Shown: positions 1 through 64,000 of the stretch, one piece after another
How positions within the stretch are numbered: the stretch's first letter is position 1
Layout of the letters: the number at the start of each line of letters is the position of its first letter
Origin: Hyphomicrobiales bacterium
GTDB taxonomy: Bacteria; Pseudomonadota; Alphaproteobacteria; Rhizobiales; OSC116
DNA: 64,000 bases
Direction: 5' to 3'
Assembly: GCA_013214705.1 (NCBI GenBank)
Contig: JABSRZ010000010.1
Span: 62,001 to 126,000, forward strand
The notes under the pieces: generated by a model
The model's input: the letters and a program-made list of their open reading frames with translations, nothing else
What the model was told of the DNA's origin: nothing
Database searches by the model: none
Translations under genes and position numbers: made by a program

Positions 1-749
1 GTATCGGCATCCAGATAAAAACTCACAAATACACCCGCAACGCTAGAGCCAACCGCCACGACAGATGAAATGAGCAACATGTGGCTAAACCGATTGGTCA
101 ACAAATAGGCAATCGCCCCCGGCGCAATGAGCATAGCGATGACCAATATGACCCCCACGGCTTTGAGCGAGGCAACAATGGTGAGTGACAACGCCACCAG
201 CAACGCATAATGAATGAGCTTAACCGGCAAACCAATGGCGCGGGCATAAGCTTGGTCGAAACAATAGAGTAATAAATCGTGCCGGCGTACCACAATAAGC
301 CCCAGCGTGGCAGCGCATATTATGCCGGTTTCCCATAGATCGGCGGCCTGTACGCCCAAAATATTACCGAATAATATATGGTCTAAATGTATCTCGGGCT
401 GCACTTTAAGGTAAATGACCAAGCCCAAAGCAAACATACCAGAAAATATTATGCCCATAATGGCATCTTCTTTTAGCCGGCTATTGTCTTTAACATATCC
501 GGTGGCCACAGCACAAAACAAGCCTCCGATAAACGCGCCTATCGACAATGGAATGGCCAAAATATAAGCAATAACAATGCCCGGCAACACCGCGTGAGAT
601 ACTGCATCGCCCATTAACGACCAGCCTTTTAACACCAAAAAGCAAGAAAACACCGCACAAACAAGCCCGACCAAAATGGCCATCAGCAACGCCCGTTGCA
701 TAAACGCATATTGCATTGGCTCGGTAAGATATTCGAATAATTCAGCCAT
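1..749 (-). CDS. sitD: Mn/Fe ABC transporter permease SitD-like (3' end cut by window)
   Basis: Reading the minus strand from the ATG at 749 gives a continuous membrane protein ([11 protein letters not shown]...) that runs off the left edge, so the C-terminus is missing. It belongs to the ABC-3 (TroC/TroD, ZnuB) permease family: hydrophobic helices alternate with the conserved stretches GDAVSHAVLPG and LKEDAIMGIIFS, close to the same stretches in the preceding permease ([22 protein letters not shown]). Its start overlaps the stop of that permease by one base, so the two are translationally coupled. Two paralogous permeases with one ATPase and one binding protein is the SitABCD/YfeABCD layout. 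It would form the inner-membrane channel together with SitC. Confidence 0.88.
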   Translation of the reverse strand, partial: MAELFEYLTEPMQYAFMQRALLMAILVGLVCAVFSCFLVLKGWSLMGDAVSHAVLPGIVIAYILAIPLSIGAFIGGLFCAVATGYVKDNSRLKEDAIMGIIFSGMFALGLVIYLKVQPEIHLDHILFGNILGVQAADLWETGIICAATLGLIVVRRHDLLLYCFDQAYARAIGLPVKLIHYALLVALSLTIVASLKAVGVILVIAMLIAPGAIAYLLTNRFSHMLLISSVVAVGSSVAGVFVSFYLDAD

Positions 750-1630
750 TATACCGCCCCTTCGCGAGTTTTGCGTAACAATTCACTGGCTTGCTTAATT
801 TTACGTTTTGCCGCCACAAGCCCATATTTGGGGGCAAAAATAAACGCGATGATGAACACTATGGTCTGCAACAAAATAATGATGCCGCCAGTTGCGCCAT
901 CTAAAAAGAAGCTGATATAAGCGCCAAAGAAACAGGTAATGCTGCCAATCAATGTGCTAACAATCATCAGTTGCCCAAACCTGTCGCACAATAAATAAGC
1001 GGTTGCGCCGGGCGTAACGATGAGGCCGATAACCAATAATGCGCCGACGGTTTGCAGCGCCGCTATGGTGCAGGCGCTTAACAGGGTGAAGAATAATATG
1101 GTTAAAAACTTGGTATTTATGCCAATGGTTTTGGCATGGCTCTCATCGAAAAAAGTCACCATAAGGTCTTTCCAAGTGAATATTAAAATGAAAAAACTAA
1201 TGCCGGCAATGAGCACCATTTGGAAAATGTCTTCATCACTTACGCCCAGAATGTTGCCCAAAACTATATTTTTGACATTCACCGATGTTGGGCTGAGAGA
1301 CACCATAAACAGGCCCAGTGCAAAAAACGAAGTGAAAATTAGCCCGATAATAGCATCTTCTCTTAATTTGGTTTTGGCCTTGATAAAACCCATCGAAGCG
1401 GATGCCAACAGGCCAGAGAAAAACGCCCCAAACACATAGGGTGCGCCAATCATATAGGCCGCAGCCACCCCCGGCACAATAGAATGCGACAAAGCATCGC
1501 CAATGAGCGACCAGCCTTTTAACATTAGATATGATGACAACATAGCGCAAACCGCGCCAATGAATGTGGCGGCAAATATGGCTTTATTCATATAATCATA
1601 TTGAAATGGTAATAATAATTCGTCCATCAT
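749..1630 (-). CDS. sitC: Mn/Fe ABC transporter permease SitC-like
   Basis: A 293-residue ABC-3 family permease with about eight hydrophobic segments. The [11 protein letters not shown] stretch near residue 42 and [11 protein letters not shown] near residue 89 are family hallmarks. The N-terminus [15 protein letters not shown] matches the usual start of TroC/SitC proteins. Its ATG overlaps the ATPase stop by four bases (ATGA), and its own stop overlaps the next permease start by one base, so it sits inside a tightly coupled four-gene operon. A second Met follows the first, and either could be the true start. The role in metal uptake is inferred from family and neighbours. Confidence 0.9.
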
Positions 1631-2559
1631 TTTGCCTCAGCTTTTGATGTGGTGATTTTGGCGTCCGCATCAGGTTTGTTGGCAGTTGATGATTTTTTAG
1701 CAGCTGCAGATTTTTGAGTTTTGTTGCCATAAAGCACCAACGGCCGTTCATCATCGGTAATCACCCGCACGCTACGCGTATCATCATCATCATGTAATTC
1801 ATCGCCGCCCAAAGTGAAGTGGCGCAAAACCCCGCCAAAGGTTTTTTCTAAATTTTCTGGGGTGAATACATCGGCGGTTTTGCCGGCATCTAATATGGTG
1901 CGGTTGAGCATGACGGTGTGGTCGCAAAAATCAGGTATTGAGCCCAAATTATGGGTGGCGACCAGCATGAGACGGCCTTCATCGCGCATTTGTTTTAGCA
2001 ATTTCATAATCGCCAATTCTGTTTGCACATCGACCCCAGTAAAAGGTTCATCAAGCAGGATAATTTGGCCTTCTTGGGCGATAGAACGCGCCAAAAACAC
2101 CCGCTTTTTTTGCCCGCCAGACAATTCGCCAATTTGGCGCCGGCTATATTCGGTCATGCCAACTTTTTCGAGCGCGTCGCGCACGGCCAACTTGTCTTTC
2201 TTCTTGGGTATGCGCATGAAATTCATATGCCCAAAACGCCCCATCATCACCACATCTTCGACCAAAACCGGAAAATTCCAATCGACATCTTCTGCCTGCG
2301 GCACATAGGAAACTATATTTTGTTTCAGCGCGGTTAAAACCGGCATACCTGACAAGGTGACGCTGCCTTTAACCGGCTTAACAAACCCCATAATGGATTT
2401 AAATAAAGTTGATTTGCCACTGCCATTGACCCCGACCAAAGCGCAAATGGTGCCAGCACTTAAGCTAAACGAAGCGTCATAAATAGCCGTGTGGCCATTA
2501 TTATAGGTGACGGTGATGTCGTTAACCTCTAGCGAGGGATTGTAGATAAACTTAGCCAT
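1627..2559 (-). CDS. sitB: Mn/Fe ABC transporter ATP-binding protein SitB-like
   Basis: A 310-residue ABC ATPase. Walker [10 protein letters not shown] lies near residue 43, the signature LSGGQKKR near 145, Walker [12 protein letters not shown] near 167 and the switch His in ATHNLG near 202. The strand order and the LVPQ-like Q-loop ([10 protein letters not shown]) fit the metal-uptake (MntB/SitB/TroB) group. The last 60 or so residues are unusual: after an Asp-rich stretch (HDDDDTRS) comes a Lys/Ala/Ser-rich tail that is not part of the ATPase fold and is probably disordered. The gene starts one base inside the end of the binding-protein gene. It powers import through the two downstream permeases. 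Confidence 0.92.
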
Positions 2560-3458
2560 TATTGGGTGCCTTCTAAGCCAGTTACAATGGTTTGCACCGT
2601 AACGTTTAGCAGATCTAGATAAGTTGGAACAGCGCCACCGGCGCGGCTTAAACTATCGACATATAATATGCCGCCATATTGTGCGCCAACTTCTTTGGCT
2701 ACCTGTCTGGCGGGCTTGTCTGATATGGTGCTTTCACTAAAAATCACTCCAATATCATGCTTGCGCATTTGGTCAATCACATGCCGAACTTGTTGAGGCG
2801 TGCCTTGTTGGTCGGCATTAATTGGCCATAAAAATAATTGTTTTAGGTCGTAATCGCGGGTTAAATAGCTAAACGCACCTTCGCTGCTAACCAGCCATTT
2901 TTGCGCGTCGTTCAAGGCATCAAATTGGGCTTTAAATGGTGCATGCAGTTTTTGCAGTTTTTGGCTATAGGCTAGGGCATTTTGGTTGTAAATAGCGGCA
3001 TTTTCTGGGTCGAACTTTGCCAAAGCTTTGCGGATATTCTCGACATAGATTAGCCCCATGTTAGGCGACATCCACGCATGTGGGTTAGGTTTGCCGCTAT
3101 ATGGCCCATCCAATATAGACATCGGCTCGATGCCATCGGTGACGATGATGGACGGCACATCCGAAACATTTTCGAAAAATTTCTCGAACCATAATTCTAA
3201 ATTCATCCCGTTCCATAACACCAGATCGGCTTTTTGGGCTTTGACAATGTCGCGCGGGGTGGGTTGGTAATTGTGAATCTCTGCACCGGCTTTGGTGATG
3301 GAGACCACGTCCGCAGCGTCGCCCGCAACATTTTGGGCGATGTCTTGAATGACGGTGAAGGTGGTGACCACCTTAAATTTGGCCATGGCGGTTTGCACGC
3401 CAAAACCAAGGGTTAAAGCGATAATAGGCAGGCTGATAAAATGTTTAATAGGGTTCAT
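2559..3458 (-). CDS. sitA: Periplasmic Mn/Fe-binding protein SitA-like
   Basis: A 299-residue cluster A-I (TroA/SitA/YfeA) solute-binding protein with a signal peptide ending around AMA-KF (residue 26). The expected metal ligands are visible: His in [10 protein letters not shown], His in NPHAWMSP, Glu in SSEGAFSYL and Asp in YVDSLS. Glu at the third position, rather than His, is the Mn/Fe type. There is no His-rich loop, which argues against a ZnuA-type zinc protein. It is the first gene of the sit operon and follows a promoter-like sequence. I could not find a convincing Fur or Mur box, so metal control is unproven. Confidence 0.92.
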
Positions 3459-3491
3459 ATTTGGCTCTAGTTAATAATGGTTCTTAAAATC

Positions 3492-3520
3492 AATATCACT
3501 TGAATGGATTAAAAAGTCAA
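3492..3520 (-). promoter_or_regulatory. Putative sigma-70 promoter for sitABCD
   Basis: On the minus strand a TTGACT -35 element (complement of 3515-3520) and a GATATT -10 element (complement of 3492-3497) are separated by exactly 17 bp, with the sitA start about 34 bp downstream of the -10. Matches and spacing are good, but this is pattern reading only. Confidence 0.45.
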
Positions 3521-3575
3521 AGGAGATTCGGCACTTACCACCAGTTTTTTTAAAGTTTCTAAGAAGTATTAGCAA

Positions 3576-4109
3576 TTAGATACCATCGACGGCATCTATT
3601 TGTAATGATTGGAGCCAGCGGCTAAGGCGTTTAAAATTCACCCCCAAATCACCATTACCCATTTGACTTTGGCTATAAATGGCCAAGGTTGAGCGGTTGT
3701 TTTTAAGTGGTATTATTTTAAGCCTAATCGAGTCTGGGAACCGCATTAAGGGTGTATATTGCACAAACCGATATTCTAATTTTTTATCGTCTTGTGCCAC
3801 TTGTATGGTTAGTGGTTCAGCCAAAATTAGCTTTAATATGTTTGATTTTAACTCGACCGCAGACAAGCTGAAAACCGGGGTTCGCTTGTATTTTTTGGCA
3901 TTTGTGCAATAATCTTGCGGGCAAAATAGCGCGTGGTTGGGTTTTTTAGTCGGGGTAAAGGTTGTAAAATCCACCGCGCCTAGATCGGCCTGTCCATAAA
4001 ATAATAGCCAAGTTTTTTCGCGTCCATAGGCAAAAAATATGAGGACCATTAGCAATAATGCGCCAATAAAATAAATAATAAATTCCACTAAAAATCTCCG
4101 TTTTTTCAT
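3576..4109 (-). CDS. DUF1499 family membrane-anchored protein
   Basis: A 177-residue protein with one N-terminal hydrophobic helix (residues 8-28) followed by a DUF1499 domain. Recognisable family features are LxAEPLTIQVAQDD, the RFPDSIRLKIIPL stretch, and the ending SQSQMGNGDLGVNFKRLSRWL, equivalent to the SRVGxSDLGVNxxRI signature. The function of the family is unknown, and the protein is probably held at the inner membrane facing the periplasm. It stands alone between the sit operon and the AcoR-like regulator, on the same strand as both, with 117 bp between its stop and the sitA start. Confidence 0.8.
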   Translation of the reverse strand: MKKRRFLVEFIIYFIGALLLMVLIFFAYGREKTWLLFYGQADLGAVDFTTFTPTKKPNHALFCPQDYCTNAKKYKRTPVFSLSAVELKSNILKLILAEPLTIQVAQDDKKLEYRFVQYTPLMRFPDSIRLKIIPLKNNRSTLAIYSQSQMGNGDLGVNFKRLSRWLQSLQIDAVDGI

Positions 4110-4276
4110 AAATCATTATAGGAATATTGCCGCGAGGCTCAATATATTTATGCTATTTTTGTGGGGTTAGGTGACTTGATTAACGGTTTAGTTAGGCTTA
4201 AAATATGGCCCAGATTGGATGTAGAGAAAATTTCGCGGCGACAATGATGAAAATATATTGAGTTGAATATCCGCCT

Positions 4277-6241
4277 CTATGTGATGTTGAAACGTTTTAA
4301 CTTGCTGTATAATGTATTGCGGCTAATGCGCAGTTCGCGTGCGGCTTTGGATATATTATGACCGCAGTTTTTAAGCATATTTTGCAGCACGATTTTTTCG
4401 CCTGCATCAAAACTCATCAGCAAATTATTTTGCCCGCTTTCGGCATTGCTTTTCGTGTCGCCATCGCTGTCTTTGTGCCAAAACTCGGGCGGCAAATCTT
4501 TCAACAAAATTTTATCATCATCGCAAATTAACGATGAGACTTTCAATATCTGGTATAATTGGCGAATGTTGCCTTGCCACCGATGATGGTTAAATACCTG
4601 CCACACTGCATCGCTAATGCTGATCTGCTGATCGGGGAATTCACGTTTCAAAATGGCCTTCACCACAGCCACAAAATCATCTCTTTCGCATAGATTTGGC
4701 AATGTGATAGCCAGACCGTTCAACCGGTAATATAAATCACTTCTGAATTTTCCGGCTTCAACCATTTGAGTCAAATCTTGGTCTGAGGACGCGATAAGGC
4801 GAATGTCTATGGTTTTATATTCAGAGCCGCCAACCGGGCAAACTTGTTTTTCTTCCAGCGCTCGCAATAACCGGGTTTGGAGCACCATCGGTAGAGCATC
4901 AATTTCATTCAAAAATAAATAACCGCCATTTGCCGCCACTAATTTGCCGTTATAATCAATGGTTTTTGCGCCAATAAACCCAGCGACCGCGCGGCCAAAC
5001 AACTCGGTTTCAACCTGCTGCGGCGCTATAGTTGCGCAATTTATAGCCACAAATGGCATGGCCGCGCGTTGGCTATGGTTATGAATGGCTCTGGCCATCC
5101 ACTCTTTACCGGTGCCAATTTCACCTTGTAGCAAAATCGGCACATCGTGGGAGATAATTTTTTTAATCTTTTCAATATAGCCAGATATAACTGTGTCGCC
5201 TAAATTAATGTCATCAAAACTGATGTTGGTTTTGACTAAACTGAGAGGCGTGGACGGCAGTGGGTTAGGTTGTTCCGCAGCTTGTGAGACGCCTTGTAAC
5301 CGCGCAAAGCTGGTTTTGGCTTTGGCAAAATAGCGGCCACCACGATGGTCACTTAATTCGAAGTGTCGGTGGTTTGCAAACAACATATGATCGACCAACG
5401 GGGTGATTTCGCTGTCAAACAAATCGGTGAACAGCCTTTTGTTCAGCGAAAGTTTAGACAGACCAAATTGTTCCATAGCGTTTTTATTGGCGGCTATTAA
5501 CACCCCGTAAAAATCAAATACCAATATTATTTTGCCTAACCATCCGGGTTTTCGGCCGTTGGTACAAAGCTCGACAATAATATCTTGATGGAAATTATGG
5601 CTGAATAACTCATTTTCGATATGTTCGACACTCATTTTTATCAGCGCCAATGTATGTCCGATATTGTGTTCATGATCGGCAGTAATGGTAAGCACGCCCA
5701 ATATATCGCCGAACGGATCGTGTATCGGCACGGCTGAGCAGCTAAAGCCTGAGTTTGAATTTAGATAATGTTCACTACCTCGAATTGAGACCGAGCGGTT
5801 CTCGGCAATTGCCGTGCCGATGCCATTTGTGCCTTTGTCAGCTTCGCCCCATTTGGCTCCAAGGGTGATCAAAACTTGTTCGGCCCGCGCCACAAAGCCT
5901 TCATCACCCATTTGTTCCAATATCACGCCATTTTTATCGGCCAGCAATATCATATTTCCAGCGCCTTTAATGAGCTGGTATAAGCGGTTAATTTCGGGGC
6001 TGGACAAATCTATAATCGCACGGTTGGCATCTAATATGTCGGTTAACTGGTCGGTTTCGAAGAAACTGTCGTCAATAAAATCTTCAACATATATGCCATT
6101 GTCGAACGAACGTTGCCACGATTGAAATATAGACGGGCTTACCGGTATATTTGAAGTGGTGGCAATGACACCGGGTTTGGCGAAAGCATTGGCCTTAAAA
6201 ATGGATTTTTTAAATTCCATAATTTTGCTTTGCGGCGCCAT
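4277..6241 (-). CDS. AcoR-like GAF / AAA+ / Fis regulator with altered sigma-54 contact loop
   Basis: The start at 6241 is preferred because GGGAGGAATTA precedes that ATG, whereas an upstream in-frame ATG lacks a ribosome site. An N-terminal GAF sensor has the AcoR hallmark KGTNGIGTAI and GFSCSAVPIHDPFG. A central AAA+ domain with Walker A GEIGTGKE follows, then a C-terminal Fis-type helix-turn-helix (ISKAARELRISRNTLYSKL). The family normally activates sigma-54 promoters. Here the GAFTGA loop reads AGFIGA, losing the Thr that touches sigma-54, and Walker B LFLDEI reads LFLNEI. The Arg-finger region FRSDLYYRL is kept. It may therefore act with another sigma factor or as a repressor. Its targets are unknown, and no acetoin genes are nearby. 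Confidence 0.85.
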   Translation of the reverse strand: MAPQSKIMEFKKSIFKANAFAKPGVIATTSNIPVSPSIFQSWQRSFDNGIYVEDFIDDSFFETDQLTDILDANRAIIDLSSPEINRLYQLIKGAGNMILLADKNGVILEQMGDEGFVARAEQVLITLGAKWGEADKGTNGIGTAIAENRSVSIRGSEHYLNSNSGFSCSAVPIHDPFGDILGVLTITADHEHNIGHTLALIKMSVEHIENELFSHNFHQDIIVELCTNGRKPGWLGKIILVFDFYGVLIAANKNAMEQFGLSKLSLNKRLFTDLFDSEITPLVDHMLFANHRHFELSDHRGGRYFAKAKTSFARLQGVSQAAEQPNPLPSTPLSLVKTNISFDDINLGDTVISGYIEKIKKIISHDVPILLQGEIGTGKEWMARAIHNHSQRAAMPFVAINCATIAPQQVETELFGRAVAGFIGAKTIDYNGKLVAANGGYLFLNEIDALPMVLQTRLLRALEEKQVCPVGGSEYKTIDIRLIASSDQDLTQMVEAGKFRSDLYYRLNGLAITLPNLCERDDFVAVVKAILKREFPDQQISISDAVWQVFNHHRWQGNIRQLYQILKVSSLICDDDKILLKDLPPEFWHKDSDGDTKSNAESGQNNLLMSFDAGEKIVLQNMLKNCGHNISKAARELRISRNTLYSKLKRFNIT

Positions 6242-6379
6242 TAATTCCTCCCCAGGTTTAATATTATGCAAATTTATCACTTTTTATTCATGAAAAGTCA
6301 ACCAAAATGGCAATAAACGACTGATTTTATTAATGCTAATAAATTTGGTTAACTATACTTAAGTCTTGGCTAGCTGGCT

Positions 6380-6393
6380 CTGATCTGGATCAA
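6380..6393. promoter_or_regulatory. FNR/CRP-type half-palindromic site
   Basis: CTGATCTGGATCAA contains TGATC and GATCA arms around two bases. This resembles the FNR consensus TTGAT-N4-ATCAA with one mismatch at the first base. It lies in the divergent spacer between the AcoR-like gene and the LprI-like gene, about 64 bp upstream of the latter. A short site such as this can occur by chance. Confidence 0.35.
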
Positions 6394-6456
6394 AATTAAA
6401 TATCTATTTATATAATTGTAATGCTCTATCATTAGGTATTTCACTAGGGGATTATT

Positions 6457-6876
6457 ATGATTAAGTTGCTTTTAAAGGCTAGTTTGGCCGGTCTATTTTT
6501 GGTTTTTGGCCTAGCGAATGGCCACGCGGCCGATGAACCGCAAGTGAATTGTGCTGACCCAACTAACCAGTATGAAATGAATTATTGCGCAAAATTAGCC
6601 TATGAATATGCAGATGAAGATTTGAATTTTGATTACAGCAACGCCAGAACAGCGATGATCGAAATTGATACATATTTGCAGCCAGAACTTTTTGGCGCAA
6701 AACAAGCTTTATTGGATGCCCAGCGCGCGTGGATTAAATATCGTGATCTTGCCTGTTCTGCCGAAGGTTTTTTGGTGCGTGGCGGCTCTATGGAAGGTTT
6801 GATTGTGGGCAATTGTCTTGAGCGTTTAACCCGCCAGCGTAGTGAAGACTTGCGCCGCATATTTGAAATGAACTGA
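6457..6876 (+). CDS. LprI-like (DUF1311) periplasmic protein
   Basis: A 139-residue exported protein with a signal peptide (cut near GHA-ADEP, residue 25). It is followed by the DUF1311/LprI pattern: QYEMNYCAKLAYEYADEDLN, LLDAQRAWIKYRDLAC, a glycine-rich GGSMEG and CLERLTRQRSEDL. Four Cys residues in the mature part probably form disulfides. Some family members inhibit lysozyme (LprI of Mycobacterium) but most are uncharacterised. AGGGG lies 9 bp ahead of the ATG. The gene is monocistronic and ends in a strong terminator. Confidence 0.82.
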   Translation: MIKLLLKASLAGLFLVFGLANGHAADEPQVNCADPTNQYEMNYCAKLAYEYADEDLNFDYSNARTAMIEIDTYLQPELFGAKQALLDAQRAWIKYRDLACSAEGFLVRGGSMEGLIVGNCLERLTRQRSEDLRRIFEMN

Positions 6877-6912
6877 GCCCCTAAACCACAACCAACATGT
6901 GATAAAAGCCCA

Positions 6913-6943
6913 ATAAAAGCCCTTGGCAGGGCTTTTATTTTTG
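6913..6943 (+). terminator. Rho-independent terminator
   Basis: A perfect 10-bp stem (ATAAAAGCCC / GGGCTTTTAT) with a six-base loop is followed by a T-rich run, 36 bp after the LprI-like stop codon. It could also stop transcription arriving from the convergent gene on the right. Confidence 0.88.
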
Positions 6944-6972
6944 CTATTTACTTAAGCTTTATTTAGCAAAAG

Positions 6973-7221
6973 TCATTCGCTCCAAGCTAAGCGCACATCG
7001 GCTTTTAATGAGCGTGCATACAACGCCTCCGAAGCGCGGATATTGGGCGTATGTTCGCTAAGCGCGGCTAGGTTGATGCCAGTTTGAGCACCCGGAGACA
7101 CCGTACCGATATAATATTGTAAGGCGTTAGAATGGCTCTGGTTTTGCAGGATAATTGCACCGGTAGCGCCGGTCACCTGTTGCCAGCTCGTGCCTTGGGT
7201 TATGTCTTGTTCGCCGGTCAT
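6973..7221 (-). CDS. Small protein of unknown function, phage-structural-like
   Basis: An 82-residue frame beginning MTGEQDITQGTSWQQV. The start at 7221 is chosen because AAAGGA precedes it by 9 bp. I do not recognise the family with confidence. The Gly/Thr-rich beta-type composition and the ending LYARSLKADVRLAWSE resemble small repeat domains of phage structural proteins (the xWARSxSGTxxLxVxE pattern), but no other phage gene is nearby. There is no signal peptide or membrane segment. It is convergent with the LprI-like gene. Confidence 0.5.
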   Translation of the reverse strand: MTGEQDITQGTSWQQVTGATGAIILQNQSHSNALQYYIGTVSPGAQTGINLAALSEHTPNIRASEALYARSLKADVRLAWSE

Positions 7222-7314
7222 AATTAATTCCTTTCTATGGTTACATATAAAGGACATCTTAATTAACATTTGCCGCACGGGGATTAATTTAGAATTTTAA
7301 ACCACATCATGGCT

Positions 7315-7845
7315 TCAAACCACATCGTCATTTTCAGCGCCACGTTTTTTGCCGGTAACCATCGCCCTGGCTAAATTTTCTTTGTGCTTCCAGCCGACAT
7401 ATAACACCGCCACAAGGTGAATTAACACCAAAATAAGCGTGAGGTTAGCGGCGGTTTCGTGCACAGATTCAACCCAGCCGGCCTTGGCATATTGGGCCAA
7501 GGTTAACATCCAACCGGTAAATGCGGTGGCGGCAATTGTAGCTAACAAAGCCAAAATCATCGCTGCACCGGCAGGATTATGGCCTAAATAGCGTTTTTCT
7601 TTGCCAGCTAACATGGCCAACATAAATGTCATAACCGTGGCAGGGCCTTTGACAAATTGTGAAAACTTTGCATAACGAGGGCCAATTAAACCCCAGACCA
7701 AACGAAAGGCTATAAGTGCCGCCGCCGCATAGCCAGCCCAGTGGTGAAGGGCATCAAAACTTTCGGCGGTAAACCAAGCAATGGCAAAACTCGCCACCAA
7801 ACCCCAGTGAAAGATTCTAACCAACGGATCCCATATTTTAACCAT
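7315..7845 (-). CDS. Cytochrome b561 family protein
   Basis: A 176-residue, four-helix b-type cytochrome of the prokaryotic b561 / Ni-Fe-hydrogenase cytochrome-b group. It starts with the typical MVKIWDPLVRIFHWGL. Candidate haem ligands are His in RIFHW, LHHWAGY, ESVHETAANL and LVLIHLVAV. It would carry electrons in the inner membrane, often accepting them from quinol or a soluble cytochrome partner. No partner gene is adjacent, so its redox partner is unknown. The Arg/Glu-rich C-terminal tail is cytoplasmic. It is apparently monocistronic. Confidence 0.88.
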   Translation of the reverse strand: MVKIWDPLVRIFHWGLVASFAIAWFTAESFDALHHWAGYAAAALIAFRLVWGLIGPRYAKFSQFVKGPATVMTFMLAMLAGKEKRYLGHNPAGAAMILALLATIAATAFTGWMLTLAQYAKAGWVESVHETAANLTLILVLIHLVAVLYVGWKHKENLARAMVTGKKRGAENDDVV

Positions 7846-7991
7846 TTTAAAGCCCTCTTTTTGTTACAAACTATAGGACCAACTGCATAGGATCAAGTAT
7901 TTGTTATTTCGGTTAAGTTAAATTTGTTAACTGACAGTAAACGAAGTTTTTCTACAAATAACTTTGGGGGGATGAATAAAGAGAGCTGCAT

Positions 7992-8429
7992 ATGACCCAA
8001 AACCTTCGATTGGTTAATTATTTCATTAGTAAATTTTATCGCAATAGAACCCTTGAATTAGAGCATATCGCTGCGTATGATTTTGAATTTATTCTGCATT
8101 CTGATGAGCCGATAAACTTTGAATCTTATGCACAACGAACCAACCTTTTGGCCAGATGCTGTAAACTGCAATTGTCTGATCCGGTTTCTGATGATGACAT
8201 TTTATTCGTCTCTAAATTTGAGATGGAAGTGCCAAGGGCTGGCAATGACAGCCTATTTGCAACCGGCACAAATAATTTTACTGTGGCCAATGGCCTGTTG
8301 ACCAAAGTGACTGTGGATTACCACCAAACCCAAGCAGAGTTTGCCCAAATTAAAGCCGCATTGTTAGAAAATGACAAAATTTTAACCGCCTCGGTTGATG
8401 AAGATGATAACGATTTAAAATTTGTCTAA
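7992..8429 (+). CDS. Hypothetical acidic protein, possibly NTF2-like
   Basis: A 145-residue soluble protein that I do not recognise by family. The second half (ATGTNNFTVANGLLTKVTVDYHQTQAEF) has the strand pattern with a central G-x-I/L-x-x-V turn seen in NTF2/SnoaL-like domains, but the conserved sequence is too weak to assign. The last ten residues are very acidic (VDEDDNDL). It has no export signal. It stands alone, with AT-rich spacers on both sides. Confidence 0.55.
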   Translation: MTQNLRLVNYFISKFYRNRTLELEHIAAYDFEFILHSDEPINFESYAQRTNLLARCCKLQLSDPVSDDDILFVSKFEMEVPRAGNDSLFATGTNNFTVANGLLTKVTVDYHQTQAEFAQIKAALLENDKILTASVDEDDNDLKFV

Positions 8430-8519
8430 ATGCTGCTTCGTAGCCACCTAAAATATTAAGCGTTAAGGTTAAGAATAAGTTGCGCTACCCTTTAAGTCTA
8501 ATTCGGCTACCGTGCTGTT

Positions 8520-8732
8520 ATGACCTATAAAATTACAAATTATTTAAGACAACTAGCAAAATATGATTTTGGCCTTGTCATTATTAGTTTATGTGCTTTG
8601 GCGTTTTTTATTCACGCCGTGCCAACCACCATTGACTGGCTAATAGCCACCATTGGCAGTTTGGCTTTTTATGCCATTTTACTGCCATTCTGTTTGGCAT
8701 TGGGTTGGGCATATAATAAAATCAGCGCTTAA
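8520..8732 (+). CDS. Small two-helix membrane protein, unknown
   Basis: A 70-residue frame with two hydrophobic segments (about residues 18-33 and 39-63) and a short charged N-terminus. No family is recognised. No strong ribosome site precedes the ATG (the upstream bases are CGTGCTGTT). The consistent membrane pattern makes it a plausible real gene rather than a chance frame, but the support is limited. Confidence 0.45.
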   Translation: MTYKITNYLRQLAKYDFGLVIISLCALAFFIHAVPTTIDWLIATIGSLAFYAILLPFCLALGWAYNKISA

Positions 8733-8861
8733 CGACTTATGTTACAACCCATAATTTAGCCAGACATTTTATACCATTGCCCAGCCAAATCACGCGCCAA
8801 ATCATGCACCAAACCACGCGGTTAATTATGCTGTGATGAGACGAGTGGGGCGCAATGCGGC

Positions 8862-10403
8862 TTAAGGTGTGTAATTTATGGTGCCTTGTTTGGTCAGCAA
8901 CATATCCGACAAAGCATGATTTGTATTGGTCATCCGGTGGTTGAGCAATTTTTGGGTCATAGCTAGCAGGGTTTCGGCATATTCTGGGTTTGCCGCCAAA
9001 TTTGTCATTTCATCTGGGTCATTTGCCACATCAAATAATAACGCTGGCAGGCGGCCATTAAAATGCACAAGTTTATAATCTTGAGTGCGGATGAAGCATA
9101 GATTGGTTTCGCGCAGACCAATGCCAAAGGTTTGCTCGGTATATTCGGCCGTTCTGGGGTCGCCATAATCTAACTCGGCAAAAACATGCTGACGCCAGCC
9201 TTTGGGGGTTTCACCACTTAAAAATGGCATCAGCGAATGGCCATCCATAGCCACCGGAGCGGTTTGGCCAACCCAGTCTAGAATGGTCGGGGTGACATCA
9301 ATGGATTCAGTAAACATTTCGACTGATTTGCCGTGCATTTGTGGTTGATACGGGTCACGGATGATAAGCGGCACATGGTAGGCGGCATCATAAGCACATT
9401 GTTTGCCCCACATATGGTGGTCACCCAGCATTTCACCATGATCGGCCTTAATGACGATCAGCGTTTCGTCAAATTCGCCAGATTGTTTGAGTTGGTTTAT
9501 GATTCGGCCAATATGGTGATCCAATTCGGTAATCAGACCAAAATAAACTGAACGGGCAATGTGAATGGCCTCATCATCTTGTTCTTTGTCAAAACCCGCC
9601 ATCGGGCCTTTGATGATTGGGTGGCTTTTATAAGCTTGCAAATAATATTTATGAAACGGGTGGACATCGGCTTCATCTGCCACATTTTCGAGCCGTTTAG
9701 GCGGGGGAAAATCGGCATCTTGATACATTTGATTGTAAGGCGCGGGCGCCACCAGTGGCGGGTGCGGCCGAATATAGGTAATGTGGGCAAACCAATCTTC
9801 ATCCCTGCGCACCGACAATTCGTTTAACGCATAATCGGTCAAAAATGCGGTGTCGCTATCTTCGGCGCGGTAAAATGCGGGGTCGTTTAACTTAGCAGCC
9901 TGTCCATCCGGTGTCGCCGGAGTGAAAAAATCAGCATAAGCTGGCAATTTATAGCCTCGTGATTTGAGCGCCGCCCGCCATGGAAAGCTAGATTCAAACC
10001 GCATTTCGAGCTTTTCATTAAAGCCGGGCAACACTTGTTCATAATGGCGAATGTCAGGGTCGTTTGGGTGATGCTCGCGCGGGTCGAGGCTGGTGTCGGT
10101 ATAGCCAAACAACATCGGGTCATAACCGGCTTTGCGCATTTCGCGCGCCAAATTGGGTGTATTATGTGCCAAAGGTGTGCCATTGCGGATGGAGCGGTGG
10201 TTCATCGCATATTGGCCGGTTAGTATGCTGGCACGGGCAGGGCCACATGGGTTAACCACCGAATAATGGCGTTTAAAGCAGGTTGCATCGGCCATCAACG
10301 CTGTCAAATTTGGCATGTCGATATGCTCAGCCAACGCGCCAAACACACAATCTGCGCGCAATTGATCCATAATGATGAATAGAATTTTTTTGGGTTTTTG
10401 CAT
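8862..10403 (-). CDS. Phosphonate monoester hydrolase / phosphodiesterase (sulfatase superfamily)
   Basis: A 513-residue alkaline-phosphatase-superfamily enzyme. The nucleophile motif is C-G-P-A-R (NPCGPARASILTG, residue about 53), whose Cys would be matured to formylglycine. Metal ligands appear as MDQLRADC at the N-terminus and KADHGEMLGDHHMWGK near residue 320. The region after the nucleophile (YAMNHR, GYDPMLFGYTDTSLDPR, HNPN-like HHPNDP) closely follows the Rhizobium phosphonate monoester hydrolase, which cleaves phosphonate monoesters and phosphodiesters and promiscuously sulfate esters. It has no signal peptide, so it acts in the cytoplasm. It is the last gene of the transporter operon (67 bp after the ATPase), which suggests that the imported compound is its substrate. 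Confidence 0.82.
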   Translation of the reverse strand: MQKPKKILFIIMDQLRADCVFGALAEHIDMPNLTALMADATCFKRHYSVVNPCGPARASILTGQYAMNHRSIRNGTPLAHNTPNLAREMRKAGYDPMLFGYTDTSLDPREHHPNDPDIRHYEQVLPGFNEKLEMRFESSFPWRAALKSRGYKLPAYADFFTPATPDGQAAKLNDPAFYRAEDSDTAFLTDYALNELSVRRDEDWFAHITYIRPHPPLVAPAPYNQMYQDADFPPPKRLENVADEADVHPFHKYYLQAYKSHPIIKGPMAGFDKEQDDEAIHIARSVYFGLITELDHHIGRIINQLKQSGEFDETLIVIKADHGEMLGDHHMWGKQCAYDAAYHVPLIIRDPYQPQMHGKSVEMFTESIDVTPTILDWVGQTAPVAMDGHSLMPFLSGETPKGWRQHVFAELDYGDPRTAEYTEQTFGIGLRETNLCFIRTQDYKLVHFNGRLPALLFDVANDPDEMTNLAANPEYAETLLAMTQKLLNHRMTNTNHALSDMLLTKQGTINYTP

Positions 10404-10470
10404 TTAAGTCTCCTACCATTAAGCTTTAATGATATTAGCTGAACTTATGGAATGTGTATGCAATTTTTGC

Positions 10471-11502
10471 CTATTTATCCATCAATTCTTGCCAGAAATG
10501 ACAGGCCACGCCATGTCCATCTTGCACCACCAACTCCGGCTCATCGACCCGGCATTTATCTTGCGCATGCGGGCAGCGGGTGTTGAATTTACAACCCGGT
10601 GGTGGGTTGGTAGGCGAGGGAATTTCGCCTTCCAATTTTTGGGCTTTGCCGCGGTCATCGGGGTCGAGCGATGGAATGGCACTGAGCAAAGCTCGGGTAT
10701 AGGGATGGCGAGGTTTGGCAAACAGCGCGCCGGTGGGGGCGCTTTCGACCAAGCGGCCTAAATACATAACAGCAACATGGTCGCACACATGCGCCACCAC
10801 GCTTAAATCGTGGCTGACGAACAAAAATGCCAAGCCCATTTCGCGTTGAATGTCTTTTAGCAGGTTAAGCACATCGGCTTGAATAGACACATCTAACGCG
10901 GCCACACTTTCATCGGCCACTATAAATTTGGGGTTAGACACCAAAGCCCGGGCGATGGAAATACGCTGGCGTTGACCACCAGAAAACGCATGTGGGAAGC
11001 GGCGTAAATGTTCTAAACTTAACCGGCATTTGGCGGCGATTTCGCGCACCCGGGCATCGGTTTCGGCACGGGTTTTGGTGAGACCCATAACTTCTAGCGG
11101 CTCGGCAATAATGTCCCGCACGGTCATACGGGGGCTGAGGGCTGCATAAGGGTCTTGAAAAATCAGTTGCGCGCGTTTGCGATAGTCTTTGAGATCAGCG
11201 CCTTTCAGCGTTTCGATGTTATAACTAACCTCACCGTCATTATATTCAATGCTGCCATGGGTGATGGGCGCGGCTTGCAACAAAGCCCGGCCAAGTGTGG
11301 TTTTGCCACTGCCACTTTCGCCAACCAAACCAAAAAAGCTGCCTGCGGCTATTTCTATATCTATGCCATCGACCGCGCGCACCACTGGTGGAGGGCCAAA
11401 TATCTTATTGCTACGCAACGGGTAATGAACCGATAGGCCTTTTGTCTTGATCAACGGCGTTTTGGTTGAAGCGGTATTGTTTGCGGTTTTTTTGTCGCTC
11501 AT
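10471..11502 (-). CDS. Family-5 ABC transporter ATPase, OppF/DppF-like
   Basis: A 343-residue ATPase with Walker A GESGSGKTT, signature FSGGQRQRISIAR and Walker B IVADESVAALDVS. In the last motif the usual DEP is DES, which is common enough in OppF-type proteins. The C-terminal oligopeptide-transporter extension contains the CxxxTRCPHAQDKC cysteine cluster (residues about 308-320) that binds Fe-S in related DppD. The start overlaps the preceding ATPase stop by four bases. It pairs with that ATPase to drive import. The substrate is unknown from sequence, but the operon context suggests an organophosphate. Confidence 0.9.
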   Translation of the reverse strand: MSDKKTANNTASTKTPLIKTKGLSVHYPLRSNKIFGPPPVVRAVDGIDIEIAAGSFFGLVGESGSGKTTLGRALLQAAPITHGSIEYNDGEVSYNIETLKGADLKDYRKRAQLIFQDPYAALSPRMTVRDIIAEPLEVMGLTKTRAETDARVREIAAKCRLSLEHLRRFPHAFSGGQRQRISIARALVSNPKFIVADESVAALDVSIQADVLNLLKDIQREMGLAFLFVSHDLSVVAHVCDHVAVMYLGRLVESAPTGALFAKPRHPYTRALLSAIPSLDPDDRGKAQKLEGEIPSPTNPPPGCKFNTRCPHAQDKCRVDEPELVVQDGHGVACHFWQELMDK

Positions 11503-12500
11503 GATGTAACCTCCTCATTCAGCAAATGGCAGGCGGCTTCATGGTCTTTTTTAAGTGTGGTAAATTCTGGCACGGTGGCTTGGCAGGCGGTCACCAGGTT
11601 TTTGGGGCATCTGGTGTGGAATACACAACCCGGCGGGCGCTCTAGTGGCGAAGGAATGTCGCCAGCAATGGCCTTTAACGGCACGTCCAAATTATCGAGT
11701 TGCGGCAAAGCGTCAATTAGCCCTTGGGTATAAGGATGGCTTGGGTTGCGTAATACATCCCGCACGCTGCCTTTTTCGATCAGTTTGCCTAAATACATAA
11801 CCGCCACATTATCGGCCGTTTGGGCAATAACCCCAAGGTCATGGGTGATGAATAAAATGCCCATGCCAAATTCTTTGACCAAATCTTTCATCAGATCAAT
11901 CACCTGCAATTGAATGGTCACATCTAAGGCGGTTGTCGGTTCATCGGCAATCAGTAATTTGGGTTTGGTGGATAATGCCATGGCAATCATCGCCCGTTGG
12001 CGCATGCCGCCCGAAAGTTCAAAAGCATATTGTTTAAAGCGTTTGTCAGCATCAGATATACCCACTCTGTCGAGCATTTCGATGGAATATTTTTTGGCTT
12101 TTGCGGCGTTATAATCGGTATGGATCAGCAATTGCTCAACCATTTGGTCACCAATTGTAATGGCCGGGGCAAAACTAGCCATTGGTTCTTGAAAAATCAT
12201 CGATATAGCGCCACCACGCGCCACCTTCATGTCTTTGGCAGATTTAATCTGCATAATGTCGATCGGCTCTTGCCCATCTAAATGCAGGTTAATTTTTGTG
12301 TCTTCACTATAAATCGCGTTACTGGGGTTAAGCCGCATTAGCGATTTGGCGGTGACAGATTTGCCGCTGCCGCTTTCGCCTACCAAGCCCAATATTTCGC
12401 CGGGCGCGATGGAAAACGACACATCATCGACCGCAGTGATCAACCCCTCATCGGTTTTAAATTGTAGGGTTAAATTTTCGACCTCTATTAATTTAGCCAT
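11499..12500 (-). CDS. Family-5 ABC transporter ATPase, OppD/DppD-like
   Basis: A 333-residue ATPase: Walker A GESGSGKSVT, a Q-loop in MIFQEPMASF, signature LSGGMRQRAMIAMAL and Walker B LLIADEPTTALDVT. The oligopeptide-type C-terminal domain has the cysteine motif CVFHTRCPKNLVTAC near residues 291-305. A start-stop overlap of one base with the upstream permease and four bases with the downstream ATPase shows a compact operon. Use of two different ATPases is typical of peptide, opine, nickel and glutathione-type importers. Confidence 0.9.
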   Translation of the reverse strand: MAKLIEVENLTLQFKTDEGLITAVDDVSFSIAPGEILGLVGESGSGKSVTAKSLMRLNPSNAIYSEDTKINLHLDGQEPIDIMQIKSAKDMKVARGGAISMIFQEPMASFAPAITIGDQMVEQLLIHTDYNAAKAKKYSIEMLDRVGISDADKRFKQYAFELSGGMRQRAMIAMALSTKPKLLIADEPTTALDVTIQLQVIDLMKDLVKEFGMGILFITHDLGVIAQTADNVAVMYLGKLIEKGSVRDVLRNPSHPYTQGLIDALPQLDNLDVPLKAIAGDIPSPLERPPGCVFHTRCPKNLVTACQATVPEFTTLKKDHEAACHLLNEEVTS

Positions 12501-13693
12501 TAATTATGCCCCCCATAAGGGTCAGCGGCATCTCGCAACCCATCGCCCACAAATACAAAGGCCAAAACCAAAGCGATGAAGAAAAATACTGGTATAAAAT
12601 ACCATTGATAATTGAGCAATACATCGGCTGAAGTCACATTTTGCAGCATAACCCCCAATGAGTTAACTGGGTCTTTTAATCCAAGGCCAATAAAGCTTAG
12701 CGCGGTTTCGGACAACACCATATAAGGGAATGAAATGACCAGATCGACAATGATATAAGAGGTGAAACTTGGCAATAAATGCTTGCGAATGATGTGGCCA
12801 GCAGATGCCCCGCTAAGCTGAGCTGCCAAGATATATTCTTGGTTGCGTTCGGTTAACAAATGGGTACGCACCCGCCGCGCTAAGGTTGGCCAACCAATCA
12901 GCCCCAGCACCATCGATATGAACAGGAATCGGGCTTCGGCGCTCCATTCGTCGGGTATGAAAGCTGCCAACGCCATAAATAGTGGAATGGACGGAATGGT
13001 TTTGACGGTGTCGGTAATCATTTGCAATACGCTGTCGAGCAGGCCGCCATAATAGCCAGCAACCCCGCCAATGGCTAAGGCCATAACAAAGGCAATAAAC
13101 ACCCCGATAGTGCCAACCGCCAACGATGTATTGATGGCGGTTAAGGTACGCGAATAAATGTCTTTACCGGTGCTATCAGTGCCAAAAATATGGATATAAT
13201 CTTTATCGACACCAAATAAATGAGTGTCAAAAGTGAAGCCCGGAATGGTGAAATCGAGCGCTTTGCCGGGTAGGTTTATTTCGAATTTAAGATAAGTATA
13301 TTTAACCCCGGTGGTGAAAAACTGCACATATCGCCGCGCCTCTAAATCGGTGCTGATGGTGGTGACCCACCTAAAATTGGTTTTGATCGAGCGGGTACGT
13401 TCGAAGCTATAGATGAACGGGCGCAAAGAGCAGCCATTATCATCGCAAAAGCTAGGAATTTGCGGCGCACCATTTAAATATTCTTTATCGCGGCCAGAAA
13501 TGGTCGGGTCATAAGGCGTTAGAAACGGCGCAAACACCCCTGAAAATATCAGTAAAATTAACACCCAAGCGCCAATTAATGCCGATTTATTTTTTTTGAA
13601 CCGTTGCCAAATAAGTTGGCCTTGCGAAGCGGTGAAATAAGCCTCTTTAAGTTTTTGCTCTTCAGCCGAGAGTTGGTTGGTCATGACGGACAT
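12500..13693 (-). CDS. Family-5 ABC transporter permease, OppC-like with long periplasmic insert
   Basis: A 397-residue binding-protein-dependent permease. The N-terminal OppC_N segment (WQRFKKNKSALIGAWVLILLIF) is followed by the first membrane helix. About 110 residues of periplasmic sequence then precede HLFGVDKDYIHIFGTDSTGKDIYSR, the usual start of the permease core. The insert carries two Cys (FCDDNGCS) that could form a disulfide. The EAA loop is seen in EYILAAQLSGASAGHIIRKHLLP. Such inserts occur in YejE-type and related permeases and may contact the binding protein. GGGGTG lies just ahead of the ATG. Confidence 0.88.
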   Translation of the reverse strand: MSVMTNQLSAEEQKLKEAYFTASQGQLIWQRFKKNKSALIGAWVLILLIFSGVFAPFLTPYDPTISGRDKEYLNGAPQIPSFCDDNGCSLRPFIYSFERTRSIKTNFRWVTTISTDLEARRYVQFFTTGVKYTYLKFEINLPGKALDFTIPGFTFDTHLFGVDKDYIHIFGTDSTGKDIYSRTLTAINTSLAVGTIGVFIAFVMALAIGGVAGYYGGLLDSVLQMITDTVKTIPSIPLFMALAAFIPDEWSAEARFLFISMVLGLIGWPTLARRVRTHLLTERNQEYILAAQLSGASAGHIIRKHLLPSFTSYIIVDLVISFPYMVLSETALSFIGLGLKDPVNSLGVMLQNVTSADVLLNYQWYFIPVFFFIALVLAFVFVGDGLRDAADPYGGHN

Positions 13694-13697
13694 TTTA

Positions 13698-14702
13698 TCA
13701 CCCCACTATGCCGCGTCTAACGCGCGGATCGGTTAGAGCCAAAATAATATCGGTCACAAAATTAATGGCGACAATGGCTGCGGTCAACATGAAAATAATG
13801 GCTCCTGCCAATTGTTGGTCATTCGATCTGGCCAATGCGTCAATGAGCAATGAACCAGCTTCAGTTAGCGTTAGAATGAGGGCAACGATGGGCAATTCGT
13901 TAAAAATACGATTGAGGTCAAAACCCAATGAATTGACGATGGGGCTTAACGCATGCCGAGCTGGGTAACGCATGAGCAATTTAGCCCCAGACACGCCCCG
14001 AGCTTCGGCGGCAGTTACATATAATTTACCGATTTCATCCGACATTAAAGCCCGCACAGTTTGAATGGCAAATGCCGTTGCTGACCAGCCCAAAATAAAT
14101 ATTGGCAACCACGCATGACCCAAGAAATCTAAAACTTTATCGTATGACCAAGGCGCATCGCGGAATTGTTTGGAAAACAGCCCGGTTAAACTATCGCCAA
14201 AATAAACGGTCGAAAATAACATAATCATCAGCGCTAAAAGAAAGTTTGGCAAAGCCAGACCCAAATAACTCACTAAGCGTAGGCTATTGTTTAAAAACGC
14301 GTTTTTTGAAGTGGCGGCCAATATGCCAACCGGAATGGCAATGGCATAGGCCAATAGAAGTGCTGAAAGACATAGGCCTAGGCTTAACCAAAACTTTTGG
14401 CCTAATAATTGGCTAATGTTCAAGCGTAATATGCAGCTATCGCCATATTCGCCTTGGAAGGCATTAAATATCCATTTGCCCCAACGTTCTAAATAAGGTC
14501 GGTCGAGACCAAGCCTTACACGTTCGACCTGAATGTCGGCCATGGTAATGACCGTGCCTTGGCTGCTTTTAAAGGCCACATAGCGCTCGGCACAATCGCC
14601 TGGCACTAGTTCCATAAGCGAAAATACGATGAATGAGACCAGCACAAGCGTGAATATGGCTAGAAAGGCGCGAATGGCAACAAATTTTGAAAATTGAAGC
14701 AT
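13698..14702 (-). CDS. Family-5 ABC transporter permease, OppB-like
   Basis: A 334-residue permease with six predicted helices. The N-terminal helix FLAIFTLVLVSFIVFSLMELVPGDCAE is typical of OppB/DppB. The EAA-type loop reads YVTAAEARGVSGAKLLMRYPARHALSPIVNSLG. It is the first permease of the operon, 82 bp after the binding-protein gene (that spacer holds a hairpin) and 4 bp ahead of the OppC-like gene. Confidence 0.9.
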   Translation of the reverse strand: MLQFSKFVAIRAFLAIFTLVLVSFIVFSLMELVPGDCAERYVAFKSSQGTVITMADIQVERVRLGLDRPYLERWGKWIFNAFQGEYGDSCILRLNISQLLGQKFWLSLGLCLSALLLAYAIAIPVGILAATSKNAFLNNSLRLVSYLGLALPNFLLALMIMLFSTVYFGDSLTGLFSKQFRDAPWSYDKVLDFLGHAWLPIFILGWSATAFAIQTVRALMSDEIGKLYVTAAEARGVSGAKLLMRYPARHALSPIVNSLGFDLNRIFNELPIVALILTLTEAGSLLIDALARSNDQQLAGAIIFMLTAAIVAINFVTDIILALTDPRVRRGIVG

Positions 14703-14736
14703 GAGTGAATGCTCGTTTCGAATGGTTATAAAGAAT

Positions 14737-14760
14737 CCGTGGGCGAGTGAACGCCCACGG
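14737..14760 (-). other. Intercistronic hairpin after the binding-protein gene
   Basis: A perfect 9-bp stem (CCGTGGGCG / CGCCCACGG) with a six-base loop lies 25 bp after the binding-protein stop. On the transcribed minus strand it is followed by ATTCTTT rather than a long T-run. It probably works as an mRNA 3'-end stabiliser or partial terminator, allowing more binding protein than permease. Confidence 0.65.
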
Positions 14761-14784
14761 CAATATTGTACTGATTAAACCAAT

Positions 14785-16824
14785 TTATTCAGTTAGGTAC
14801 CATTGTGGACCACGATATGGGTAAGCCCGCAAGAATGCACCTGATTGAATTTTGAACTTAGGGAAGTTCTTCAGGTTATTGCTATGATAGACCGGTAACA
14901 CAGCTTTAACTGTACCAATAAATAGCAAGTTATCAACCATGTTTTGAACCAATTTAGCACCTAGACGGTTAGACTCGTCTGTACCAACAACCGCAGATTG
15001 GAATGCATTAATGTCATCTATCATGTCATATGCATATTGCGGAGGTTTCACTCCAGAGCTACCATTTGTGTCTATATATTCAGCCCATAACATCGCTGTT
15101 CTGTGGTTGAAATATGTATCATATGGTGGCAAGAATAATTCTGCATTGCCAGAGATAATCGCCAATGGTGAACCTTTAGAATACATGGTCACATCGAGTT
15201 GGTTAGCAGATTGTGCAGAACGATATTCATCGGTCGTCACTTCTTTAACCGTATTGTCAATGCCAACATCTTTCCAATTTTGGCCAACAAGTTCAACCAA
15301 TTTAATGGAAATACCCTGTGTAGCCACTTGCAGGTTAAGTATCAGCTTATCGCCATTTGGCAAATCGCGCATACCGTCGCCATCTAAATCGACCACACCA
15401 GCTTCATCTAACAATTTATTTGCCAAAGCTACATCATATTGTGCGTGCGCTTGTTCCATTTCTTTGGTAATAAATGAAGGTGAAGGCGAGAAGCCGGTAT
15501 ATTGTTGCGGCGAGCCCAAACCAAGATAAGCCACTTCGTTGATCTGATCACGATCAATGGCGACAGACATAGCTTGACGGAATTTCAAGTTGTTGAACAC
15601 TTTGCGTTTTTCTTCATCAGCAGATGTGACGTTGAAGGCAAATGTACCCATTGAAATTTCTGGTTCTAGCTCAACTGTAAAGTTACCCTTTGCTTGACCC
15701 TCAAGTAGCATTGGCGCGTAATCGAGGTTCAACGCTTGGGTTTTATAGTCAACTTCTGAGTTAACTAATTTAAGCAAACGCACTTCGCTTTCGCTAACAA
15801 ATAACTCATCTTGCTCATTGATATATGGCAATTGGTTACCGGCTGTATCGACTTGGAAGAAATAAGGGTTAGCCACATAATGGCGACCTTCGGTGGTTTC
15901 TGAAATCACTTTGAATGATTCTAGCGTTGGCGCAGCGCCTGCTGGCATACCAGCCACTTTATCTGGGAAAGCCAGCATTGGTGTTGGTGTGTCCATCCAA
16001 TCTGAACCGCCATAATAAGCCGCGATAACCGCATAACCATTATCAAAGCCAATGGCTTGGGCATTGGCATCTGCATTGGCATCTACGCTTGGGTGAAAAC
16101 GACCAAGGAAATGCTTAGGTTGGAAACCTTGGGCATAACTTTGGGCAAAATGCGCCAACAGGCCAGGTTTTGGTGAAGGCAAATTAAACTGCACTGTTTG
16201 GGCATCAATAACCACAACTTCCATCGGCTCGCCGCCAACCAAAACATAGTCTTTGGTTTTTTCGCGCACATTGGTGTCGATAGCAATGTTGTCATACCAG
16301 AATTTTACGTCATCGGCAGTGAAGTCTGCACCATCTGACCATTTATGGCCTTTGCGCAAAACAAAAGTTAATTGGGTGAAGTCGTCATTCCATTCCCAAC
16401 TTTTTGCCACATTAGGTACAATGGTTTCAAGGTCATCTGAATAACGCACAAGGTTTACATGGCGTACAGACATCAGGTCTGTTGTGCCAGATTCTGTGGC
16501 GTTAGATAGCATGTCCAATGTTCCGCCATAAGTGCCGATGGCATCATATGGTGCCACAACTAGTGGTTCAGCTGGTAGTCGATCGGCCAAAGATGGCAAT
16601 GGGCCATTGCCTTGAATGCGGCTATTAAAATCGGCAGCGGCAGGGTTACCGGCAAATTCTAAATTACAATTGGCCAATGCTTCAAATTCGGCAAGTTCAT
16701 ATTGCTGCGGAAATGCACCCGCGGCAACGCCTTGGCTGTCACTCACTGTCACCGCTGGGCAAGCTGCAAATGCAGAACCCGTAAGCGCCATAATGGCAAC
16801 GCCTGACAAAAATAGTCTTTTCAT
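14785..16824 (-). CDS. Family-5 extracellular solute-binding protein
   Basis: A 679-residue SBP_bac_5 protein, longer than typical DppA/OppA (about 530-540). A signal peptide (cut near AFA-ACPAV, residue 20) is present. The family signature appears as PNVAKSWEWNDDFTQLTFVLRKGHKWSDGADFTADDVKFWYD (around residues 135-176). The extra length and the N-terminal ADRLPAEPLVVAPYDAIGTYGGTLDML resemble the large alphaproteobacterial binding proteins related to YejA/opine-type systems. It is the first gene of the operon. The ligand is unknown; the phosphoesterase at the operon's end hints at an organophosphate. Confidence 0.88.
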   Translation of the reverse strand: MKRLFLSGVAIMALTGSAFAACPAVTVSDSQGVAAGAFPQQYELAEFEALANCNLEFAGNPAAADFNSRIQGNGPLPSLADRLPAEPLVVAPYDAIGTYGGTLDMLSNATESGTTDLMSVRHVNLVRYSDDLETIVPNVAKSWEWNDDFTQLTFVLRKGHKWSDGADFTADDVKFWYDNIAIDTNVREKTKDYVLVGGEPMEVVVIDAQTVQFNLPSPKPGLLAHFAQSYAQGFQPKHFLGRFHPSVDANADANAQAIGFDNGYAVIAAYYGGSDWMDTPTPMLAFPDKVAGMPAGAAPTLESFKVISETTEGRHYVANPYFFQVDTAGNQLPYINEQDELFVSESEVRLLKLVNSEVDYKTQALNLDYAPMLLEGQAKGNFTVELEPEISMGTFAFNVTSADEEKRKVFNNLKFRQAMSVAIDRDQINEVAYLGLGSPQQYTGFSPSPSFITKEMEQAHAQYDVALANKLLDEAGVVDLDGDGMRDLPNGDKLILNLQVATQGISIKLVELVGQNWKDVGIDNTVKEVTTDEYRSAQSANQLDVTMYSKGSPLAIISGNAELFLPPYDTYFNHRTAMLWAEYIDTNGSSGVKPPQYAYDMIDDINAFQSAVVGTDESNRLGAKLVQNMVDNLLFIGTVKAVLPVYHSNNLKNFPKFKIQSGAFLRAYPYRGPQWYLTE

Positions 16825-17045
16825 TATTCTCTTCCTCTTTATGTTGTAGTCATTTGTTAAAATTTTAGCTGCGTTGATGGTTTCTTAAGTCCATTTTCCT
16901 GCCGCTATATTTTAGTCTATTTTACGTTTGTTATCTAAGTTTTGGCTTCCTTGACCTTAATTTAGTAAAGCATTCTTACATGATGCTTTTGTGACAAAGG
17001 TTTGGCCAGAAATGACAGCTAAAAACTCCAAATCCTCCAATTTAT

Positions 17046-17085
17046 GGTTTCCACAAATTTCCAATAATACAAGTTTATCCACAAA
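17046..17085 (-). promoter_or_regulatory. DeoR-locus operator repeat, copy 1
   Basis: Read on the minus strand, this 40-bp element starts TTTGTGGATA, has TTG at position 14 and ATTG at position 21, and has TTTGTGGA again at position 29, so the two half-elements are 28 bp apart. It faces the transporter operon, whose first ATG is about 220 bp away. About 26 of the first 36 positions are identical in the two copies beyond the DeoR gene. A role as operator is inferred. Confidence 0.6.
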
Positions 17086-17097
17086 CTCTACCAAAAA

Positions 17098-17162
17098 TCA
17101 AGTGAATATTAAATATTATTTAATCTGGCCTTGGTTCAGATCTAAACTTGATATTCACTTGA
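17098..17162. repeat. 12-bp inverted repeat upstream of the DeoR gene
   Basis: TCAAGTGAATAT (17098-17109) and its exact reverse complement (17151-17162) flank a 41-bp AT-rich spacer. The right arm ends about 70 bp before the DeoR-type ATG. It could be a second operator pair or a promoter-proximal loop. The rest of the 410-bp spacer 16825-17234 holds operator copy 1 and nothing else I recognise. Confidence 0.6.
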
Positions 17163-17234
17163 ATAAAACCGGCTATTAGTGTAGCACTTCTAGGGTATTA
17201 GGCGCTATTTAAGCATTAGGATGAATACTGAAAC

Positions 17235-18002
17235 ATGTGGTCTGCAACCCGTCATCAAAAGATATTAGCCATCTTAAATAAACAGCAACAAATCACCACT
17301 GATGGGCTGGCCGAGGAATTTAATGTCTCGCGCGAAACCATACGCCGTGACCTGCTATTGCTAGAATCTGAAGGCAGTATAGACCGGATTCATGGCGGGG
17401 CTATTCTTTCAAAAACCATTAATGAGCAGCCGTTTCTGAAACGGGTGAATAGCCACCAGAAGGAAAAACGCAGCATTGCCAAATTAGCAATGCAGTTGAT
17501 ACAGCCCAACCAAAGTATTTTTTTGGATGCCGGAACCACCACCACAATTTTTGCCGCAGAGCTTAGAAAACTGCCAGAATTGTTAATAGTGACCAATTCT
17601 ATTGACGTAGCGACAACGCTGCAAAGCGCTGGTAGCAAGTCTAAACTCATATTGCTCGGTGGGCAGTTAATAAGCGATGTACCGGGCACTTTTGGCGAAC
17701 TTACAATGGCCGAAATTGGCCGTTTTAACGTAGACATGGCGTTTTTAAGCCCGGTGTCTGTGAATGCCAAGCAAGGCGCGGCTTATTTTGAGCTGCATGA
17801 GGCTGAATTGGCGCGGGCTATGGCTAATAATGCCAAAAAACTAGTGATAATGGCCGATCATGGCAAATTAGGCGAAGTGAGCCGTGTTAAGTGTAAAGAT
17901 TGCACCGAAATTGATTTGCTTATCACCGGAGCGGCAGCCGAAGAGCCTATTATACGCGACCTTCAAGCCGCCGGATTAAAATCCGTTCAACTAGCTAAAT
18001 AG
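17235..18002 (+). CDS. DeoR/GlpR-family transcriptional regulator
   Basis: A 255-residue regulator. An N-terminal DeoR helix-turn-helix (TTDGLAEEFNVSRETIRRDLLLLESEGSIDRIHGGA, residues about 20-55) is followed by the DeoR C-terminal sensor domain. The latter contains FLDAGTTTTIFAAEL, VTNSIDVA, LLGGQLISDVPGTFG and VIMADHGKLG, the sugar-phosphate-isomerase-like fold that normally binds a phosphorylated metabolite. It sits between two divergently arranged operons (ABC transporter/phosphoesterase to the left, phosphatase/ligase/dehydrogenases to the right). The same 40-bp element occurs on both sides, so it probably represses both. No strong ribosome site precedes this ATG. Confidence 0.9.
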   Translation: MWSATRHQKILAILNKQQQITTDGLAEEFNVSRETIRRDLLLLESEGSIDRIHGGAILSKTINEQPFLKRVNSHQKEKRSIAKLAMQLIQPNQSIFLDAGTTTTIFAAELRKLPELLIVTNSIDVATTLQSAGSKSKLILLGGQLISDVPGTFGELTMAEIGRFNVDMAFLSPVSVNAKQGAAYFELHEAELARAMANNAKKLVIMADHGKLGEVSRVKCKDCTEIDLLITGAAAEEPIIRDLQAAGLKSVQLAK

Positions 18003-18140
18003 ACAAATAACTGATGGCTAAATGGATAAATCACTAATTTTACCCTAAAATAAAACCGTTAATTTTGTGGATTTTTGACCGCTTTATGGGGCTGCTGAGC
18101 TTTTGCCATTTACTAATTTCATGTTCTATGAGAGACTGAA

Positions 18141-18180
18141 ATTGTGGATAACTTTGCAAAATTGGATATTTGTGGATTTA
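18141..18180 (+). promoter_or_regulatory. DeoR-locus operator repeat, copy 2
   Basis: A 40-bp element starting ATTGTGGATA, with ATTG at position 21 and TTTGTGGA at position 29. It matches copy 3 at 33 of 40 positions and points toward the HisN-like gene. A single half-element TTTGTGGA also occurs earlier, at 18064-18071. TGTGGATAA inside it equals a DnaA box, but the whole 40-bp repeat is better explained as a regulator site. Confidence 0.6.
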
Positions 18181-18192
18181 TTTTTACGCAAT

Positions 18193-18232
18193 AATGTGGA
18201 TATGTTTGCATTATTGTATATTTGTGGAATTA
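18193..18232 (+). promoter_or_regulatory. DeoR-locus operator repeat, copy 3
   Basis: A 40-bp element starting AATGTGGATA, with TTTGCA in the middle and TTTGTGGA at position 29. It begins 52 bp after copy 2, in the same direction, and ends 43 bp before the HisN-like start codon, overlapping where a promoter would be expected. That placement fits repression. Confidence 0.6.
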
Positions 18233-18275
18233 TGTTTTGTAACAAATAGCGCAATGTTAATTTGGGAGATGTTTG

Positions 18276-19091
18276 GTGAAACAAAATAAAATGTTAGACA
18301 TAACCGACAATGAATCGGTTGCCCAATTCACTCAATTTGCACTTGAATTGGCAGATATTGGCCGCAAAAACGCCATGAAATATTTTCGTAAAACTTTAAA
18401 AATTGACAATAAGCCCGACCGCTCACCCGTGACCATTGCCGACCGTGAGGTTGAAATGAAAATGCGTAGCCTGATTGGTGAAAATTATCCTGACCATGGA
18501 ATATTTGGCGAAGAACATGGCCAAGAAAATGTTGACCACCCGCAATTATGGGTATTAGACCCGATTGATGGCACAAAAAGTTTTGTCACCGGCATGCCAA
18601 CATTTGGCAGTTTAATTTCATTTTTGGTGGCTGGCCAACCCACCATTGGTGTGCTTGAAATGCCAGCGTTAAACGAACGCTGGCTCGGAGTGGTTGGCAA
18701 ACCGACATTATTTAACCAAGACCCTTGCCAGACCAGCAGTTGTAAAACTCTTGAACAGGCCAAAATATATGCAACTTCAATAGATATGTTCAGCGATGCG
18801 GAGCGGCAAATTTATTATCAAGTTAGCTCGTTAGCCGCTATAAGGCGGTTTGGTGGCGACTGTTATTCATACGGCCTATTGGCCTCTGGACATATAGATG
18901 TGGTGATGGAATCGACTTTGGAGCCATATGATTATCTGGCGCTGGTGCCGGTGGTGCAAGGCGCGGGTGGGGTGATAACCGACTGGAGCGGCAAACCACT
19001 TGATTTGCATTCAGCCGGCAATGTCTTGGCCTCGGCCACGCCAGAGTTGCACCAACAGGTTTTAGACCTGATCGCGAAAAATGGCGGTTAA
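18276..19091 (+). CDS. Inositol-monophosphatase family phosphatase, HisN-like
   Basis: A GTG start at 18276 is preferred because GGGAG lies 7 bp upstream; the first in-frame ATG is 15 bases later and too far from it. Metal-site motifs of the Li+-sensitive phosphatase superfamily are present: GEEHG (near residue 78), DPIDGTKSF (near 93) and EPYDYLALVPVVQGAGG (near 215). DPIDGTKSFVTGMPTFGSLI is typical of HisN-type histidinol-phosphate phosphatases, which cleave the phosphate from an amino alcohol. It leads an operon with a glutamyl ligase and dehydrogenases rather than his genes, so a catabolic role on an imported amino-alcohol phosphate is plausible. A histidine biosynthesis role cannot be excluded. 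Confidence 0.85.
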   Translation: MKQNKMLDITDNESVAQFTQFALELADIGRKNAMKYFRKTLKIDNKPDRSPVTIADREVEMKMRSLIGENYPDHGIFGEEHGQENVDHPQLWVLDPIDGTKSFVTGMPTFGSLISFLVAGQPTIGVLEMPALNERWLGVVGKPTLFNQDPCQTSSCKTLEQAKIYATSIDMFSDAERQIYYQVSSLAAIRRFGGDCYSYGLLASGHIDVVMESTLEPYDYLALVPVVQGAGGVITDWSGKPLDLHSAGNVLASATPELHQQVLDLIAKNGG

Positions 19092-19869
19092 TATGCATTC
19101 ATCCCTGCCAAGCCCAACTGTGGCGCTAATTAACCCAGACAACGTTCCGCGTGTGGTTTTAATTTGCGAGCATGCGTCTAACTATATTCCGCCCGAATAT
19201 AACAATCTGGGGTTAGATGATGCAGCGCTTAACAGCCACATTGCGTGGGACCCGGGCGCGCTAGCTGTGGCGCAATATATGGCCAAAACATTGGCAGCGC
19301 CATTGCTGGTACAAAATATATCTCGCTTGGTTTATGATTGCAACCGCCCGCCAGATGAACCGACAGCAATGCGCGACAGCAGCGAAATTTATGAAATTCC
19401 CGGCAATTTAAATTTGACCGTTGAGCAGAAACAAACCCGGGTTGAAAAATATTACCAAACCTTTAACCAAGCGGTGTCGCTAATTGTGGATGGACAAATA
19501 GCCCAGGGCAACCCGCCCATCATCGTGACCATTCATTCTTTCACCCCTACATATAATGGCCAACAACGCGCAGTCGAAATTGGCATATTGCACGATGATG
19601 ATGCTCGTTTTGCCGACCGAATGTTAAACACAATAGCCGATGATACGCGCTTTAACACCCAAAGAAACCAGCCTTATGGGCCAGAAGATGGCGTTACCCA
19701 TACCATTGTGTTGCATGGCCAGTCTAAAGGCCTGTTAAATGTAATGATTGAAATTCGCAGCGACTTAATTGACACTAAAAATGACCAACAAGAGATGGCT
19801 ACATATCTAGCGCAAATTATTAAGAAATGTGTCGCAAACCAAAAAATAAATGGAGCAAAAAATGGCTAA
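19081..19869 (+). CDS. N-formylglutamate-amidohydrolase-like enzyme (COG3931 type)
   Basis: A 262-residue hydrolase. Family marks are LICEHASNYIP (residues about 22-32), HIAWDPGALAVA, IHSFTPTYNG and the metal/arginine motif MIEIRSDLI near residue 220. Characterised relatives (HutG) release glutamate from N-formylglutamate; this COG3931 branch is largely uncharacterised. It overlaps the end of the phosphatase gene by 11 bp and the start of the glutamine-synthetase-like gene by 8 bp, so the three are translationally coupled. An ATG at 19093 is an alternative start. Next to a glutamyl ligase, it could hydrolyse a gamma-glutamyl amide (inference). Confidence 0.8.
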   Translation: MAVNMHSSLPSPTVALINPDNVPRVVLICEHASNYIPPEYNNLGLDDAALNSHIAWDPGALAVAQYMAKTLAAPLLVQNISRLVYDCNRPPDEPTAMRDSSEIYEIPGNLNLTVEQKQTRVEKYYQTFNQAVSLIVDGQIAQGNPPIIVTIHSFTPTYNGQQRAVEIGILHDDDARFADRMLNTIADDTRFNTQRNQPYGPEDGVTHTIVLHGQSKGLLNVMIEIRSDLIDTKNDQQEMATYLAQIIKKCVANQKINGAKNG

Positions 19870-21235
19870 TAATCTAAATTTTGATGAGTTGAAAGCCAAA
19901 GTTAGCAATGGCGAAATTGACACTATATTGGTTTGTTTGGTCGATATGCAAGGCCGATTGCTGGGCAAGCGCTTTCATGCTCAATATTTCATCGATAGTG
20001 AAGCGGGTGACACTCATGCGTGCAACTATCTATTGGCCACTGATTATGACATGGCACCGGTCAAAGGTTATAAAGCCACAAGTTGGGACGCGGGTTATGG
20101 CGATTATACCATGCGGCCAGATTTAGATACATTATGTCTTATGCCTTGGCTAGAAGGCACAGCCATGGTGTTGTGCGATGTGATAAATCATACCACTCAT
20201 AAAGAAGTGGCGCATTCGCCGCGTGCGATTTTAAAACGCCAAGTGGCAAAGCTAGCTAAAATGGGCTTAAAGCCGATGATGGCATCAGAATTAGAGTTTT
20301 TTCTGTTTAACAATAGTTTTGAGGCGGCACAAAAAGGCGGATATAGCGATCTAGATCTGGTCAGTGCTTATAATGAAGATTACCATATATTCCAAACCAC
20401 AAAAGAAGAAGATGTAATGCGCGCTATCCGCAATGGCTTATATGGCGCGGGCATAACTGTCGAATGTTCAAAAGGTGAAGCCTCCGCCGGGCAAGAAGAA
20501 ATAAACGTTAAATATGATGAAGCGCTCATTTCGGCCGACAATCATGTGGTGATAAAAAACGCCTGCAAAGAGATTGCTTGGGCCAAAGGCAAAGCCCTCA
20601 CATTTATGGCCAAATGGAACAATGCCTCGGCCGGTTCATCCTCGCATGTGCATCAATCACTGTGGAGCTTAGATGGCAAACAAGCCTTATTTGCCGATAA
20701 AAACGACCCTAATGGCATGAGCGAATTAATGCAGCATTATGTGGCCGGTTTACTTAAATATGCCAAAGACACAACTTTATTTTTAGCGCCAAACATCAAC
20801 TCCTATAAACGCTTTCAGGAAGGCACATTTGCCCCGACCAAAACCGTATGGAGTTTGGACAACAGAACCGCGGGCTACAGGTTATGCGGCGCAGGCAGCA
20901 AAGCCGTGCGCATTGAATGCCGAGTTGGCGGCTCCGACCTTAACCCTTATTTGGCGTTTGCTGCATTGTTGGCAGCGGGCATAAAAGGCATTGAAGACAA
21001 GTTAACTTTAGCCCCAGCATTTGTTGGTGATGCTTATGCGGCCGATGCAGGTACGGAAGATATACCCAATACTTTGCGCGCTGCTGCCCAAGAGCTAGAC
21101 AAATCGACAATGTTGCGCGCGGCCTTTGGCGATGACGTGATTGACCATTATGTGCATGGCGCGAAATGGGAGCTACAATTATTTGACCAACAAGTGACGG
21201 ATTGGGAAGTGACCCGTGGCTTTGAGAATGCATAA
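19862..21235 (+). CDS. Glutamine-synthetase-like gamma-glutamyl-amine ligase
   Basis: The ATG at 19862 is chosen for its GGAG 6 bp upstream. It encodes 457 residues with the glutamine-synthetase catalytic fold: the metal-binding SELEFFLF, GQEEINVKYDEAL, NASAGSSSHVHQSLW, the ATP-site SYKRFQEGTFAPT, and NRTAGYRL with RIECRVGGSDLNPYLAFAALLAAG near the C-terminus. The N-terminal VCLVDMQGRLLGKR and the overall sequence are those of GlnT/PuuA-type enzymes, which attach glutamate to amines (putrescine, ethanolamine, methylamine) rather than to ammonia. Neighbouring aldehyde and alcohol dehydrogenases suggest the amine carries an alcohol group. True substrate unproven. Confidence 0.87.
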   Translation: MANNLNFDELKAKVSNGEIDTILVCLVDMQGRLLGKRFHAQYFIDSEAGDTHACNYLLATDYDMAPVKGYKATSWDAGYGDYTMRPDLDTLCLMPWLEGTAMVLCDVINHTTHKEVAHSPRAILKRQVAKLAKMGLKPMMASELEFFLFNNSFEAAQKGGYSDLDLVSAYNEDYHIFQTTKEEDVMRAIRNGLYGAGITVECSKGEASAGQEEINVKYDEALISADNHVVIKNACKEIAWAKGKALTFMAKWNNASAGSSSHVHQSLWSLDGKQALFADKNDPNGMSELMQHYVAGLLKYAKDTTLFLAPNINSYKRFQEGTFAPTKTVWSLDNRTAGYRLCGAGSKAVRIECRVGGSDLNPYLAFAALLAAGIKGIEDKLTLAPAFVGDAYAADAGTEDIPNTLRAAAQELDKSTMLRAAFGDDVIDHYVHGAKWELQLFDQQVTDWEVTRGFENA

Positions 21236-21274
21236 TTCTCGTGGCTTAGAAAATACATAAATTGAGGAAATAAA

Positions 21275-22657
21275 ATGTCAAAACTAACCTGTATTTCGCC
21301 CATTGATGGCAGCATATATGCCCAGCGTGACATTCAGTCAGTGGCTGAGGTGACAAAAAAAGTGGCAGCTGCGCGTGTGGCGCAAAAACAATGGGCAGCA
21401 ACGCCTTTAGCTGAACGGATAAGAATTACCGAAGCCGCCATTGCCGCGCTCGAAGCGATGAATGATGGCATTGTCATAGATTTAGCTCATTTGATGGGCA
21501 GGCCGGTACGCTATGGTGGCGAAATTGGTGGGGTGAAAGAGCGGGCGTTGCACATGACTTCGATTGCCGAAGCCGCGTTAGCGCCGGTGGTGATTGAAGA
21601 GAATGAGAATTTTAGCCGCTATATTGCCAAACAAGCTGTCGGCATAGTGTTGGTCATCGCGCCGTGGAATTACCCATTTTTAACTGCCGTTAACTGCATT
21701 GTGCCGGCCTTGGTGGCTGGCAACGCGGTGGTGCTTAAACATTCGACCCAAACCTTAACCGCCGGCGAGCGGTTTGCCCAAGCGTTTGAACAAGCTGGAC
21801 TGCCTACAGGTCTGTTCACCAATATTTTTGTGTCACATGACATATCGTCTAAACTTTTGGAAAACCGCACATTTGATTTTGTCAATTTTACCGGCTCGGT
21901 CGGTGGTGGCCAACAAATCGAACGCGCAGCGGCGGGCACATTTGTCGGCGTTGGCTTAGAACTTGGTGGCAAAGACCCGGGCTATGTGCGCGCAGATGCC
22001 AATTTAGATGATGCGGTCGAAACCCTAATTGACGGCGCGATGTTTAACAGCGGCCAATGTTGTTGTGGTATCGAGCGGATATATGTGCATGAAAGCCTGT
22101 TTGATGAATTTGTCGCCAAAGCCAAAACCATTGTCGAAGGCTATATATTGGGCAACCCGTTAGAGGCCGCAACCACCATGGGGCCAATGGCTCATAAACG
22201 TTTTGCAGATGAGGTGCGTGGGCAAATTAGTGAAGCTCTAGACGCGGGTGCAACATCGGTTATAGACCGTAGTAAATTTACCCGCGATACCGGTCAAGAT
22301 GCCTATTTAGCGCCGGAAATTCTGATTAATGTTGACCATACTATGCGGGTGATGAAAGACGAAAGTTTTGGCCCTGTGATTGGCATCATGAAAGTATCTT
22401 CAGATGCTGAAGCCATAAAACTGATGAATGACAGTGACTTTGGTTTATCGGCCTCTATTTGGACAAAAGATAGCGAAGCTGCTGCAACCATTGGCCGCCA
22501 AATTGACACCGGCACTATATATATGAATAGATGTGATTATTTAGACCCAGCCCTATGTTGGACCGGCTGCAAAGACACCGGGCGCGGCATATCACTTTCG
22601 GCTTTTGGTTATGACAGCGTCACACGAGTAAAATCTTACCATTTAAAGAAAAATTAG
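21275..22657 (+). CDS. NAD(P)-dependent aldehyde dehydrogenase
   Basis: A 460-residue ALDH superfamily protein. The cofactor region includes APWNYPFLTAVNCIVPALVAGNAVVLKHS and FTGSVGGGQQI; the catalytic Glu is in LELGGKDPGYV, and the nucleophile is in FNSGQCCCGIERIYV, where three consecutive Cys lie after Gln. The ending ALCWTGCKDTGRGISLSAFGYDSVTRVKSYHLK is typical. GAGGAAATAAA precedes the ATG. It lies 39 bp after the ligase and 11 bp before the iron alcohol dehydrogenase, so it probably oxidises the aldehyde that enzyme makes. Confidence 0.92.
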   Translation: MSKLTCISPIDGSIYAQRDIQSVAEVTKKVAAARVAQKQWAATPLAERIRITEAAIAALEAMNDGIVIDLAHLMGRPVRYGGEIGGVKERALHMTSIAEAALAPVVIEENENFSRYIAKQAVGIVLVIAPWNYPFLTAVNCIVPALVAGNAVVLKHSTQTLTAGERFAQAFEQAGLPTGLFTNIFVSHDISSKLLENRTFDFVNFTGSVGGGQQIERAAAGTFVGVGLELGGKDPGYVRADANLDDAVETLIDGAMFNSGQCCCGIERIYVHESLFDEFVAKAKTIVEGYILGNPLEAATTMGPMAHKRFADEVRGQISEALDAGATSVIDRSKFTRDTGQDAYLAPEILINVDHTMRVMKDESFGPVIGIMKVSSDAEAIKLMNDSDFGLSASIWTKDSEAAATIGRQIDTGTIYMNRCDYLDPALCWTGCKDTGRGISLSAFGYDSVTRVKSYHLKKN

Positions 22658-22668
22658 AGGCATAAATT

Positions 22669-23832
22669 ATGGATTATTTTGGCAATTGGAGCTATCCCAC
22701 CCAGATAAAATTTGGCAATGGCCGCATTAATGAGCTTGCAAAAACCTGCCTAGAAAATGGCATTAAGCGGCCATTATTGGTGACCGATAAAGGCCTTGCT
22801 AGCCTGCCCATCACCCAAAATGCTTTGGATACTTTGGCCGCTGGCGGCGTGAAAGCGGCTTTGTTTAGCGATGTTGACCCCAACCCAAATGAAAAAAATC
22901 TTAACGATGGTGTGGCGGCTTTTAAGGCTGGCGACCATGATGGGGTTATCGCCTTTGGTGGTGGCTCCGGGCTAGATTTGGGTAAATTGGTGGCGTTAAT
23001 GGCTGGCCAAACCCTTAAAGCGCCGCTTAATAGCGTTTGGGATTTAGAAGATGTTGGTGACTGGTACACCCGCGCCAATGCCGATGCCATATATCCGGTT
23101 ATTGCCGTGCCAACCACGGCTGGCACTGGCTCTGAAGTTGGCCGCGCTGGCGTTTTGACCGACAGCAAAACCGAAACCAAGAAAATTATATTTCACCCCA
23201 AACTGATGCCAGTGACGGTGATATGTGACCCCGAATTAACCGTCGGCATGCCGCCAATGATTACCGCCGGTACGGGTATGGACGCGTTTGCACATTGTTT
23301 GGAAGCTTTTTGCAGCCCGCATTACCACCCGATGAGCCAAGGCATTGCGCTTGAAGGCATGCGCTTGGTCAAAGACAATTTATTAAACGTTTATACCAAT
23401 AGCACCGACCTTGTTGGCCGCGCCGAAATGATGTCGGCCGCCGCTATGGGCGCGACGGCGTTTCAAAAAGGTTTGGGCGCAATACATGCCTTATCTCACC
23501 CGATTGGCGCGGTGTATCACACCCATCATGGCACCACAAATGCGGTGGTTATGCAGCCAGTGCTGAATTATAACCGGCCAAAAATTGAAACCCGGATTGA
23601 ACAAGCGGCTGCCTATTTGGGCATATCCGGTGGGTTTGATGGCTTTTACAATTTTGTTGGTGCGTTAAATGACGCGCTGAAAATACCTAAAAATCTGGCC
23701 GAGTTGGGTGTGGATATAAATGACATAGACCGTTTGGCGGCTATGGCATTGTTAGACCCTAGCACGGGCGGCAACCCAGTAGAGATGACTTTAGAAAACA
23801 CCAAACAACTGCTAAAGAGTTGTTTTAATTAG
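22669..23832 (+). CDS. Iron-containing alcohol dehydrogenase
   Basis: A 387-residue group III (FeADH) dehydrogenase. The NAD-site GGGSGLDLGK is near residue 98, PTTAGTGSEVGRAGV near 145, and metal ligands lie in GTGMDAFAHCLEAFCSPHYHPMSQGI, in LGAIHALSHPIGAVYHTHHGTTNAVVMQPVL and nearby. RBS-like GAGG precedes the ATG. It is the last gene of the five-gene operon, and its end overlaps the end of the convergent TetR gene by eight bases. The substrate is unknown; in the model proposed here it is a gamma-glutamyl amino alcohol. Confidence 0.92.
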   Translation: MDYFGNWSYPTQIKFGNGRINELAKTCLENGIKRPLLVTDKGLASLPITQNALDTLAAGGVKAALFSDVDPNPNEKNLNDGVAAFKAGDHDGVIAFGGGSGLDLGKLVALMAGQTLKAPLNSVWDLEDVGDWYTRANADAIYPVIAVPTTAGTGSEVGRAGVLTDSKTETKKIIFHPKLMPVTVICDPELTVGMPPMITAGTGMDAFAHCLEAFCSPHYHPMSQGIALEGMRLVKDNLLNVYTNSTDLVGRAEMMSAAAMGATAFQKGLGAIHALSHPIGAVYHTHHGTTNAVVMQPVLNYNRPKIETRIEQAAAYLGISGGFDGFYNFVGALNDALKIPKNLAELGVDINDIDRLAAMALLDPSTGGNPVEMTLENTKQLLKSCFN

Positions 23833-24538
23833 TATCATTTTCATAAAGCCGGTCCAGAATTTCATCAGGTAGATCAAACCCAGTGAGTTGTTTAAAATAT
23901 ATTGGCAAATATTGCTGTCGCTGGGTTTCGGTTTCGATGACCTTCATCGAGTAATAACCGATTTGATGAAAATACAATATACGCGCGCGGATGAAAGCCT
24001 CAGCCGGGCTATAGTCCAAACCTAAAAACGCAATTCTTAGCGCTTCAATGCGGCGGTTGTCGACTTGCTCCACCGCCTCCGCAGCGTCTTTATAGTGCCG
24101 CCCCCAATCGCGCATGGCAGAATCTAATTTTGGTGAATAGGAACGCTCACGCAGCAAGCGGGTGAAAAACCTAAAAAACGGTTCAAGCGGGGTGGCGTTT
24201 TGTCCGTTTAACGCATTTAACAGCGGGTCATTTTTTTCATCTGACCAGTCTGCTAACAGCAAATCCAATATATGTTGGCGGTTTTGAAAAAACCAATAAT
24301 AGCCGCCGCGCGATACTTTCAAATTTTTGGACAATCGATCTATTTTTACATTTTCCACCCCGCCGTGGATCAGCAGATTTCTGGCCTCTGCCAGCCACTG
24401 CGCGCGTGATGTTTTGGTATTGCCCCTTGTCTTGTTTGGGGTTGTCTTGTTTGGGGTTGTCTTGTTTGGGTTTTTTATATTGGCTTTTTTCTGGCTATTT
24501 ATTTTGGCTGGGTTTGGTTTCATAGTTTTATATAACAT
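23825..24538 (-). CDS. TetR-family regulator, likely controlling soxBDAG
   Basis: A 237-residue regulator with the N-terminal TetR helix-turn-helix (LLIHGGVENVKIDRLSKNLKVSRGGYYWFFQNRQHILDLLL). Before it lies a basic, low-complexity arm of about 40 residues (Lys/Asn/Thr-rich), part of it coded by a 15-bp tandem repeat. Codons at 24538 and 24523 are both possible starts, neither with a good ribosome site. A 22-bp perfect palindrome lies immediately upstream, between this gene and divergent soxB, so it most likely regulates itself and the sarcosine oxidase genes. The ligand is unknown. Confidence 0.85.
   Translation of the reverse strand: MLYKTMKPNPAKINSQKKANIKNPNKTTPNKTTPNKTRGNTKTSRAQWLAEARNLLIHGGVENVKIDRLSKNLKVSRGGYYWFFQNRQHILDLLLADWSDEKNDPLLNALNGQNATPLEPFFRFFTRLLRERSYSPKLDSAMRDWGRHYKDAAEAVEQVDNRRIEALRIAFLGLDYSPAEAFIRARILYFHQIGYYSMKVIETETQRQQYLPIYFKQLTGFDLPDEILDRLYENDTN
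24431..24470 (-). repeat. 15-bp tandem repeat inside the TetR gene
   Basis: CTTGTTTGGGGTTGT occurs twice in a row (24431-24445, 24446-24460), followed by a 10-bp partial copy. Being a multiple of three it keeps the frame and encodes repeated Asn-Lys-Thr-Thr-Pro in the N-terminal arm. Copy number may vary between strains. Confidence 0.9.
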
Positions 24539-24560
24539 AAATATACAGGACTGTATATTT
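24539..24560. promoter_or_regulatory. 22-bp palindromic operator between TetR gene and soxB
   Basis: Perfect arms AAATATACAG and CTGTATATTT are separated by GA. It touches the first possible TetR codon and lies about 65 bp before soxB, which has a TATAAT box at 24597-24602. Size, symmetry and position are as expected for a TetR operator. Confidence 0.78.
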
Positions 24561-24625
24561 AACTTGACCGATTATTTTTGCCTATCTACACTGCGGTATA
24601 ATTTCAGCTCGACCGAGGGATGTTT

Positions 24626-25876
24626 ATGCAGAAATATTCGGTATTGTCATTGGCGCGCAACGCGCTAACCCACCATGATGGATGGGAGAAAGCCTGGCGC
24701 AACCCAGACTTGAAACCTAGCTATGACGCGGTGGTCATCGGCGGCGGCGGCCATGGTTTGGCCACGGCTTATTATTTGGCCAAACAACATGGCTATAAAA
24801 ACATCGCCTTAATAGAGGCCGGTTGGCTGGGCGGCGGCAACACTGGCCGCAATACCACCATTGTGCGCTCTAACTATTTATACCCCCAAAGTGCTGATTT
24901 TTATGATTTTTCGCTAAAATTATTTGAAAACCTGTCACAAGAGTTAAACTTTAACGTCATGTTGCGCCAAGCCGGCTTGTTGACATTATTGCATTCGCGC
25001 CACGACCTAGAAGTGATGCGCCGCAACCTTAACGCCATGCATATGAATGGCATAGATGCCGAATGGCTAAGCCCCCAACAAGTTGCCAAAATGGCGCCGG
25101 GCATTAATATGAGCAAAACCGCCCGTTACCCAATTGCTGGCGGCATATTGCAAAAACGCGGTGGTGTCGCACGTCATGATGGCGTGGCGTGGGGCTTTGC
25201 GCGGGCAGCCGATGCGTTGGGCGTTGACATTGTGCAAATGTGCAGCGTCACCGGGTTTGACATTAAAAAGGGCGAAGTGGTCGGCGTGCAGACCTCAAAA
25301 GGTCAGATAAAAACCAACAAAGTTGCCATCGCAGTTGCCGGTCACTCGAGCGTATTGGCCGAAATGGCTGGGTTTAGATTGCCGGTCAGCAGCATGGCGC
25401 TACAGGCCTGTGTGTCCGAGCCGCTAAAACCGCTATTTGACGCCGCCATCATGTCGGGCACAATTGGCGCTTATATCAGCCAATCTGACAAAGGTGAGAT
25501 GGTTATGGGCGGCGCGTTAGATGCTTATCCGTCTTACGCACAACGCGGCAACATCAATAATATAGAACATGCCATTGCCGGGGTGCTGGAGATGTTTCCC
25601 AATCTTAGCCGGGTGAAGCTGATGCGCCAATGGGCTGGCATTGTTGACATTGTGCATGATTCAACCCCCATTATTGGCCACACGCCCATTAAAGGCATGT
25701 ATATAAATTGCGGCTTTGGCACTGGCGGGTTTAAGGCCACACCGGCTGGTGGTTGGACATTGGCTCACACCCTAGCTACGGACCAGCCACATAAATTAAT
25801 TCAAGATTTCACGCTAAAACGGTTTGAAACCGGCGCATTTATCGATGAAATGGGCGCAGCAGGCATTTCGCATTAA
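24626..25876 (+). CDS. soxB: Sarcosine oxidase beta subunit
   Basis: Start at 24626 is preferred, since GAGGG is 7 bp upstream; an ATG two codons earlier would be too close. The 416-residue flavoprotein has the dinucleotide-binding motif VVIGGGGHGLATAYYLAK near residue 35 and the DAO-family C-terminal GIVDIVHDSTPIIGHTPIKGMYINCGFGTGGFKATPAGG. It is the catalytic subunit that oxidatively demethylates sarcosine to glycine, with a covalently bound FMN in the complete enzyme. It is first in the order B-D-A-G, the standard heterotetramer operon. The product feeds glycine and one-carbon metabolism. Confidence 0.95.
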   Translation: MQKYSVLSLARNALTHHDGWEKAWRNPDLKPSYDAVVIGGGGHGLATAYYLAKQHGYKNIALIEAGWLGGGNTGRNTTIVRSNYLYPQSADFYDFSLKLFENLSQELNFNVMLRQAGLLTLLHSRHDLEVMRRNLNAMHMNGIDAEWLSPQQVAKMAPGINMSKTARYPIAGGILQKRGGVARHDGVAWGFARAADALGVDIVQMCSVTGFDIKKGEVVGVQTSKGQIKTNKVAIAVAGHSSVLAEMAGFRLPVSSMALQACVSEPLKPLFDAAIMSGTIGAYISQSDKGEMVMGGALDAYPSYAQRGNINNIEHAIAGVLEMFPNLSRVKLMRQWAGIVDIVHDSTPIIGHTPIKGMYINCGFGTGGFKATPAGGWTLAHTLATDQPHKLIQDFTLKRFETGAFIDEMGAAGISH

Positions 25877-25908
25877 ACCACAATAGCCAATCGAGGTTGG
25901 AGCTTAAA

Positions 25909-26211
25909 ATGATGAATATAAATTGCCCCTATTGTGGGTTAAGAAGTGAAGCAGAATATAAGTTTGGCGGCCCAGCTCATCTGGCTAGGCCGGGCCCCGC
26001 TAACGAAGTTTCCGATGAGCAATGGGCGAATTACTTATTTATGCTCGATAATAAAAAAGGCGTTTCGGCCGAGCGCTGGTGTCATAGCCACGGCTGTGGG
26101 CAGTGGTTTAACATGGTGCGCAACACCATAACCCACGAGATTCTGCAAACCTACAAAATAACCGAAAGCCTAGACAAAAAATTTGGAGGGCAGGATGGCG
26201 CGAAAAATTAA
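25909..26211 (+). CDS. soxD: Sarcosine oxidase delta subunit
   Basis: The ATG at 25909 (GGAG 6 bp upstream) gives a 100-residue zinc-binding protein. Metal-binding Cys/His are in NCPYCGLR near the N-terminus and in WCHSHGCGQWFNMVRNTITHEIL near residues 63-85; both halves are characteristic of SoxD. It is a structural subunit of heterotetrameric sarcosine oxidase. Its 3' end overlaps the alpha-subunit gene by 17 bp. Confidence 0.93.
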   Translation: MMNINCPYCGLRSEAEYKFGGPAHLARPGPANEVSDEQWANYLFMLDNKKGVSAERWCHSHGCGQWFNMVRNTITHEILQTYKITESLDKKFGGQDGAKN

Positions 26212-29176
26212 ACATGTGTTTAACCGCCGGCTAGATATTGCAAGTCAGGTGAATTTAGAAAAGCCGATAGACTTCTATTTTGACGGCAAAAAATATAGCG
26301 GTTTTGAGGGCGATAGTTTGGCATCGGCACTAATTGCCAATGGGGTCAATATTGTCGGTCGGAGCTTTAAATATCACCGCCCGCGCGGCATTATGTCGGC
26401 CGGCGCAGAAGAAGCCAACGCCATCGTGCAACTGGGCAAAGAGCCACATGTGCAACCCAATATGTTGGCCACAAATGTCGAATTATACCATGGTTTGGTG
26501 GCCAAATCGGTCAACGCATGGCCAAATGCGGCGTTTGATATTTTTGCAATTTTAAACCTAGCAAAACCGTTTTTTGTCGCCGGGTTTTATTATAAAGTTT
26601 TCAAATGGCCAAGCTGGAAGTTTTGGAGCCCATTGGTGCGGCGTTTGGCTGGCCTAGGCACTGTTCCCAAACAACCCGACCCCGATGATTATGATTACCA
26701 CCATGCCCATACCGACATTTTAATAGTCGGCGCAGGCATTGCTGGGTTAATGGCGGCGTTAGCCCATGGCAAAGCGGGCAAAAAAGTGCTGGTGGTAGAG
26801 CAACAAAACCAATTGGGCGGCGCATTATTATTTGAAAAAATCAAAATAGACGGCATCTCAGCTCTGGCAAAAATAGCCGAAATCGAAGCCGAATTAACCG
26901 CCATGGATAATGTAACCATTGTCAAAAGAGCCACCGCCATCGGCTATTATGATGATAATTTTATCACCATTTCCGAACGTTTGCGTCACCACATAGCACC
27001 GCAGCTTAACAGTTCCAAACCACGCGAAAGATTCTGGCATTTGCGCGCCAAACAGGTGATCATCGCCACCGGCGCGATAGAACGACCGCTGGTTTTTGCC
27101 AATAATGACCGGCCAAATATAATGTTGGCCAACGCCGTGCGCCATTATGCCAACCGGTTTGGCGTGGTTGCGGCCAAGCGTATATTTTTAGCCACAAATA
27201 ATGATGATGCCTATAGAAGCGCGCTAGATTTGCACGCTTTGGGATTGCATATTGTCGGCATTGCCGATGTGCGGACAAACCCGCAGGGCGATTTGGTCGC
27301 GGCCGTGCGCAAATTGGGCATCACCATTTATGCTGGCCATGCCATCGTCGATACCAGCGGCGCGCGGGCGGTTAACTCGGTCAGCATTGCGGCCATAAAT
27401 GTGGCCGATAACCACCTAGATGAGCGTCAGCGCCGGTTTAACTGCAACCTTGTTGCCACCTCTGGTGGTTGGTCGCCTGTGGTGCATTTGCATTCACAAT
27501 CGGGCGGTAAATTACGTTTCGATGATGGCATCCAAGCCTTTGTGCCACACAAATATGTGCAAAATAACCTGTGCATCGGCGCAGCCAATGGGGTGTTTGA
27601 ACTGGGCGATATTTTTGCCGAAGCCCAACAAAATTATGGCATTATGCCACCAAAAATAAACCCAGTTTTAACCGAACCTATTTTGGCATTATGGGATTTG
27701 CCACCTAATATTAAAAAAATACGCACTTCAAAACGCTGGGTGGATTTATTGCACGATGTTACAGCAACCGATGTGATTTTGGCGGCGCGCGAAAACTATG
27801 TTTCGGTCGAACATTTTAAACGTTATACCACCACCGGCATGGCGCTTGATCAAGGCAAAACCAGTAATGTGAATGCCTTGGCCATATTAGGCCGGGCGAC
27901 CGGCCGAGACATTCCTGAAGTTGGCACAACCAAATTTCGCCCGCCTTATTCGCCAGTAACATTAGGCGCTATGGCAGGGCGCGATAACGGCATTTTATTT
28001 AGCCCCTTACGCGATTTGCCGATGCATAATTGGCATGCCGATAATGGCGCAGAGTTTGAAGATTATGGCGGTTGGAATCGCCCGGCTTATTATGCTAAAT
28101 CCAAAGAAACCGAGCGCCAAGCAGTTGACCGCGAAATCAATGCCGTGCGCCAGCATGTTGGCATTTTGGATTATTCACCCTTGGGTAAAATAATGGTTCA
28201 AGGCCCTGATGCCGCCGGGTTTTTAGATTATTTCTATTGCAATAATGTCAGCAATTTAAAACCCATGCGCGCCCGCTATGGCCTGATGCTAAACGAAGAT
28301 GGCAATGTGATTGATGACGGTGTATTTGTGCGCTTGGCAGCAGACAAATATATGGTCACCACCACCAGCGGCGGCGCGGTGCGTTTTGCCGCCACGCTAG
28401 AAGAATGGCGGCAATGCGAATGGCCAGACATGAATGTGGTGATTACCAACATCACCACCGGCTGGGCTTGTATTAGCCTGCAAGGCCCCAAGGCGCGGAA
28501 ATTGCTGCAAAAAATTGACCTGAGCGTGGATTTGGCCGCGGCTGAATTTGGCCATATGGAAATGCGCATCGGCTCAATAAACGGAGTAGAGATCAAAATT
28601 ATGCGCACCAGTTTCACCGGTGAATTGGGCTTTGAAATTTATATGCCACGCTCATATGCCAATGCGATTTGGCAAATGTTGGTCAAAGCCGGGCAGGAGT
28701 TTGGTTTGGAGCCATTTGGGCTGGAGGCGCTGATGGCCATGCGCACCGAAAAAGGCTTTATTCACATTGGTGTAGATACCGACTCGACCACCATACCGGG
28801 TGATGTTGGCTTTGGCGTACCTGCAGCAAAAAAGAAAGTCAATTATATTGGCAAAAGATCGCTATTACGGCCAGAATCTGTGCGTAAGGACCGCGAAATT
28901 TTGGTCGGCTTAAAAGTGGTTGGGGCAGCGAGTTTAACCCCGGGTGGTATTATTTTGGCCAGCGGCTATGACAATGCCCCCGCGCCGATGGATGGGCGGG
29001 TGACATCTTCTTATAACAGCCCCACAATGGGCCACGCGGTGGCGCTGGGCATGCTAAAAGATGGCCATAACCGCATGGGCGAAATTGTAAAAATTTACGA
29101 TCTAGCCGGCATGAGCCAAGCCGAGGTGGTGAAACCATGTTTCTTTGACCCACAAGGGGAGAGATTAAATGTCTGA
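26195..29176 (+). CDS. soxA: Sarcosine oxidase alpha subunit
   Basis: The ATG at 26195 follows GGAGGG. About 993 residues hold three parts. An N-terminal Fer2_4-type domain (GKKYSGFEGDSLASALIANG, SFKYHRPRG) comes first. Then an NAD-binding flavoprotein-type domain with ILIVGAGIAGLMAALAHG near residue 180 and VIIATGAIERPLVF near 285. The C-terminal half is a GcvT/aminomethyltransferase-like domain (from about residue 600) that binds tetrahydrofolate and captures the formaldehyde released from sarcosine. The Fer2-like domain shows no cysteine cluster, as in other SoxA proteins. The gene overlaps soxD and soxG by 17 and 8 bp. Confidence 0.95.
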   Translation: MARKIKHVFNRRLDIASQVNLEKPIDFYFDGKKYSGFEGDSLASALIANGVNIVGRSFKYHRPRGIMSAGAEEANAIVQLGKEPHVQPNMLATNVELYHGLVAKSVNAWPNAAFDIFAILNLAKPFFVAGFYYKVFKWPSWKFWSPLVRRLAGLGTVPKQPDPDDYDYHHAHTDILIVGAGIAGLMAALAHGKAGKKVLVVEQQNQLGGALLFEKIKIDGISALAKIAEIEAELTAMDNVTIVKRATAIGYYDDNFITISERLRHHIAPQLNSSKPRERFWHLRAKQVIIATGAIERPLVFANNDRPNIMLANAVRHYANRFGVVAAKRIFLATNNDDAYRSALDLHALGLHIVGIADVRTNPQGDLVAAVRKLGITIYAGHAIVDTSGARAVNSVSIAAINVADNHLDERQRRFNCNLVATSGGWSPVVHLHSQSGGKLRFDDGIQAFVPHKYVQNNLCIGAANGVFELGDIFAEAQQNYGIMPPKINPVLTEPILALWDLPPNIKKIRTSKRWVDLLHDVTATDVILAARENYVSVEHFKRYTTTGMALDQGKTSNVNALAILGRATGRDIPEVGTTKFRPPYSPVTLGAMAGRDNGILFSPLRDLPMHNWHADNGAEFEDYGGWNRPAYYAKSKETERQAVDREINAVRQHVGILDYSPLGKIMVQGPDAAGFLDYFYCNNVSNLKPMRARYGLMLNEDGNVIDDGVFVRLAADKYMVTTTSGGAVRFAATLEEWRQCEWPDMNVVITNITTGWACISLQGPKARKLLQKIDLSVDLAAAEFGHMEMRIGSINGVEIKIMRTSFTGELGFEIYMPRSYANAIWQMLVKAGQEFGLEPFGLEALMAMRTEKGFIHIGVDTDSTTIPGDVGFGVPAAKKKVNYIGKRSLLRPESVRKDREILVGLKVVGAASLTPGGIILASGYDNAPAPMDGRVTSSYNSPTMGHAVALGMLKDGHNRMGEIVKIYDLAGMSQAEVVKPCFFDPQGERLNV

Positions 29177-29705
29177 ATTAAAACGCGAAATGCCGCTCAT
29201 CGACGAGCTTATTGACCATGCCGATTTGCTGATAAAACCAGCCCATAGCGGGGTTATTTTGCTGCAACAAGCCGATAGCGTTGGCAAAATGCCGTTTGAT
29301 TTGCCAGGATTTGGCACGGTCAAAGTCAGCGAAACCACCAGCATATTATCGGCCATTCCTAAACAATGGTTGGTATTTTGCGGTCTAAATGAGGCGCAAA
29401 AACTCGCAAATGATTATGCCAACCAAGTGGCTGATGAAAATATAATCATCACCGATATGAGCGACCAATATATAATTTTAAAAATCGCCAAAAAACACGC
29501 CAGAGCTTTGTTGGCCAAGGGCTGTGAGTTAGATTTATCGGCAGATGTTTTTGCTCTGAATGTATGCGCCCGCACTTTATTGGCACATATAAATGTGGTC
29601 ATCTGGCGCACAGAAGATGAGGATTTTAACCTGCTTGTAGATGTCAGTTATGCGGCTCACCTATGGCTCTGGCTTACGGGCGCTTCTGGCGAATATGCAG
29701 TTTAA
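29169..29705 (+). CDS. soxG: Sarcosine oxidase gamma subunit
   Basis: A 178-residue SoxG family protein with a fold related to the GcvT N-terminal domain. LPGFGTVKVSETTSILSAIPKQWLVFCG, ITDMSDQYIILKIAKKHARALLAKGCELDLS and RTLLAHINVVIWR follow the family pattern. It has no catalytic role on its own and completes the heterotetramer. It is the last gene of the operon and is convergent with the LysR gene. Confidence 0.93.
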   Translation: MSELKREMPLIDELIDHADLLIKPAHSGVILLQQADSVGKMPFDLPGFGTVKVSETTSILSAIPKQWLVFCGLNEAQKLANDYANQVADENIIITDMSDQYIILKIAKKHARALLAKGCELDLSADVFALNVCARTLLAHINVVIWRTEDEDFNLLVDVSYAAHLWLWLTGASGEYAV

Positions 29706-29732
29706 GAAACGTGAAAAAATCTGCTTCAATGC

Positions 29733-30638
29733 CTAGCTAACCGTCTGATCATCTGCTGGTGAACAAGCGGTTTTCATTTCCTCGGCAAATAGCCGCATGC
29801 GTCTGTTGAGCCGTCTTTTTTCAGAATATACTAGATAAATGCCAAATTCTGGCGAACTTAAATCGGTTAAAAGTGGAACCAGTTGGCCGGCTTCGATTGA
29901 AGTTTGACATATAAATTCTGGCAATTTCGATATACCAATGCCTTTTTTTGCCGCTTCCAGTAAAAATGCACCACTGTTGGAATTCAACGAGGGTTGAAAC
30001 TCGATGGTTTGGGTTTTGCCTTTGGCATTTTTGAACGACCAGCTTGAGCGTCTGGTAGCCCCATAATCTAGCAAATCATGTTGTTTTAGCTCGCTAAGTT
30101 GGTTGGGTGTGCCCCGGCGTGCCAGATATGCTGGCGATGCAAACATCTGATGACCGACCGAGCCGATCCGGTTGCCAATCAAGTTGGGTTCCAGATCAAC
30201 CGCGATGCGGATGGCGAAATCGTAATTGTCGCGTAATAAGTCTATTTTTCGGTCATCAAAATCGACCATTAATTGAATTTCGGGATGGCGGATTTTAAAC
30301 GCCATTAATGCCGGGTTCAGAAAAGATTGGCCAAATTCTCGCGGTACAGACACCACCAATGGCCCAGCAAGCTGTTGTGCTGCCTCGGTAAAATCATTTT
30401 CCACCTCATCTACATCATTAACCACATCGACAGCGCGCTGGTAAAGCTCGTGGCCGGTCGAGGTGATTTGCCAATGGCCCGGTTTGCGATATATCAAACG
30501 TGCGGCATATCTTTGCTCCAACAACGCCAAGCGCCGGCTAACTGCCGATTTGGCAATATGCAGCTGTTCGGCTGCGCCCGAAATGCTGCGGCTGTCGACA
30601 ATTTGCACAAAAAGTCTTAGGTCTTCAATCTGTCCCAT
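29733..30638 (-). CDS. LysR-family transcriptional regulator
   Basis: A 301-residue LysR protein. The N-terminal helix-turn-helix (RLFVQIVDSRSISGAAEQLHIAKSAVSRRLALLEQRYAARLIYRKPGHWQIT) and a substrate-binding domain (LVVSVPREFGQSFLNPAL, LLDYGATRRSSWSFKNAKG) place it in the large group that includes DsdC/CrgA-like regulators. It is divergent from the glutathionyl-hydroquinone reductase gene. LysR-box-like repeats in the shared spacer suggest control of that redox cluster in response to an aromatic or thiol-reactive inducer (inference). Confidence 0.9.
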   Translation of the reverse strand: MGQIEDLRLFVQIVDSRSISGAAEQLHIAKSAVSRRLALLEQRYAARLIYRKPGHWQITSTGHELYQRAVDVVNDVDEVENDFTEAAQQLAGPLVVSVPREFGQSFLNPALMAFKIRHPEIQLMVDFDDRKIDLLRDNYDFAIRIAVDLEPNLIGNRIGSVGHQMFASPAYLARRGTPNQLSELKQHDLLDYGATRRSSWSFKNAKGKTQTIEFQPSLNSNSGAFLLEAAKKGIGISKLPEFICQTSIEAGQLVPLLTDLSSPEFGIYLVYSEKRRLNRRMRLFAEEMKTACSPADDQTVS

Positions 30639-30668
30639 TAATCATTCCCGTAAAAGCATTCCCTCGAT

Positions 30669-30727
30669 GTTCTCTAAATTAGAACAACATATTCAATTTT
30701 ATAGGTCTTTACATTCAAATTAGAACA
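30669..30727. promoter_or_regulatory. Candidate LysR binding region
   Basis: GTTCT-N7-AGAAC (30669-30685) is a LysR-type dyad. Its right half lies in AAATTAGAACA (30676-30686), which recurs exactly at 30717-30727, 41 bp (about four helical turns) away. Both lie on the same face of the DNA between the LysR gene and the divergent reductase gene, the usual recognition-site/activation-site layout. Confidence 0.6.
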
Positions 30728-30806
30728 TGTGATCCTGCTCGTCAAGATCTTGTAGACAATCGCGGCACTTATGCAGGCCGCAATGTAACAAACGAAAGGT
30801 TTGAAC

Positions 30807-31787
30807 ATGGGACTTTTACAAAATGGTGAATGGGTTGACCAATGGTATGACACCAAAAAACACGATGGGCGATTTGTGCGCAAAGCCTCACAATTTCGCA
30901 ATTGGATAACCGCCGATGGCGCGGCTGGTGAAAGCGGCGTAGCTGGCTTTAAGGCCGAAGCGGGTCGCTACCATCTTTATGTATCCCACGCCTGCCCATG
31001 GGCCAACCGCACTATGATTTTCAGGGCGGTTAAAGGTTTAGAAGACATGATTTCCATTTCGGTTGTGCATTGGTACATGGCCGACAAAGGCTGGACATTT
31101 GAAGCTGGCGATGGGGTGATTGCCGACACCATCAACCAATCGGAATTATTGCACCAAGTCTACACCGCTGCCGACCCCAACTATTCGGGCCGCGTGACCG
31201 TACCTATATTGTGGGACAAAAAAACCCAAACCATTGTGTCTAACGAGTCTGCTGAAATCATTAGAATGTTCAACTCAGCCTTTGATGACATTGGTGCCAC
31301 CCCCGCAGATTATTACCCAAAAGCTCTGCGTGCAGAAATTGATGGCCTAAATGACCGCATTTATAGCAGCCTAAATAATGGGGTATATAAATCTGGGTTT
31401 GCCACCACCCAAGCCGCCTATGAAGAAGCGGTGATGCCATTATTTGACACGTTAGATTTTCTCGAACAACGGCTAACTGACCAACGTTATTTAACCGGCG
31501 CGGCAATTACCGAAGCCGACTGGCGACTTTTCACCACTTTGGTGCGGTTTGACCCGGTTTATGTGGGGCATTTTAAATGCAACATCCGCCGTATTGCCGA
31601 CTATCCAAATCTTTCAGGCTATCTGCGCGATTTATATCAACAACCCGGCGTGGCACAAACGGTGCATATGGACCATATCAAAAACCATTATTATGCCAGC
31701 CACGAAACCGTCAACCCCTCGCGCATTGTGCCAGTTGGCCCAGATATCGATTATACCGCCCCGCATAACCGCGCCCAATTAAGCTAA
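30807..31787 (+). CDS. Glutathionyl-hydroquinone reductase (Xi-class GST)
   Basis: ATG at 30807 with GAAAGG upstream. The 326-residue protein has the GST thioredoxin-like site YLYVSHACPWANRTMI-type sequence (CPWA, Cys near residue 61) and the PcpF/YqjG/ECM4 family stretches VPILWDKKTQTIVSNESAEIIRMFN and LTDQRYLTGAAITEADWRLFTTLVRFDPVYVGHFKCN. Enzymes of this class remove glutathione from glutathionyl-hydroquinones. It is cytoplasmic. A second paralogue lies 2 kb downstream with the same site reading CPWCH. It is the first gene of a four-gene redox group. Confidence 0.92.
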   Translation: MGLLQNGEWVDQWYDTKKHDGRFVRKASQFRNWITADGAAGESGVAGFKAEAGRYHLYVSHACPWANRTMIFRAVKGLEDMISISVVHWYMADKGWTFEAGDGVIADTINQSELLHQVYTAADPNYSGRVTVPILWDKKTQTIVSNESAEIIRMFNSAFDDIGATPADYYPKALRAEIDGLNDRIYSSLNNGVYKSGFATTQAAYEEAVMPLFDTLDFLEQRLTDQRYLTGAAITEADWRLFTTLVRFDPVYVGHFKCNIRRIADYPNLSGYLRDLYQQPGVAQTVHMDHIKNHYYASHETVNPSRIVPVGPDIDYTAPHNRAQLS

Positions 31788-31801
31788 AAGGAATCTATAT
31801 A

Positions 31802-33349
31802 ATGGCCGACACTGAAGCCGACAATGACACAGCAATTATCGCCGCAAAAAAGCCCAAAAAAGTCGCACTCGAAGCGGGTAAAAACTATTATTGGTGTCGT
31901 TGTGGCCGGTCGGCCAACCAACCTTTTTGCGATGGCTCACACGCCAGTACCAACATAAAACCGCTAAAATTCACCGCCGAAACAACTAAAGATGCGTTTC
32001 TGTGCCAATGTAAAGCCAGCGCCAACGCACCATTTTGCGATGGCACACACGCCAAACTTGGCGAGCTTGGCGCGGGTGACCCCTCACCAAAACCCAAACC
32101 AAAAAACTCAGTGCCCAAAGCCGCACCCACACCCGAAGAACCCACAGTGGCACGCATACATGACCTAGCCCGCAATGGCTTATCTGGCAGTCATGGCGAA
32201 ATGGTGGCCATGGGTGTGCCGCGTAAGGATTTGCCGCATTGGGATGACATTCAAATTCTACCAGCGCAAATGGCGCGTAAACCATTGTTAGACAATCATC
32301 CGGTTGCCACCTCAACCATCATTGGCCCGCGGGCGAAAAAACCGTTGCAACTCGACATCCCACTATTTGTATCGGACATGAGCTATGGCGCGTTGTCTGA
32401 GGAAGCCAAAATCGCGCTTGCCCGCGGGGCGCAATTGGCCGGAACTGGCATCTGCTCTGGCGAAGGGGGCATGCTGACCGAGGAACAAGCCGAAAATTCG
32501 CGCTATTTCTATGAGCTTGCATCGGCAAAATTTGGCTGGAAACCGGAATTGGTCGAACGGGTGCAAGCGTTTCATTTTAAAGGCGGGCAGGGCGCAAAAA
32601 CCGGCACCGGCGGCCATTTACCGGCCGATAAAGTGCGCGGTAAAATTGCCAAAGTGCGCGGCTTAGAAGCTGGCAAAGACGCAATATCACCGGCAACATT
32701 TTTAGATTTAAAAACCCCGGCTGATTTTAAAAAATTAGCCGATGAAGTGCGGGAACGCACTGGTGGCATCCCCATTGGGTTTAAATTATCTGCCAATCAT
32801 ATCGAGGATGACATCGATTTTGCCCTAGCCGCTAGCGCTGATTACATCATTTTAGATGGCCGCGGCGGTGGCACAGGCGCGGCGCCATTAATTTTTCGCG
32901 ATCATATCTCCGTGCCAACCATTCCGGCATTGGCACGCGCCCGCAAACATCTAGATGCCAAAACCGGCCGTGATGTGACATTAATCATCACCGGTGGGTT
33001 GCGGGTTGCCGAAGATTTTGTCAAAGCCATTGCGTTAGGCGCCGATGCGGTCGCTGTGTCAAATTCGGCCATGCAGGCGGTCGGTTGCATCGCCGCGCGC
33101 ATGTGCAATACCAACAATTGCCCAGTGGGCATTGCCACCCAAGACCCCAAGTTACGGGCGCTGCTAAATGTGCAAACCGGGGCAGAACAACTCGCCCGTT
33201 ATTTTGGCGCTTCTGTGCAGCTAATGCAGGTTTTGGCACGCGCTTGTGGCCATGATGACATTGCAAAATTATCACTGCGTGATATCACCACTTGGAAACG
33301 CGAAATGGCCGACTTATCCGGTGTTCGTTTCGCCGGCGTAATGGGGTAA
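31802..33349 (+). CDS. Fusion: two CDGSH iron-sulfur motifs + FMN-binding glutamate-synthase-like domain
   Basis: A 515-residue protein. Residues 30-85 carry two CDGSH-type 2Fe-2S motifs (CRCGRSANQPFCDGSH, CQCKASANAPFCDGTH). A Pro/Lys-rich linker (about 95-120) leads to a GltB-like central/FMN domain with FVSDMSYGALSEEA, GTGICSGEGGMLTEEQ, FHFKGGQGAKTGTGGHLP, ILDGRGGGTGAAPLIF and the Cys cluster ARMCNTNNCPVGIATQDP. There is no glutaminase domain, so this is not a complete glutamate synthase. The CDGSH clusters could supply electrons to the flavin. Its substrate is unknown. It lies 15 bp after a glutathionyl-hydroquinone reductase and 7 bp before a hemerythrin gene. Confidence 0.88.
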   Translation: MADTEADNDTAIIAAKKPKKVALEAGKNYYWCRCGRSANQPFCDGSHASTNIKPLKFTAETTKDAFLCQCKASANAPFCDGTHAKLGELGAGDPSPKPKPKNSVPKAAPTPEEPTVARIHDLARNGLSGSHGEMVAMGVPRKDLPHWDDIQILPAQMARKPLLDNHPVATSTIIGPRAKKPLQLDIPLFVSDMSYGALSEEAKIALARGAQLAGTGICSGEGGMLTEEQAENSRYFYELASAKFGWKPELVERVQAFHFKGGQGAKTGTGGHLPADKVRGKIAKVRGLEAGKDAISPATFLDLKTPADFKKLADEVRERTGGIPIGFKLSANHIEDDIDFALAASADYIILDGRGGGTGAAPLIFRDHISVPTIPALARARKHLDAKTGRDVTLIITGGLRVAEDFVKAIALGADAVAVSNSAMQAVGCIAARMCNTNNCPVGIATQDPKLRALLNVQTGAEQLARYFGASVQLMQVLARACGHDDIAKLSLRDITTWKREMADLSGVRFAGVMG

Positions 33350-33355
33350 AATAAT

Positions 33356-33922
33356 ATGTTTGACCAAGGCCTGTTAAGGCAAGAGCCCTTGCCCGATGAA
33401 ATGCGGATTTTGCTGGACAAATACCCGCGTGAAGCGTGGGCGGCTCACCCGAATTTTAAGCAGGCGACGCAAAATTGGCTGGGCGCGCATCGGATGTTTC
33501 GCAGCTTAAGCAAAACCGTACGCCGTGATGCCGAAAAATATTTAGACAAGCGCATAGATCCGCAAGATTATGCAGAACGGCTGCTACACCGTGGCAACGC
33601 GCTGATCGGCAATTTACATGGCCACCATGGATGGGAAGATTATGCTTATTTCCCTGAACTTTCGGCCGCCGACCCGCGGTTTGACGCGGGGTTGAAAATT
33701 TTAGAAAACGATCATAAAGTGCTTGATGAGGTGTTGCATGATTTGACCGATGCCGCCATCCGCACGCTGGATTTTATTCAATCAGATGACCAAGCGGCAC
33801 ATGAAGAAGTGGCCAGAGTATATGAGAGCGCACAGATTGTTGAGAAATTACTAGCCAGACATTTGGTCGACGAGGAAGAACTGGCGGTGCCGATCATCAT
33901 CCATCATAAATTGCGCGGCTAA
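33356..33922 (+). CDS. Hemerythrin-like protein
   Basis: A 188-residue helical protein with the HHE/hemerythrin pattern: His in LHRGNALIGNLHGHHGWEDYAYFPELSA (about residues 75-102), HKVLDEVLHDL (near 120) and the ending LLARHLVDEEELAVPIIIHHKL, giving the HxxxE and HxxxxD-type di-iron ligands. It could sense or bind oxygen, NO or iron in the cytoplasm. It is coupled to the CDGSH fusion gene (7-bp spacing), so it probably serves the same redox process. Confidence 0.83.
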   Translation: MFDQGLLRQEPLPDEMRILLDKYPREAWAAHPNFKQATQNWLGAHRMFRSLSKTVRRDAEKYLDKRIDPQDYAERLLHRGNALIGNLHGHHGWEDYAYFPELSAADPRFDAGLKILENDHKVLDEVLHDLTDAAIRTLDFIQSDDQAAHEEVARVYESAQIVEKLLARHLVDEEELAVPIIIHHKLRG

Positions 33923-33964
33923 ACGCAAAATAAGTGCGTTTAGTTAGACGAAAGGAAACCATTA

Positions 33965-35020
33965 ATGCCCAGCGATAAACAAAAAGCGGTCGACACATCT
34001 ATTGAAGAAGCCCAAAAAAACGCCTCCAAACGCCGTGCCAAGGGCGAATTTGTCCGGGGTGTTAGTGGTTTTCGCAGCGTTTTGGGGCAAGATGCAGATT
34101 TTCCGGCCGAGGCCAACCGCTATCATTTAATTGTGGCCTTAAACTGCCCATGGTGTCACCGGGTGTCGTTGGCGCGTAACATTTTAGGCTTAGAAACTAG
34201 CATCAGTATGGATGTGGTTTTTCCAAACCGCACAAATGATGACGACCCTGCCGGCCCAAACCTGTGGGAGTTTAACCCGCAGCGATTGGCCACGCTAACC
34301 GGCGCAACATTGCCAGAATGCACCCAAGACACCGCCACTGGCCAGAATTTTCGGCTGGTGAAGCAAATATATGCCGCCGAAGGCTCCAACGAAGGCAGTG
34401 TGCCCATATTATATGACAAAAAAACCCAGCGCATCGTCACCAACGAGAGTGCCGAGATTATTCGCATGTTAAACCAACAAGCCGGGGTATTGGGCAGTGT
34501 TTTGTCAGCCGATCAGCGGCCAAACCTTTACCCAGAAGATGAAGTTAACCAGACCTTGCGCGACGATATAGATAAGTTAAATGCCCAAATTTATACCGAC
34601 ATTAATAATGGCGCTTATAAAGCTGGTTTCTCTTCCAACCAAAATATATATGCCACCGCGTTTGAAAATTATTTCGCCACCCTTGCCGATTTAGAGGCAG
34701 CTCTAGCGGTTGACAACCGCCCGTTTTTGACCGGCGATGGTTTTACCGAGGCCGATTTGCGCTTATTCCCCACCCTTTACCGGCACGACCCAGTATATTA
34801 TCTGCGGATGAAATTAAACGGCGCAAAAATTCTTGATTACCCACATCTTTGGCGCTGGCTGTGCCGCGTCTACGCCTTGCCGGGTGTTGCCGCCAGCAAT
34901 TCGCTAACCCATTGCCGACAAGGTTATTTTGGCCGCTCGTGGAACAATGTGATACCGCTTGGCCCCACCCAGCCGATGACCTACCCCGACGCTTATGAAC
35001 ATCCGAATTTAGCTAGATGA
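33965..35020 (+). CDS. Second glutathionyl-hydroquinone reductase paralogue
   Basis: A 351-residue Xi-class GST homologue of the protein at 30807-31787. The active-site sequence is LNCPWCHRVSLARNILGLE (Cys near residue 61). Shared family blocks are VPILYDKKTQRIVTNESAEIIRMLN and FLTGDGFTEADLRLFPTLYRHDPVYYLRMKLN. The N-terminus has an extra charged stretch (KKNASKRRAKGEF) that the first paralogue lacks. The GAAAGGAAACC leader gives a good ribosome site. It ends the redox group; a LysE exporter gene is convergent. Confidence 0.9.
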   Translation: MPSDKQKAVDTSIEEAQKNASKRRAKGEFVRGVSGFRSVLGQDADFPAEANRYHLIVALNCPWCHRVSLARNILGLETSISMDVVFPNRTNDDDPAGPNLWEFNPQRLATLTGATLPECTQDTATGQNFRLVKQIYAAEGSNEGSVPILYDKKTQRIVTNESAEIIRMLNQQAGVLGSVLSADQRPNLYPEDEVNQTLRDDIDKLNAQIYTDINNGAYKAGFSSNQNIYATAFENYFATLADLEAALAVDNRPFLTGDGFTEADLRLFPTLYRHDPVYYLRMKLNGAKILDYPHLWRWLCRVYALPGVAASNSLTHCRQGYFGRSWNNVIPLGPTQPMTYPDAYEHPNLAR

Positions 35021-35034
35021 AGTATAATAGCGGC

Positions 35035-35631
35035 TTATAAATTTAACGATATGGCGACCAAAATCAACATTGTGCCAAAAATAACATTCAGTAATTTTTG
35101 TGATTTTTGGCTATGTAATAATTTGGCAATGCCGTTGCCGCCTATGGTCCAAATGCAAACGGCAAAAAAATTATTTAGGGTAAACACCACGGCTGCAAAT
35201 ATAATAAATTGCAGTTTATTTTGGTCTTCGGCCGGGGTGAATTGGCTAAATAGCAAAGTCATAATTAAATAACCTTTTGGGTTTGACAGTAAAATCAACA
35301 TTCCATCCAAAAAAGTAATTTTTATCGGCTCCAAATTTAATTTTGAAACACCCGAAAAAATAAACCGACCACCTAGATAGACAATGTATAGGCTGCCAAT
35401 AATGGCGATGAAATTCAGTATTTTGGGCTGTTTGGCCACCAATTCTGAAAACCCAAAACCAATGACCAAAGTGACCATAAAGGTTGCAATATGATAGCCA
35501 AAATTGGCAGTTAAAGTCGATCTAAACCCGCCAGATGCTCCGGCAGCCGCAAAAGACAAATTCCCCGGCCCAGGGCTGTAGGCAAGCGGGAATAAAAAAC
35601 TAACAATGGCAAAAAATTGAATGGACGTCAT
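35035..35631 (-). CDS. LysE/RhtB-family exporter
   Basis: A 198-residue inner-membrane protein with about six hydrophobic segments. The N-terminal YSPGPGNLSFAAAGASGGFRSTLTANFGYHIAT is the family signature, followed by GSLYIVYLGGRFI and LLSNPKGYLIMTLLFSQF. LysE-type proteins export amino acids or other small metabolites. It stands alone and has no adjacent regulator. Confidence 0.88.
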   Translation of the reverse strand: MTSIQFFAIVSFLFPLAYSPGPGNLSFAAAGASGGFRSTLTANFGYHIATFMVTLVIGFGFSELVAKQPKILNFIAIIGSLYIVYLGGRFIFSGVSKLNLEPIKITFLDGMLILLSNPKGYLIMTLLFSQFTPAEDQNKLQFIIFAAVVFTLNNFFAVCIWTIGGNGIAKLLHSQKSQKLLNVIFGTMLILVAISLNL

Positions 35632-35757
35632 GCTGTAGCTACCTAAAGTAATTTAGGTAAGACTAATATAGTTTAAATCAAAAGACACCCGATATTGGTT
35701 ATTGATGACCTAAATATTGATGCACCCAAAAGGCGTTAGCTTCATAGCGAGCCGCAA

Positions 35758-36510
35758 TTAGCCCAGCTCTCTTTTGATTGTGGTTTTTAGCGTAGCTTGG
35801 CCATTGCTAGTTAACAAACCACCATGGCCGCCGATAATACGTTCAAATGGGATGTCTGCTAGGCGATTGAAATCTGCCAGCAAGCTTGAATCAGGTTTTG
35901 TTTGTATCTTCTTCCAAGCAGGGCCAATTTGTGCAGGCTTCTGGAAACCGAGCAATCGGGTGATAATTTTTGCCCCGAATGACATCAAATCACTTGGCAC
36001 CCAATGCTGGACGCTGTCGCAGGTGATCAGCAATCCGCCTTCGTTTTCTATTATAATAGCCGTCTCTGGTTTGATAGTATCTTTAAATTCAAATAGTTGG
36101 GCGTTTGGGAACGGCAATTCCACCCCCTCAACTAACCGATGAGAATCATCGATTTTTTGATCGCTTGCAGGCGAAGCTACAGCCCAGTAGGTAGCTTTAT
36201 AACGATCTAAATAATAAGCGTCATCCATGTCGTGGCCGCCTATTTTCATAATATGGGTAACCTTGCCCAAAGCGTCTAGAGTCTTCTCTTCACTGCGGTT
36301 CAACCGAACGCAATTGATAAGAGTAAGGTCTCCTTGATGCTCAATAACCACCATATTGCGAGGCAAGCGCACCAATGGCTTGAAGTTAACAGAGCCAGTT
36401 ACATACCAAACATGACTGATAATTTGTTGAAGCTGTCCATGTGGTTCAACTCCAGGGAAAATATTCACTGCATTTTGGGTCAAAATTATATACCTTCTTA
36501 TATTTAACAA
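35758..36510 (-). CDS. Metallo-beta-lactamase-fold-like protein, unknown
   Basis: A 250-residue protein that I place tentatively. It has the start of a metallo-hydrolase strand pattern (VVIEHQGDLTLINCVRLN), a degraded zinc-site block GGHDMDDAYYLDRYKATYWA, ITCDSVQHW and a late His in RIIGGHGGLL. The typical HxHxDH motif is reduced, so catalytic zinc binding is doubtful. I expect an MBL-fold relative of unknown role. No signal peptide. It stands alone upstream of the agl operon, separated from its last gene by about 50 bp. Confidence 0.5.
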   Translation of the reverse strand: MLNIRRYIILTQNAVNIFPGVEPHGQLQQIISHVWYVTGSVNFKPLVRLPRNMVVIEHQGDLTLINCVRLNRSEEKTLDALGKVTHIMKIGGHDMDDAYYLDRYKATYWAVASPASDQKIDDSHRLVEGVELPFPNAQLFEFKDTIKPETAIIIENEGGLLITCDSVQHWVPSDLMSFGAKIITRLLGFQKPAQIGPAWKKIQTKPDSSLLADFNRLADIPFERIIGGHGGLLTSNGQATLKTTIKRELG

Positions 36511-36561
36511 TCAGATGATATTCAGTTTATCTCTCCTGAAGGTTTACTCAAGAAGTTTTAT

Positions 36562-37668
36562 TTATTTACTTTTTCGGCAAGAAATATCATCTTCATCGAA
36601 TAAATGCATTTTTTCTGGTGCGGCGTTTAGGCGAATTTTTTGCCCACGTTTAAACTCATGAATGCCCGCAACTTTAATGATAATATGCTCACCCACTGCT
36701 CCATCGGGATTGTTAAAATAAATCAACGTCACCTCGCCAAGCGCTTCTATATAATTAATCTCACCCTCAAAAACAAACTCATCCTCGGTAGTGATGTACA
36801 TATCTTCGGGGCGCACACCTAGTTTAAAACGTTTGTCTAATGCCGATTTATCGGTTGCAATGGGGGCTTCGGCAGTGGCTGAATTGGCCATTGCCACATG
36901 GGTCACATCGCCAGTTTTTGTGACTTTGGCATTTAATATATTCATGGCCGGTGAGCCAATAAATGTCGCCACAAACCGGTTGGCCGGGTGGGTATATAAT
37001 GTCAGCGGTGTGCCAACCTGTTCGATAGATTTATCATTAAGCACCACAATTCTGGTGGCCAGCGTCATCGCTTCCACTTGGTCATGGGTCACGTAAATCA
37101 TTGTACTATTGGGCATATTATCTTTAAGCTGCGATATTTCAATGCGCGTTGCCACCCGCAAGGCCGCATCTAAATTAGACAATGGTTCATCGAACAAAAA
37201 TATTTTTGGGTCACGCACAATGGCGCGGCCTATGGCCACCCGCTGGCGTTGGCCGCCGCTTAAGGCTTTTGGCAATCTATCCAAATAATCGGTCAATTGT
37301 AATATTTTAGCGGCATTTTCGACGGTTTGCTTTATTTCGGCTTTGGATTTTTTGGCAATTTTAAGCGCAAATGCCATATTGTCCCAAACCGTCATATGCG
37401 GGTATAAAGCGTAAGATTGAAACACCATAGCGATGCCGCGTTTGGCCGGCGGCACGTCATTCATTAACTCGTCATCTATTTCTAGTGTGCCGGAGCTTAT
37501 TTTTTCTAAACCAGCAATCATCCGCAACAATGTGGATTTGCCACAACCAGACGGCCCTACAAAAACAATCAGTTCGCCGGTTTCAATATCCAAATTAATA
37601 TTTTTTAAAACTTCTACATCACCATATTTTTTGGCAACATTTCGTAATTTAAGGTTGGCCATACTCAT
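36562..37668 (-). CDS. aglK: Alpha-glucoside ABC transporter ATPase AglK
   Basis: A 368-residue carbohydrate-uptake ATPase (MalK/UgpC type): Walker A GPSGCGKST, Q-loop VFQSYALYPHMTV, signature LSGGQRQRVAIGRAI, Walker B FLFDEPLSNLDAALR and switch VTHDQVEAM. The C-terminal TOBE regulatory domain (about 235-360) follows. GAGG favours the second Met (37662) over the first. It is the last gene of aglEFGAK, the same order as in Sinorhizobium, where it energises sucrose, maltose and trehalose uptake. Confidence 0.93.
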   Translation of the reverse strand: MSMANLKLRNVAKKYGDVEVLKNINLDIETGELIVFVGPSGCGKSTLLRMIAGLEKISSGTLEIDDELMNDVPPAKRGIAMVFQSYALYPHMTVWDNMAFALKIAKKSKAEIKQTVENAAKILQLTDYLDRLPKALSGGQRQRVAIGRAIVRDPKIFLFDEPLSNLDAALRVATRIEISQLKDNMPNSTMIYVTHDQVEAMTLATRIVVLNDKSIEQVGTPLTLYTHPANRFVATFIGSPAMNILNAKVTKTGDVTHVAMANSATAEAPIATDKSALDKRFKLGVRPEDMYITTEDEFVFEGEINYIEALGEVTLIYFNNPDGAVGEHIIIKVAGIHEFKRGQKIRLNAAPEKMHLFDEDDISCRKSK

Positions 37669-37688
37669 TATCCTCTTTCGCGTTCATG

Positions 37689-39356
37689 CTACTTTTTCGT
37701 GGCGTAAAATGCCTGCCAAGCTGGCAAAGTAAGGTGGTTTCCGGTTAATTCATGTTCAAATTCCAAACCTTCAAGTGGGTCTATATTCAGCCCATTCAAA
37801 CCAATTGTTTGCGCTTGGTCACTTAAATTGAACGCACAATAAATGGTTTGGTTTGCGGCCTGTCGTTCAAAAGTTACCACATTATCAATAACCTCTAAAT
37901 TGCCAAAATCACCTTTTGACAATAGAGGGTTGTTTTTTCGAAATTCGATCATTTTACGATAACCATTTAACATGGATTGAGCTTGTTTTTCTTGGATCTG
38001 GACGGCTTTGTTCAGATGGGCAGCGGTAATCGGCAACCATGGCTTGCCGTCGGTAAACCCGGCATTGGGCTTGTCTTTTTCCCAAACCATGGGGGTGCGG
38101 CAGCCATCTCGGCCTTTAAATTTAGGCCAAAATTGTTTGCCATATGGGTCTTGCAAATCATGATAGCCAATTTCGGCTTCTTCTAGTCCCAATTCTTCGC
38201 CTTGGTATAAACACACGCTACCGCGTAATGACATAAGCAGGCTGTTGAGCAATTTTTGCGCCTTTGGTGATAAGTTCCATCGGCTCATATGGCGCTCAAC
38301 ATCATGGTTGGAAAACGCCCAACATGACCAGCTATCAGGTGACAATTGGCTAAATTGTTGGAGCACATCACCCACACGAGCAGCATCTAAGGTTGCGCCC
38401 GACAAAAAATCGAACGAATAGCACATATGAATCAGCTCATCGCCAGCGGTATAATCATTCATAATCTGCATGCCATATTGGGCATCGCCAACTTCGCCAA
38501 CCGCGGCTATGTCCGGATATTCATTCATCACCGCCCTAAATTTTTTTAGAAAATCTATGTTTTCTGGCCGGTTTTTATCGTATAAATGGTCGAAATGATT
38601 ATAGGGGTTTACACTTGGGGCGATGGTATCATTTCTAGCTTCTAGGGGCAGGATTGGGTTGTCTCGCAACAATTGGTCGTGGAAATAAAAATTGATGGTA
38701 TCCAGTCTAAAACCATCAACACCTCGGTCTAACCAAAACCGTTCCACATCTAACAATGCAGTTTGAACGTCTGAATTATGTAAATTCAAATCGGGTTGTG
38801 AGCTTAAAAAATTATGCAGATAATATTGTTGGCGAGTTTCATCCCACTGCCATGCGCTGCCGCCAAAAATAGACAACCAATTGTTTGGCACAATTCGGTT
38901 TGATTTGGCATCTAATTTTGCATCTGCCCACACATACCAATCGGCTTTAGCATTTATTTTATCTTGTCGGCTTTGCACAAACCATTCATGTTGCTCACTC
39001 GAGTGAGATATGACCAAGTCAATCATCACTCTTAGCCCCAACCCATGGGCTTTCTCCATCAATTCATCAAAATCAGCTAGGCTGCCAAACATCGGGTCGA
39101 TGTCGCAATAATCTGACACATCATAGCCAAAATCGTCCATCGGCGAGGTGAAGAAAGGCGATATCCACACCGCATCCACACCCAACGATGCCACATATTC
39201 GAGCCGTTTGGTGATGCCGTTTAAATCACCAATGCCATCGCCATTTGAATCTTGAAATGAGCGTGGATAAATTTGATAAATAACCGCACCGCGCCACCAA
39301 TCTTTATCGACACTGATTTTAGCCGCCATATCATTTGTTTTTTGGGTATTTGGCAT
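37689..39356 (-). CDS. aglA: Alpha-glucosidase AglA (GH13)
   Basis: A 555-residue GH13 oligo-1,4-1,6-alpha-glucosidase. It has VIYQIYPRSFQDSNGDGIGDLNGI at the start, then DAVWISPFF, VMIDLVISHSS, the nucleophile Asp in DGFRLDTINF, the acid/base Glu in AAVGEVGD, and the transition-state-stabilising Asp in FSNHDVERHMSRW. It has no signal peptide, so it hydrolyses imported disaccharides in the cytoplasm. GGAGG lies 7 bp ahead of the ATG. It sits between the permease AglG and ATPase AglK genes. Confidence 0.95.
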   Translation of the reverse strand: MPNTQKTNDMAAKISVDKDWWRGAVIYQIYPRSFQDSNGDGIGDLNGITKRLEYVASLGVDAVWISPFFTSPMDDFGYDVSDYCDIDPMFGSLADFDELMEKAHGLGLRVMIDLVISHSSEQHEWFVQSRQDKINAKADWYVWADAKLDAKSNRIVPNNWLSIFGGSAWQWDETRQQYYLHNFLSSQPDLNLHNSDVQTALLDVERFWLDRGVDGFRLDTINFYFHDQLLRDNPILPLEARNDTIAPSVNPYNHFDHLYDKNRPENIDFLKKFRAVMNEYPDIAAVGEVGDAQYGMQIMNDYTAGDELIHMCYSFDFLSGATLDAARVGDVLQQFSQLSPDSWSCWAFSNHDVERHMSRWNLSPKAQKLLNSLLMSLRGSVCLYQGEELGLEEAEIGYHDLQDPYGKQFWPKFKGRDGCRTPMVWEKDKPNAGFTDGKPWLPITAAHLNKAVQIQEKQAQSMLNGYRKMIEFRKNNPLLSKGDFGNLEVIDNVVTFERQAANQTIYCAFNLSDQAQTIGLNGLNIDPLEGLEFEHELTGNHLTLPAWQAFYATKK

Positions 39357-39359
39357 CTG

Positions 39360-40508
39360 TCAGCCTCCTTTAACCGAGCCAGAAAGTAGACCTCTAACCA
39401 AATATCGTTGTAATGAGAAAAACACCACCAACGGCACGGCGATGGAGACAAATGCCGAGGCGGTCAAAATTTCCCAATTGCCACCACGAGAGCCTAGCAT
39501 TTCGCGTAACCGGCCGGTCATCACGAGCTGTTCTTCATTATTGCCCAAAAATACCGTGGCAATCAGCAAATCATTCCACACCCATAAAAATTGAAAAATG
39601 GCAAAACTTGCAAGGGCAGGGAAGGATAGCGGCAAAACAATTTTCAAAAATATCTCATAATCATTAGCCCCGTCTACTTTGGCGCTTTCGATAATCTCTC
39701 GCGGCAAACCGGCAATATAATTGCGCAATAGATAAACCGCCAGCGGCAGCCCAAACCCGGTATGCGCCAGCCATATGCCTATATAATCTTTGCCAATGCC
39801 AATATCGGTATAAAGCCTTAACAACGGAATGAGCGACATTTGCAGCGGCACAACCAATAGACCAACAATGGTTACCAATAATATCGACCTTCCGGGAAAC
39901 TCCATCCACGCCAAGGCATAGGCCGCAAAAGCGGCGATTAATATCGGTATAATGGTGGCCGGAATGGTCACAGTCATGGTGTTTAAAAACGAGCGGCCTA
40001 AGCCTTCGGCAAACAGCACTTCATTATAATTATTGGTGGTGAATTTTGGCGCCTCTATCGAGGTGATGAATATTCGCTTACCCCGGCTGCCGGTAAATTC
40101 TACCGGCGAGGTTAGTCGGTAATCGCCATTTCGGCCAACACTCAGCGTCAGGCCTTTATTCATTTGTGCCACTGTGTTTGGTTCAAAGGCAGTGGGTTGT
40201 TGTGAGCGCCAGCCAAAGGCGGTAACTTCGCCCAAATCATCGCCTTGCTCAGTACCAAAAACATTGCCAGTGATGACATATATTCCCGCTTCTAAAACCT
40301 GAGTGTCGGGCGCGGAGGAACGTTCTATAAGGTTACGCTCGACACTCGCTAGGCTTGTCCACCATCCGCTGGTGGCCAATTGGTCTTTGTCTCTGATCGA
40401 CGATATTAACAACCCAAATGTCGGGATTGTCCACAGCAGCACAAGTAATAATGCTGAAATATTTACCACCCAAGTTAGGGCAGGGCTTTTGCCGGCAATT
40501 CCATCCAT
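39360..40508 (-). CDS. aglG: Alpha-glucoside ABC transporter permease AglG
   Basis: A 382-residue MalG-type permease. A long periplasmic stretch (about residues 35-165) after the first helix is characteristic of AglG. The EAA loop reads REIIESAKVDGANDYEIFLKIVLPLS. The protein ends YLVRGLLSGSVKGG, like MalG. It is one base behind AglF and three bases ahead of AglA. Confidence 0.93.
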   Translation of the reverse strand: MDGIAGKSPALTWVVNISALLLVLLWTIPTFGLLISSIRDKDQLATSGWWTSLASVERNLIERSSAPDTQVLEAGIYVITGNVFGTEQGDDLGEVTAFGWRSQQPTAFEPNTVAQMNKGLTLSVGRNGDYRLTSPVEFTGSRGKRIFITSIEAPKFTTNNYNEVLFAEGLGRSFLNTMTVTIPATIIPILIAAFAAYALAWMEFPGRSILLVTIVGLLVVPLQMSLIPLLRLYTDIGIGKDYIGIWLAHTGFGLPLAVYLLRNYIAGLPREIIESAKVDGANDYEIFLKIVLPLSFPALASFAIFQFLWVWNDLLIATVFLGNNEEQLVMTGRLREMLGSRGGNWEILTASAFVSIAVPLVVFFSLQRYLVRGLLSGSVKGG

Positions 40509-40509
40509 G

Positions 40510-41499
40510 TTAAATCTCTTTTCTTGCGTTGCGTATGTTCCAAACCATCACCGGAAGAACCAGCACCATAATGACCAAAGCGATGGCCGCACTCCGGCCA
40601 AAATCATGGCCTCTAAACATCCAATCAAACATATAATTAGCCAACACTTGGCTGCCCCATTGGCCGTTGGTCATGGCCAACACAATGTCAAACACTTTGA
40701 GTACCAATATGGTAATTGTGGTCCAAACCACGGCAATGGTGCCGTATATTTGCGGTATTTTAATTTTAAAAAATATTTGCAACGGGTTGGCGCCATCAAG
40801 CACCGAGGCTTCTATGGTTTCTTCGGATATGCCGCGCAGAGCCGCCGATAATATAACCATGGCAAAACCGGTTTGAATCCAAACCAATATAATCATTAAA
40901 AATACGCTGTTCCAAACGGGTATGGTGATCCACGCTTGAGGCGCACCGCCAAAATAAACCACCACCGCATTTAACAGGCCAATTTGTTCAGAGCCTTCAC
41001 CGCGATAGTCGTAAATAAACTTCCAAATAATCGACGCGCCAATGAATGATATGGCCATCGGCATAAAAATTAAACTTTTGGCAATATTGCCCCATCTAAT
41101 GCGGTCAGTCAGCGCCGCGGCAACCAGCCCAAATATAGTCGATGCGGCCGGCACGATAATGAGCCACATCATATTGTTCCAAAAACTCTCTAAAAATTTC
41201 TCGTCTGTGGCCATCCAGATATAATTTTTAAACCCAACAAATTCATTGCCGGCTGGGCCTCTGAAAGATAGATAGAGGCTATTGATAACTGGGTAGACCA
41301 AATATATGCTTAAGATCACAATGGCTGGGCCTAAAAATAGCCAAGGCCGAATGGCCGATGATTTGCGGATGTTATTGGCAGCTTTTTTGCCCGATGCCGG
41401 GTAAATGAGGTCTAAAATTATATTGCTGCCCCAGAAATATAGAATGCATCCCAACACGCCAACGACCATGGTGAAAAGCGCAACCAATACCTGTTCCAT
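40510..41499 (-). CDS. aglF: Alpha-glucoside ABC transporter permease AglF
   Basis: A 329-residue MalF-type permease with an extra N-terminal helix (VLVALFTMVVGVLGCILYFWG) and the EAA loop SEETIEASVLDGANPLQIFFKIKIP near residue 240. It forms the channel with AglG. The gap to aglE contains a terminator-like hairpin, so permease expression may be lower than that of the binding protein. Confidence 0.93.
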   Translation of the reverse strand: MEQVLVALFTMVVGVLGCILYFWGSNIILDLIYPASGKKAANNIRKSSAIRPWLFLGPAIVILSIYLVYPVINSLYLSFRGPAGNEFVGFKNYIWMATDEKFLESFWNNMMWLIIVPAASTIFGLVAAALTDRIRWGNIAKSLIFMPMAISFIGASIIWKFIYDYRGEGSEQIGLLNAVVVYFGGAPQAWITIPVWNSVFLMIILVWIQTGFAMVILSAALRGISEETIEASVLDGANPLQIFFKIKIPQIYGTIAVVWTTITILVLKVFDIVLAMTNGQWGSQVLANYMFDWMFRGHDFGRSAAIALVIMVLVLPVMVWNIRNARKEI

Positions 41500-41537
41500 T
41501 ATAATCCCTCAACACATAAATATGGTTAAAATAAAAA

Positions 41538-41563
41538 CGGAGCATTGACTATGCAATGCTCCG
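41538..41563 (-). terminator. Intercistronic hairpin / partial terminator after aglE
   Basis: A perfect 10-bp stem (CGGAGCATTG / CAATGCTCCG, six-base loop) is followed on the transcribed minus strand by TTTTTATTTT. It stands 13 bp after the aglE stop and 38 bp before aglF. It is a good intrinsic-terminator shape within an operon, consistent with attenuation between binding protein and permease. Confidence 0.75.
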
Positions 41564-41575
41564 AAATTGAGTTTA

Positions 41576-42931
41576 TTATTTCAACGAGTCCCAAGTCGCT
41601 TGAATGGCATTGCCAACTTCTGTGGCGTCTTTACCACCAGAATAATCGACCATGCCTGTCCAAAACGCACCAGCGCCAATCGCGCCCGGCATTAAGTCAG
41701 AACCATCAAAACGGAAGGTCGTCGCGCCCAATAGAATTTCGCCCATTCCTTTAAGTGTATCATCACCATAGGCATCTACATTTACGCCTTTATGTGGCGT
41801 TAGGAAACCTTTTTGAGCCATCCAGATTTCATGCGCAATTGGTGATTTTAGGAAATCAACAAAGGCATGAGCGCCTTTTGAGTCTTTAGTGATGGCAAAT
41901 AATGTACCGCCGCCAAGAACTGGCTTGCCAAGGTCTTTGCTGGCATAGGCAGGGAAGTAGAAGAAGTTTGCATCTTGCCCAACTTCAACACCATCGGGGA
42001 AGAAAGCCGGGATGAACGAAGCCTGACGATGCATGTAACATTTTGGTGGTGAGGCAAACAAGCCTTTAGGGCTATCGCGGAAGTCAGTGGTGGCCACAGC
42101 GCCTGCGCCGCCATCTACCCACGCGTCATTACGGGCAAATGAGCCATAATCTTCAATCGCAGCAATCACTTTAGGATCGTTAAATTTAAGATCATTTGTA
42201 ACCCATGCGTCATAATCGGCGGGTGTTTGTGTGCGTAGCATGAAATCTTCCACCCAATCGGTGGCTACCCAACCAGTTGCTCCGCCTGAACCTAGGCCAA
42301 TACACCAAGGTGTACCACCATCAGCCACAATTTGTGCGCTTAAGGCTTTTAGATCTTCCATGGTTGTTGGTATTTCATAACCAGCGTCTTCAAAGTTTTC
42401 AGGCGAGTACCAGACCAATGATTTCACATCAATCTTATAGAAAAAGCCAAACAACTCATCTTTGCCGTCTTTGCCAGCATAAGTGCCCAGATCGACCCAA
42501 GATTGGCCAGCGGCATAATTTTCGCGTACCCAATCGGCAGTGCCAGCAGCTAGCGGTGTAAGGTGGCCTTTGGCCGCCAAGTCAGCAGCTAAACCGGGTT
42601 GTGGGAAAATAGACACGTTGGGCGCAGCGCCCGCTTCGGTGTCAATGACAATTTGTGTTTCAAAACTATCAGAGCCAGAATATTTTACATCTGCGCCGGT
42701 AGCTTCTTCAAAATACGCGATGACGCTTTCGACCAATTCTTTGTCCGGCCCAAGCCATGGACCAAATACGGTTATGGTTTCGCCGCTTAAATCGGTCGAT
42801 TTTAGCGCTTCATAACTATCCCAATGAAAACGTGCGTCTTCACCCGGGGCAAATTTTAAGTGTCCATCGGCTTGTGCCATATTTGCACTTAACGCCAATG
42901 CGGCAATGCCAAGATATAGTGGTAGTTTCAT
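41576..42931 (-). CDS. aglE: Alpha-glucoside-binding protein AglE
   Basis: A 451-residue family-1 sugar-binding protein. Signal peptide cut near MAQA-DGH (residue 21). Family stretches are ETITVFGPWLGPDKELVESVIAYFEEATGADVKYSGSDSFE and FFYKIDVKSLVWYSPENFEDAGYEIPTTMEDL. It captures alpha-glucosides in the periplasm. It is the first gene of the agl operon, divergent from aglR, with two LacI-type operators in the spacer. Confidence 0.93.
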   Translation of the reverse strand: MKLPLYLGIAALALSANMAQADGHLKFAPGEDARFHWDSYEALKSTDLSGETITVFGPWLGPDKELVESVIAYFEEATGADVKYSGSDSFETQIVIDTEAGAAPNVSIFPQPGLAADLAAKGHLTPLAAGTADWVRENYAAGQSWVDLGTYAGKDGKDELFGFFYKIDVKSLVWYSPENFEDAGYEIPTTMEDLKALSAQIVADGGTPWCIGLGSGGATGWVATDWVEDFMLRTQTPADYDAWVTNDLKFNDPKVIAAIEDYGSFARNDAWVDGGAGAVATTDFRDSPKGLFASPPKCYMHRQASFIPAFFPDGVEVGQDANFFYFPAYASKDLGKPVLGGGTLFAITKDSKGAHAFVDFLKSPIAHEIWMAQKGFLTPHKGVNVDAYGDDTLKGMGEILLGATTFRFDGSDLMPGAIGAGAFWTGMVDYSGGKDATEVGNAIQATWDSLK

Positions 42932-43019
42932 TTTAATATCCTCCCAGAAATTATTTAAGTGTGTGCCAAAGCATTGGCAATTGAAAACCCAAATATCACA
43001 TCCATGCGCCCGTGTTTTT

Positions 43020-43033
43020 TCAAAGCGCTTTGA
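43020..43033. promoter_or_regulatory. LacI-type operator O1 (agl operon)
   Basis: TCAAAGCGCTTTGA is a perfect 14-bp palindrome with the central CG of LacI/GalR-family sites. It lies about 90 bp upstream of aglE, where it would control that operon's promoter. A second, similar site lies 112 bp away. Confidence 0.8.
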
Positions 43034-43131
43034 ATAAACGTAAACTGATATAAAAAAACCATTAAGTCAACTAAAATATTGTTTCTTTGACTATGTGCAG
43101 GGCTTTGCTATATTGATAATTAGCAATTATA

Positions 43132-43145
43132 CAAAAGCGCTTTGG
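43132..43145. promoter_or_regulatory. LacI-type operator O2 (aglR side)
   Basis: CAAAAGCGCTTTGG matches O1 in its AAAGCGCTTT core, with mismatched outer bases. It ends 21 bp before the aglR start codon, pointing to autoregulation and possible looping between the two sites. Confidence 0.75.
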
Positions 43146-43166
43146 CTAAAAATAAGAGTTTTGGTT

Positions 43167-44195
43167 ATGAATCTTAAAAAATTATCCCAGATGTTAAACC
43201 TATCTCAAACCACGGTTAGCCGTGCGCTTAATGGCTTTCCCGAGGTAAAAGAAAAAACCCGCATTAGAGTTTTAGCCGCCGCCGCGCAACATAATTACCG
43301 CCCCAGTCGGCTAGCCAAAAGCTTGGCCACAGGCCGCGCAATGTCCATTGGCCACGTTTTGCCAACCTCTAAACAAGAAATGGTAAACCCCATTTTTACC
43401 GATTTTATTGCTGGCGCTGGCGAGGTTTATGCCAAGTCTGGCTATCATATGTCATTAACCGTGGTAACAGATGATAATGAAGAAGCGGCTTATCGAGAAA
43501 TGGCCTCCAAACGTTCGGTCGATGGGGTTATAGTGCATGGCCCGCGCGTGCCAGATAGCCGCATAGAATTGCTGCAAGATATTGGCCTGCCATTTGTGGT
43601 GCATGGCCGCGCACAAGACACTAAGAACGATTATTCTTGGTTTGATGTTAATAACCGAAGCGCTTTTAAAAACGCCACAAAATTTCTAATCGATTTTGGG
43701 CATAAACATATTGCTTTGTTAAACGGCCGCGAAATTATGGATTTTGCCAGCCGCCGCCGTCAAGGCTATGAAGACGCATTAACCAGTGCTGGGTTAGTCA
43801 TTGACCCCAATATCATGCGAAATGATGACATGACCGAGCCCTATGGTTATACATCGACCATGCAGATGATGAACACCCCCACACCGCCAACCGCATTTTT
43901 GGTGTCTTCGATCATTCCGGCTTTGGGGGTGCGGCGCGCGTTGTTAGACTTGGGCATTCAGCCGGGCAAACAAGTGTCTATCATCACCCATGATGATGTA
44001 TTGTCTTTTTTAAAAATGGGCGGCGATGTGCCTTTATTCACCGCCACAAAATCATCGGTTCGCGAAGCAGGCAAAGCCTGCGCTGAAATGTTACTGACCC
44101 AGATAAACAACCCAGAGCATAAAATTTGTCATGAATTATGGGAAGCCGAATTGGTCATTGGCACCTCAACCGGCCCCGCACCTACAAGCGATTAG
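43167..44195 (+). CDS. aglR: LacI-family regulator AglR
   Basis: The ATG at 43167 starts directly with the LacI helix-turn-helix (MNLKKLSQMLNLSQTTVSRALNGFPEVKEKTR), the usual first residues of the family. A longer frame begins further upstream but would include the operator. The remaining 280 residues are a periplasmic-binding-protein-like sugar sensor (SIGHVLPTSKQEMVNPIFTDFIAGAGEV, STGPAP end). It is divergent from aglEFGAK and presumably represses it in the absence of alpha-glucosides. Confidence 0.9.
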   Translation: MNLKKLSQMLNLSQTTVSRALNGFPEVKEKTRIRVLAAAAQHNYRPSRLAKSLATGRAMSIGHVLPTSKQEMVNPIFTDFIAGAGEVYAKSGYHMSLTVVTDDNEEAAYREMASKRSVDGVIVHGPRVPDSRIELLQDIGLPFVVHGRAQDTKNDYSWFDVNNRSAFKNATKFLIDFGHKHIALLNGREIMDFASRRRQGYEDALTSAGLVIDPNIMRNDDMTEPYGYTSTMQMMNTPTPPTAFLVSSIIPALGVRRALLDLGIQPGKQVSIITHDDVLSFLKMGGDVPLFTATKSSVREAGKACAEMLLTQINNPEHKICHELWEAELVIGTSTGPAPTSD

Positions 44196-44361
44196 CCGTC
44201 TAGGGCACTTCATCAACCCATGGCCTAGCGCTTAAAATAAATACCTATGTGAAAGCTATTCTAAATTGCAATAATCGTCGTCAGCTTGTATAATCATATC
44301 AATTATTTAAGTGGCGTATAAAATATGCATCGGTTGAATTAAGCTAGATATTTAAATATAG

Positions 44362-44375
44362 GTGATCTAGATCAC
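44362..44375. promoter_or_regulatory. CRP/FNR-family palindrome upstream of the Moco operon
   Basis: GTGATCTAGATCAC is a perfect 14-bp palindrome and equals the core of the idealised CRP site (GTGA-N6-TCAC). It also fits TGAT-N4-ATCA of FNR-type regulators. It lies 32 bp before the Moco riboswitch, in the position of an activator site. Confidence 0.72.
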
Positions 44376-44406
44376 TTAAAGCGCGATTGCGCTGGCAATC
44401 GAAATA

Positions 44407-44505
44407 ACTCTGAAGTCTATCTTCCTAAGTTCATGGCTATGAATATGGAATATAGACCGGGGTCGAAGGCGGAAACGCTTCGGTCTCCCGTATTTGGAAA
44501 GGAGT
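44407..44505 (+). ncRNA. Molybdenum-cofactor (Moco) riboswitch
   Basis: The leader of moaA folds into a closed multi-stem structure. An outer helix pairs ACTC (44407-44410) with GAGT (44502-44505). One arm pairs GTCTAT (44415-44420) with ATAGAC (44452-44457) and carries an inner TTCAT/ATGAA hairpin. The other arm pairs CGGG with CCCG and CGAAG-CG with CG-CTTCG, capped by a GAAA tetraloop at 44472-44475. The TTTGGAAAGGAG tail holds the Shine-Dalgarno sequence, and the outer helix pairs part of it. This fits the Moco RNA motif found before moa genes. Binding of cofactor would hide the ribosome site. Confidence 0.85.
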
Positions 44506-44510
44506 GGAAA

Positions 44511-45644
44511 ATGAAGCATACGCTAATTGAGCGTGCAAAAGTGGTGGGCAAAACTAAATTTGGCAGCCAGATAAATCTGCGACCAAATAAGTCAATTTTA
44601 CCAGCTGCACTCACACCCGCAAATGCCTTTGCCAACAAAGCTGATAACCAGCTAATATTAACCGACAAATTCGGCCGAAATTTCCCTTATCTAAGATTGT
44701 CGATTACCGACATATGTAATTTTAGTTGCGATTATTGCCTGCCCAACGGCTACCTTGCGCCTAACCATAACGGCATGGCCAAACCAAAATTTTTAAGCTT
44801 GAATGAGATTGATAATTTGGTGACAGCATTTGCGCAATTGGGCACGCATAAAATTCGCCTCACGGGCGGCGAACCAACGTTAAGACGCGATTTCACTGAC
44901 ATTGTTAAAACCATCTCAAGCCATCAGGCCATAACCAAATTGGCTTTCACCACCAATGGTTATAAACTTAAGCAAAATATCCACAAATGGCGAGCCGCTG
45001 GCATAAACGCCATTAATGTGAGCATCGATAGCTTAAATGCCGAGCGCTTTTATAAACTTACCGGGCATGATAGGTTAAACGATATTTTGGCCGGTATTGA
45101 TACCGCGTTTGACGCTGGGTTTGAACAGGTAAAAGTAAATGCTGTATTGTTAAAAGATGTAAATGACATTGAGCTGGATTTATTTTTAGCATGGGTAAAA
45201 AACACCCCGATAAACGTCAGATTCATCGAATTGATGCAAACTGGCGATAACCAAAACTATTTTGATAAATTCCACGTATCTGCGGCCGATTTGCGCGATA
45301 AATTGCTAAACCAAGGCTGGCAAATTAAACCCACCAGCGCCGATGCCGGGCCAGCTCAACTATTGGTGCACGCAGATTATGTGGGTTCAATCGGCATTAT
45401 TGCGCCTTATTCGAAAGACTTTTGCACCAATTGCAACCGCCTGCGCATCACCTCCAAAGGTGATTTACGCCTATGCTTATTTGGCGAACAAGGCCTATCA
45501 ATCCGTCATTTATTACAACATGCCGACCAACTCGATGAGCTAAAACAACTTATTTTGGGTCAATTGGCGTTTAAAAAATCTTCACATTTCTTGGCCATGG
45601 GCGACACTGGCGCCACGGCTAACTTATCTACAATTGGTGGTTAA
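44511..45644 (+). CDS. moaA: GTP 3',8-cyclase MoaA
   Basis: The ATG at 44511 is chosen because the riboswitch's GGAG lies 6 bp upstream; earlier in-frame codons fall inside the riboswitch. The 377-residue radical-SAM enzyme has CNFSCDYCLPNGY (CxxxCxxC cluster, near residue 72), TGGEPTLRRDF, and the C-terminal second cluster FCTNCNRLRITSKGDLRLCLFGEQG. It ends in Gly-Gly as MoaA requires. About 45 residues at the N-terminus precede the usual start region and have no known role. It converts GTP to the first cyclic intermediate of molybdopterin. Confidence 0.93.
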   Translation: MKHTLIERAKVVGKTKFGSQINLRPNKSILPAALTPANAFANKADNQLILTDKFGRNFPYLRLSITDICNFSCDYCLPNGYLAPNHNGMAKPKFLSLNEIDNLVTAFAQLGTHKIRLTGGEPTLRRDFTDIVKTISSHQAITKLAFTTNGYKLKQNIHKWRAAGINAINVSIDSLNAERFYKLTGHDRLNDILAGIDTAFDAGFEQVKVNAVLLKDVNDIELDLFLAWVKNTPINVRFIELMQTGDNQNYFDKFHVSAADLRDKLLNQGWQIKPTSADAGPAQLLVHADYVGSIGIIAPYSKDFCTNCNRLRITSKGDLRLCLFGEQGLSIRHLLQHADQLDELKQLILGQLAFKKSSHFLAMGDTGATANLSTIGG

Positions 45645-45647
45645 AAT

Positions 45648-46661
45648 ATGAGCAAATCCCTGAACAGTTTTTTTGATGCTAGCAAATATCACATGGCCGA
45701 CATCAGCCACAAAGCCCCAACTTTTCGGCAAGCCATCACCATGGGGCGTATTTATGTGCGAGAAATTGGCTTTGAAAACATAAAAAATGAAACTTTGCCC
45801 AAAGGCGATGTGTTAAAATTAGCCGAAATAGCTGGCGTGCAAGGCGCAAAAAATTGTTGGCAACAAATACCTATGTGCCACCCTCTATTGCTCGATCATG
45901 TGGCCATATATTTAGAGCTTGAACCATCGACTTTAAGCGTTGCCGCCTATGCAATTGTTTCGACCACCGCCAAAACGGGGGTGGAAATGGAAGCTTTAGC
46001 CGCGGTCAATGCCGCCTTGCTCACACTTTATGATTTGACCAAACCGGTAGAGCCTGCACTAGAAATTGGCGATGTTCGGTTGCTGGTTAAAAAAGGTGGC
46101 AAAAAAGGCCTTTGGGTGCATCCAGATGGCATCCCAGAAAAGCTGCAAAGCCTATTGCCGACTATATCTGAGCGGCCGATGGAAGCCATAACCGCCGCCG
46201 TGGTGACGATGAGTGACCGCGCCAGCAAAGGCGAATATGCCGATCGCTCTGGGGTGATATTATCTGAAAAGTTGGAATTTTATGGCGCAAAAATAAATGA
46301 TTATAAAATTTTACCCGATGACCCAGAGCCATTAACCCGCCATATTTTGGCGCTAATTGGCCAAGTCGATGTGATTTTTACCACCGGCGGAACCGGCCTT
46401 GCACCGCGCGACATCACCATCGACACCATAGCCAAAATTGCCGATTATGATGTGCCGGGCATTGGCGAATTATTACGCAGTTCGGCAGCCGCCCATGTGC
46501 CAACCACTTGGATTTCGCGCTCCAACGCCTATGTGATTAAAGACACGTTAATTGTCTGTTTGCCCGGCAGCACCGGCGGGGTAAAAGATGGCATCGAAAC
46601 TCTAAAGAATCTATTGCCGCATGCCATTGGCCATGTGCAAAATAAAAACATGCACGGGTAG
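45648..46661 (+). CDS. moaCB: MoaC-MoaB/MogA fusion protein
   Basis: A 337-residue two-domain protein. Residues 1-160 are MoaC, cyclic pyranopterin monophosphate synthase: MADISHKAPTFRQAITMG, NCWQQIPMCHPLLLDHV and TAKTGVEMEALAAVNAALLTLYDLTK. Residues 180-335 are a MoaB/MogA molybdopterin adenylyltransferase-type domain: AVVTMSDRASKGEYADRSG, FTTGGTGLAPRDITIDTI, PGIGELLRSSA and CLPGSTGGVKDGIETL. The fusion joins the second and the adenylylation steps of cofactor synthesis. It follows moaA by three bases. Confidence 0.93.
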   Translation: MSKSLNSFFDASKYHMADISHKAPTFRQAITMGRIYVREIGFENIKNETLPKGDVLKLAEIAGVQGAKNCWQQIPMCHPLLLDHVAIYLELEPSTLSVAAYAIVSTTAKTGVEMEALAAVNAALLTLYDLTKPVEPALEIGDVRLLVKKGGKKGLWVHPDGIPEKLQSLLPTISERPMEAITAAVVTMSDRASKGEYADRSGVILSEKLEFYGAKINDYKILPDDPEPLTRHILALIGQVDVIFTTGGTGLAPRDITIDTIAKIADYDVPGIGELLRSSAAAHVPTTWISRSNAYVIKDTLIVCLPGSTGGVKDGIETLKNLLPHAIGHVQNKNMHG

Positions 46662-46668
46662 GTGATAA

Positions 46669-47928
46669 ATGATTTCATATGAACAAGCTCTAAATTTAAT
46701 TACCAGCCAAATTAGCTCAAAACCGCAAAGCCTTAACTTACCCATTGCCAAAGCCCTTGGCCATGTCGCCGATCAAGCGGTTAATTGCGCCTGTTATATA
46801 TCGCCATTTGACAATAGCGCGATGGACGGGTTTGCATTTCGATATGCCGAACTGCAACAGGGCAGGCGACAATTTGCAGTTGTTGGCTCTAGTTTCGCCG
46901 GCGATACGATTGACCAATCCACCGAAGGCGCTTGGGAAATAATGACCGGTGCGGGCATACCAAACGGTTTTGATACGGTCATCAAAATTGAAGATATTGC
47001 TATTTTGGTCACAAATGAGGCAGGTCGACCCACAAAAATCAAGTTAAACATCAACCCAAAAGACATAATATTTGAAAATAATGTCCGCAAAAAGGGTCAA
47101 GACTTCAAACCAGATGATCTGGTAGTGGAGGCCGACGAGGTCATAACGCCATCCCATATATCTGCCTTAGCGTCGGTTGGCATCGCCAACATTAGGGTGC
47201 GAAAAAAACCAAATATAGCGGTCATCAGCACCGGTAAAGAAATTATAGATGATGCCAATATGGCGCTTTTATCGGGTCAAATTCGCAATTCAAATGGCCC
47301 CAGCCTGATGGCCAGTTTTGCCGGCATGAATTTAGCTGTCAGCTACGCGGGCACGATTAGAGATGAAGTTGAAGATTTTGAAACTTGTATCAAAGGCTTG
47401 CTGAACGATAACGACATTATTATTTCGACCGGCGCCGTTTCCATGGGGCGGCATGATTTTATTCCTGAAAGTTTGCAACGCCTAGGTGCAGAAATTATTT
47501 TTCACAAATGTAAAATAAGGCCGGGGAAACCGATATTATTTGCCAAATTCCCACCGACTGACCTCAACCCAGATGGGGTCTTTTATTTTGGCTTGCCCGG
47601 CAACCCAGTTTCGGCACATGTCGGCCTGCGGTTTTTCATCATGCCATTGATCAATCGATTGTTAGGGCTTAAAGCCGAACATCCAGTTAGAGCCTTTTTG
47701 ACCGCAGACATCGATAAAAAACATGACTTTAAAATGTTTTACAAAGCCTTTGCGACACTAGAAAATGGCCACTTGTCTGTCACTATTTTGCAAGGCCAAG
47801 AAAGTTTTCGAATCAAGCCATTGCTTAAGGCCAATTGTTGGGCTGTGCTGGGCGAGCACCAACATAAATGCGCAACCGGTGGCTTAATAGACATCTACCC
47901 GATGATGGCAAACCAATGGAGTTTTTGA
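46669..47928 (+). CDS. moeA: Molybdopterin molybdotransferase MoeA
   Basis: A 419-residue MoeA. Domain motifs are the N-terminal YISPFDNSAMDGFAFR, EIMTGAGIPNGFDTVIKIED, and the MogA-like domain with ISTGKEI, STGAVSMGRHDFIPESLQRLGAEIIFHKCKIRPGKPILFAKF and FGLPGNPVSAHVGLRFF. It inserts molybdate into adenylylated molybdopterin. It follows the fusion gene by seven bases. Confidence 0.94.
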   Translation: MISYEQALNLITSQISSKPQSLNLPIAKALGHVADQAVNCACYISPFDNSAMDGFAFRYAELQQGRRQFAVVGSSFAGDTIDQSTEGAWEIMTGAGIPNGFDTVIKIEDIAILVTNEAGRPTKIKLNINPKDIIFENNVRKKGQDFKPDDLVVEADEVITPSHISALASVGIANIRVRKKPNIAVISTGKEIIDDANMALLSGQIRNSNGPSLMASFAGMNLAVSYAGTIRDEVEDFETCIKGLLNDNDIIISTGAVSMGRHDFIPESLQRLGAEIIFHKCKIRPGKPILFAKFPPTDLNPDGVFYFGLPGNPVSAHVGLRFFIMPLINRLLGLKAEHPVRAFLTADIDKKHDFKMFYKAFATLENGHLSVTILQGQESFRIKPLLKANCWAVLGEHQHKCATGGLIDIYPMMANQWSF

Positions 47929-47935
47929 GGAAATT

Positions 47936-48193
47936 ATGAACATCACCATTCAAACTTTTGGCGCATTTCGCCAATTTGGACGCAATATTGACCTTGAGTT
48001 AAACGCGGGCGCTTGTGTGTCTGACATTCGCCAACCACTCAACGCGGCGCTTAATCAATATGTAGCAAAATTTGACATTGCCGGGTTAATTGAAAGCTCT
48101 CGCTTTGCCACAGATGTCGAAATATTATCAGAAGACGCAATTCTTGCTGCAGGTTCGACCATTACCATCCTGCCGCCAGTATCGGGAGGTTGA
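47936..48193 (+). CDS. moaD: Molybdopterin synthase small subunit MoaD
   Basis: An 85-residue ubiquitin-like protein ending LPPVSGG; the terminal Gly-Gly carries the thiocarboxylate sulfur. The N-terminus MNITIQTFGAFRQFG is typical. GAGG precedes the ATG. Its stop is one base before moaE, so the two synthase subunits are made together. Confidence 0.93.
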   Translation: MNITIQTFGAFRQFGRNIDLELNAGACVSDIRQPLNAALNQYVAKFDIAGLIESSRFATDVEILSEDAILAAGSTITILPPVSGG

Positions 48194-48194
48194 A

Positions 48195-48686
48195 ATGGGT
48201 AAAATATTTGTCGATGTGTGGGATGTCAGCCAACAGCCATTAGACAGCATGGCCGGGCTAAAATACGTGACCGAAATGCCCAACGGCGCGGAAACTTTAT
48301 TCATTGGCACGGTGCGCAACCATAATTTAGGCAAAAAAGTGCTGGGCATTAGCTATGATGTTTTTATACCATTGGCCAAACAAAATTTTCTAGAAATTTG
48401 CCAAGAAGCCCAAGCCAAATGGGGTGATGATTTAGACCTATATCTGGTGCACGCGCAGGGCAAGTTAGACATTGGCGGCGTTAGCATTGTCATCGCGGTG
48501 GGTTCGCCACACCGCGACGAAGCGTTTAAAGCCTGCCGCTATTTGATCGAAGAAGTTAAACACCGCGCACCAGTGTGGAAGCTAGAACATTATGCAGATG
48601 GCGATAGCGAATGGTCTAAAGGCTGCGAATTATGCAGCAATACCCACGCCATTCACGCACATGATATTGCTGACAAAACGCACTAA
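48195..48686 (+). CDS. moaE: Molybdopterin synthase catalytic subunit MoaE
   Basis: The ATG at 48195 (GGGAGG about 5 bp upstream) starts MGKIFVDVWDVSQQPLD; a longer upstream frame would overlap MoaD and is not needed. The 163-residue protein has the MoaE signature ETLFIGTVRNHNLGKKVLGISYDVFIPLAKQ, VHAQGKLDIGGVSIVIAVGSPHRDEAFKACRYLIEEVKHRAPVWKLEHYADG. With MoaD it adds two sulfurs to make molybdopterin. It is the last gene of moaA-CB-moeA-DE and is convergent with a threonine-synthase-like gene. Confidence 0.94.
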   Translation: MGKIFVDVWDVSQQPLDSMAGLKYVTEMPNGAETLFIGTVRNHNLGKKVLGISYDVFIPLAKQNFLEICQEAQAKWGDDLDLYLVHAQGKLDIGGVSIVIAVGSPHRDEAFKACRYLIEEVKHRAPVWKLEHYADGDSEWSKGCELCSNTHAIHAHDIADKTH

Positions 48687-48689
48687 TCG

Positions 48690-49913
48690 TTAAAACTGGC
48701 TATAATCAACCGGTTGGTTTTTATCAATAATTCCATCCACCGCATCCATCGGATATTTAAGCCCAGTCGCGCAATTGTATAATATTGCAGTGTCATCTTG
48801 GCTGATTAAGCCTTGCGCCAACGCCTGCTTGTACGCCACAGCCGTAGCAGCGCCTTCGGGGCATAACAATAGGCCATCTAATTTGGCAATGTCATCTCTG
48901 GTGGTGATGATGTCTTCATCCGTCACCGTCATGCAAAACCCGCCAGACTCGCGCACGGCTCGGATGATTAAAAAATCACCAACCGCAATCGGCACTCTAA
49001 TGCCAGCGGCCATTGTGTGGGCATTCTCCCACAGTGGAGCATGCTCATCGCCGGCCTTCCAGGCTTTATAAATCGGCGCACAACCTTCGGCCTGTACTGC
49101 CACCATTTTTGGCATTTTACTGCCAATCCAGCCCATTTCTAATAATTCGGCAAAGGCCTTCCACATGCCAATTAGGCCGGTGCCGCCCCCGGTTGGGTAA
49201 AAAATAACGTCTGGCAAAGTCCAATTTAATTGCTCGGCCAGTTCAAGCCCCATGGTTTTTTTGCCTTCAATGCGGTAGGGCTCTTTTAGCGTCGAAATGT
49301 CAAACCAACCGACAGATTCTTTGCCTTCCAGCACAATTTTACCGCAATCATTAATCAACCCATTGACCAAATATGTATCGCCGCCTTGTTGCTTAATTTC
49401 GCGAATGTTAATGTCTGGCGTATCAGATGGGCAGAAAATGGTGGTTTTTTGGCCTGCGCGGCTGGCATAGGCGGCCAAAGCCGCACCCGCATTGCCATTG
49501 GTTGGCATCGCTAGATGTGGCTGGCCAAATTCCTTGGCCATTGAAACCGCAAGGCAGAGACCACGCGCTTTAAACGAACCAGTTGGCAATCGACCTTCGT
49601 CTTTGACGATGATTTTATCGGGCAGACCACCCAGTGATGCGGCCGATTTGCGCAAAGGAATTAGCGGGGTGATGACCTCACCAAGGCTAATGCGGTTTTC
49701 TGGCTTGGTAACCGGCAGCATGCCTGCATAGCGCCAAAACCCGGGGTCTGCCGAGTTTTTAATGCTGTCTTTGCTAATGTGTTTGGCCATTTCGGCCAAG
49801 TCATAACGCACCAAAAGCGGGCGACCAACTTCTGACAATTCATGAATCTTGCCTTTTTCATAATGTTTGCCGGTCATCGAACATTCCAAATGAGTCACAA
49901 AGGTTTTTGTCAT
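48690..49913 (-). CDS. Threonine-synthase-like PLP enzyme
   Basis: The start at 49913 is preferred (AAGGA 7 bp upstream, and MTKTFVTHLECSMTGKHYEKG is the usual family start). The 407-residue fold-type II PLP enzyme has the lysine motif DEGRLPTGSFKARGLC (near residue 115), the phosphate-binding TNGNAGAALAAYA and GGGTGLIGMWKA. An N-terminal zinc-ribbon-like stretch has a single visible Cys. This form is the threonine-synthase-like branch common in bacteria lacking the classical ThrC; other PLP beta-elimination activity is possible. It stands alone. Confidence 0.8.
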   Translation of the reverse strand: MTKTFVTHLECSMTGKHYEKGKIHELSEVGRPLLVRYDLAEMAKHISKDSIKNSADPGFWRYAGMLPVTKPENRISLGEVITPLIPLRKSAASLGGLPDKIIVKDEGRLPTGSFKARGLCLAVSMAKEFGQPHLAMPTNGNAGAALAAYASRAGQKTTIFCPSDTPDINIREIKQQGGDTYLVNGLINDCGKIVLEGKESVGWFDISTLKEPYRIEGKKTMGLELAEQLNWTLPDVIFYPTGGGTGLIGMWKAFAELLEMGWIGSKMPKMVAVQAEGCAPIYKAWKAGDEHAPLWENAHTMAAGIRVPIAVGDFLIIRAVRESGGFCMTVTDEDIITTRDDIAKLDGLLLCPEGAATAVAYKQALAQGLISQDDTAILYNCATGLKYPMDAVDGIIDKNQPVDYSQF

Positions 49914-49989
49914 ATCTACATCCTTAAAAATTGTTTCAATAGTAAATCTAGTCACTGTAATTATTCAAAACAAGTGAGCTGAACTTGCC

Positions 49990-50223
49990 TTAGGGCTTTG
50001 ACGGGTCAAATTCTGCAATCGAAGTTGACGAATAGTCATTTTCATCATCTTGGCCGTCATCGCTGACCACATAGCTGCCGTTTAGCCATTTTCCTAAGTC
50101 CAAATCGGCACATCTTTTTGAACAAAATGGCTTAAAGCGTTCCACAGAAATATGTTTGCACATTACACATTTTCTGCCAACAAAGCCATCGCCGTGCAAA
50201 TTCACAATTTTATTTTCGCTCAT
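49990..50223 (-). CDS. yacG: Zinc-finger protein YacG (DUF329)
   Basis: A 77-residue zinc-binding protein with C-x2-C (KCVMCKH) and C-x3-C (FCSKRCADLDLGKWLNG), the YacG pattern. In E. coli the protein binds and inhibits DNA gyrase. Its start overlaps the RNase E/G stop by four bases, and it ends the infA-maf-RNase-yacG run as in other alphaproteobacteria. An acidic tail (DDGQDDENDY) follows the zinc fold. Confidence 0.9.
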   Translation of the reverse strand: MSENKIVNLHGDGFVGRKCVMCKHISVERFKPFCSKRCADLDLGKWLNGSYVVSDDGQDDENDYSSTSIAEFDPSKP

Positions 50224-51212
50224 GTCATATCCGCTAGTTTTTGGTTTAAATTTTTACCCGCACGTTTTATTTTCAATTCTAGCAAGCCAAAACGCGTATA
50301 GCTCCCCATTTCTATATTATATTTTTTTGCCAAATTGGCCAGATATTCGGTAAATTTAAGTTTTTGGGTTTTGCGCTCGAATTTTAAAAAATCGATGACC
50401 ACCAAACCGCCAATTTGCCGCAATGCCAATTGTTCAAATATTTTATCTGCCGCTGCATGGTTTATATCTTCGACCATTTTTAAGTGATTGTCGCCTTTGT
50501 AAAGCCCGCTATTCACATCTATCACCGTCATCGCGGTATTCTGTTCGATGACAATATTGCCACCATTTTGCAAGCCAATGGTTGCACTCTGCAAGCTCTG
50601 GATTGCATCGGCAAAGCCATAAAGCTCAAATAAATTTAACCCAGAATTTTTGTTAAACTCTACCGGTTCAAGGTCTATTTCGGCATTGTCGGCTTGGGCT
50701 TGGTTTTTCAGTGCGGCGGCAAAACCAAAATCATCACAAGTTATTTTGCTACCATCTAATTGAGTTAAGTGGATGCAATATTGGGCTAGATTTGGCGCAG
50801 CTCGAAACAGCCCCGCAGTATTTTTTAAGGGCGCGTTGTTGGTGGCAGGTTTGGCTTTACCCGCAAAGCGCACCCGGGGTTTTTTGTCACCAAAAGCTTC
50901 GCTGATAATTTCGGCTAATATATATTGGCCTTCGGTATAATTTTGCTTAGGTTTTAGCCGCATCACCGCATTAAATTTGCCCAAATCCAAAAAACACAAG
51001 TTGGTTTTAGGGTCGATTTGTAAAATCCGCGCCTTATATACACTGCCTATGGCGGCAGGCGGGGCGGCAAAATCTAAATTCTCAATGTCATCACTTAGTG
51101 GCCAAATGTCAAAAAATACCAAGGCTTCATCTTCAAATTTGGCGATTTGCGCATAGTTAGCGCGTTGGCCATTTTTCTGCAACATAATGTAGGTTTGGGT
51201 TTGTATGGCCAT
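50220..51212 (-). CDS. Short ribonuclease E/G family protein
   Basis: A 330-residue RNase E/G-type endoribonuclease. An S1-like N-terminal part (GSVYKARILQIDPKTNLCFLDLG) is followed by the catalytic DNase-I-like domain with the metal Asp residues in AMTVIDVNSGLYKGD and GGLVVIDFLKFE. It is about 150 residues shorter than RNase G and lacks the Zn-link CPxC motif and the small domain behind it. Such short forms are normal next to maf and yacG in alphaproteobacteria. It is probably an RNA-processing enzyme separate from full-length RNase E. Confidence 0.87.
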   Translation of the reverse strand: MAIQTQTYIMLQKNGQRANYAQIAKFEDEALVFFDIWPLSDDIENLDFAAPPAAIGSVYKARILQIDPKTNLCFLDLGKFNAVMRLKPKQNYTEGQYILAEIISEAFGDKKPRVRFAGKAKPATNNAPLKNTAGLFRAAPNLAQYCIHLTQLDGSKITCDDFGFAAALKNQAQADNAEIDLEPVEFNKNSGLNLFELYGFADAIQSLQSATIGLQNGGNIVIEQNTAMTVIDVNSGLYKGDNHLKMVEDINHAAADKIFEQLALRQIGGLVVIDFLKFERKTQKLKFTEYLANLAKKYNIEMGSYTRFGLLELKIKRAGKNLNQKLADMT

Positions 51213-51228
51213 GCAGATACGCTTTAAA

Positions 51229-51903
51229 TTAGGTTTGCCCTATGCGCCTAGGCCAATGGGCAACTGGGTCTATGCCCGCGCCACGCAATAATGATGTGGT
51301 TTCAAATAATGGCAAGCCAACCACATTGCTATATTGGCCAATAATGTTGACCACAAATGCACCTGCAAAACCTTGTATGGCGTAAGAGCCGGCTTTGTCG
51401 CGCCATTCGCCAGTGGCTAAATAAGTTTCAATTTCTTGTTTAGATAAACGTTTAAACCGCACTCTGGTTTCGGCGGTTTTTTGCCGGTGTTTCTGGCTGT
51501 GGCCATCGACAATCGAAACCGAGGTGAAAACCCGATGCGAGCGGCCAGACAGCATGATTAAATGATTGCGCGCTTGCTCAATATTCTCGGGTTTGTTTAA
51601 AATGCGCCGCCCGACGCCGACAACCGTATCACTAGCCAAAATGCTATAGGTGAATTGTTTGTCATTGACATCTATTGCTAAATCGCGCGGTAGGATATCA
51701 AGGCACGCCAAGGCTTTTTCTTTGGCCAAGCGTTTGCTTAATTTGCGTGGTATTTCTAGCTTTTTAGGGCTTTCATCTAAGTCAACTGGCCGTATTAAAT
51801 AAGGGGTGATGCCAATTTGCGCAAGCAACTCCACCCGGCGCGGCGAACCGCTGGCCAATATCAGTTTAGATATCGCTTTATCATCATTCATCGCACTGCT
51901 CAT
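51229..51903 (-). CDS. maf: Maf family nucleotide pyrophosphatase
   Basis: A 224-residue protein with the Maf signature LILASGSPRRVELLAQIGI, followed by ASDTVVGVGRRILNKPENIEQARNHLIMLSGRSHRVFTSVSI and DKAGSYAIQGFAGAFVVNIIGQYSNVVGLPLFE. Maf proteins hydrolyse non-canonical or pyrimidine nucleoside triphosphates. A Met at the fifth codon is an alternative start. It follows infA by 28 bp. Confidence 0.92.
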   Translation of the reverse strand: MSSAMNDDKAISKLILASGSPRRVELLAQIGITPYLIRPVDLDESPKKLEIPRKLSKRLAKEKALACLDILPRDLAIDVNDKQFTYSILASDTVVGVGRRILNKPENIEQARNHLIMLSGRSHRVFTSVSIVDGHSQKHRQKTAETRVRFKRLSKQEIETYLATGEWRDKAGSYAIQGFAGAFVVNIIGQYSNVVGLPLFETTSLLRGAGIDPVAHWPRRIGQT

Positions 51904-51931
51904 AAAACCCCTAACAGATCAGCTGCTTAAA

Positions 51932-52150
51932 TTATCTGTGGCGGTAAGTGATGCGGCCTTTGGTGAGGTCATAAGGTGTCATTTCAACCATAACTTTATC
52001 GCCAGCTAAAACCCGAATGCGGTTTTTGCGCAATTTACCAGCAGTGTGGCCAATAATTTCGTGGCCATTTTCTAGCTCTATTTTAAAAGTCGCGTTGGGT
52101 AGCAATTCTATAATGGTGCCATCAAACTCTAATAATTCTTCTTTAGCCAT
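51932..52150 (-). CDS. infA: Translation initiation factor IF-1
   Basis: The ATG at 52150 (AAGGAATAAA upstream) gives the standard 72-residue IF-1: [58 protein letters not shown] 9-codon upstream extension (ARYLKRNK) is rejected because IF-1 never has it. It binds the ribosomal A site during initiation. Confidence 0.97.
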
Positions 52151-52299
52151 TTTATTCCTTTTCAAATATCTGGCCATTCTGTGCCAAAAATATTTATATT
52201 TTTTTAGATTAATCGGTGTCGATTAAAAAACAATTAGGTTTCATCTATCGCGAAACGCCGTAAAAGTATAGCAAAAACATGTATTTTTTACACATTTGC

Positions 52300-52812
52300 T
52301 TATTCAGATGCGAATTTGGTTTTTAACATTTCCAACAATTGGTCGCGTAATTTGCGATAATGGATCAATTGATCGGCGCGGTTTTCGGCCTGATTGACCG
52401 GGTCATAAACCGGCCAATATTGGCATTCAGTGGCCACCGTACGGCAAATATTTTCGGCCAAATGTTTGGCGCTTTGAGAAAAACACACCACCGCGTCAAA
52501 TGAGGCGATATAAGCCGGCTCTATAGATAAAGAGATATGTTGTGATATATCAATGTTAATTTCATTCATCACACTGACGGCGTAGCCATCTATATCCTTA
52601 GGGCTAATGCCAGCGCTGTCGATGGATATTTTATGGCCAAAATATTTTTTCATAATGCCCGCGGCCATTGGCGAGCGCACAGCATTTTGCGAACATAAAA
52701 ACAATATGGAATTTGGCAAGGGCGTGTTGGCGCTATCGATGCTTTCAATGCCCGCTTCTATAATGTCGTCAGTATTATCGGAAATAGGATTTGAGCTTTC
52801 AATATCAGCCAT
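52300..52812 (-). CDS. Low-molecular-weight protein-tyrosine-phosphatase family protein
   Basis: The ATG at 52812 with AAGGGTG upstream, two bases after the UPF0262 stop, is the best start. The 170-residue protein has the phosphatase loop ILFLCSQNAVRSPMAAGIM (C-x5-R, near residue 37) and the Asp in VYDPVNQ that serves as general acid in this fold. The fold is shared with arsenate reductase (ArsC); the conserved place between UPF0262 and infA favours the phosphatase-like alphaproteobacterial protein. It is cytoplasmic. Confidence 0.88.
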   Translation of the reverse strand: MADIESSNPISDNTDDIIEAGIESIDSANTPLPNSILFLCSQNAVRSPMAAGIMKKYFGHKISIDSAGISPKDIDGYAVSVMNEINIDISQHISLSIEPAYIASFDAVVCFSQSAKHLAENICRTVATECQYWPVYDPVNQAENRADQLIHYRKLRDQLLEMLKTKFASE

Positions 52813-52814
52813 AT

Positions 52815-53324
52815 TCACCCTTTCCGATACAATGCGCAAATCAGCGTATATAGCCGCCTTGCGGTTTCAAAATCGACTTTTATTTTGCCTTTTAGCCGCT
52901 CGCTGAGCAAAGTGCTACCTTCATTATGCAGGCCGCGCCGCCCCATATCGATGGCTTCAATTTGTTGCGGGTTGGCGCTTTTCATGGCTTCATGATGGCG
53001 CTCGCAGATTAAAAAATAGTCTTTCATAATCAACCGAAATGGCGACAATGATAAAATATGCAGCATAATGGCGTCATCAGACCGGGTTCTGATGTCAAAA
53101 ATCAACTTGCCGCGTTGCACATCTAACATCAAACGAAACGGCCCAATTGGCTCGATATCACCCATAGTGCGCAATGGCAAAAAACTATTCTCTGCCAATA
53201 AATCGGTCATGGCGGCCTTGCGCTCAAATGTCACCTCTGGCGATATTTGGGTGATATTTTTTTCGTTTAACACAATGTCACATAGGCAGTGAGTGTTGGT
53301 TATGTTTTGTGCTATGTCTGTCAT
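52815..53324 (-). CDS. UPF0262 family protein
   Basis: A 169-residue UPF0262 protein: ITFE-like VTFERKAAMTDLLAENSFLPLR, GPFRLMLDVQRGKLIFDIR, DYFLICERHHEAMKSANPQQIEAIDMGRRGLHNEGSTLL and DFETARRLYTLICALY. Its function is unknown; it is restricted to alphaproteobacteria. Its start codon lies in a 17-bp tandem duplication, with no clear ribosome site, which may affect its expression. It is the gene after hisD, 39 bp away. Confidence 0.92.
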   Translation of the reverse strand: MTDIAQNITNTHCLCDIVLNEKNITQISPEVTFERKAAMTDLLAENSFLPLRTMGDIEPIGPFRLMLDVQRGKLIFDIRTRSDDAIMLHILSLSPFRLIMKDYFLICERHHEAMKSANPQQIEAIDMGRRGLHNEGSTLLSERLKGKIKVDFETARRLYTLICALYRKG

Positions 53325-53354
53325 ACTAATGTGTCTATCATACTAATGTGTCGG
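53321..53354. repeat. 17-bp tandem duplication at the UPF0262 start
   Basis: TCATACTAATGTGTC plus two bases occurs twice in a row (53321-53337 and 53338-53354), differing only in the last two bases. On the minus strand it gives two ATGs before the gene. Confidence 0.9.
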
Positions 53355-53363
53355 TCATATCTT

Positions 53364-54668
53364 TTAATTCTGTTGGTTGGCGTTTAGCCGTAATTCTATC
53401 GAGCGGGCGTGGCCAAATAGGCCTTCCGCATGGCCTAAGATAGCACCAGCAGAGCCGATCTTGTCAAGCCCCTCTGCGCTACATTTTAAGATAGATGTGC
53501 GTTTCATAAAATCTAATACATTTAGACCCGAGCTAAATTTTGCGCTTTTTGCGGTGGGCAAAACATGGTTAGGGCCACCTACATAATCGCCGACCGCTTC
53601 GGGTGTATAGCGGCCTAAAAACACCGCACCGCAATGGTCGACCATATCAAATATAGCTTCCGGCTCTTCAAGCGCCAGTTCCAAATGTTCGGGCGCAATA
53701 ATATTGGCCAGCTTGGCAGCATGTTCCCAATCTTCGGCCACAATAATTCCGCCATTATTTTGCCAGCTAGCGCGGGCAATTTCATGCCTTGGGTTTAACG
53801 CCAATTCATCATCTATAGCGCTTAGCACTTGCTTGCCGAATTTTTCACTGGTCACAATTAAAATAGATTGCGCCGATATGTCATGTTCAGCTTGCGCCAA
53901 TAGGTCGGCTGCTATCCAATTGGGGTGGTTTTCATCATCTGCCAATACCAAAATTTCTGATGGTCCGGCAATCATATCTATGCCAACAACGCCAAAAACT
54001 TGGCGTTTTGCAGCCGCCACATAGGCATTGCCCGGGCCAACAATTTTAGCCACTGGCTCTATGGTTTTTGTGCCATAGGCAAATGCTGCCACCGCTTGCG
54101 CGCCACCAAGGCCGTAGACTTCATCCACACCGGCTATTTTTGCCGCTGCCAAAACCAACGGGTTTAGCACGCCATTAGGGGTCGGCACGGTCATCACAAT
54201 GCGATTGACCCCGGCCTCTTTGGCGGGGGCTGCATTCATCAATACACTGCTAGGGTAGCTGGCCAAACCGCCCGGCACATATAAACAAACGCTATCAACA
54301 GCATTCCACCTATGGCCAAGAGTTATGCCTGCATCATCTTCATATAGGTCATCTTGGGGCATCTGGCGGGCATGATAATCGGTTATGCGCTGATGCGCCA
54401 ATTTTAAGGCATCAATAACTTTGGGGTCACATTCGGCCATGGCAGCGTCTATCCGCTGTTGGCTAATTAAGAATTGATCTGGTGTGATGTCTAAACCGTC
54501 AAATTTAGCGCAATATTCCACCAATGCGTCATCACCACGGGTTTTAACTTGGCGCAATATATCAGCCACAATGTCACCGACATCTTGGCTATTTTCTTTT
54601 TTTTCGGCGATAAGCCCAGCAAACTTGGTTTCAAACTCAAGGTCAGTCCATTGTAAAAATAAGGGCAT
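53364..54668 (-). CDS. hisD: Histidinol dehydrogenase
   Basis: A 434-residue HisD. It has the NAD-site and catalytic features VDSVCLYVPGGLASYPSSVLMNAAPAKEAGV, YGLGGAQAVAAFAYGT, IAGPSEILVLADDENHPNWIAADLLAQAEHD, and the C-terminal VGDYVGGPNHVLPTAKSAKFSSGLNVLDFMKRTS. It oxidises histidinol to histidine using NAD+ and zinc, the last step of histidine synthesis. Its position between DUF2948 and UPF0262 is conserved in alphaproteobacteria, but here a reversed DUF1801 gene interrupts the run. Confidence 0.96.
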   Translation of the reverse strand: MPLFLQWTDLEFETKFAGLIAEKKENSQDVGDIVADILRQVKTRGDDALVEYCAKFDGLDITPDQFLISQQRIDAAMAECDPKVIDALKLAHQRITDYHARQMPQDDLYEDDAGITLGHRWNAVDSVCLYVPGGLASYPSSVLMNAAPAKEAGVNRIVMTVPTPNGVLNPLVLAAAKIAGVDEVYGLGGAQAVAAFAYGTKTIEPVAKIVGPGNAYVAAAKRQVFGVVGIDMIAGPSEILVLADDENHPNWIAADLLAQAEHDISAQSILIVTSEKFGKQVLSAIDDELALNPRHEIARASWQNNGGIIVAEDWEHAAKLANIIAPEHLELALEEPEAIFDMVDHCGAVFLGRYTPEAVGDYVGGPNHVLPTAKSAKFSSGLNVLDFMKRTSILKCSAEGLDKIGSAGAILGHAEGLFGHARSIELRLNANQQN

Positions 54669-54798
54669 AACCGCCTCCCGATAAAAATAGCGTTGCGGCT
54701 AGTTTTAACTCGACTTGTTAAATAATTAAACTACTCTTTTGGCTATCCAATGTTTATACATAAGGCAAAGCCAATTGCAAAAGTTTGAAAATAGTAAT

Positions 54799-55182
54799 GT
54801 GTCAGAAAAATTTGCAGCCTTATCACCAAGTGCGAAGGCTCATTTAACCGATATTAGACAAATGATATTTGATGTGGCTGGCCAAAACCCTAACATTGGC
54901 AAAATAGAAGAAACTCTGAAATGGGGGCAGATTAGTTATTTGACCTCAAAGCCAAAAAGTGGCACGACCATTCGTTTAGCTGAGGTTGCCGATGGGCAAA
55001 CGGTGGCCATTTACGTACATTGTCAGACCAGCCTAGTTTCAACGTTCCGAGAGTTATTTGCCGATAAACACCAATTTGAGGGCAATAGAGCCATTGTTTT
55101 TGCCACAAAATCTGCACTGCCAACGGCAGACATCAAATTTTTTATCAATGCCGCGCTGACCTACCACCTAAATAAAGGCTGA
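54799..55182 (+). CDS. DUF1801-domain protein
   Basis: A roughly 127-residue YdhG-like DUF1801 protein. The strand pattern IEETLKWGQISYLTSKPKSGTTIRLAEVADGQTVAIYVHCQTSLVSTFREL fits the family; the function is unknown. The start is uncertain: a GTG at 54799 matches the usual first residues (VSEKFAALSPSAKAHL), while a TTG 20 codons earlier also opens the frame. No ribosome site stands out for either. It lies on the opposite strand inside an operon that is normally uninterrupted. Confidence 0.7.
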   Translation: MSEKFAALSPSAKAHLTDIRQMIFDVAGQNPNIGKIEETLKWGQISYLTSKPKSGTTIRLAEVADGQTVAIYVHCQTSLVSTFRELFADKHQFEGNRAIVFATKSALPTADIKFFINAALTYHLNKG

Positions 55183-55214
55183 GACATTGTCTCAACCTAA
55201 AGCCTCAACTTAAA

Positions 55215-55256
55215 ACTTCGGTGGCTCAATTTCGGTGGCTAAACTTCCGAGGCTAA
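55215..55256. repeat. 14-bp tandem repeat, three copies
   Basis: ACTTCGGTGGCTCA, ATTTCGGTGGCTAA and ACTTCCGAGGCTAA follow one another without gaps at 55215, 55229 and 55243. The last copy runs into the DUF2948 stop codon. The divergence between units suggests an old slippage event. Confidence 0.85.
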
Positions 55257-55684
55257 ATATTATGTGATGGCTTGACTTCGCTCATCCATTGCTCGCCTAG
55301 ATCGGCCAATCTCACTTCCAAGCAATTTACATCTAGCTTAATGGTGGCGTTGTCGGCAAAATTTAACACAATGGTACCAGCCGGGCTTTCGCTGGCATCA
55401 AATTTCACATTAAGTAAGCTTAATATTTGGTCTGGCCGCGCGCGGTTGATATTTTGCACTTGCATATTATCGATATGCGAAAATACCAAACCCGCATGGC
55501 TGCGTTTAACCCGGTTTTTGCCGACATTTTCTTCGTGGTGGCAACGGTTTATGGCTAGGTTTAATTGTTTAGTACTGGCCGAAAAATCTATATCTTTGAC
55601 ATATACCAAGGCGTCTTGAATGTGCGATGAAATAACTTCTAAATCTTCTTCATCCATACCGATTAATTTTAAACCATTCATCAT
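55253..55684 (-). CDS. DUF2948 family protein
   Basis: The start at 55684 is preferred: GGAAGG lies 5 bp upstream and NGLKLIGMDEEDLEVISSHIQDALVYV is the family beginning. The 143-residue protein also contains NRCHHEENVGKNRVKRSHAGLVFSHIDNMQVQNI and a C-terminal GTIVLNFADNATIKLDVNCLEVRLADLGEQW. It is a conserved alphaproteobacterial family of unknown function, always found between murA and hisD. Confidence 0.9.
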   Translation of the reverse strand: MMNGLKLIGMDEEDLEVISSHIQDALVYVKDIDFSASTKQLNLAINRCHHEENVGKNRVKRSHAGLVFSHIDNMQVQNINRARPDQILSLLNVKFDASESPAGTIVLNFADNATIKLDVNCLEVRLADLGEQWMSEVKPSHNI

Positions 55685-55698
55685 AATAGCCTTCCACA

Positions 55699-55736
55699 AT
55701 GTTGCGCTACATGTTGCGCTATAATGTTGCGCTATT
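55699..55736. repeat. 12-13-bp tandem repeat between murA and DUF2948
   Basis: ATGTTGCGCTA followed by one or two bases occurs three times in direct succession (55699-55710, 55711-55723, 55724-55736). The third copy overlaps the murA stop codon. Confidence 0.88.
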
Positions 55737-57030
55737 ATTCAGATAAGCGTTCTACATCCGCTCCACAACCCCTAAATTTATTTTCCAGATGTTCAAACCC
55801 ACGGTCAAGATGATAAACCCGGTTTATCATAGTGTCGCCTTGTGCCACCAAACCCGCAATAATCAACGAGGCCGAGGCACGCAAGTCGGTCGCCATAACC
55901 GGTGCGCCATGCAATGTTTTGACACCAGTTATTTTTGCGGTGTCGCCATTTAGGCTAATATTACAGCCCAAACGTGCCAATTCTTGCACATGCATAAAGC
56001 GGTTTTCAAATATAGTTTCGCGCACAAAACACGAGCCATCTGCAATGGTCATCAAGGCCATAAATTGCGCCTGTAAATCGGTCGGGAAGCCGGGGTAAAC
56101 TTGCGTGGTCACATCAACAGCTTTAATCGGCTTGGACAAATCACGTTTGACATTAATGCCGTTCTCAACTTCGGTAATCTCCGCGCCAGCCTCGCGCAAT
56201 TTGTCTAAAAATACCGGCAGTAATTTGGCCGATGTATTGGTCAGCGTCACGTCACCGCCAGCCATCGCCACCGCAATGGCATAAGTGCCGGTTTCGATGC
56301 GGTCAGGCAGCACATCATGGGTGGTGCCGTGTAATTTTTCGACACCCTGAATTGTCAAAGTGGATGTCCCAATGCCGCTAATTCTGGCGCCCATTTTATT
56401 GAGGCAGTTGGCCAAATCGCCAATTTCAGGCTCGCGCGCGGCGTTTTCGATAACACTTTCGCCAGCCGCCAGTACCGCCGCCATAAGCACATTATGGGTG
56501 GCACCAACAGAGGCAAAACTAAAGCTCACCTTGCCGCCCGGCAACCGCCCATTGGGCGCTTTGGCAATCACATAGCCATCTTCTAAACTCACCTCAGCCC
56601 CTAGGGCTTTAAAGCCTTCTAAATGCAAATCTACCGGCCTTGTGCCAATGGCGCAACCGCCGGGCAGAGACACTTTGGCGTAACCGCAGCGGCCTAACAA
56701 CGGGCCTAATACCCAAAAACTCGCCCGCATTTTAGACACCAATTCATAAGGTGCGGTGGTATCGACAATTTCGCGTGCAGTGATGTGCACGGTTTGGCCG
56801 CCAATATCTGAATTGCCACTGCGTTTGCCATCAAAGCTTTGGTCAACCCCATGGTTGGCGATAATCCGAAACAGCATGCTCACATCGGCCAAACGCGGCA
56901 CATTGCGTAAAGTGAGGGTTTCATCGGTCAATAGGCTGGCAATGATAAGCGGCAAGGCGGCATTTTTAGCACCACTGATCGGAATTTCGCCATGCAATTG
57001 TTTGCCGCCAGTAATTTTTATACGATCCAT
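55735..57030 (-). CDS. murA: UDP-N-acetylglucosamine 1-carboxyvinyltransferase MurA
   Basis: A 431-residue EPT-fold enzyme. [18 protein letters not shown] carries the catalytic Lys; the phosphoenolpyruvate-binding Cys is in [16 protein letters not shown] near residue 126, so fosfomycin sensitivity is expected. [35 protein letters not shown] and the late [17 protein letters not shown] complete the two domains. It adds enolpyruvate to UDP-GlcNAc, the first committed step of peptidoglycan. AGGA precedes the ATG. It heads the conserved hisD/infA block. Confidence 0.97.
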
Positions 57031-57197
57031 TTGTTTTCCTAAGCTTCACTGTTGTGATTTATTATTAATCATAACAAAATGATAAAGCGTTAATTAAGCG
57101 GTAAATTATAGCCAAAATATGCCCAAATATTGCCCATTTAAAGGCCATTTAAAAGCTTTTTTGCGGATATATCCATCTGATTGTTTATTTATGGTTA

Positions 57198-57386
57198 TCA
57201 TGGAAACTTTGAAACGCCAATGTCGCCATCACGTGGCAGAGGGGCTTGGTCGTCATCTATCTGGCCACGCTGCTTCACTTGGCTTTTGCGGCGGCGCAAA
57301 TTATCGCGCAATGATTTTTGCAACCGTGCCTCGCGCTCATCACGCTCTTGTTGCTTATTTTGTTTTACGTCTTGCTTTTTGGCCAT
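57198..57386 (-). CDS. Small conserved basic protein, unknown
   Basis: A 62-residue Lys/Arg/Gln-rich protein (MAKKQDVKQNKQQERDERE, then LQKSLRDNLRRRKSQVKQR). The LRxNLRRRKxQxR motif is that of a small protein seen upstream of murA in many alphaproteobacteria; its function is not known to me. It is likely a single amphipathic helix. It lies 168 bp upstream of murA on the same strand. Confidence 0.62.
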   Translation of the reverse strand: MAKKQDVKQNKQQERDEREARLQKSLRDNLRRRKSQVKQRGQIDDDQAPLPRDGDIGVSKFP

Positions 57387-57559
57387 GCATTAGGTTTAAA
57401 ATATCTTATATAGCTTTGCAAGCCCGATATGCTGGCCAGTGCCATCGCCAAGCCAATTGATAACATACCAAATATGTGTAGGCACGTAGCTGTGCAGATA
57501 TAGAAAAATCGCTTGCGCTTTAGCTTAACTCACTTTAATACGGCCTAAGGCACATTTTG

Positions 57560-57634
57560 GCCGCAGTGGCTCAGTGGTAGAGCACACCCTTGGTAAGGGT
57601 GAGGTCGAGAGTTCGATTCTCTCCTGCGGCACCA
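57560..57634 (+). tRNA. tRNA-Thr (anticodon GGT)
   Basis: A complete cloverleaf. The acceptor stem GCCGCAG pairs with CTGCGGC. A D-arm GCTC...GAGC and an anticodon stem CACCC/GGGTG enclose the loop TTGGTAA (anticodon GGT, Thr). The T-arm is GAGAG-TTCGATT-CTCTC, and CCA is encoded. The carbohydrate cluster begins 360 bp downstream. Confidence 0.96.
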
Positions 57635-57996
57635 TTATATCTTGTAACTCATTGAAATATATATGTTTTTAATGATTTTGATTTTCTCAGCCCACCTTTA
57701 AACACAGTTTCTTTGAATATTTCTTGCTTTGTGTGCTCAAAACACCCCCTTGCACGAAATGTTGCTTTCGATTGGTGCGGTGGATGTCCTATCTGACCTC
57801 CCAGCTTGTTGTTCACTTTGATATTTGCTTTGCTTTCATCTACACTGCTTGAATGTGTTATATTGCACCAAACCACTAGCTTGTGAAACTAGATTAATTT
57901 GCCTCATAATATTTGATAATTTACAAAAAATGCCGAAGAAAATAGTTGAATATTACAGTAAATCTGTTTATCATACAAAGATGATATGGAGAAAAT
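57635..57996. other. 362-bp spacer after tRNA-Thr: no convincing gene
   Basis: A 75-codon minus-strand frame (57649-57876) exists but has no ribosome site, no recognisable family and biased composition, so I do not call it. The right end carries the GntR operator-like sequence. No attachment-site repeat of the tRNA 3' end was spotted by eye. Confidence 0.6.
57962..57980 (-). promoter_or_regulatory. GntR-cluster operator-like sequence
   Basis: Read on the minus strand this is CTTTGTATGATAAACAGAT. It matches CTTTATAAGATAAACAGAT at 60784-60802 and 62364-62382 at 17 of 19 positions. It lies 16 bp before the GntR start codon, so autoregulation is likely. Confidence 0.68.
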
Positions 57997-58803
57997 ATGA
58001 TTAAGCGAAATCCGTTAAGCCAAACATCCTCATTAGCCGGAGTTATCGAGCACCGCGGCATTCTTGGGGCGGCGCTGAGTAACCTAGGCACTCGTATTGT
58101 TGGTGGCGAATGGTCTATCGGCGATGCGATTAGCAAAGAAGCTGATTTGTGCGAAGAACTTGGCGTTAGCCGTTCAGTTGTAAGAGAAACGTTTCGTATT
58201 TTGGGCGCCAAGGGGCTGATTAGAAGCCGCACATCTGACGGGACGCGGGTGCAACCGCGCGCACGTTGGCGGCTTTTAGACCCGGATGTAATGGATTGGC
58301 GTATTAAAGCCGGCGACACAAATAGCCTGCTCGAAGATTTATTGAAAGTAAGATTGGTTCTAGAACCCGGTGTGGCTTACACCGCAACCAATGCCGCAAA
58401 TGATGAAGACCGCGCCGAAGTAAAACAGGCTTGGGATGCCAAAGTCGCAACATTTGAGGATGTAACCACGCCGGCGTCTGAGCTTAGGCAAAAATTCATC
58501 GAAACTGATCTAGATTTTCACCGGGCATTGATCGGGGCGGTTAGATCTGAATTGTTAGACCAGTTATTCTCGATTATAGAAGCGGCTTTGGAATTGCTGC
58601 TAGACCTGCAGATGAGAGCCGCTGGCTACACGACAGAAATGATTGGCATGGATAAAAGCCATGAGCTGCATGAGCAAGTGTTTATTAAGTTTATGGCTAA
58701 GGATGCCGCTGGCGCGGAAATTGCGATGCGTGAATTAATCAAACGCGCAATTGAGGACGCACATCAGGGGTTTGAGTTACTTTTGAGTAAGCAAAAAGGA
58801 TAA
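57997..58803 (+). CDS. GntR/FadR-family transcriptional regulator
   Basis: A 268-residue regulator. The winged helix has AISKEADLCEELGVSRSVVRETFRILGAKGLIRSRTSDGTRV (residues about 45-88), followed by WRLLDPDVMDWRIKAG, a hallmark of the FadR subgroup controlling sugar-acid catabolism. The helical FCD domain with RLVLEPGVAYTATNAANDEDRAEV and a metal/ligand-site FHRALIGAVRSELLDQLF follows. GGAG precedes the ATG. It is three bases upstream of the GH105-type gene. Operator-like sequences link it to the SDR, the dehydratase and the transporter. Confidence 0.92.
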   Translation: MIKRNPLSQTSSLAGVIEHRGILGAALSNLGTRIVGGEWSIGDAISKEADLCEELGVSRSVVRETFRILGAKGLIRSRTSDGTRVQPRARWRLLDPDVMDWRIKAGDTNSLLEDLLKVRLVLEPGVAYTATNAANDEDRAEVKQAWDAKVATFEDVTTPASELRQKFIETDLDFHRALIGAVRSELLDQLFSIIEAALELLLDLQMRAAGYTTEMIGMDKSHELHEQVFIKFMAKDAAGAEIAMRELIKRAIEDAHQGFELLLSKQKG

Positions 58804-58806
58804 TCA

Positions 58807-59886
58807 ATGACAATTGAAAATATTGAACCCGCGCAGATTTCTGCAATTGCGGGGCGGTTAGCTGCGCACGATTTTAAAGGCTGGTTCTATGGTGACTCGG
58901 TCGGTTTCGAAGGGCTACTTGCCGCCGCAGATATTCTAAACGAAGACAAATGGGTCGATTTTTCGACCGGGTTCTTTCGTGCGTGGGCAACCAGAATGGA
59001 ACCGTTTCAGCCCGATGACAATACCGCACCGGGCCACATCATGTGCGAAATTATTGAACGCACTAATGATGAAGTGCTTAAATCGGCAGTGTTGAAATTG
59101 GCAAAGCATTTGCGCGGCCGCCGCAAAATAAATAACGTCTCGATAACCTTTGAAGATACCTTACGTTCATTAATGTTGCCATATGGAGATGTAAAACTTT
59201 CGACCGAAGAACAGGTGCAAATGGAAAATCCTGGCCCGGGCATATATCTGGATTGTATGCATTTTGATGCTCCGTTTTACGCGCATTTATCGCGCATTGA
59301 GCCCAATGCAGGTTGGGCGCAATTGGCGGTCACCGAGATATTGGGTTATAAAAATTTATTGCTCGATGCCAAGACCGGCTTGTACAAGCATTTTTGGTTG
59401 GAACAAGTAGACCAAGCCTATTCTAAGGGGTGGGGGCGTGGCCAAGGTTGGGCGTTGCTTGGATTGCTTGACGTTCTGCACTATGTTGATGAAGCTAATG
59501 GGTTAGACATCGTGCGCCAAGAGGCGATAGACCTAGCGAATGTTATGTTGAAATATCAATTAAATGACGGCAATTGGAACTCATTGGTGCATGAACCACG
59601 CTCTGGGCCAGAATCATCAACCGCTGCGTTTATGGCGACTGCATTTTATCGCGGTATGGCGCAAGGCGTGCTGCCCGAACAAGAATTTTTGCAACCGGCA
59701 GAACGGGCGTTTGGCGCTATGCAAGCAAATCTTGACGATTTGGGCAATTTGACCGGCGTTACAGCCGCAGTGTATTCGGCGCTGGTCGAAGAACATTATT
59801 GGTATGTGCCGACAAATTACATTGTCCCCTGGGGGCAAGGCCCGGTTTTGACGGCGATTGCCGCCCGCCTAGCTTTTAATAAATAG
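58807..59886 (+). CDS. Glycoside hydrolase family 105/88-like (unsaturated uronyl hydrolase)
   Basis: A 359-residue (alpha/alpha)6-barrel hydrolase. IYLDCMHFDAPFYAHLSRI (near residue 147, carrying the catalytic Asp) matches the GH105 DxLxMxxPF pattern; LYKHFWLEQVDQAYSKGWGRGQGWALLGLLDVL matches the HxW...WGRGxGW block. No signal peptide is seen, so it acts on imported oligosaccharides. The family adds water to unsaturated uronic acids at the end of pectin- or ulvan-type lyase products. With the FadR-type regulator, it points to uronate-containing polysaccharides. The exact substrate is unproven. Confidence 0.8.
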   Translation: MTIENIEPAQISAIAGRLAAHDFKGWFYGDSVGFEGLLAAADILNEDKWVDFSTGFFRAWATRMEPFQPDDNTAPGHIMCEIIERTNDEVLKSAVLKLAKHLRGRRKINNVSITFEDTLRSLMLPYGDVKLSTEEQVQMENPGPGIYLDCMHFDAPFYAHLSRIEPNAGWAQLAVTEILGYKNLLLDAKTGLYKHFWLEQVDQAYSKGWGRGQGWALLGLLDVLHYVDEANGLDIVRQEAIDLANVMLKYQLNDGNWNSLVHEPRSGPESSTAAFMATAFYRGMAQGVLPEQEFLQPAERAFGAMQANLDDLGNLTGVTAAVYSALVEEHYWYVPTNYIVPWGQGPVLTAIAARLAFNK

Positions 59887-59953
59887 CCTATTTGAATGGC
59901 TTTTAAAAACTAACCTACTTCCGTTGCCAAACGGCTGATTTCCCGCATTTGCC

Positions 59954-59992
59954 TGTATTATTCATACATGGGGTTTGTATTATTCATACATG
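59954..59992. repeat. 17-bp direct repeat (period 22 bp) at the SDR gene's 3' end
   Basis: TGTATTATTCATACATG occurs at 59954-59970 and exactly again at 59976-59992, overlapping the stop of the minus-strand SDR gene. It has the look of a recent tandem duplication. Confidence 0.9.
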
Positions 59993-60756
59993 CGGATGCT
60001 AACACCGCCATCAATCACTATGTTTTCGCCAATCATAAAACGTGCCTCTTCCGAGGCCAAAAGCGCGGCAATTGCCGCCACTTCACTTGGTCGGCACAAG
60101 CGGCCTACTGGTTGTTTGGCTTCAGTTTCTGCACGGGCTTTTGCCGCGTCTCCGGTGCGTACAAAGTCATCCTCTGCTATTTGGGTATCGGTATAACCGG
60201 GGGAAATTGCATTAACAGCAATGCCGCGATCCGCATATTCTAGACCCAAAGAACGGGTTAAGCCCAACAGGGCGTGCTTGGCAACGGGGTAAGGGAAAGT
60301 CGCTTTAATGACCGTAAAAGCGTGGTTTGAGATGATGTTGATAATGGCGCCATTATTTTGCTCAATCATGCCTGGTAGCACGGTCTTGCAGCAGGTCCAA
60401 ACCCCTTCCAAATCCACGGACATGCATTTCGCCCAATCATCGACGGTGCAATCGAGCGGCTCATTAAACACGGCGATGCCAGCATTGTTAACCAGAATGT
60501 CGACCGTCCCAAACTCTTCCACCGTCTGTTGGTGCATGTTCTGAACGCTGGCCGGGTCGGTTACGTCTGTCTCTACAAACAGTGTGCGATTTCCGGTTTC
60601 CTGAGCAATCGACGCGGCCGCTGCCTTGCCGGTCTTAGGAGATAGTTCCGCAATCACTACATTTGCGCCTTCTTGCGAAAAACGCCGAGCTATCGCTTCG
60701 CCAATTCCGCGCCCTGCGCCGGTAACTATTGCCGTCTTGCCTTGTAATCGTTGCAT
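59980..60756 (-). CDS. Short-chain dehydrogenase/reductase
   Basis: The start at 60756 is chosen (GGAGG 8 bp upstream; a 25-codon upstream extension would be a hydrophobic artefact inside the promoter). The 258-residue classical SDR has TAIVTGAGRGIGEAIARRF (cofactor site), DILVNNAGIAV, a catalytic Ser in NIISNHAF and YPVAKHALLGLTRSLGLEYA (Tyr-x3-Lys), and ends NIVIDGGVSIRMYE. It would oxidise a sugar or sugar acid with NAD(P). It is divergent from the enolase-superfamily gene, sharing a promoter region repeated at 62.4 kb. Confidence 0.92.
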   Translation of the reverse strand: MQRLQGKTAIVTGAGRGIGEAIARRFSQEGANVVIAELSPKTGKAAAASIAQETGNRTLFVETDVTDPASVQNMHQQTVEEFGTVDILVNNAGIAVFNEPLDCTVDDWAKCMSVDLEGVWTCCKTVLPGMIEQNNGAIINIISNHAFTVIKATFPYPVAKHALLGLTRSLGLEYADRGIAVNAISPGYTDTQIAEDDFVRTGDAAKARAETEAKQPVGRLCRPSEVAAIAALLASEEARFMIGENIVIDGGVSIRMYE

Positions 60757-60770
60757 TTCTAGGACCTCCA

Positions 60771-60830
60771 AAGTATTGTTTGACTTTATAAGATAAACAG
60801 ATAATGCTATAATAGCAATTAAAATCAACA
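60771..60830. promoter_or_regulatory. Duplicated promoter/operator, copy A (SDR / dehydratase)
   Basis: This 60-bp stretch matches 62351-62410 at 54 of 60 positions, in the same orientation (offset exactly 1580 bp). It contains CTTTATAAGATAAACAGAT at 60784-60802, the sequence also found before the GntR gene, and an imperfect dyad GTTTGAC...GATAAAC around it. On the minus strand TTGCTA and TATCTT could act as promoter boxes for the SDR. Confidence 0.75.
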
Positions 60831-60926
60831 TGAGAATAGCGTGAAATAATTAAAACGAAACCAGAAAATTATTGCAGTGATAAGCAACGGGGTTATTCAA
60901 CAAATTTTTTCAACAGGAGCTGTAAT

Positions 60927-62093
60927 ATGACCTCGACAAGTCATCAAACCCGCATAGCGGATATGGAAATCCTCCCGATCAATGCCTATTATACGCATCG
61001 GGAACGCTCGGCGATTGTATCGCGACCCGGCATCACCGAAACGCTGATAAAAATCACCTTGGAAAATGGCCTGATCGGTTGGGGTGAATCCACACGCTGC
61101 GCCGATTCCGGCGGTATTTTATCGGCGCTTAAAGCCATGCGCCCGTTTGTCATTGGGCGCGACGTATTTAATGATGAGGCGATTCACAGAGACATATGGG
61201 TTGCCGGTGGTTGGCATTTGCAGCCGATGACAGCAAATTTATCTTACGCCGGCATCGACATGGCACTTTGGGATCTAAAGGGTAAAATTGCCGGGCGGCC
61301 AATACATGACCTACTTGGCGGCCCTTTGCGCGACGAGGTCGACTATTATTATTACTTGCCGCTGACCAATGAAGCTGAACTGCGCACACTTTGCCGCGAC
61401 GGTGTTGAGCGCGGTTTCAATGTTTTCTACATCAAAGTTGGCCTGAACGAAGCCGAGGAAGAGACCTTTTTGCAGCTGATCCGCGAGGAGATTGGGCCTA
61501 ACCGCCAGATCAGGATTGACGCCAATCAGGCTTGGTCGATACCCGACGCTGTGCGTATAATCAACAGATGGCAAGAACTCATTGGAATTGACCTGATTGA
61601 AGCGCCAGTTAAGATCGATGATTTGACACAAATGTTGGATGTCAGAGCCCGAACCGGCGCCTCTATTTCAATTAATGAGGGGTTGTGGCATGAACCGGAT
61701 ATGCACCGAATTATTAATCAGCGCCCGGGCGATTATCTTTGTTTTTCAAGCTATTGGGTGGGGTCTGCACGGCGATTTATGTCGATGGCGTGGCTCTCTC
61801 ATCACAAAGGTTGGAAAATCATCAAACACACCCATGGTGAATTAGGCCTTGCCGCCTTTATGGGCCAGCACCTTTTGCTTGCAGCTCCCAATACAGATGT
61901 AGGCCATCAGCACACGGCAGCTTGGATGAAGACTGACATAATTACCGAAAAACTCCCGCCGGCAACAACGCCGCGTTGGGGACGCATAACCAAGCCCGGG
62001 CTTGGTGTGGAAATTGATGAAGCCGCAGTGGCTGCAGCACATGCCGATTTCAAGGCCAACGGGCCGATTTCAATTCACGACCAAGAGAGTTGA
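60927..62093 (+). CDS. Enolase-superfamily (mandelate racemase type) sugar-acid dehydratase-like
   Basis: A 388-residue enolase-superfamily protein. The N-terminal capping domain ends near LSYAGIDMALWDLKGKIAGRPIHDLLGG; metal ligands are Asp in RIDANQAW, Glu in LIEAPV and Glu in SINEGLW. The barrel strand two reads FNVFYIKVG, where the KxK of the muconate/mandelate groups has lost its first Lys, and strand six (YLCFSSYWVGSARR) has no Lys. IKHTHGELG offers a His. Its specificity is therefore outside the common subgroups; a sugar-acid dehydratase is the likely role. GGAG precedes the ATG. The gene looks richer in G+C than its neighbours. Confidence 0.82.
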   Translation: MTSTSHQTRIADMEILPINAYYTHRERSAIVSRPGITETLIKITLENGLIGWGESTRCADSGGILSALKAMRPFVIGRDVFNDEAIHRDIWVAGGWHLQPMTANLSYAGIDMALWDLKGKIAGRPIHDLLGGPLRDEVDYYYYLPLTNEAELRTLCRDGVERGFNVFYIKVGLNEAEEETFLQLIREEIGPNRQIRIDANQAWSIPDAVRIINRWQELIGIDLIEAPVKIDDLTQMLDVRARTGASISINEGLWHEPDMHRIINQRPGDYLCFSSYWVGSARRFMSMAWLSHHKGWKIIKHTHGELGLAAFMGQHLLLAAPNTDVGHQHTAAWMKTDIITEKLPPATTPRWGRITKPGLGVEIDEAAVAAAHADFKANGPISIHDQES

Positions 62094-62109
62094 CTAACCC
62101 TTAAAATCT

Positions 62110-62322
62110 TTAAACCATTGGAGGATAAAGAGTGCCAACACTCGATTGACCCACAGGCGTTGCACAACTGAAATGGGTCGTCGAATATCTAGTCAAGTTG
62201 AAGGGTGAAGCAGGTGCAGGAGATAATTCTGCCATCAATAAATTTGGGTCTGCTTGCGAGAAACGCCGGGTTATAGCTTCGCCGATTCCTTGCCCGGAAC
62301 TTGTAATAATCGCGTAATCCAT
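62110..62322 (-). pseudogene. SDR gene remnant (duplicate of 5' end of 59980-60756)
   Basis: The minus strand encodes about 35 residues (AIITSSGQGIGEAITRRFSQ...LLMAELSP) aligned with the N-terminus of the SDR at 59980-60756, after which homology stops. No Tyr-x3-Lys active site follows, so the product cannot be an active dehydrogenase. It lies next to a copy of the SDR promoter and in the same orientation relative to it, which shows that SDR 5' end and promoter were duplicated together. Confidence 0.82.
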
Positions 62323-62350
62323 TGTAATTGTTACATTTTTGGAATCATCA

Positions 62351-62410
62351 AAGTTTTGTTTGACTTTATAAGATAAACAGATAATAGTATAAAAGCAATT
62401 TTAATCAACA
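62351..62410. promoter_or_regulatory. Duplicated promoter/operator, copy B (sugar ABC transporter)
   Basis: The second copy of the 60-bp promoter segment of 60771-60830 (54 of 60 identical). It includes CTTTATAAGATAAACAGAT at 62364-62382. It ends 13 bp before the sugar-binding-protein ATG and its GGGAG ribosome site, so it most likely serves that gene. Confidence 0.75.
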
Positions 62411-62423
62411 AAGGGAGAATACA

Positions 62424-63410
62424 ATGAAACGACTAAAACTTAACCAAAAAATTATTGGGGTGGCACTTGCTTCGCTTGTGGCCACAACTATGGTTTCCAG
62501 CGCTGCGATGGCTGCTGAAAAAGAAATTGTCGCAATCTACAAAAGTGGAACTCAGCAATATTTCATCGATCAGGGCGAAGGTTTTACTGCCGCTGCTGAA
62601 GCGTTGGGCTATTCTGCAAAAATCATTAATGTAGAAATGGATGCTAACTTGGCCATTACCGCTGTTTCAGATGCCATTGCATCAGGCGCAAAAGGCATTG
62701 CAATCACCGCTCCAGATCAATCACTAGGTGCTGCGTTATCCGTTGCAACTGCTGAAGCTGGTGTGCTTATGGTGGCAACAGATGATCCATTGACTGATAG
62801 CGACGGCAATGCCGTTCCATTTGTTGGCTTTGATGGCGTGGCTATGGGTACTGAAGTTGGTAAGAGTGCCGCTAGTTTGCTAAAAGCTTCTGGTTGGCTA
62901 GATAGTGCAAGCTATGGCGTGCTGAGTGTTGAAGTTCAAACATTGTCAGTTTGTAATGACAGAACTGATGCTGCAAAAGTACAAGTTTTGGCAACTGGCG
63001 CAAGTGCAGATAGCATTGTTTCTGTGTCATATGACGGCACAACAGACGCTTCTCTAGCGGCTTCAGGCCCAGTTATAACCGCCAACCCAGGTGTCGATAA
63101 ATGGGTTGTGTTTGCTTGTAATGACGAAGGTGTTCTTGGCGCGACAAACGCGTTACGTAATGCTGGTTTTGCCGCAGATGATGTGATCGCAGTTGGTCTT
63201 GGCGCTTATGAAGCTTGCCTACCTTGGAAAGCCGGAATTCCATCTGGTTTCAAATCTGCACTATATCTTAGCGGTAAAGATGTAGGTAAAGCCGCTGCAG
63301 AAGCGTTGATTGAAAGCATCGAAAATGGTACAGATTTACCACCATACTCGGTAGCTGATACAACCATCGTAGATCCTTCGAACTACGCTGATATCATGCC
63401 TTGTGGCTAA
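62424..63410 (+). CDS. Periplasmic sugar-binding protein, AraF-like
   Basis: A 328-residue family-2 sugar-binding protein. A long signal peptide ends near SSAAMA-AEKEI (residue 30). EIVAIYKSGTQQYFIDQGEGF, INVEMDANLAITAVSDAIASGAKGIAITAPDQSLGAAL and WVVFACNDEGVLGATNALRNAGF follow the AraF (L-arabinose-binding) layout. Three Cys in the mature protein (residues near 170, 230, 256) could form a disulfide. Pentose or uronate-type sugars are the likely ligands. It is followed by a hairpin and an ABC ATPase gene. Confidence 0.88.
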   Translation: MKRLKLNQKIIGVALASLVATTMVSSAAMAAEKEIVAIYKSGTQQYFIDQGEGFTAAAEALGYSAKIINVEMDANLAITAVSDAIASGAKGIAITAPDQSLGAALSVATAEAGVLMVATDDPLTDSDGNAVPFVGFDGVAMGTEVGKSAASLLKASGWLDSASYGVLSVEVQTLSVCNDRTDAAKVQVLATGASADSIVSVSYDGTTDASLAASGPVITANPGVDKWVVFACNDEGVLGATNALRNAGFAADDVIAVGLGAYEACLPWKAGIPSGFKSALYLSGKDVGKAAAEALIESIENGTDLPPYSVADTTIVDPSNYADIMPCG

Positions 63411-63417
63411 ACATTAA

Positions 63418-63444
63418 GGGGTGCGCTCTCGTTGAGCGCACCCC
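63418..63444 (+). other. Intercistronic hairpin after the sugar-binding protein
   Basis: A perfect 10-bp stem (GGGGTGCGCT / AGCGCACCCC, seven-base loop) begins seven bases after the stop codon and ends 18 bp before the ATPase ATG. No long T-run follows, so it may protect the upstream mRNA and lower ATPase expression rather than terminate fully. Confidence 0.72.
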
Positions 63445-63462
63445 ATTTCATGAGAGAATAAA

Positions 63463-64000
63463 ATGACATTAAAGACAACCCCAATTTTGGCTGTAAGTGG
63501 CGTCGGTAAATCCTTTCCTGGAGTTAAAGCATTAAGCAACGTTTCAATGGACGTTCATCCGGGAGAAGTTGTCGCATTTGTCGGAGAAAACGGTGCAGGC
63601 AAATCCACATTTCTAAAAATTCTTTGTGCCGAATATAGCCTTGACGAAGGAAATATCGACCTCGATGGTGTTAAATTAAACCATTGCACACCCCTTGATG
63701 CACGTGACGCGGGCTTGCGCCTGGTTCGTCAAGAACCCGAAATTATTGGTGACATTTCAGTGGCTGAAAACGTATTCATTGGTGAATATCCTCGGCTTAG
63801 TTTTGGCCGGGTCGATTTTCCGGGCATGCGCGCAACTGTTTTAGAATTGCTTGAGCGCTACGGCTTTGCCGGCATGATCGATATTAATGCACTGGGTAGG
63901 ACACTATCACCCGCACAAATGCACATTGTCGAAATTCTTCGTGCCTTAAAAGACGGGGTAAAATTAGTCGCTTTTGATGAGCCAACTTCCTCGCTAACCA
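63463..64000 (+). CDS. Sugar ABC transporter ATPase, AraG/RbsA-like (cut by window end)
   Basis: The first 179 residues of a monosaccharide-type ATPase: LAVSGVGKSFPGVKALSNVSMDVHPGEVVAFVGENGAGKSTFLKIL (Walker A GENGAGKST, near residue 40), Q-loop LVRQEPEIIGDISVAENVF and Walker B VAFDEPTSSLT at the window edge. The signature motif reads LSPAQMHIVEIL. The second ATPase half lies outside. AGAATAAA precedes the ATG. It works with the AraF-like binding protein. Confidence 0.92.
   Translation, partial: MTLKTTPILAVSGVGKSFPGVKALSNVSMDVHPGEVVAFVGENGAGKSTFLKILCAEYSLDEGNIDLDGVKLNHCTPLDARDAGLRLVRQEPEIIGDISVAENVFIGEYPRLSFGRVDFPGMRATVLELLERYGFAGMIDINALGRTLSPAQMHIVEILRALKDGVKLVAFDEPTSSLT

Follow-up and report, generated by a model that had tools for sequence, protein, structure and literature searches.

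What is the function of three similar 40-bp elements that lie on both sides of a gene for a DeoR-family regulator, and which protein reads them? The elements were found in a stretch of 64,000 nucleotides (hereafter the window), where each stands next to one of two operons (Table 1). In the first-pass annotation they had been described as a composite operator through which one regulator controls both operons. Judged from sequence, the copies are very probably a real and conserved operator of the adjacent DeoR regulator.

Table 1. Features around the DeoR gene, with positions counted from the first nucleotide of the window
Feature	Position	Strand	Remarks
Sulfatase-superfamily hydrolase	8862..10403	-	Nearest to the phosphoric/sulfuric ester hydrolase PehA
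Two ABC permeases and two ATPases	10471..14702	-	Assigned by position and likeness to annotated loci
Family-5 extracellular solute-binding protein	14785..16824	-	First gene of the left operon
Operator copy 1	17046..17085	-	Points to the ABC-transporter/PehA operon; units in order TGGATAAACT TGTATTAT TGGAAATTTG TGGAAACC
DeoR-family regulator (HTH_DeoR and DeoRC)	17235..18002	+	Pfam; proposed binder of the three copies
Lone half-element TTTTGTGGATTT	18063..18074	+	Function doubtful
Operator copy 2	18141..18180	+	Points to the IMP operon; units in order TGGATAACTT TGCAAAAT TGGATATTTG TGGATTTA
Operator copy 3	18193..18232	+	52 bp after copy 2; units in order TGGATATGTT TGCATTAT TGTATATTTG TGGAATTA
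Inositol-monophosphatase family protein (IMP), histidinol-phosphatase-like (HisN)	18273..19091	+	First gene of the right operon; alternative GTG start possible at 18276
N-formylglutamate amidohydrolase family, candidate gamma-glutamylglycine amidohydrolase	19081..19869	+	Pfam; function by analogy with PMC10132767
Glutamine-synthetase-like ligase (GS)	19850..21235	+	Candidate gamma-glutamylation enzyme
Aldehyde dehydrogenase (ALDH)	21275..22657	+	Pfam
Iron-containing alcohol dehydrogenase (ADH)	22669..23832	+	Pfam

The coordinates and strands first assigned to the three copies were recovered unchanged, and every copy indeed reads toward the operon that adjoins it. Compared in pairs, the copies share 29, 29, and 33 of 40 bases, and the 26 invariant positions counted earlier hold (26/40 across the three copies, all inside positions 3-36). 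A 34-base pattern with up to three mismatches matches exactly three times in the window and not once in 100 dinucleotide shuffles. The genome-wide search that had been suggested as a check gave the same answer, since this pattern, at the same tolerance, has exactly three matches in the 3,516,053-base assembly (45 contigs, 98.87% complete) and its reversed control has none. The three copies and a copy in a sister genome were used to build a sequence-only profile, which they accordingly match by construction; it finds the three sites at E values of 2.3e-9 to 1.1e-8 (150 of 3079 first-look candidates were scored), while the next-best site in the genome has E 0.13. The three copies are real, far beyond chance, and are the sole strong copies in the 3.5-Mb assembly; as there are three sites only and nothing else reaches E < 0.1, the regulon looks local, with two operons and three sites. 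The single half-element, previously placed at 18064, was seen as well (Table 1), with no good second unit 8 or 10 bp downstream. Promoter-like sites near the copies show no excess (4, compared with 4.4 in shuffles), and terminator-like sites are no more frequent than in shuffles.

The element is also present in a related genome. Among six genomes of the genus, the DeoR orthologue and the element were both found in the window genome (G000) and in the sister genome G003, and neither the orthologue nor the element (at up to three mismatches) was found in G001, G002, G004, and G005, of which G002 and G004 are 71 and 75% complete. The sister DeoR is 63% identical to that of the window. The element of G003 has the same spacing and is identical to copies 1, 2, and 3 at 28, 31, and 30 of 40 bases, respectively, leaving 23/40 positions invariant across the four copies. 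In that genome, the genes for DeoR, IMP, the binding protein, four transporter proteins, and PehA all share one orientation, and the single element sits in the gap that separates DeoR from IMP. The 20 kb retrieved there showed no genes for GS, aldehyde or alcohol dehydrogenase, or amidohydrolase. A single orientation with a single element, as opposed to two operons in the window, suggests that one operator stands before each operon.

The genomes G001 and G005, to which the transporter loci L042 and L043 belong (identical match coordinates), encode a solute-binding protein that is 90% identical to that of the window. Their best DeoR protein is at most 34% identical, the element matrix gives a score under 0 for the 600 bases upstream of its gene, and profile matches in both genomes are no better than E 0.079. 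Because a transporter protein of 90% identity occurs here without DeoR orthologue or element, the element appears to follow the regulator and not the transporter. The sample of six genomes is small and its two holders may be sister lineages; the co-occurrence could therefore reflect a single event. A first contig scan with the DeoR protein as query confirmed no relatives. When the solute-binding protein was used as query instead and the best 80 of 290 loci were taken, the DeoR orthologue (63%) was found at one of them, which is that of the sister genome (L045); flank lengths differ among the 80 loci, and the absence of an orthologue elsewhere is therefore partial.

The window regulator belongs to the DeoR family by both of its domains (PF08220 with 64.3 bits at a cut-off of 21, PF00455 with 143.2 bits at a cut-off of 31.8) and falls below the cut-off of every listed NCBIfam model, including GlpR, AgaR, SrlR, UlaR, and DeoR (best score 164.6 of 300). 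Relatives of 41-50% identity were gathered from named plasmids and other genomes. A maximum-likelihood tree was computed from 57 DeoR proteins; it separates a set of 30, made up of 28 relatives and the two genus sequences, from the remaining 27 with support of 100/99. The tree was midpoint-rooted, and the term clade depends on that root. Named holders include the Alphaproteobacteria Sagittula, Azospirillum, Paracoccus, Acidisoma, Thioclava, and Roseinatronobacter, the Betaproteobacteria Burkholderia, Ideonella, and Caballeronia, and an Enterobacter plasmid. Arginine at helix position 33 is found in 29/30 clade members versus 4/27 proteins outside and is a candidate specificity residue. An IMP/HisN gene lies near the DeoR gene in 11 of the 23 clade loci outside the genus (L127, L128, L129, L039, L138, L137, L158, L159, L160, L157, and L035); L041 has a short IMP-like reading frame (58 residues matched), and in the other 11 loci such a gene was not seen within the stretch fetched. 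A search of solved-structure sequences with E up to 0.001 returned one distinct sequence, the deoxyribose operon repressor 7l6l, which matches residues 76-248 of the window DeoR, with the DNA-binding domain outside the match. No paper was recognised as describing this clade in the literature searched on DeoR-family repeat operators and phosphoethanolamine, in which subscription journals were covered in small part.

Outside the clade, another group of DeoR proteins (29-35% identical to the window DeoR) adjoins PehA-like hydrolases and has TGTGGATTT-type repeats (L104:8109-8144, L119:8115-8150, and L037:9089), so that the operator style may predate the clade studied here. L037, a Ruegeria conchae plasmid, carries the gene set of the window (amidohydrolase, GS, ALDH, ADH, transporter, PehA-like hydrolase, and IMP) together with two DeoR genes, both of this other group.

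A related motif was learned without the genus. An expectation-maximisation search used 29 upstream regions, drawn from 23 distant loci, and the training omitted the near-duplicates L131, L149, L150, and L151, the near-copies L040 and L139 (of L138 and L039, respectively), and other near-identical plasmid matches. The resulting 36-bp motif TGgATTTtTGTGgatTTtTGTGtgTTTgTGcaTTTg has a log-likelihood ratio of 302, versus 118-136 in eight shuffles. Over the 64-kb window copy 3 is its best match (18197, 34.5 bits) and is overlapped by the next two; copy 2 comes fourth (18145, 20.0 bits), ahead of an unrelated fifth match (18.0 bits), and the top six do not include copy 1. In 20 kb of G003 the element ranks second (18.0 bits) behind an unrelated match of 21.9 bits. 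Motifs of other widths were set aside: at 18 bp the motif held too much A/T for specificity in the window, and at 27 bp it stood in between. When 30 coding bases were included, widths 27 and 36 picked up a conserved stretch that was interpreted as the beginning of deoR, and the search was rerun without these bases.

In left-one-group-out scans, which covered up to 9.7 kb per locus, the median best score was 21.7 bits in the 23 clade loci versus 6.8 in 20 paralogue loci that served as controls with the full motif (two of them shorter, 5.5 and 6.8 kb; Mann-Whitney p = 2e-5), a comparison that spans genomes of differing base composition, which may affect scores. Twelve of the 23 clade loci exceed the best control (20.0 bits) and 11 do not; among the latter are L137, L135, L157, L158, L159, and L160, in which the top match is weak or misplaced.

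How is the element built? The first-pass annotation had recognised two GTGGA half-sites, always 28 bp apart. This holds for all three copies in the window, whereas the sister-genome copy has GTGCA as the second. The direct-repeat character of the element thus stands, but the anatomy was incomplete: the GTGGA half-sites are the outer members of four direct TGNAWW units at steps of 10-8-10 bp, and the inner two units fall in what had been listed as TTG at 14 and ATTG at 21. From the sequences, the element is very probably built of four units rather than two. With its short direct repeats at a periodicity of about 10 bp beside the presumed target operons, the element resembles tandem-repeat operators of the RhaR type.

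The unit TGNAWW was fixed from the four genus copies alone, in which 15/16 units fit, and was then counted in the 29 upstream regions of the 23 distant loci and in 200 shuffles. Pairs of units occur 10 times at 10 bp, 7 times at 18 bp, 3 times at 28 bp, and twice at 8 bp, at shuffle means of 0.41, 0.41, 0.36, and 0.34; 0, 0, 2, and 6 of the 200 shuffles, respectively, reach these counts. Lag 14 is likewise high (3 pairs, equalled by 2/200 shuffles). In 54 control regions of 27 paralogue loci, 0, 1, 0, and 1 pairs were counted at lags 10, 18, 28, and 8, as in shuffles. A looser TGNATTT-like unit, chosen after the motif and the regions had been seen, gave 38 pairs at 10 bp, 25 at 18 bp, 21 at 8 bp, and 13 at 28 bp (shuffle means 5.1-5.4). 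These four lags all exceed every one of 100 shuffles, as do lags 12, 20, and 24. In the control paralogues this unit is slightly high at lag 8 (21, shuffle maximum 19), equals the shuffle maximum at lag 10 (15), and shows no enrichment at lags 18 and 28.

When 729 four-unit spacings were tried, 10-10-8 came first (16.83 of 24) and 10-8-10 second (16.39), compared with a mean of 14.36 (sd 0.52) over all spacings and 12.8 in 20 shuffles. As 10-10-8 is marginally better than 10-8-10, the arrays seem to vary around steps of 10 and 8. The array of L155 fits 10-8-10 at 24/24 positions, and for copy 1 an alternative register scores 16 of 24, as does the aligned one. Reading the array as even 9-bp units was dropped, the spacing tests being against it. 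Eighteen chosen elements (4 from the genus, 14 distant) were aligned on their first unit, with L041, L137, and L136 anchored by hand and L136b omitted from the position counts; all 18 have the G of the second unit, 18 retain the T of the third and 17 its G, and in the fourth unit each of these two bases is retained by 16.

Taken as an operator, such an array would consist of two pairs of TGNA(T/A)(T/A) units, with the units of a pair 10 bp apart and the pairs themselves at a distance of 18 bp, and by analogy one DeoR tetramer (a dimer of dimers) may occupy one four-unit array. Since 18 bp correspond to 1.7 helical turns, the two pairs within an array would lie on different faces of the DNA. 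Copies 2 and 3, by contrast, are 52 bp apart, which is 4.95 turns at 10.5 bp per turn, or about five, so that two tetramers bound to them would share a face and could cooperate. We consider it likely that the copies are the operator of the DeoR protein encoded between them, which would repress both operons until a phosphorylated inducer releases it. Sequence, conservation, co-occurrence, and spacing are the observed part of this model, from which we infer binding, the tetramer, repression, and the inducer. Without inducer, DeoR would repress the transporter/PehA operon via copy 1 and the IMP-amidohydrolase-GS-ALDH-ADH operon via copies 2 and 3, and a phosphorylated substrate or pathway intermediate would release it. 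Repression is preferred over activation from the habit of the family, as promoter-like sites near the copies are not above shuffles. That one regulator serves both operons, as claimed initially, is made probable by the presence and absence in the genus, by the gene order of G003, and by the related motif beside the DeoR clade, all of which are sequence arguments.

Other explanations of the copies have to be weighed against this model. The 9-mer TTATCCACA, which we take to be a DnaA box, occurs perfectly in copies 1 and 2, which hold the only two perfect boxes in the window, and with one mismatch in copy 3, as would be expected if the copies formed a replication or DnaA-controlled site. Yet distant arrays carry units such as TGTATTT, TGCATTT, and TGGATTT without the 9-mer, the element co-occurs with the DeoR orthologue in the genus and was not found in 4/6 genus genomes, and the window shows no clear excess of boxes when one mismatch is allowed (25 versus 17.1 expected; 7/100 shuffles are as high). 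The boxes are thus not kept in relatives independently of the local regulator, and a DnaA function has the slimmest chance of the explanations considered. It is also very unlikely that the copies are recent duplications of promoter DNA that are alike by descent alone. This would suit copies 2 and 3, which have 33/40 bases in common only 52 bp apart, but not copy 1, which is about 1.1 kb off in the opposite orientation and before a different operon; moreover, G003 keeps 28-31 of the 40 bases despite a DeoR identity of 63%, and the same spacing is found again in distant loci.

Binding of DeoR to the copies is deduced from sequence, and another regulator, such as the TetR protein encoded at 23825-24538 or one encoded elsewhere, could bind them while DeoR acts at other sites. 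Direct repeats are also used by other families, for example AraC (PMC3870299). We regard this as improbable, as the motif occurs beside DeoR-clade members with varied neighbours, and no relative of the window TetR was seen in the sister stretch or in the DeoR loci compared. Among the 80 transporter loci (best of 290) and 5 plasmid loci, a TetR relative was found at one (L086), where it is 29% identical and encoded about 7.5 kb from the binding-protein gene. The adjacent DeoR protein is therefore retained as the likely reader of the copies.

What would such a regulon be for? The genes of the gamma-glutamyl ethanolamine set (ligase, alcohol and aldehyde dehydrogenase, and amidohydrolase), with classes assigned by Pfam, lie together in the right operon and stand in the same order in Ruegeria conchae. 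The left operon encodes the transporter, whose permease and ATPase counterparts are 82-87% identical in G003 and are annotated as such in R. conchae, and the PehA-like hydrolase, which scores 493 bits, below the curated cut-off of 900. The four enzyme classes, a possible diester hydrolase, and a phosphatase together suggest the uptake and breakdown of an ethanolamine phosphoester. By analogy, the regulon may thus handle the uptake and breakdown of a phosphate-bearing compound, perhaps such an ester.

Within the clade, ethanolamine ammonia-lyase genes are found at L041 and at L138 of Azospirillum argentinense, a choline/ethanolamine kinase family gene at L158, and a phosphocholine-specific phospholipase C gene at L134. 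At L127 and L128, GS, ALDH, and iron-containing ADH homologues adjoin IMP, and that GS is only 30% identical to the one in the window. At L038 (CP049030.1), a transporter related to that of the window, with a binding protein of 48% identity, is encoded together with a PehA-like hydrolase and adjoins genes for 2-aminoethylphosphonate transaminase and phosphonoacetaldehyde hydrolase, neighbours that point to aminoethyl-phosphorus substrates.

A broader reading is offered tentatively and is, in our estimate, rather doubtful. Here, an Alpha-, Beta-, and Gammaproteobacterial DeoR clade would read alternating 10/8-bp units as two in-phase pairs rotated against each other and bound by a tetramer, a mode seen in no family structure found. 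The regulon would import an intact phosphorylated head-group by the ABC transporter (glycerophospho- or phosphoethanolamine, for example), which would be cut and dephosphorylated inside before its amine is degraded by gamma-glutamylation.

Direct-repeat sites are known from other DeoR-family regulators, namely IolR and AgaR, which have other unit sequences and belong to other pathways. The closest precedent is RhaR of Chloroflexus aurantiacus, also of the DeoR family, which was tested by EMSA on a 38-bp fragment holding four TCGAAA sites in tandem and comes off its DNA with L-rhamnulose, an intermediate of the pathway (PMC3870299). RhaR is a local regulator of a catabolic operon with an operator of four tandem sites, as is proposed here for the window DeoR, and DeoR-family RhaR motifs have a periodicity of 10-11 bp. 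The unit differs, however (TGNATTT instead of TCGAAA), as do the genes (phosphatase and amine genes instead of rhamnose genes), and the alternating 10-8-10 spacing is not among the features found for Chloroflexus RhaR in the part of that source considered (PMC3870299). Four-unit operators of the DeoR family were hence already known before this element. A mechanistic model for a four-unit site is provided by DeoR of Bacillus subtilis and CggR, in which a tetramer formed as a dimer of dimers sits on repeat operators, yet these proteins belong to the SorC family, a different one despite the name (PMC11229326).

The gamma-glutamylation pathway of ethanolamine has been described in Phaeobacter sp. 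MED193, where the ligase, two dehydrogenases, and amidohydrolase are of the same classes as the products of the window genes at 19081-23832, a comparison made by class only (PMC10132767). MED193 uses a TRAP type transporter (EtoX) with an adjoining RpiR type regulator, whereas the window has an ABC transporter and DeoR. The main text of that source does not mention DeoR; it reports that GlpR, annotated as the glycerol-3-phosphate regulon repressor, was raised on phosphorylethanolamine (PMC10132767). In Streptomyces, a gamma-glutamyl ethanolamine pathway was deduced from a cluster with a short-chain dehydrogenase in the place of the iron-containing one (PMC6529630).

The interest of the locus lies in a DeoR clade with a clear operator and a likely substrate. 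For a DeoR group whose window member is left unnamed by curated models and whose genes often adjoin those for transport and for a HisN-like phosphatase, it provides an operator that can be tested and a local regulon as a prediction. Structural work on a DeoR-family protein bound to DNA would find a concrete target in the four-unit 10-8-10 geometry. If the regulon imports intact phospholipid head-groups, its genes would be candidates for Pho-independent use of organic phosphorus, a pathway that remains to be determined according to PMC10132767.

Two further observations concern the surroundings of the copies. Beyond the right operon, sarcosine-oxidase-like genes follow the TetR gene (24620-29176; the beta subunit identified by TIGR01373, the two genes after it by where they lie and how long they are). 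They are without a copy of the element in the pattern search of the window and may extend amine catabolism. Between deoR and the transporter operon lies a 15-nt inverted repeat (17098-17112 and 17148-17162), 93% complementary and with 35 nt between its arms, which may belong to the deoR promoter or to some other site; a ACTTGAATA-like stretch precedes deoR in the sister genome too.
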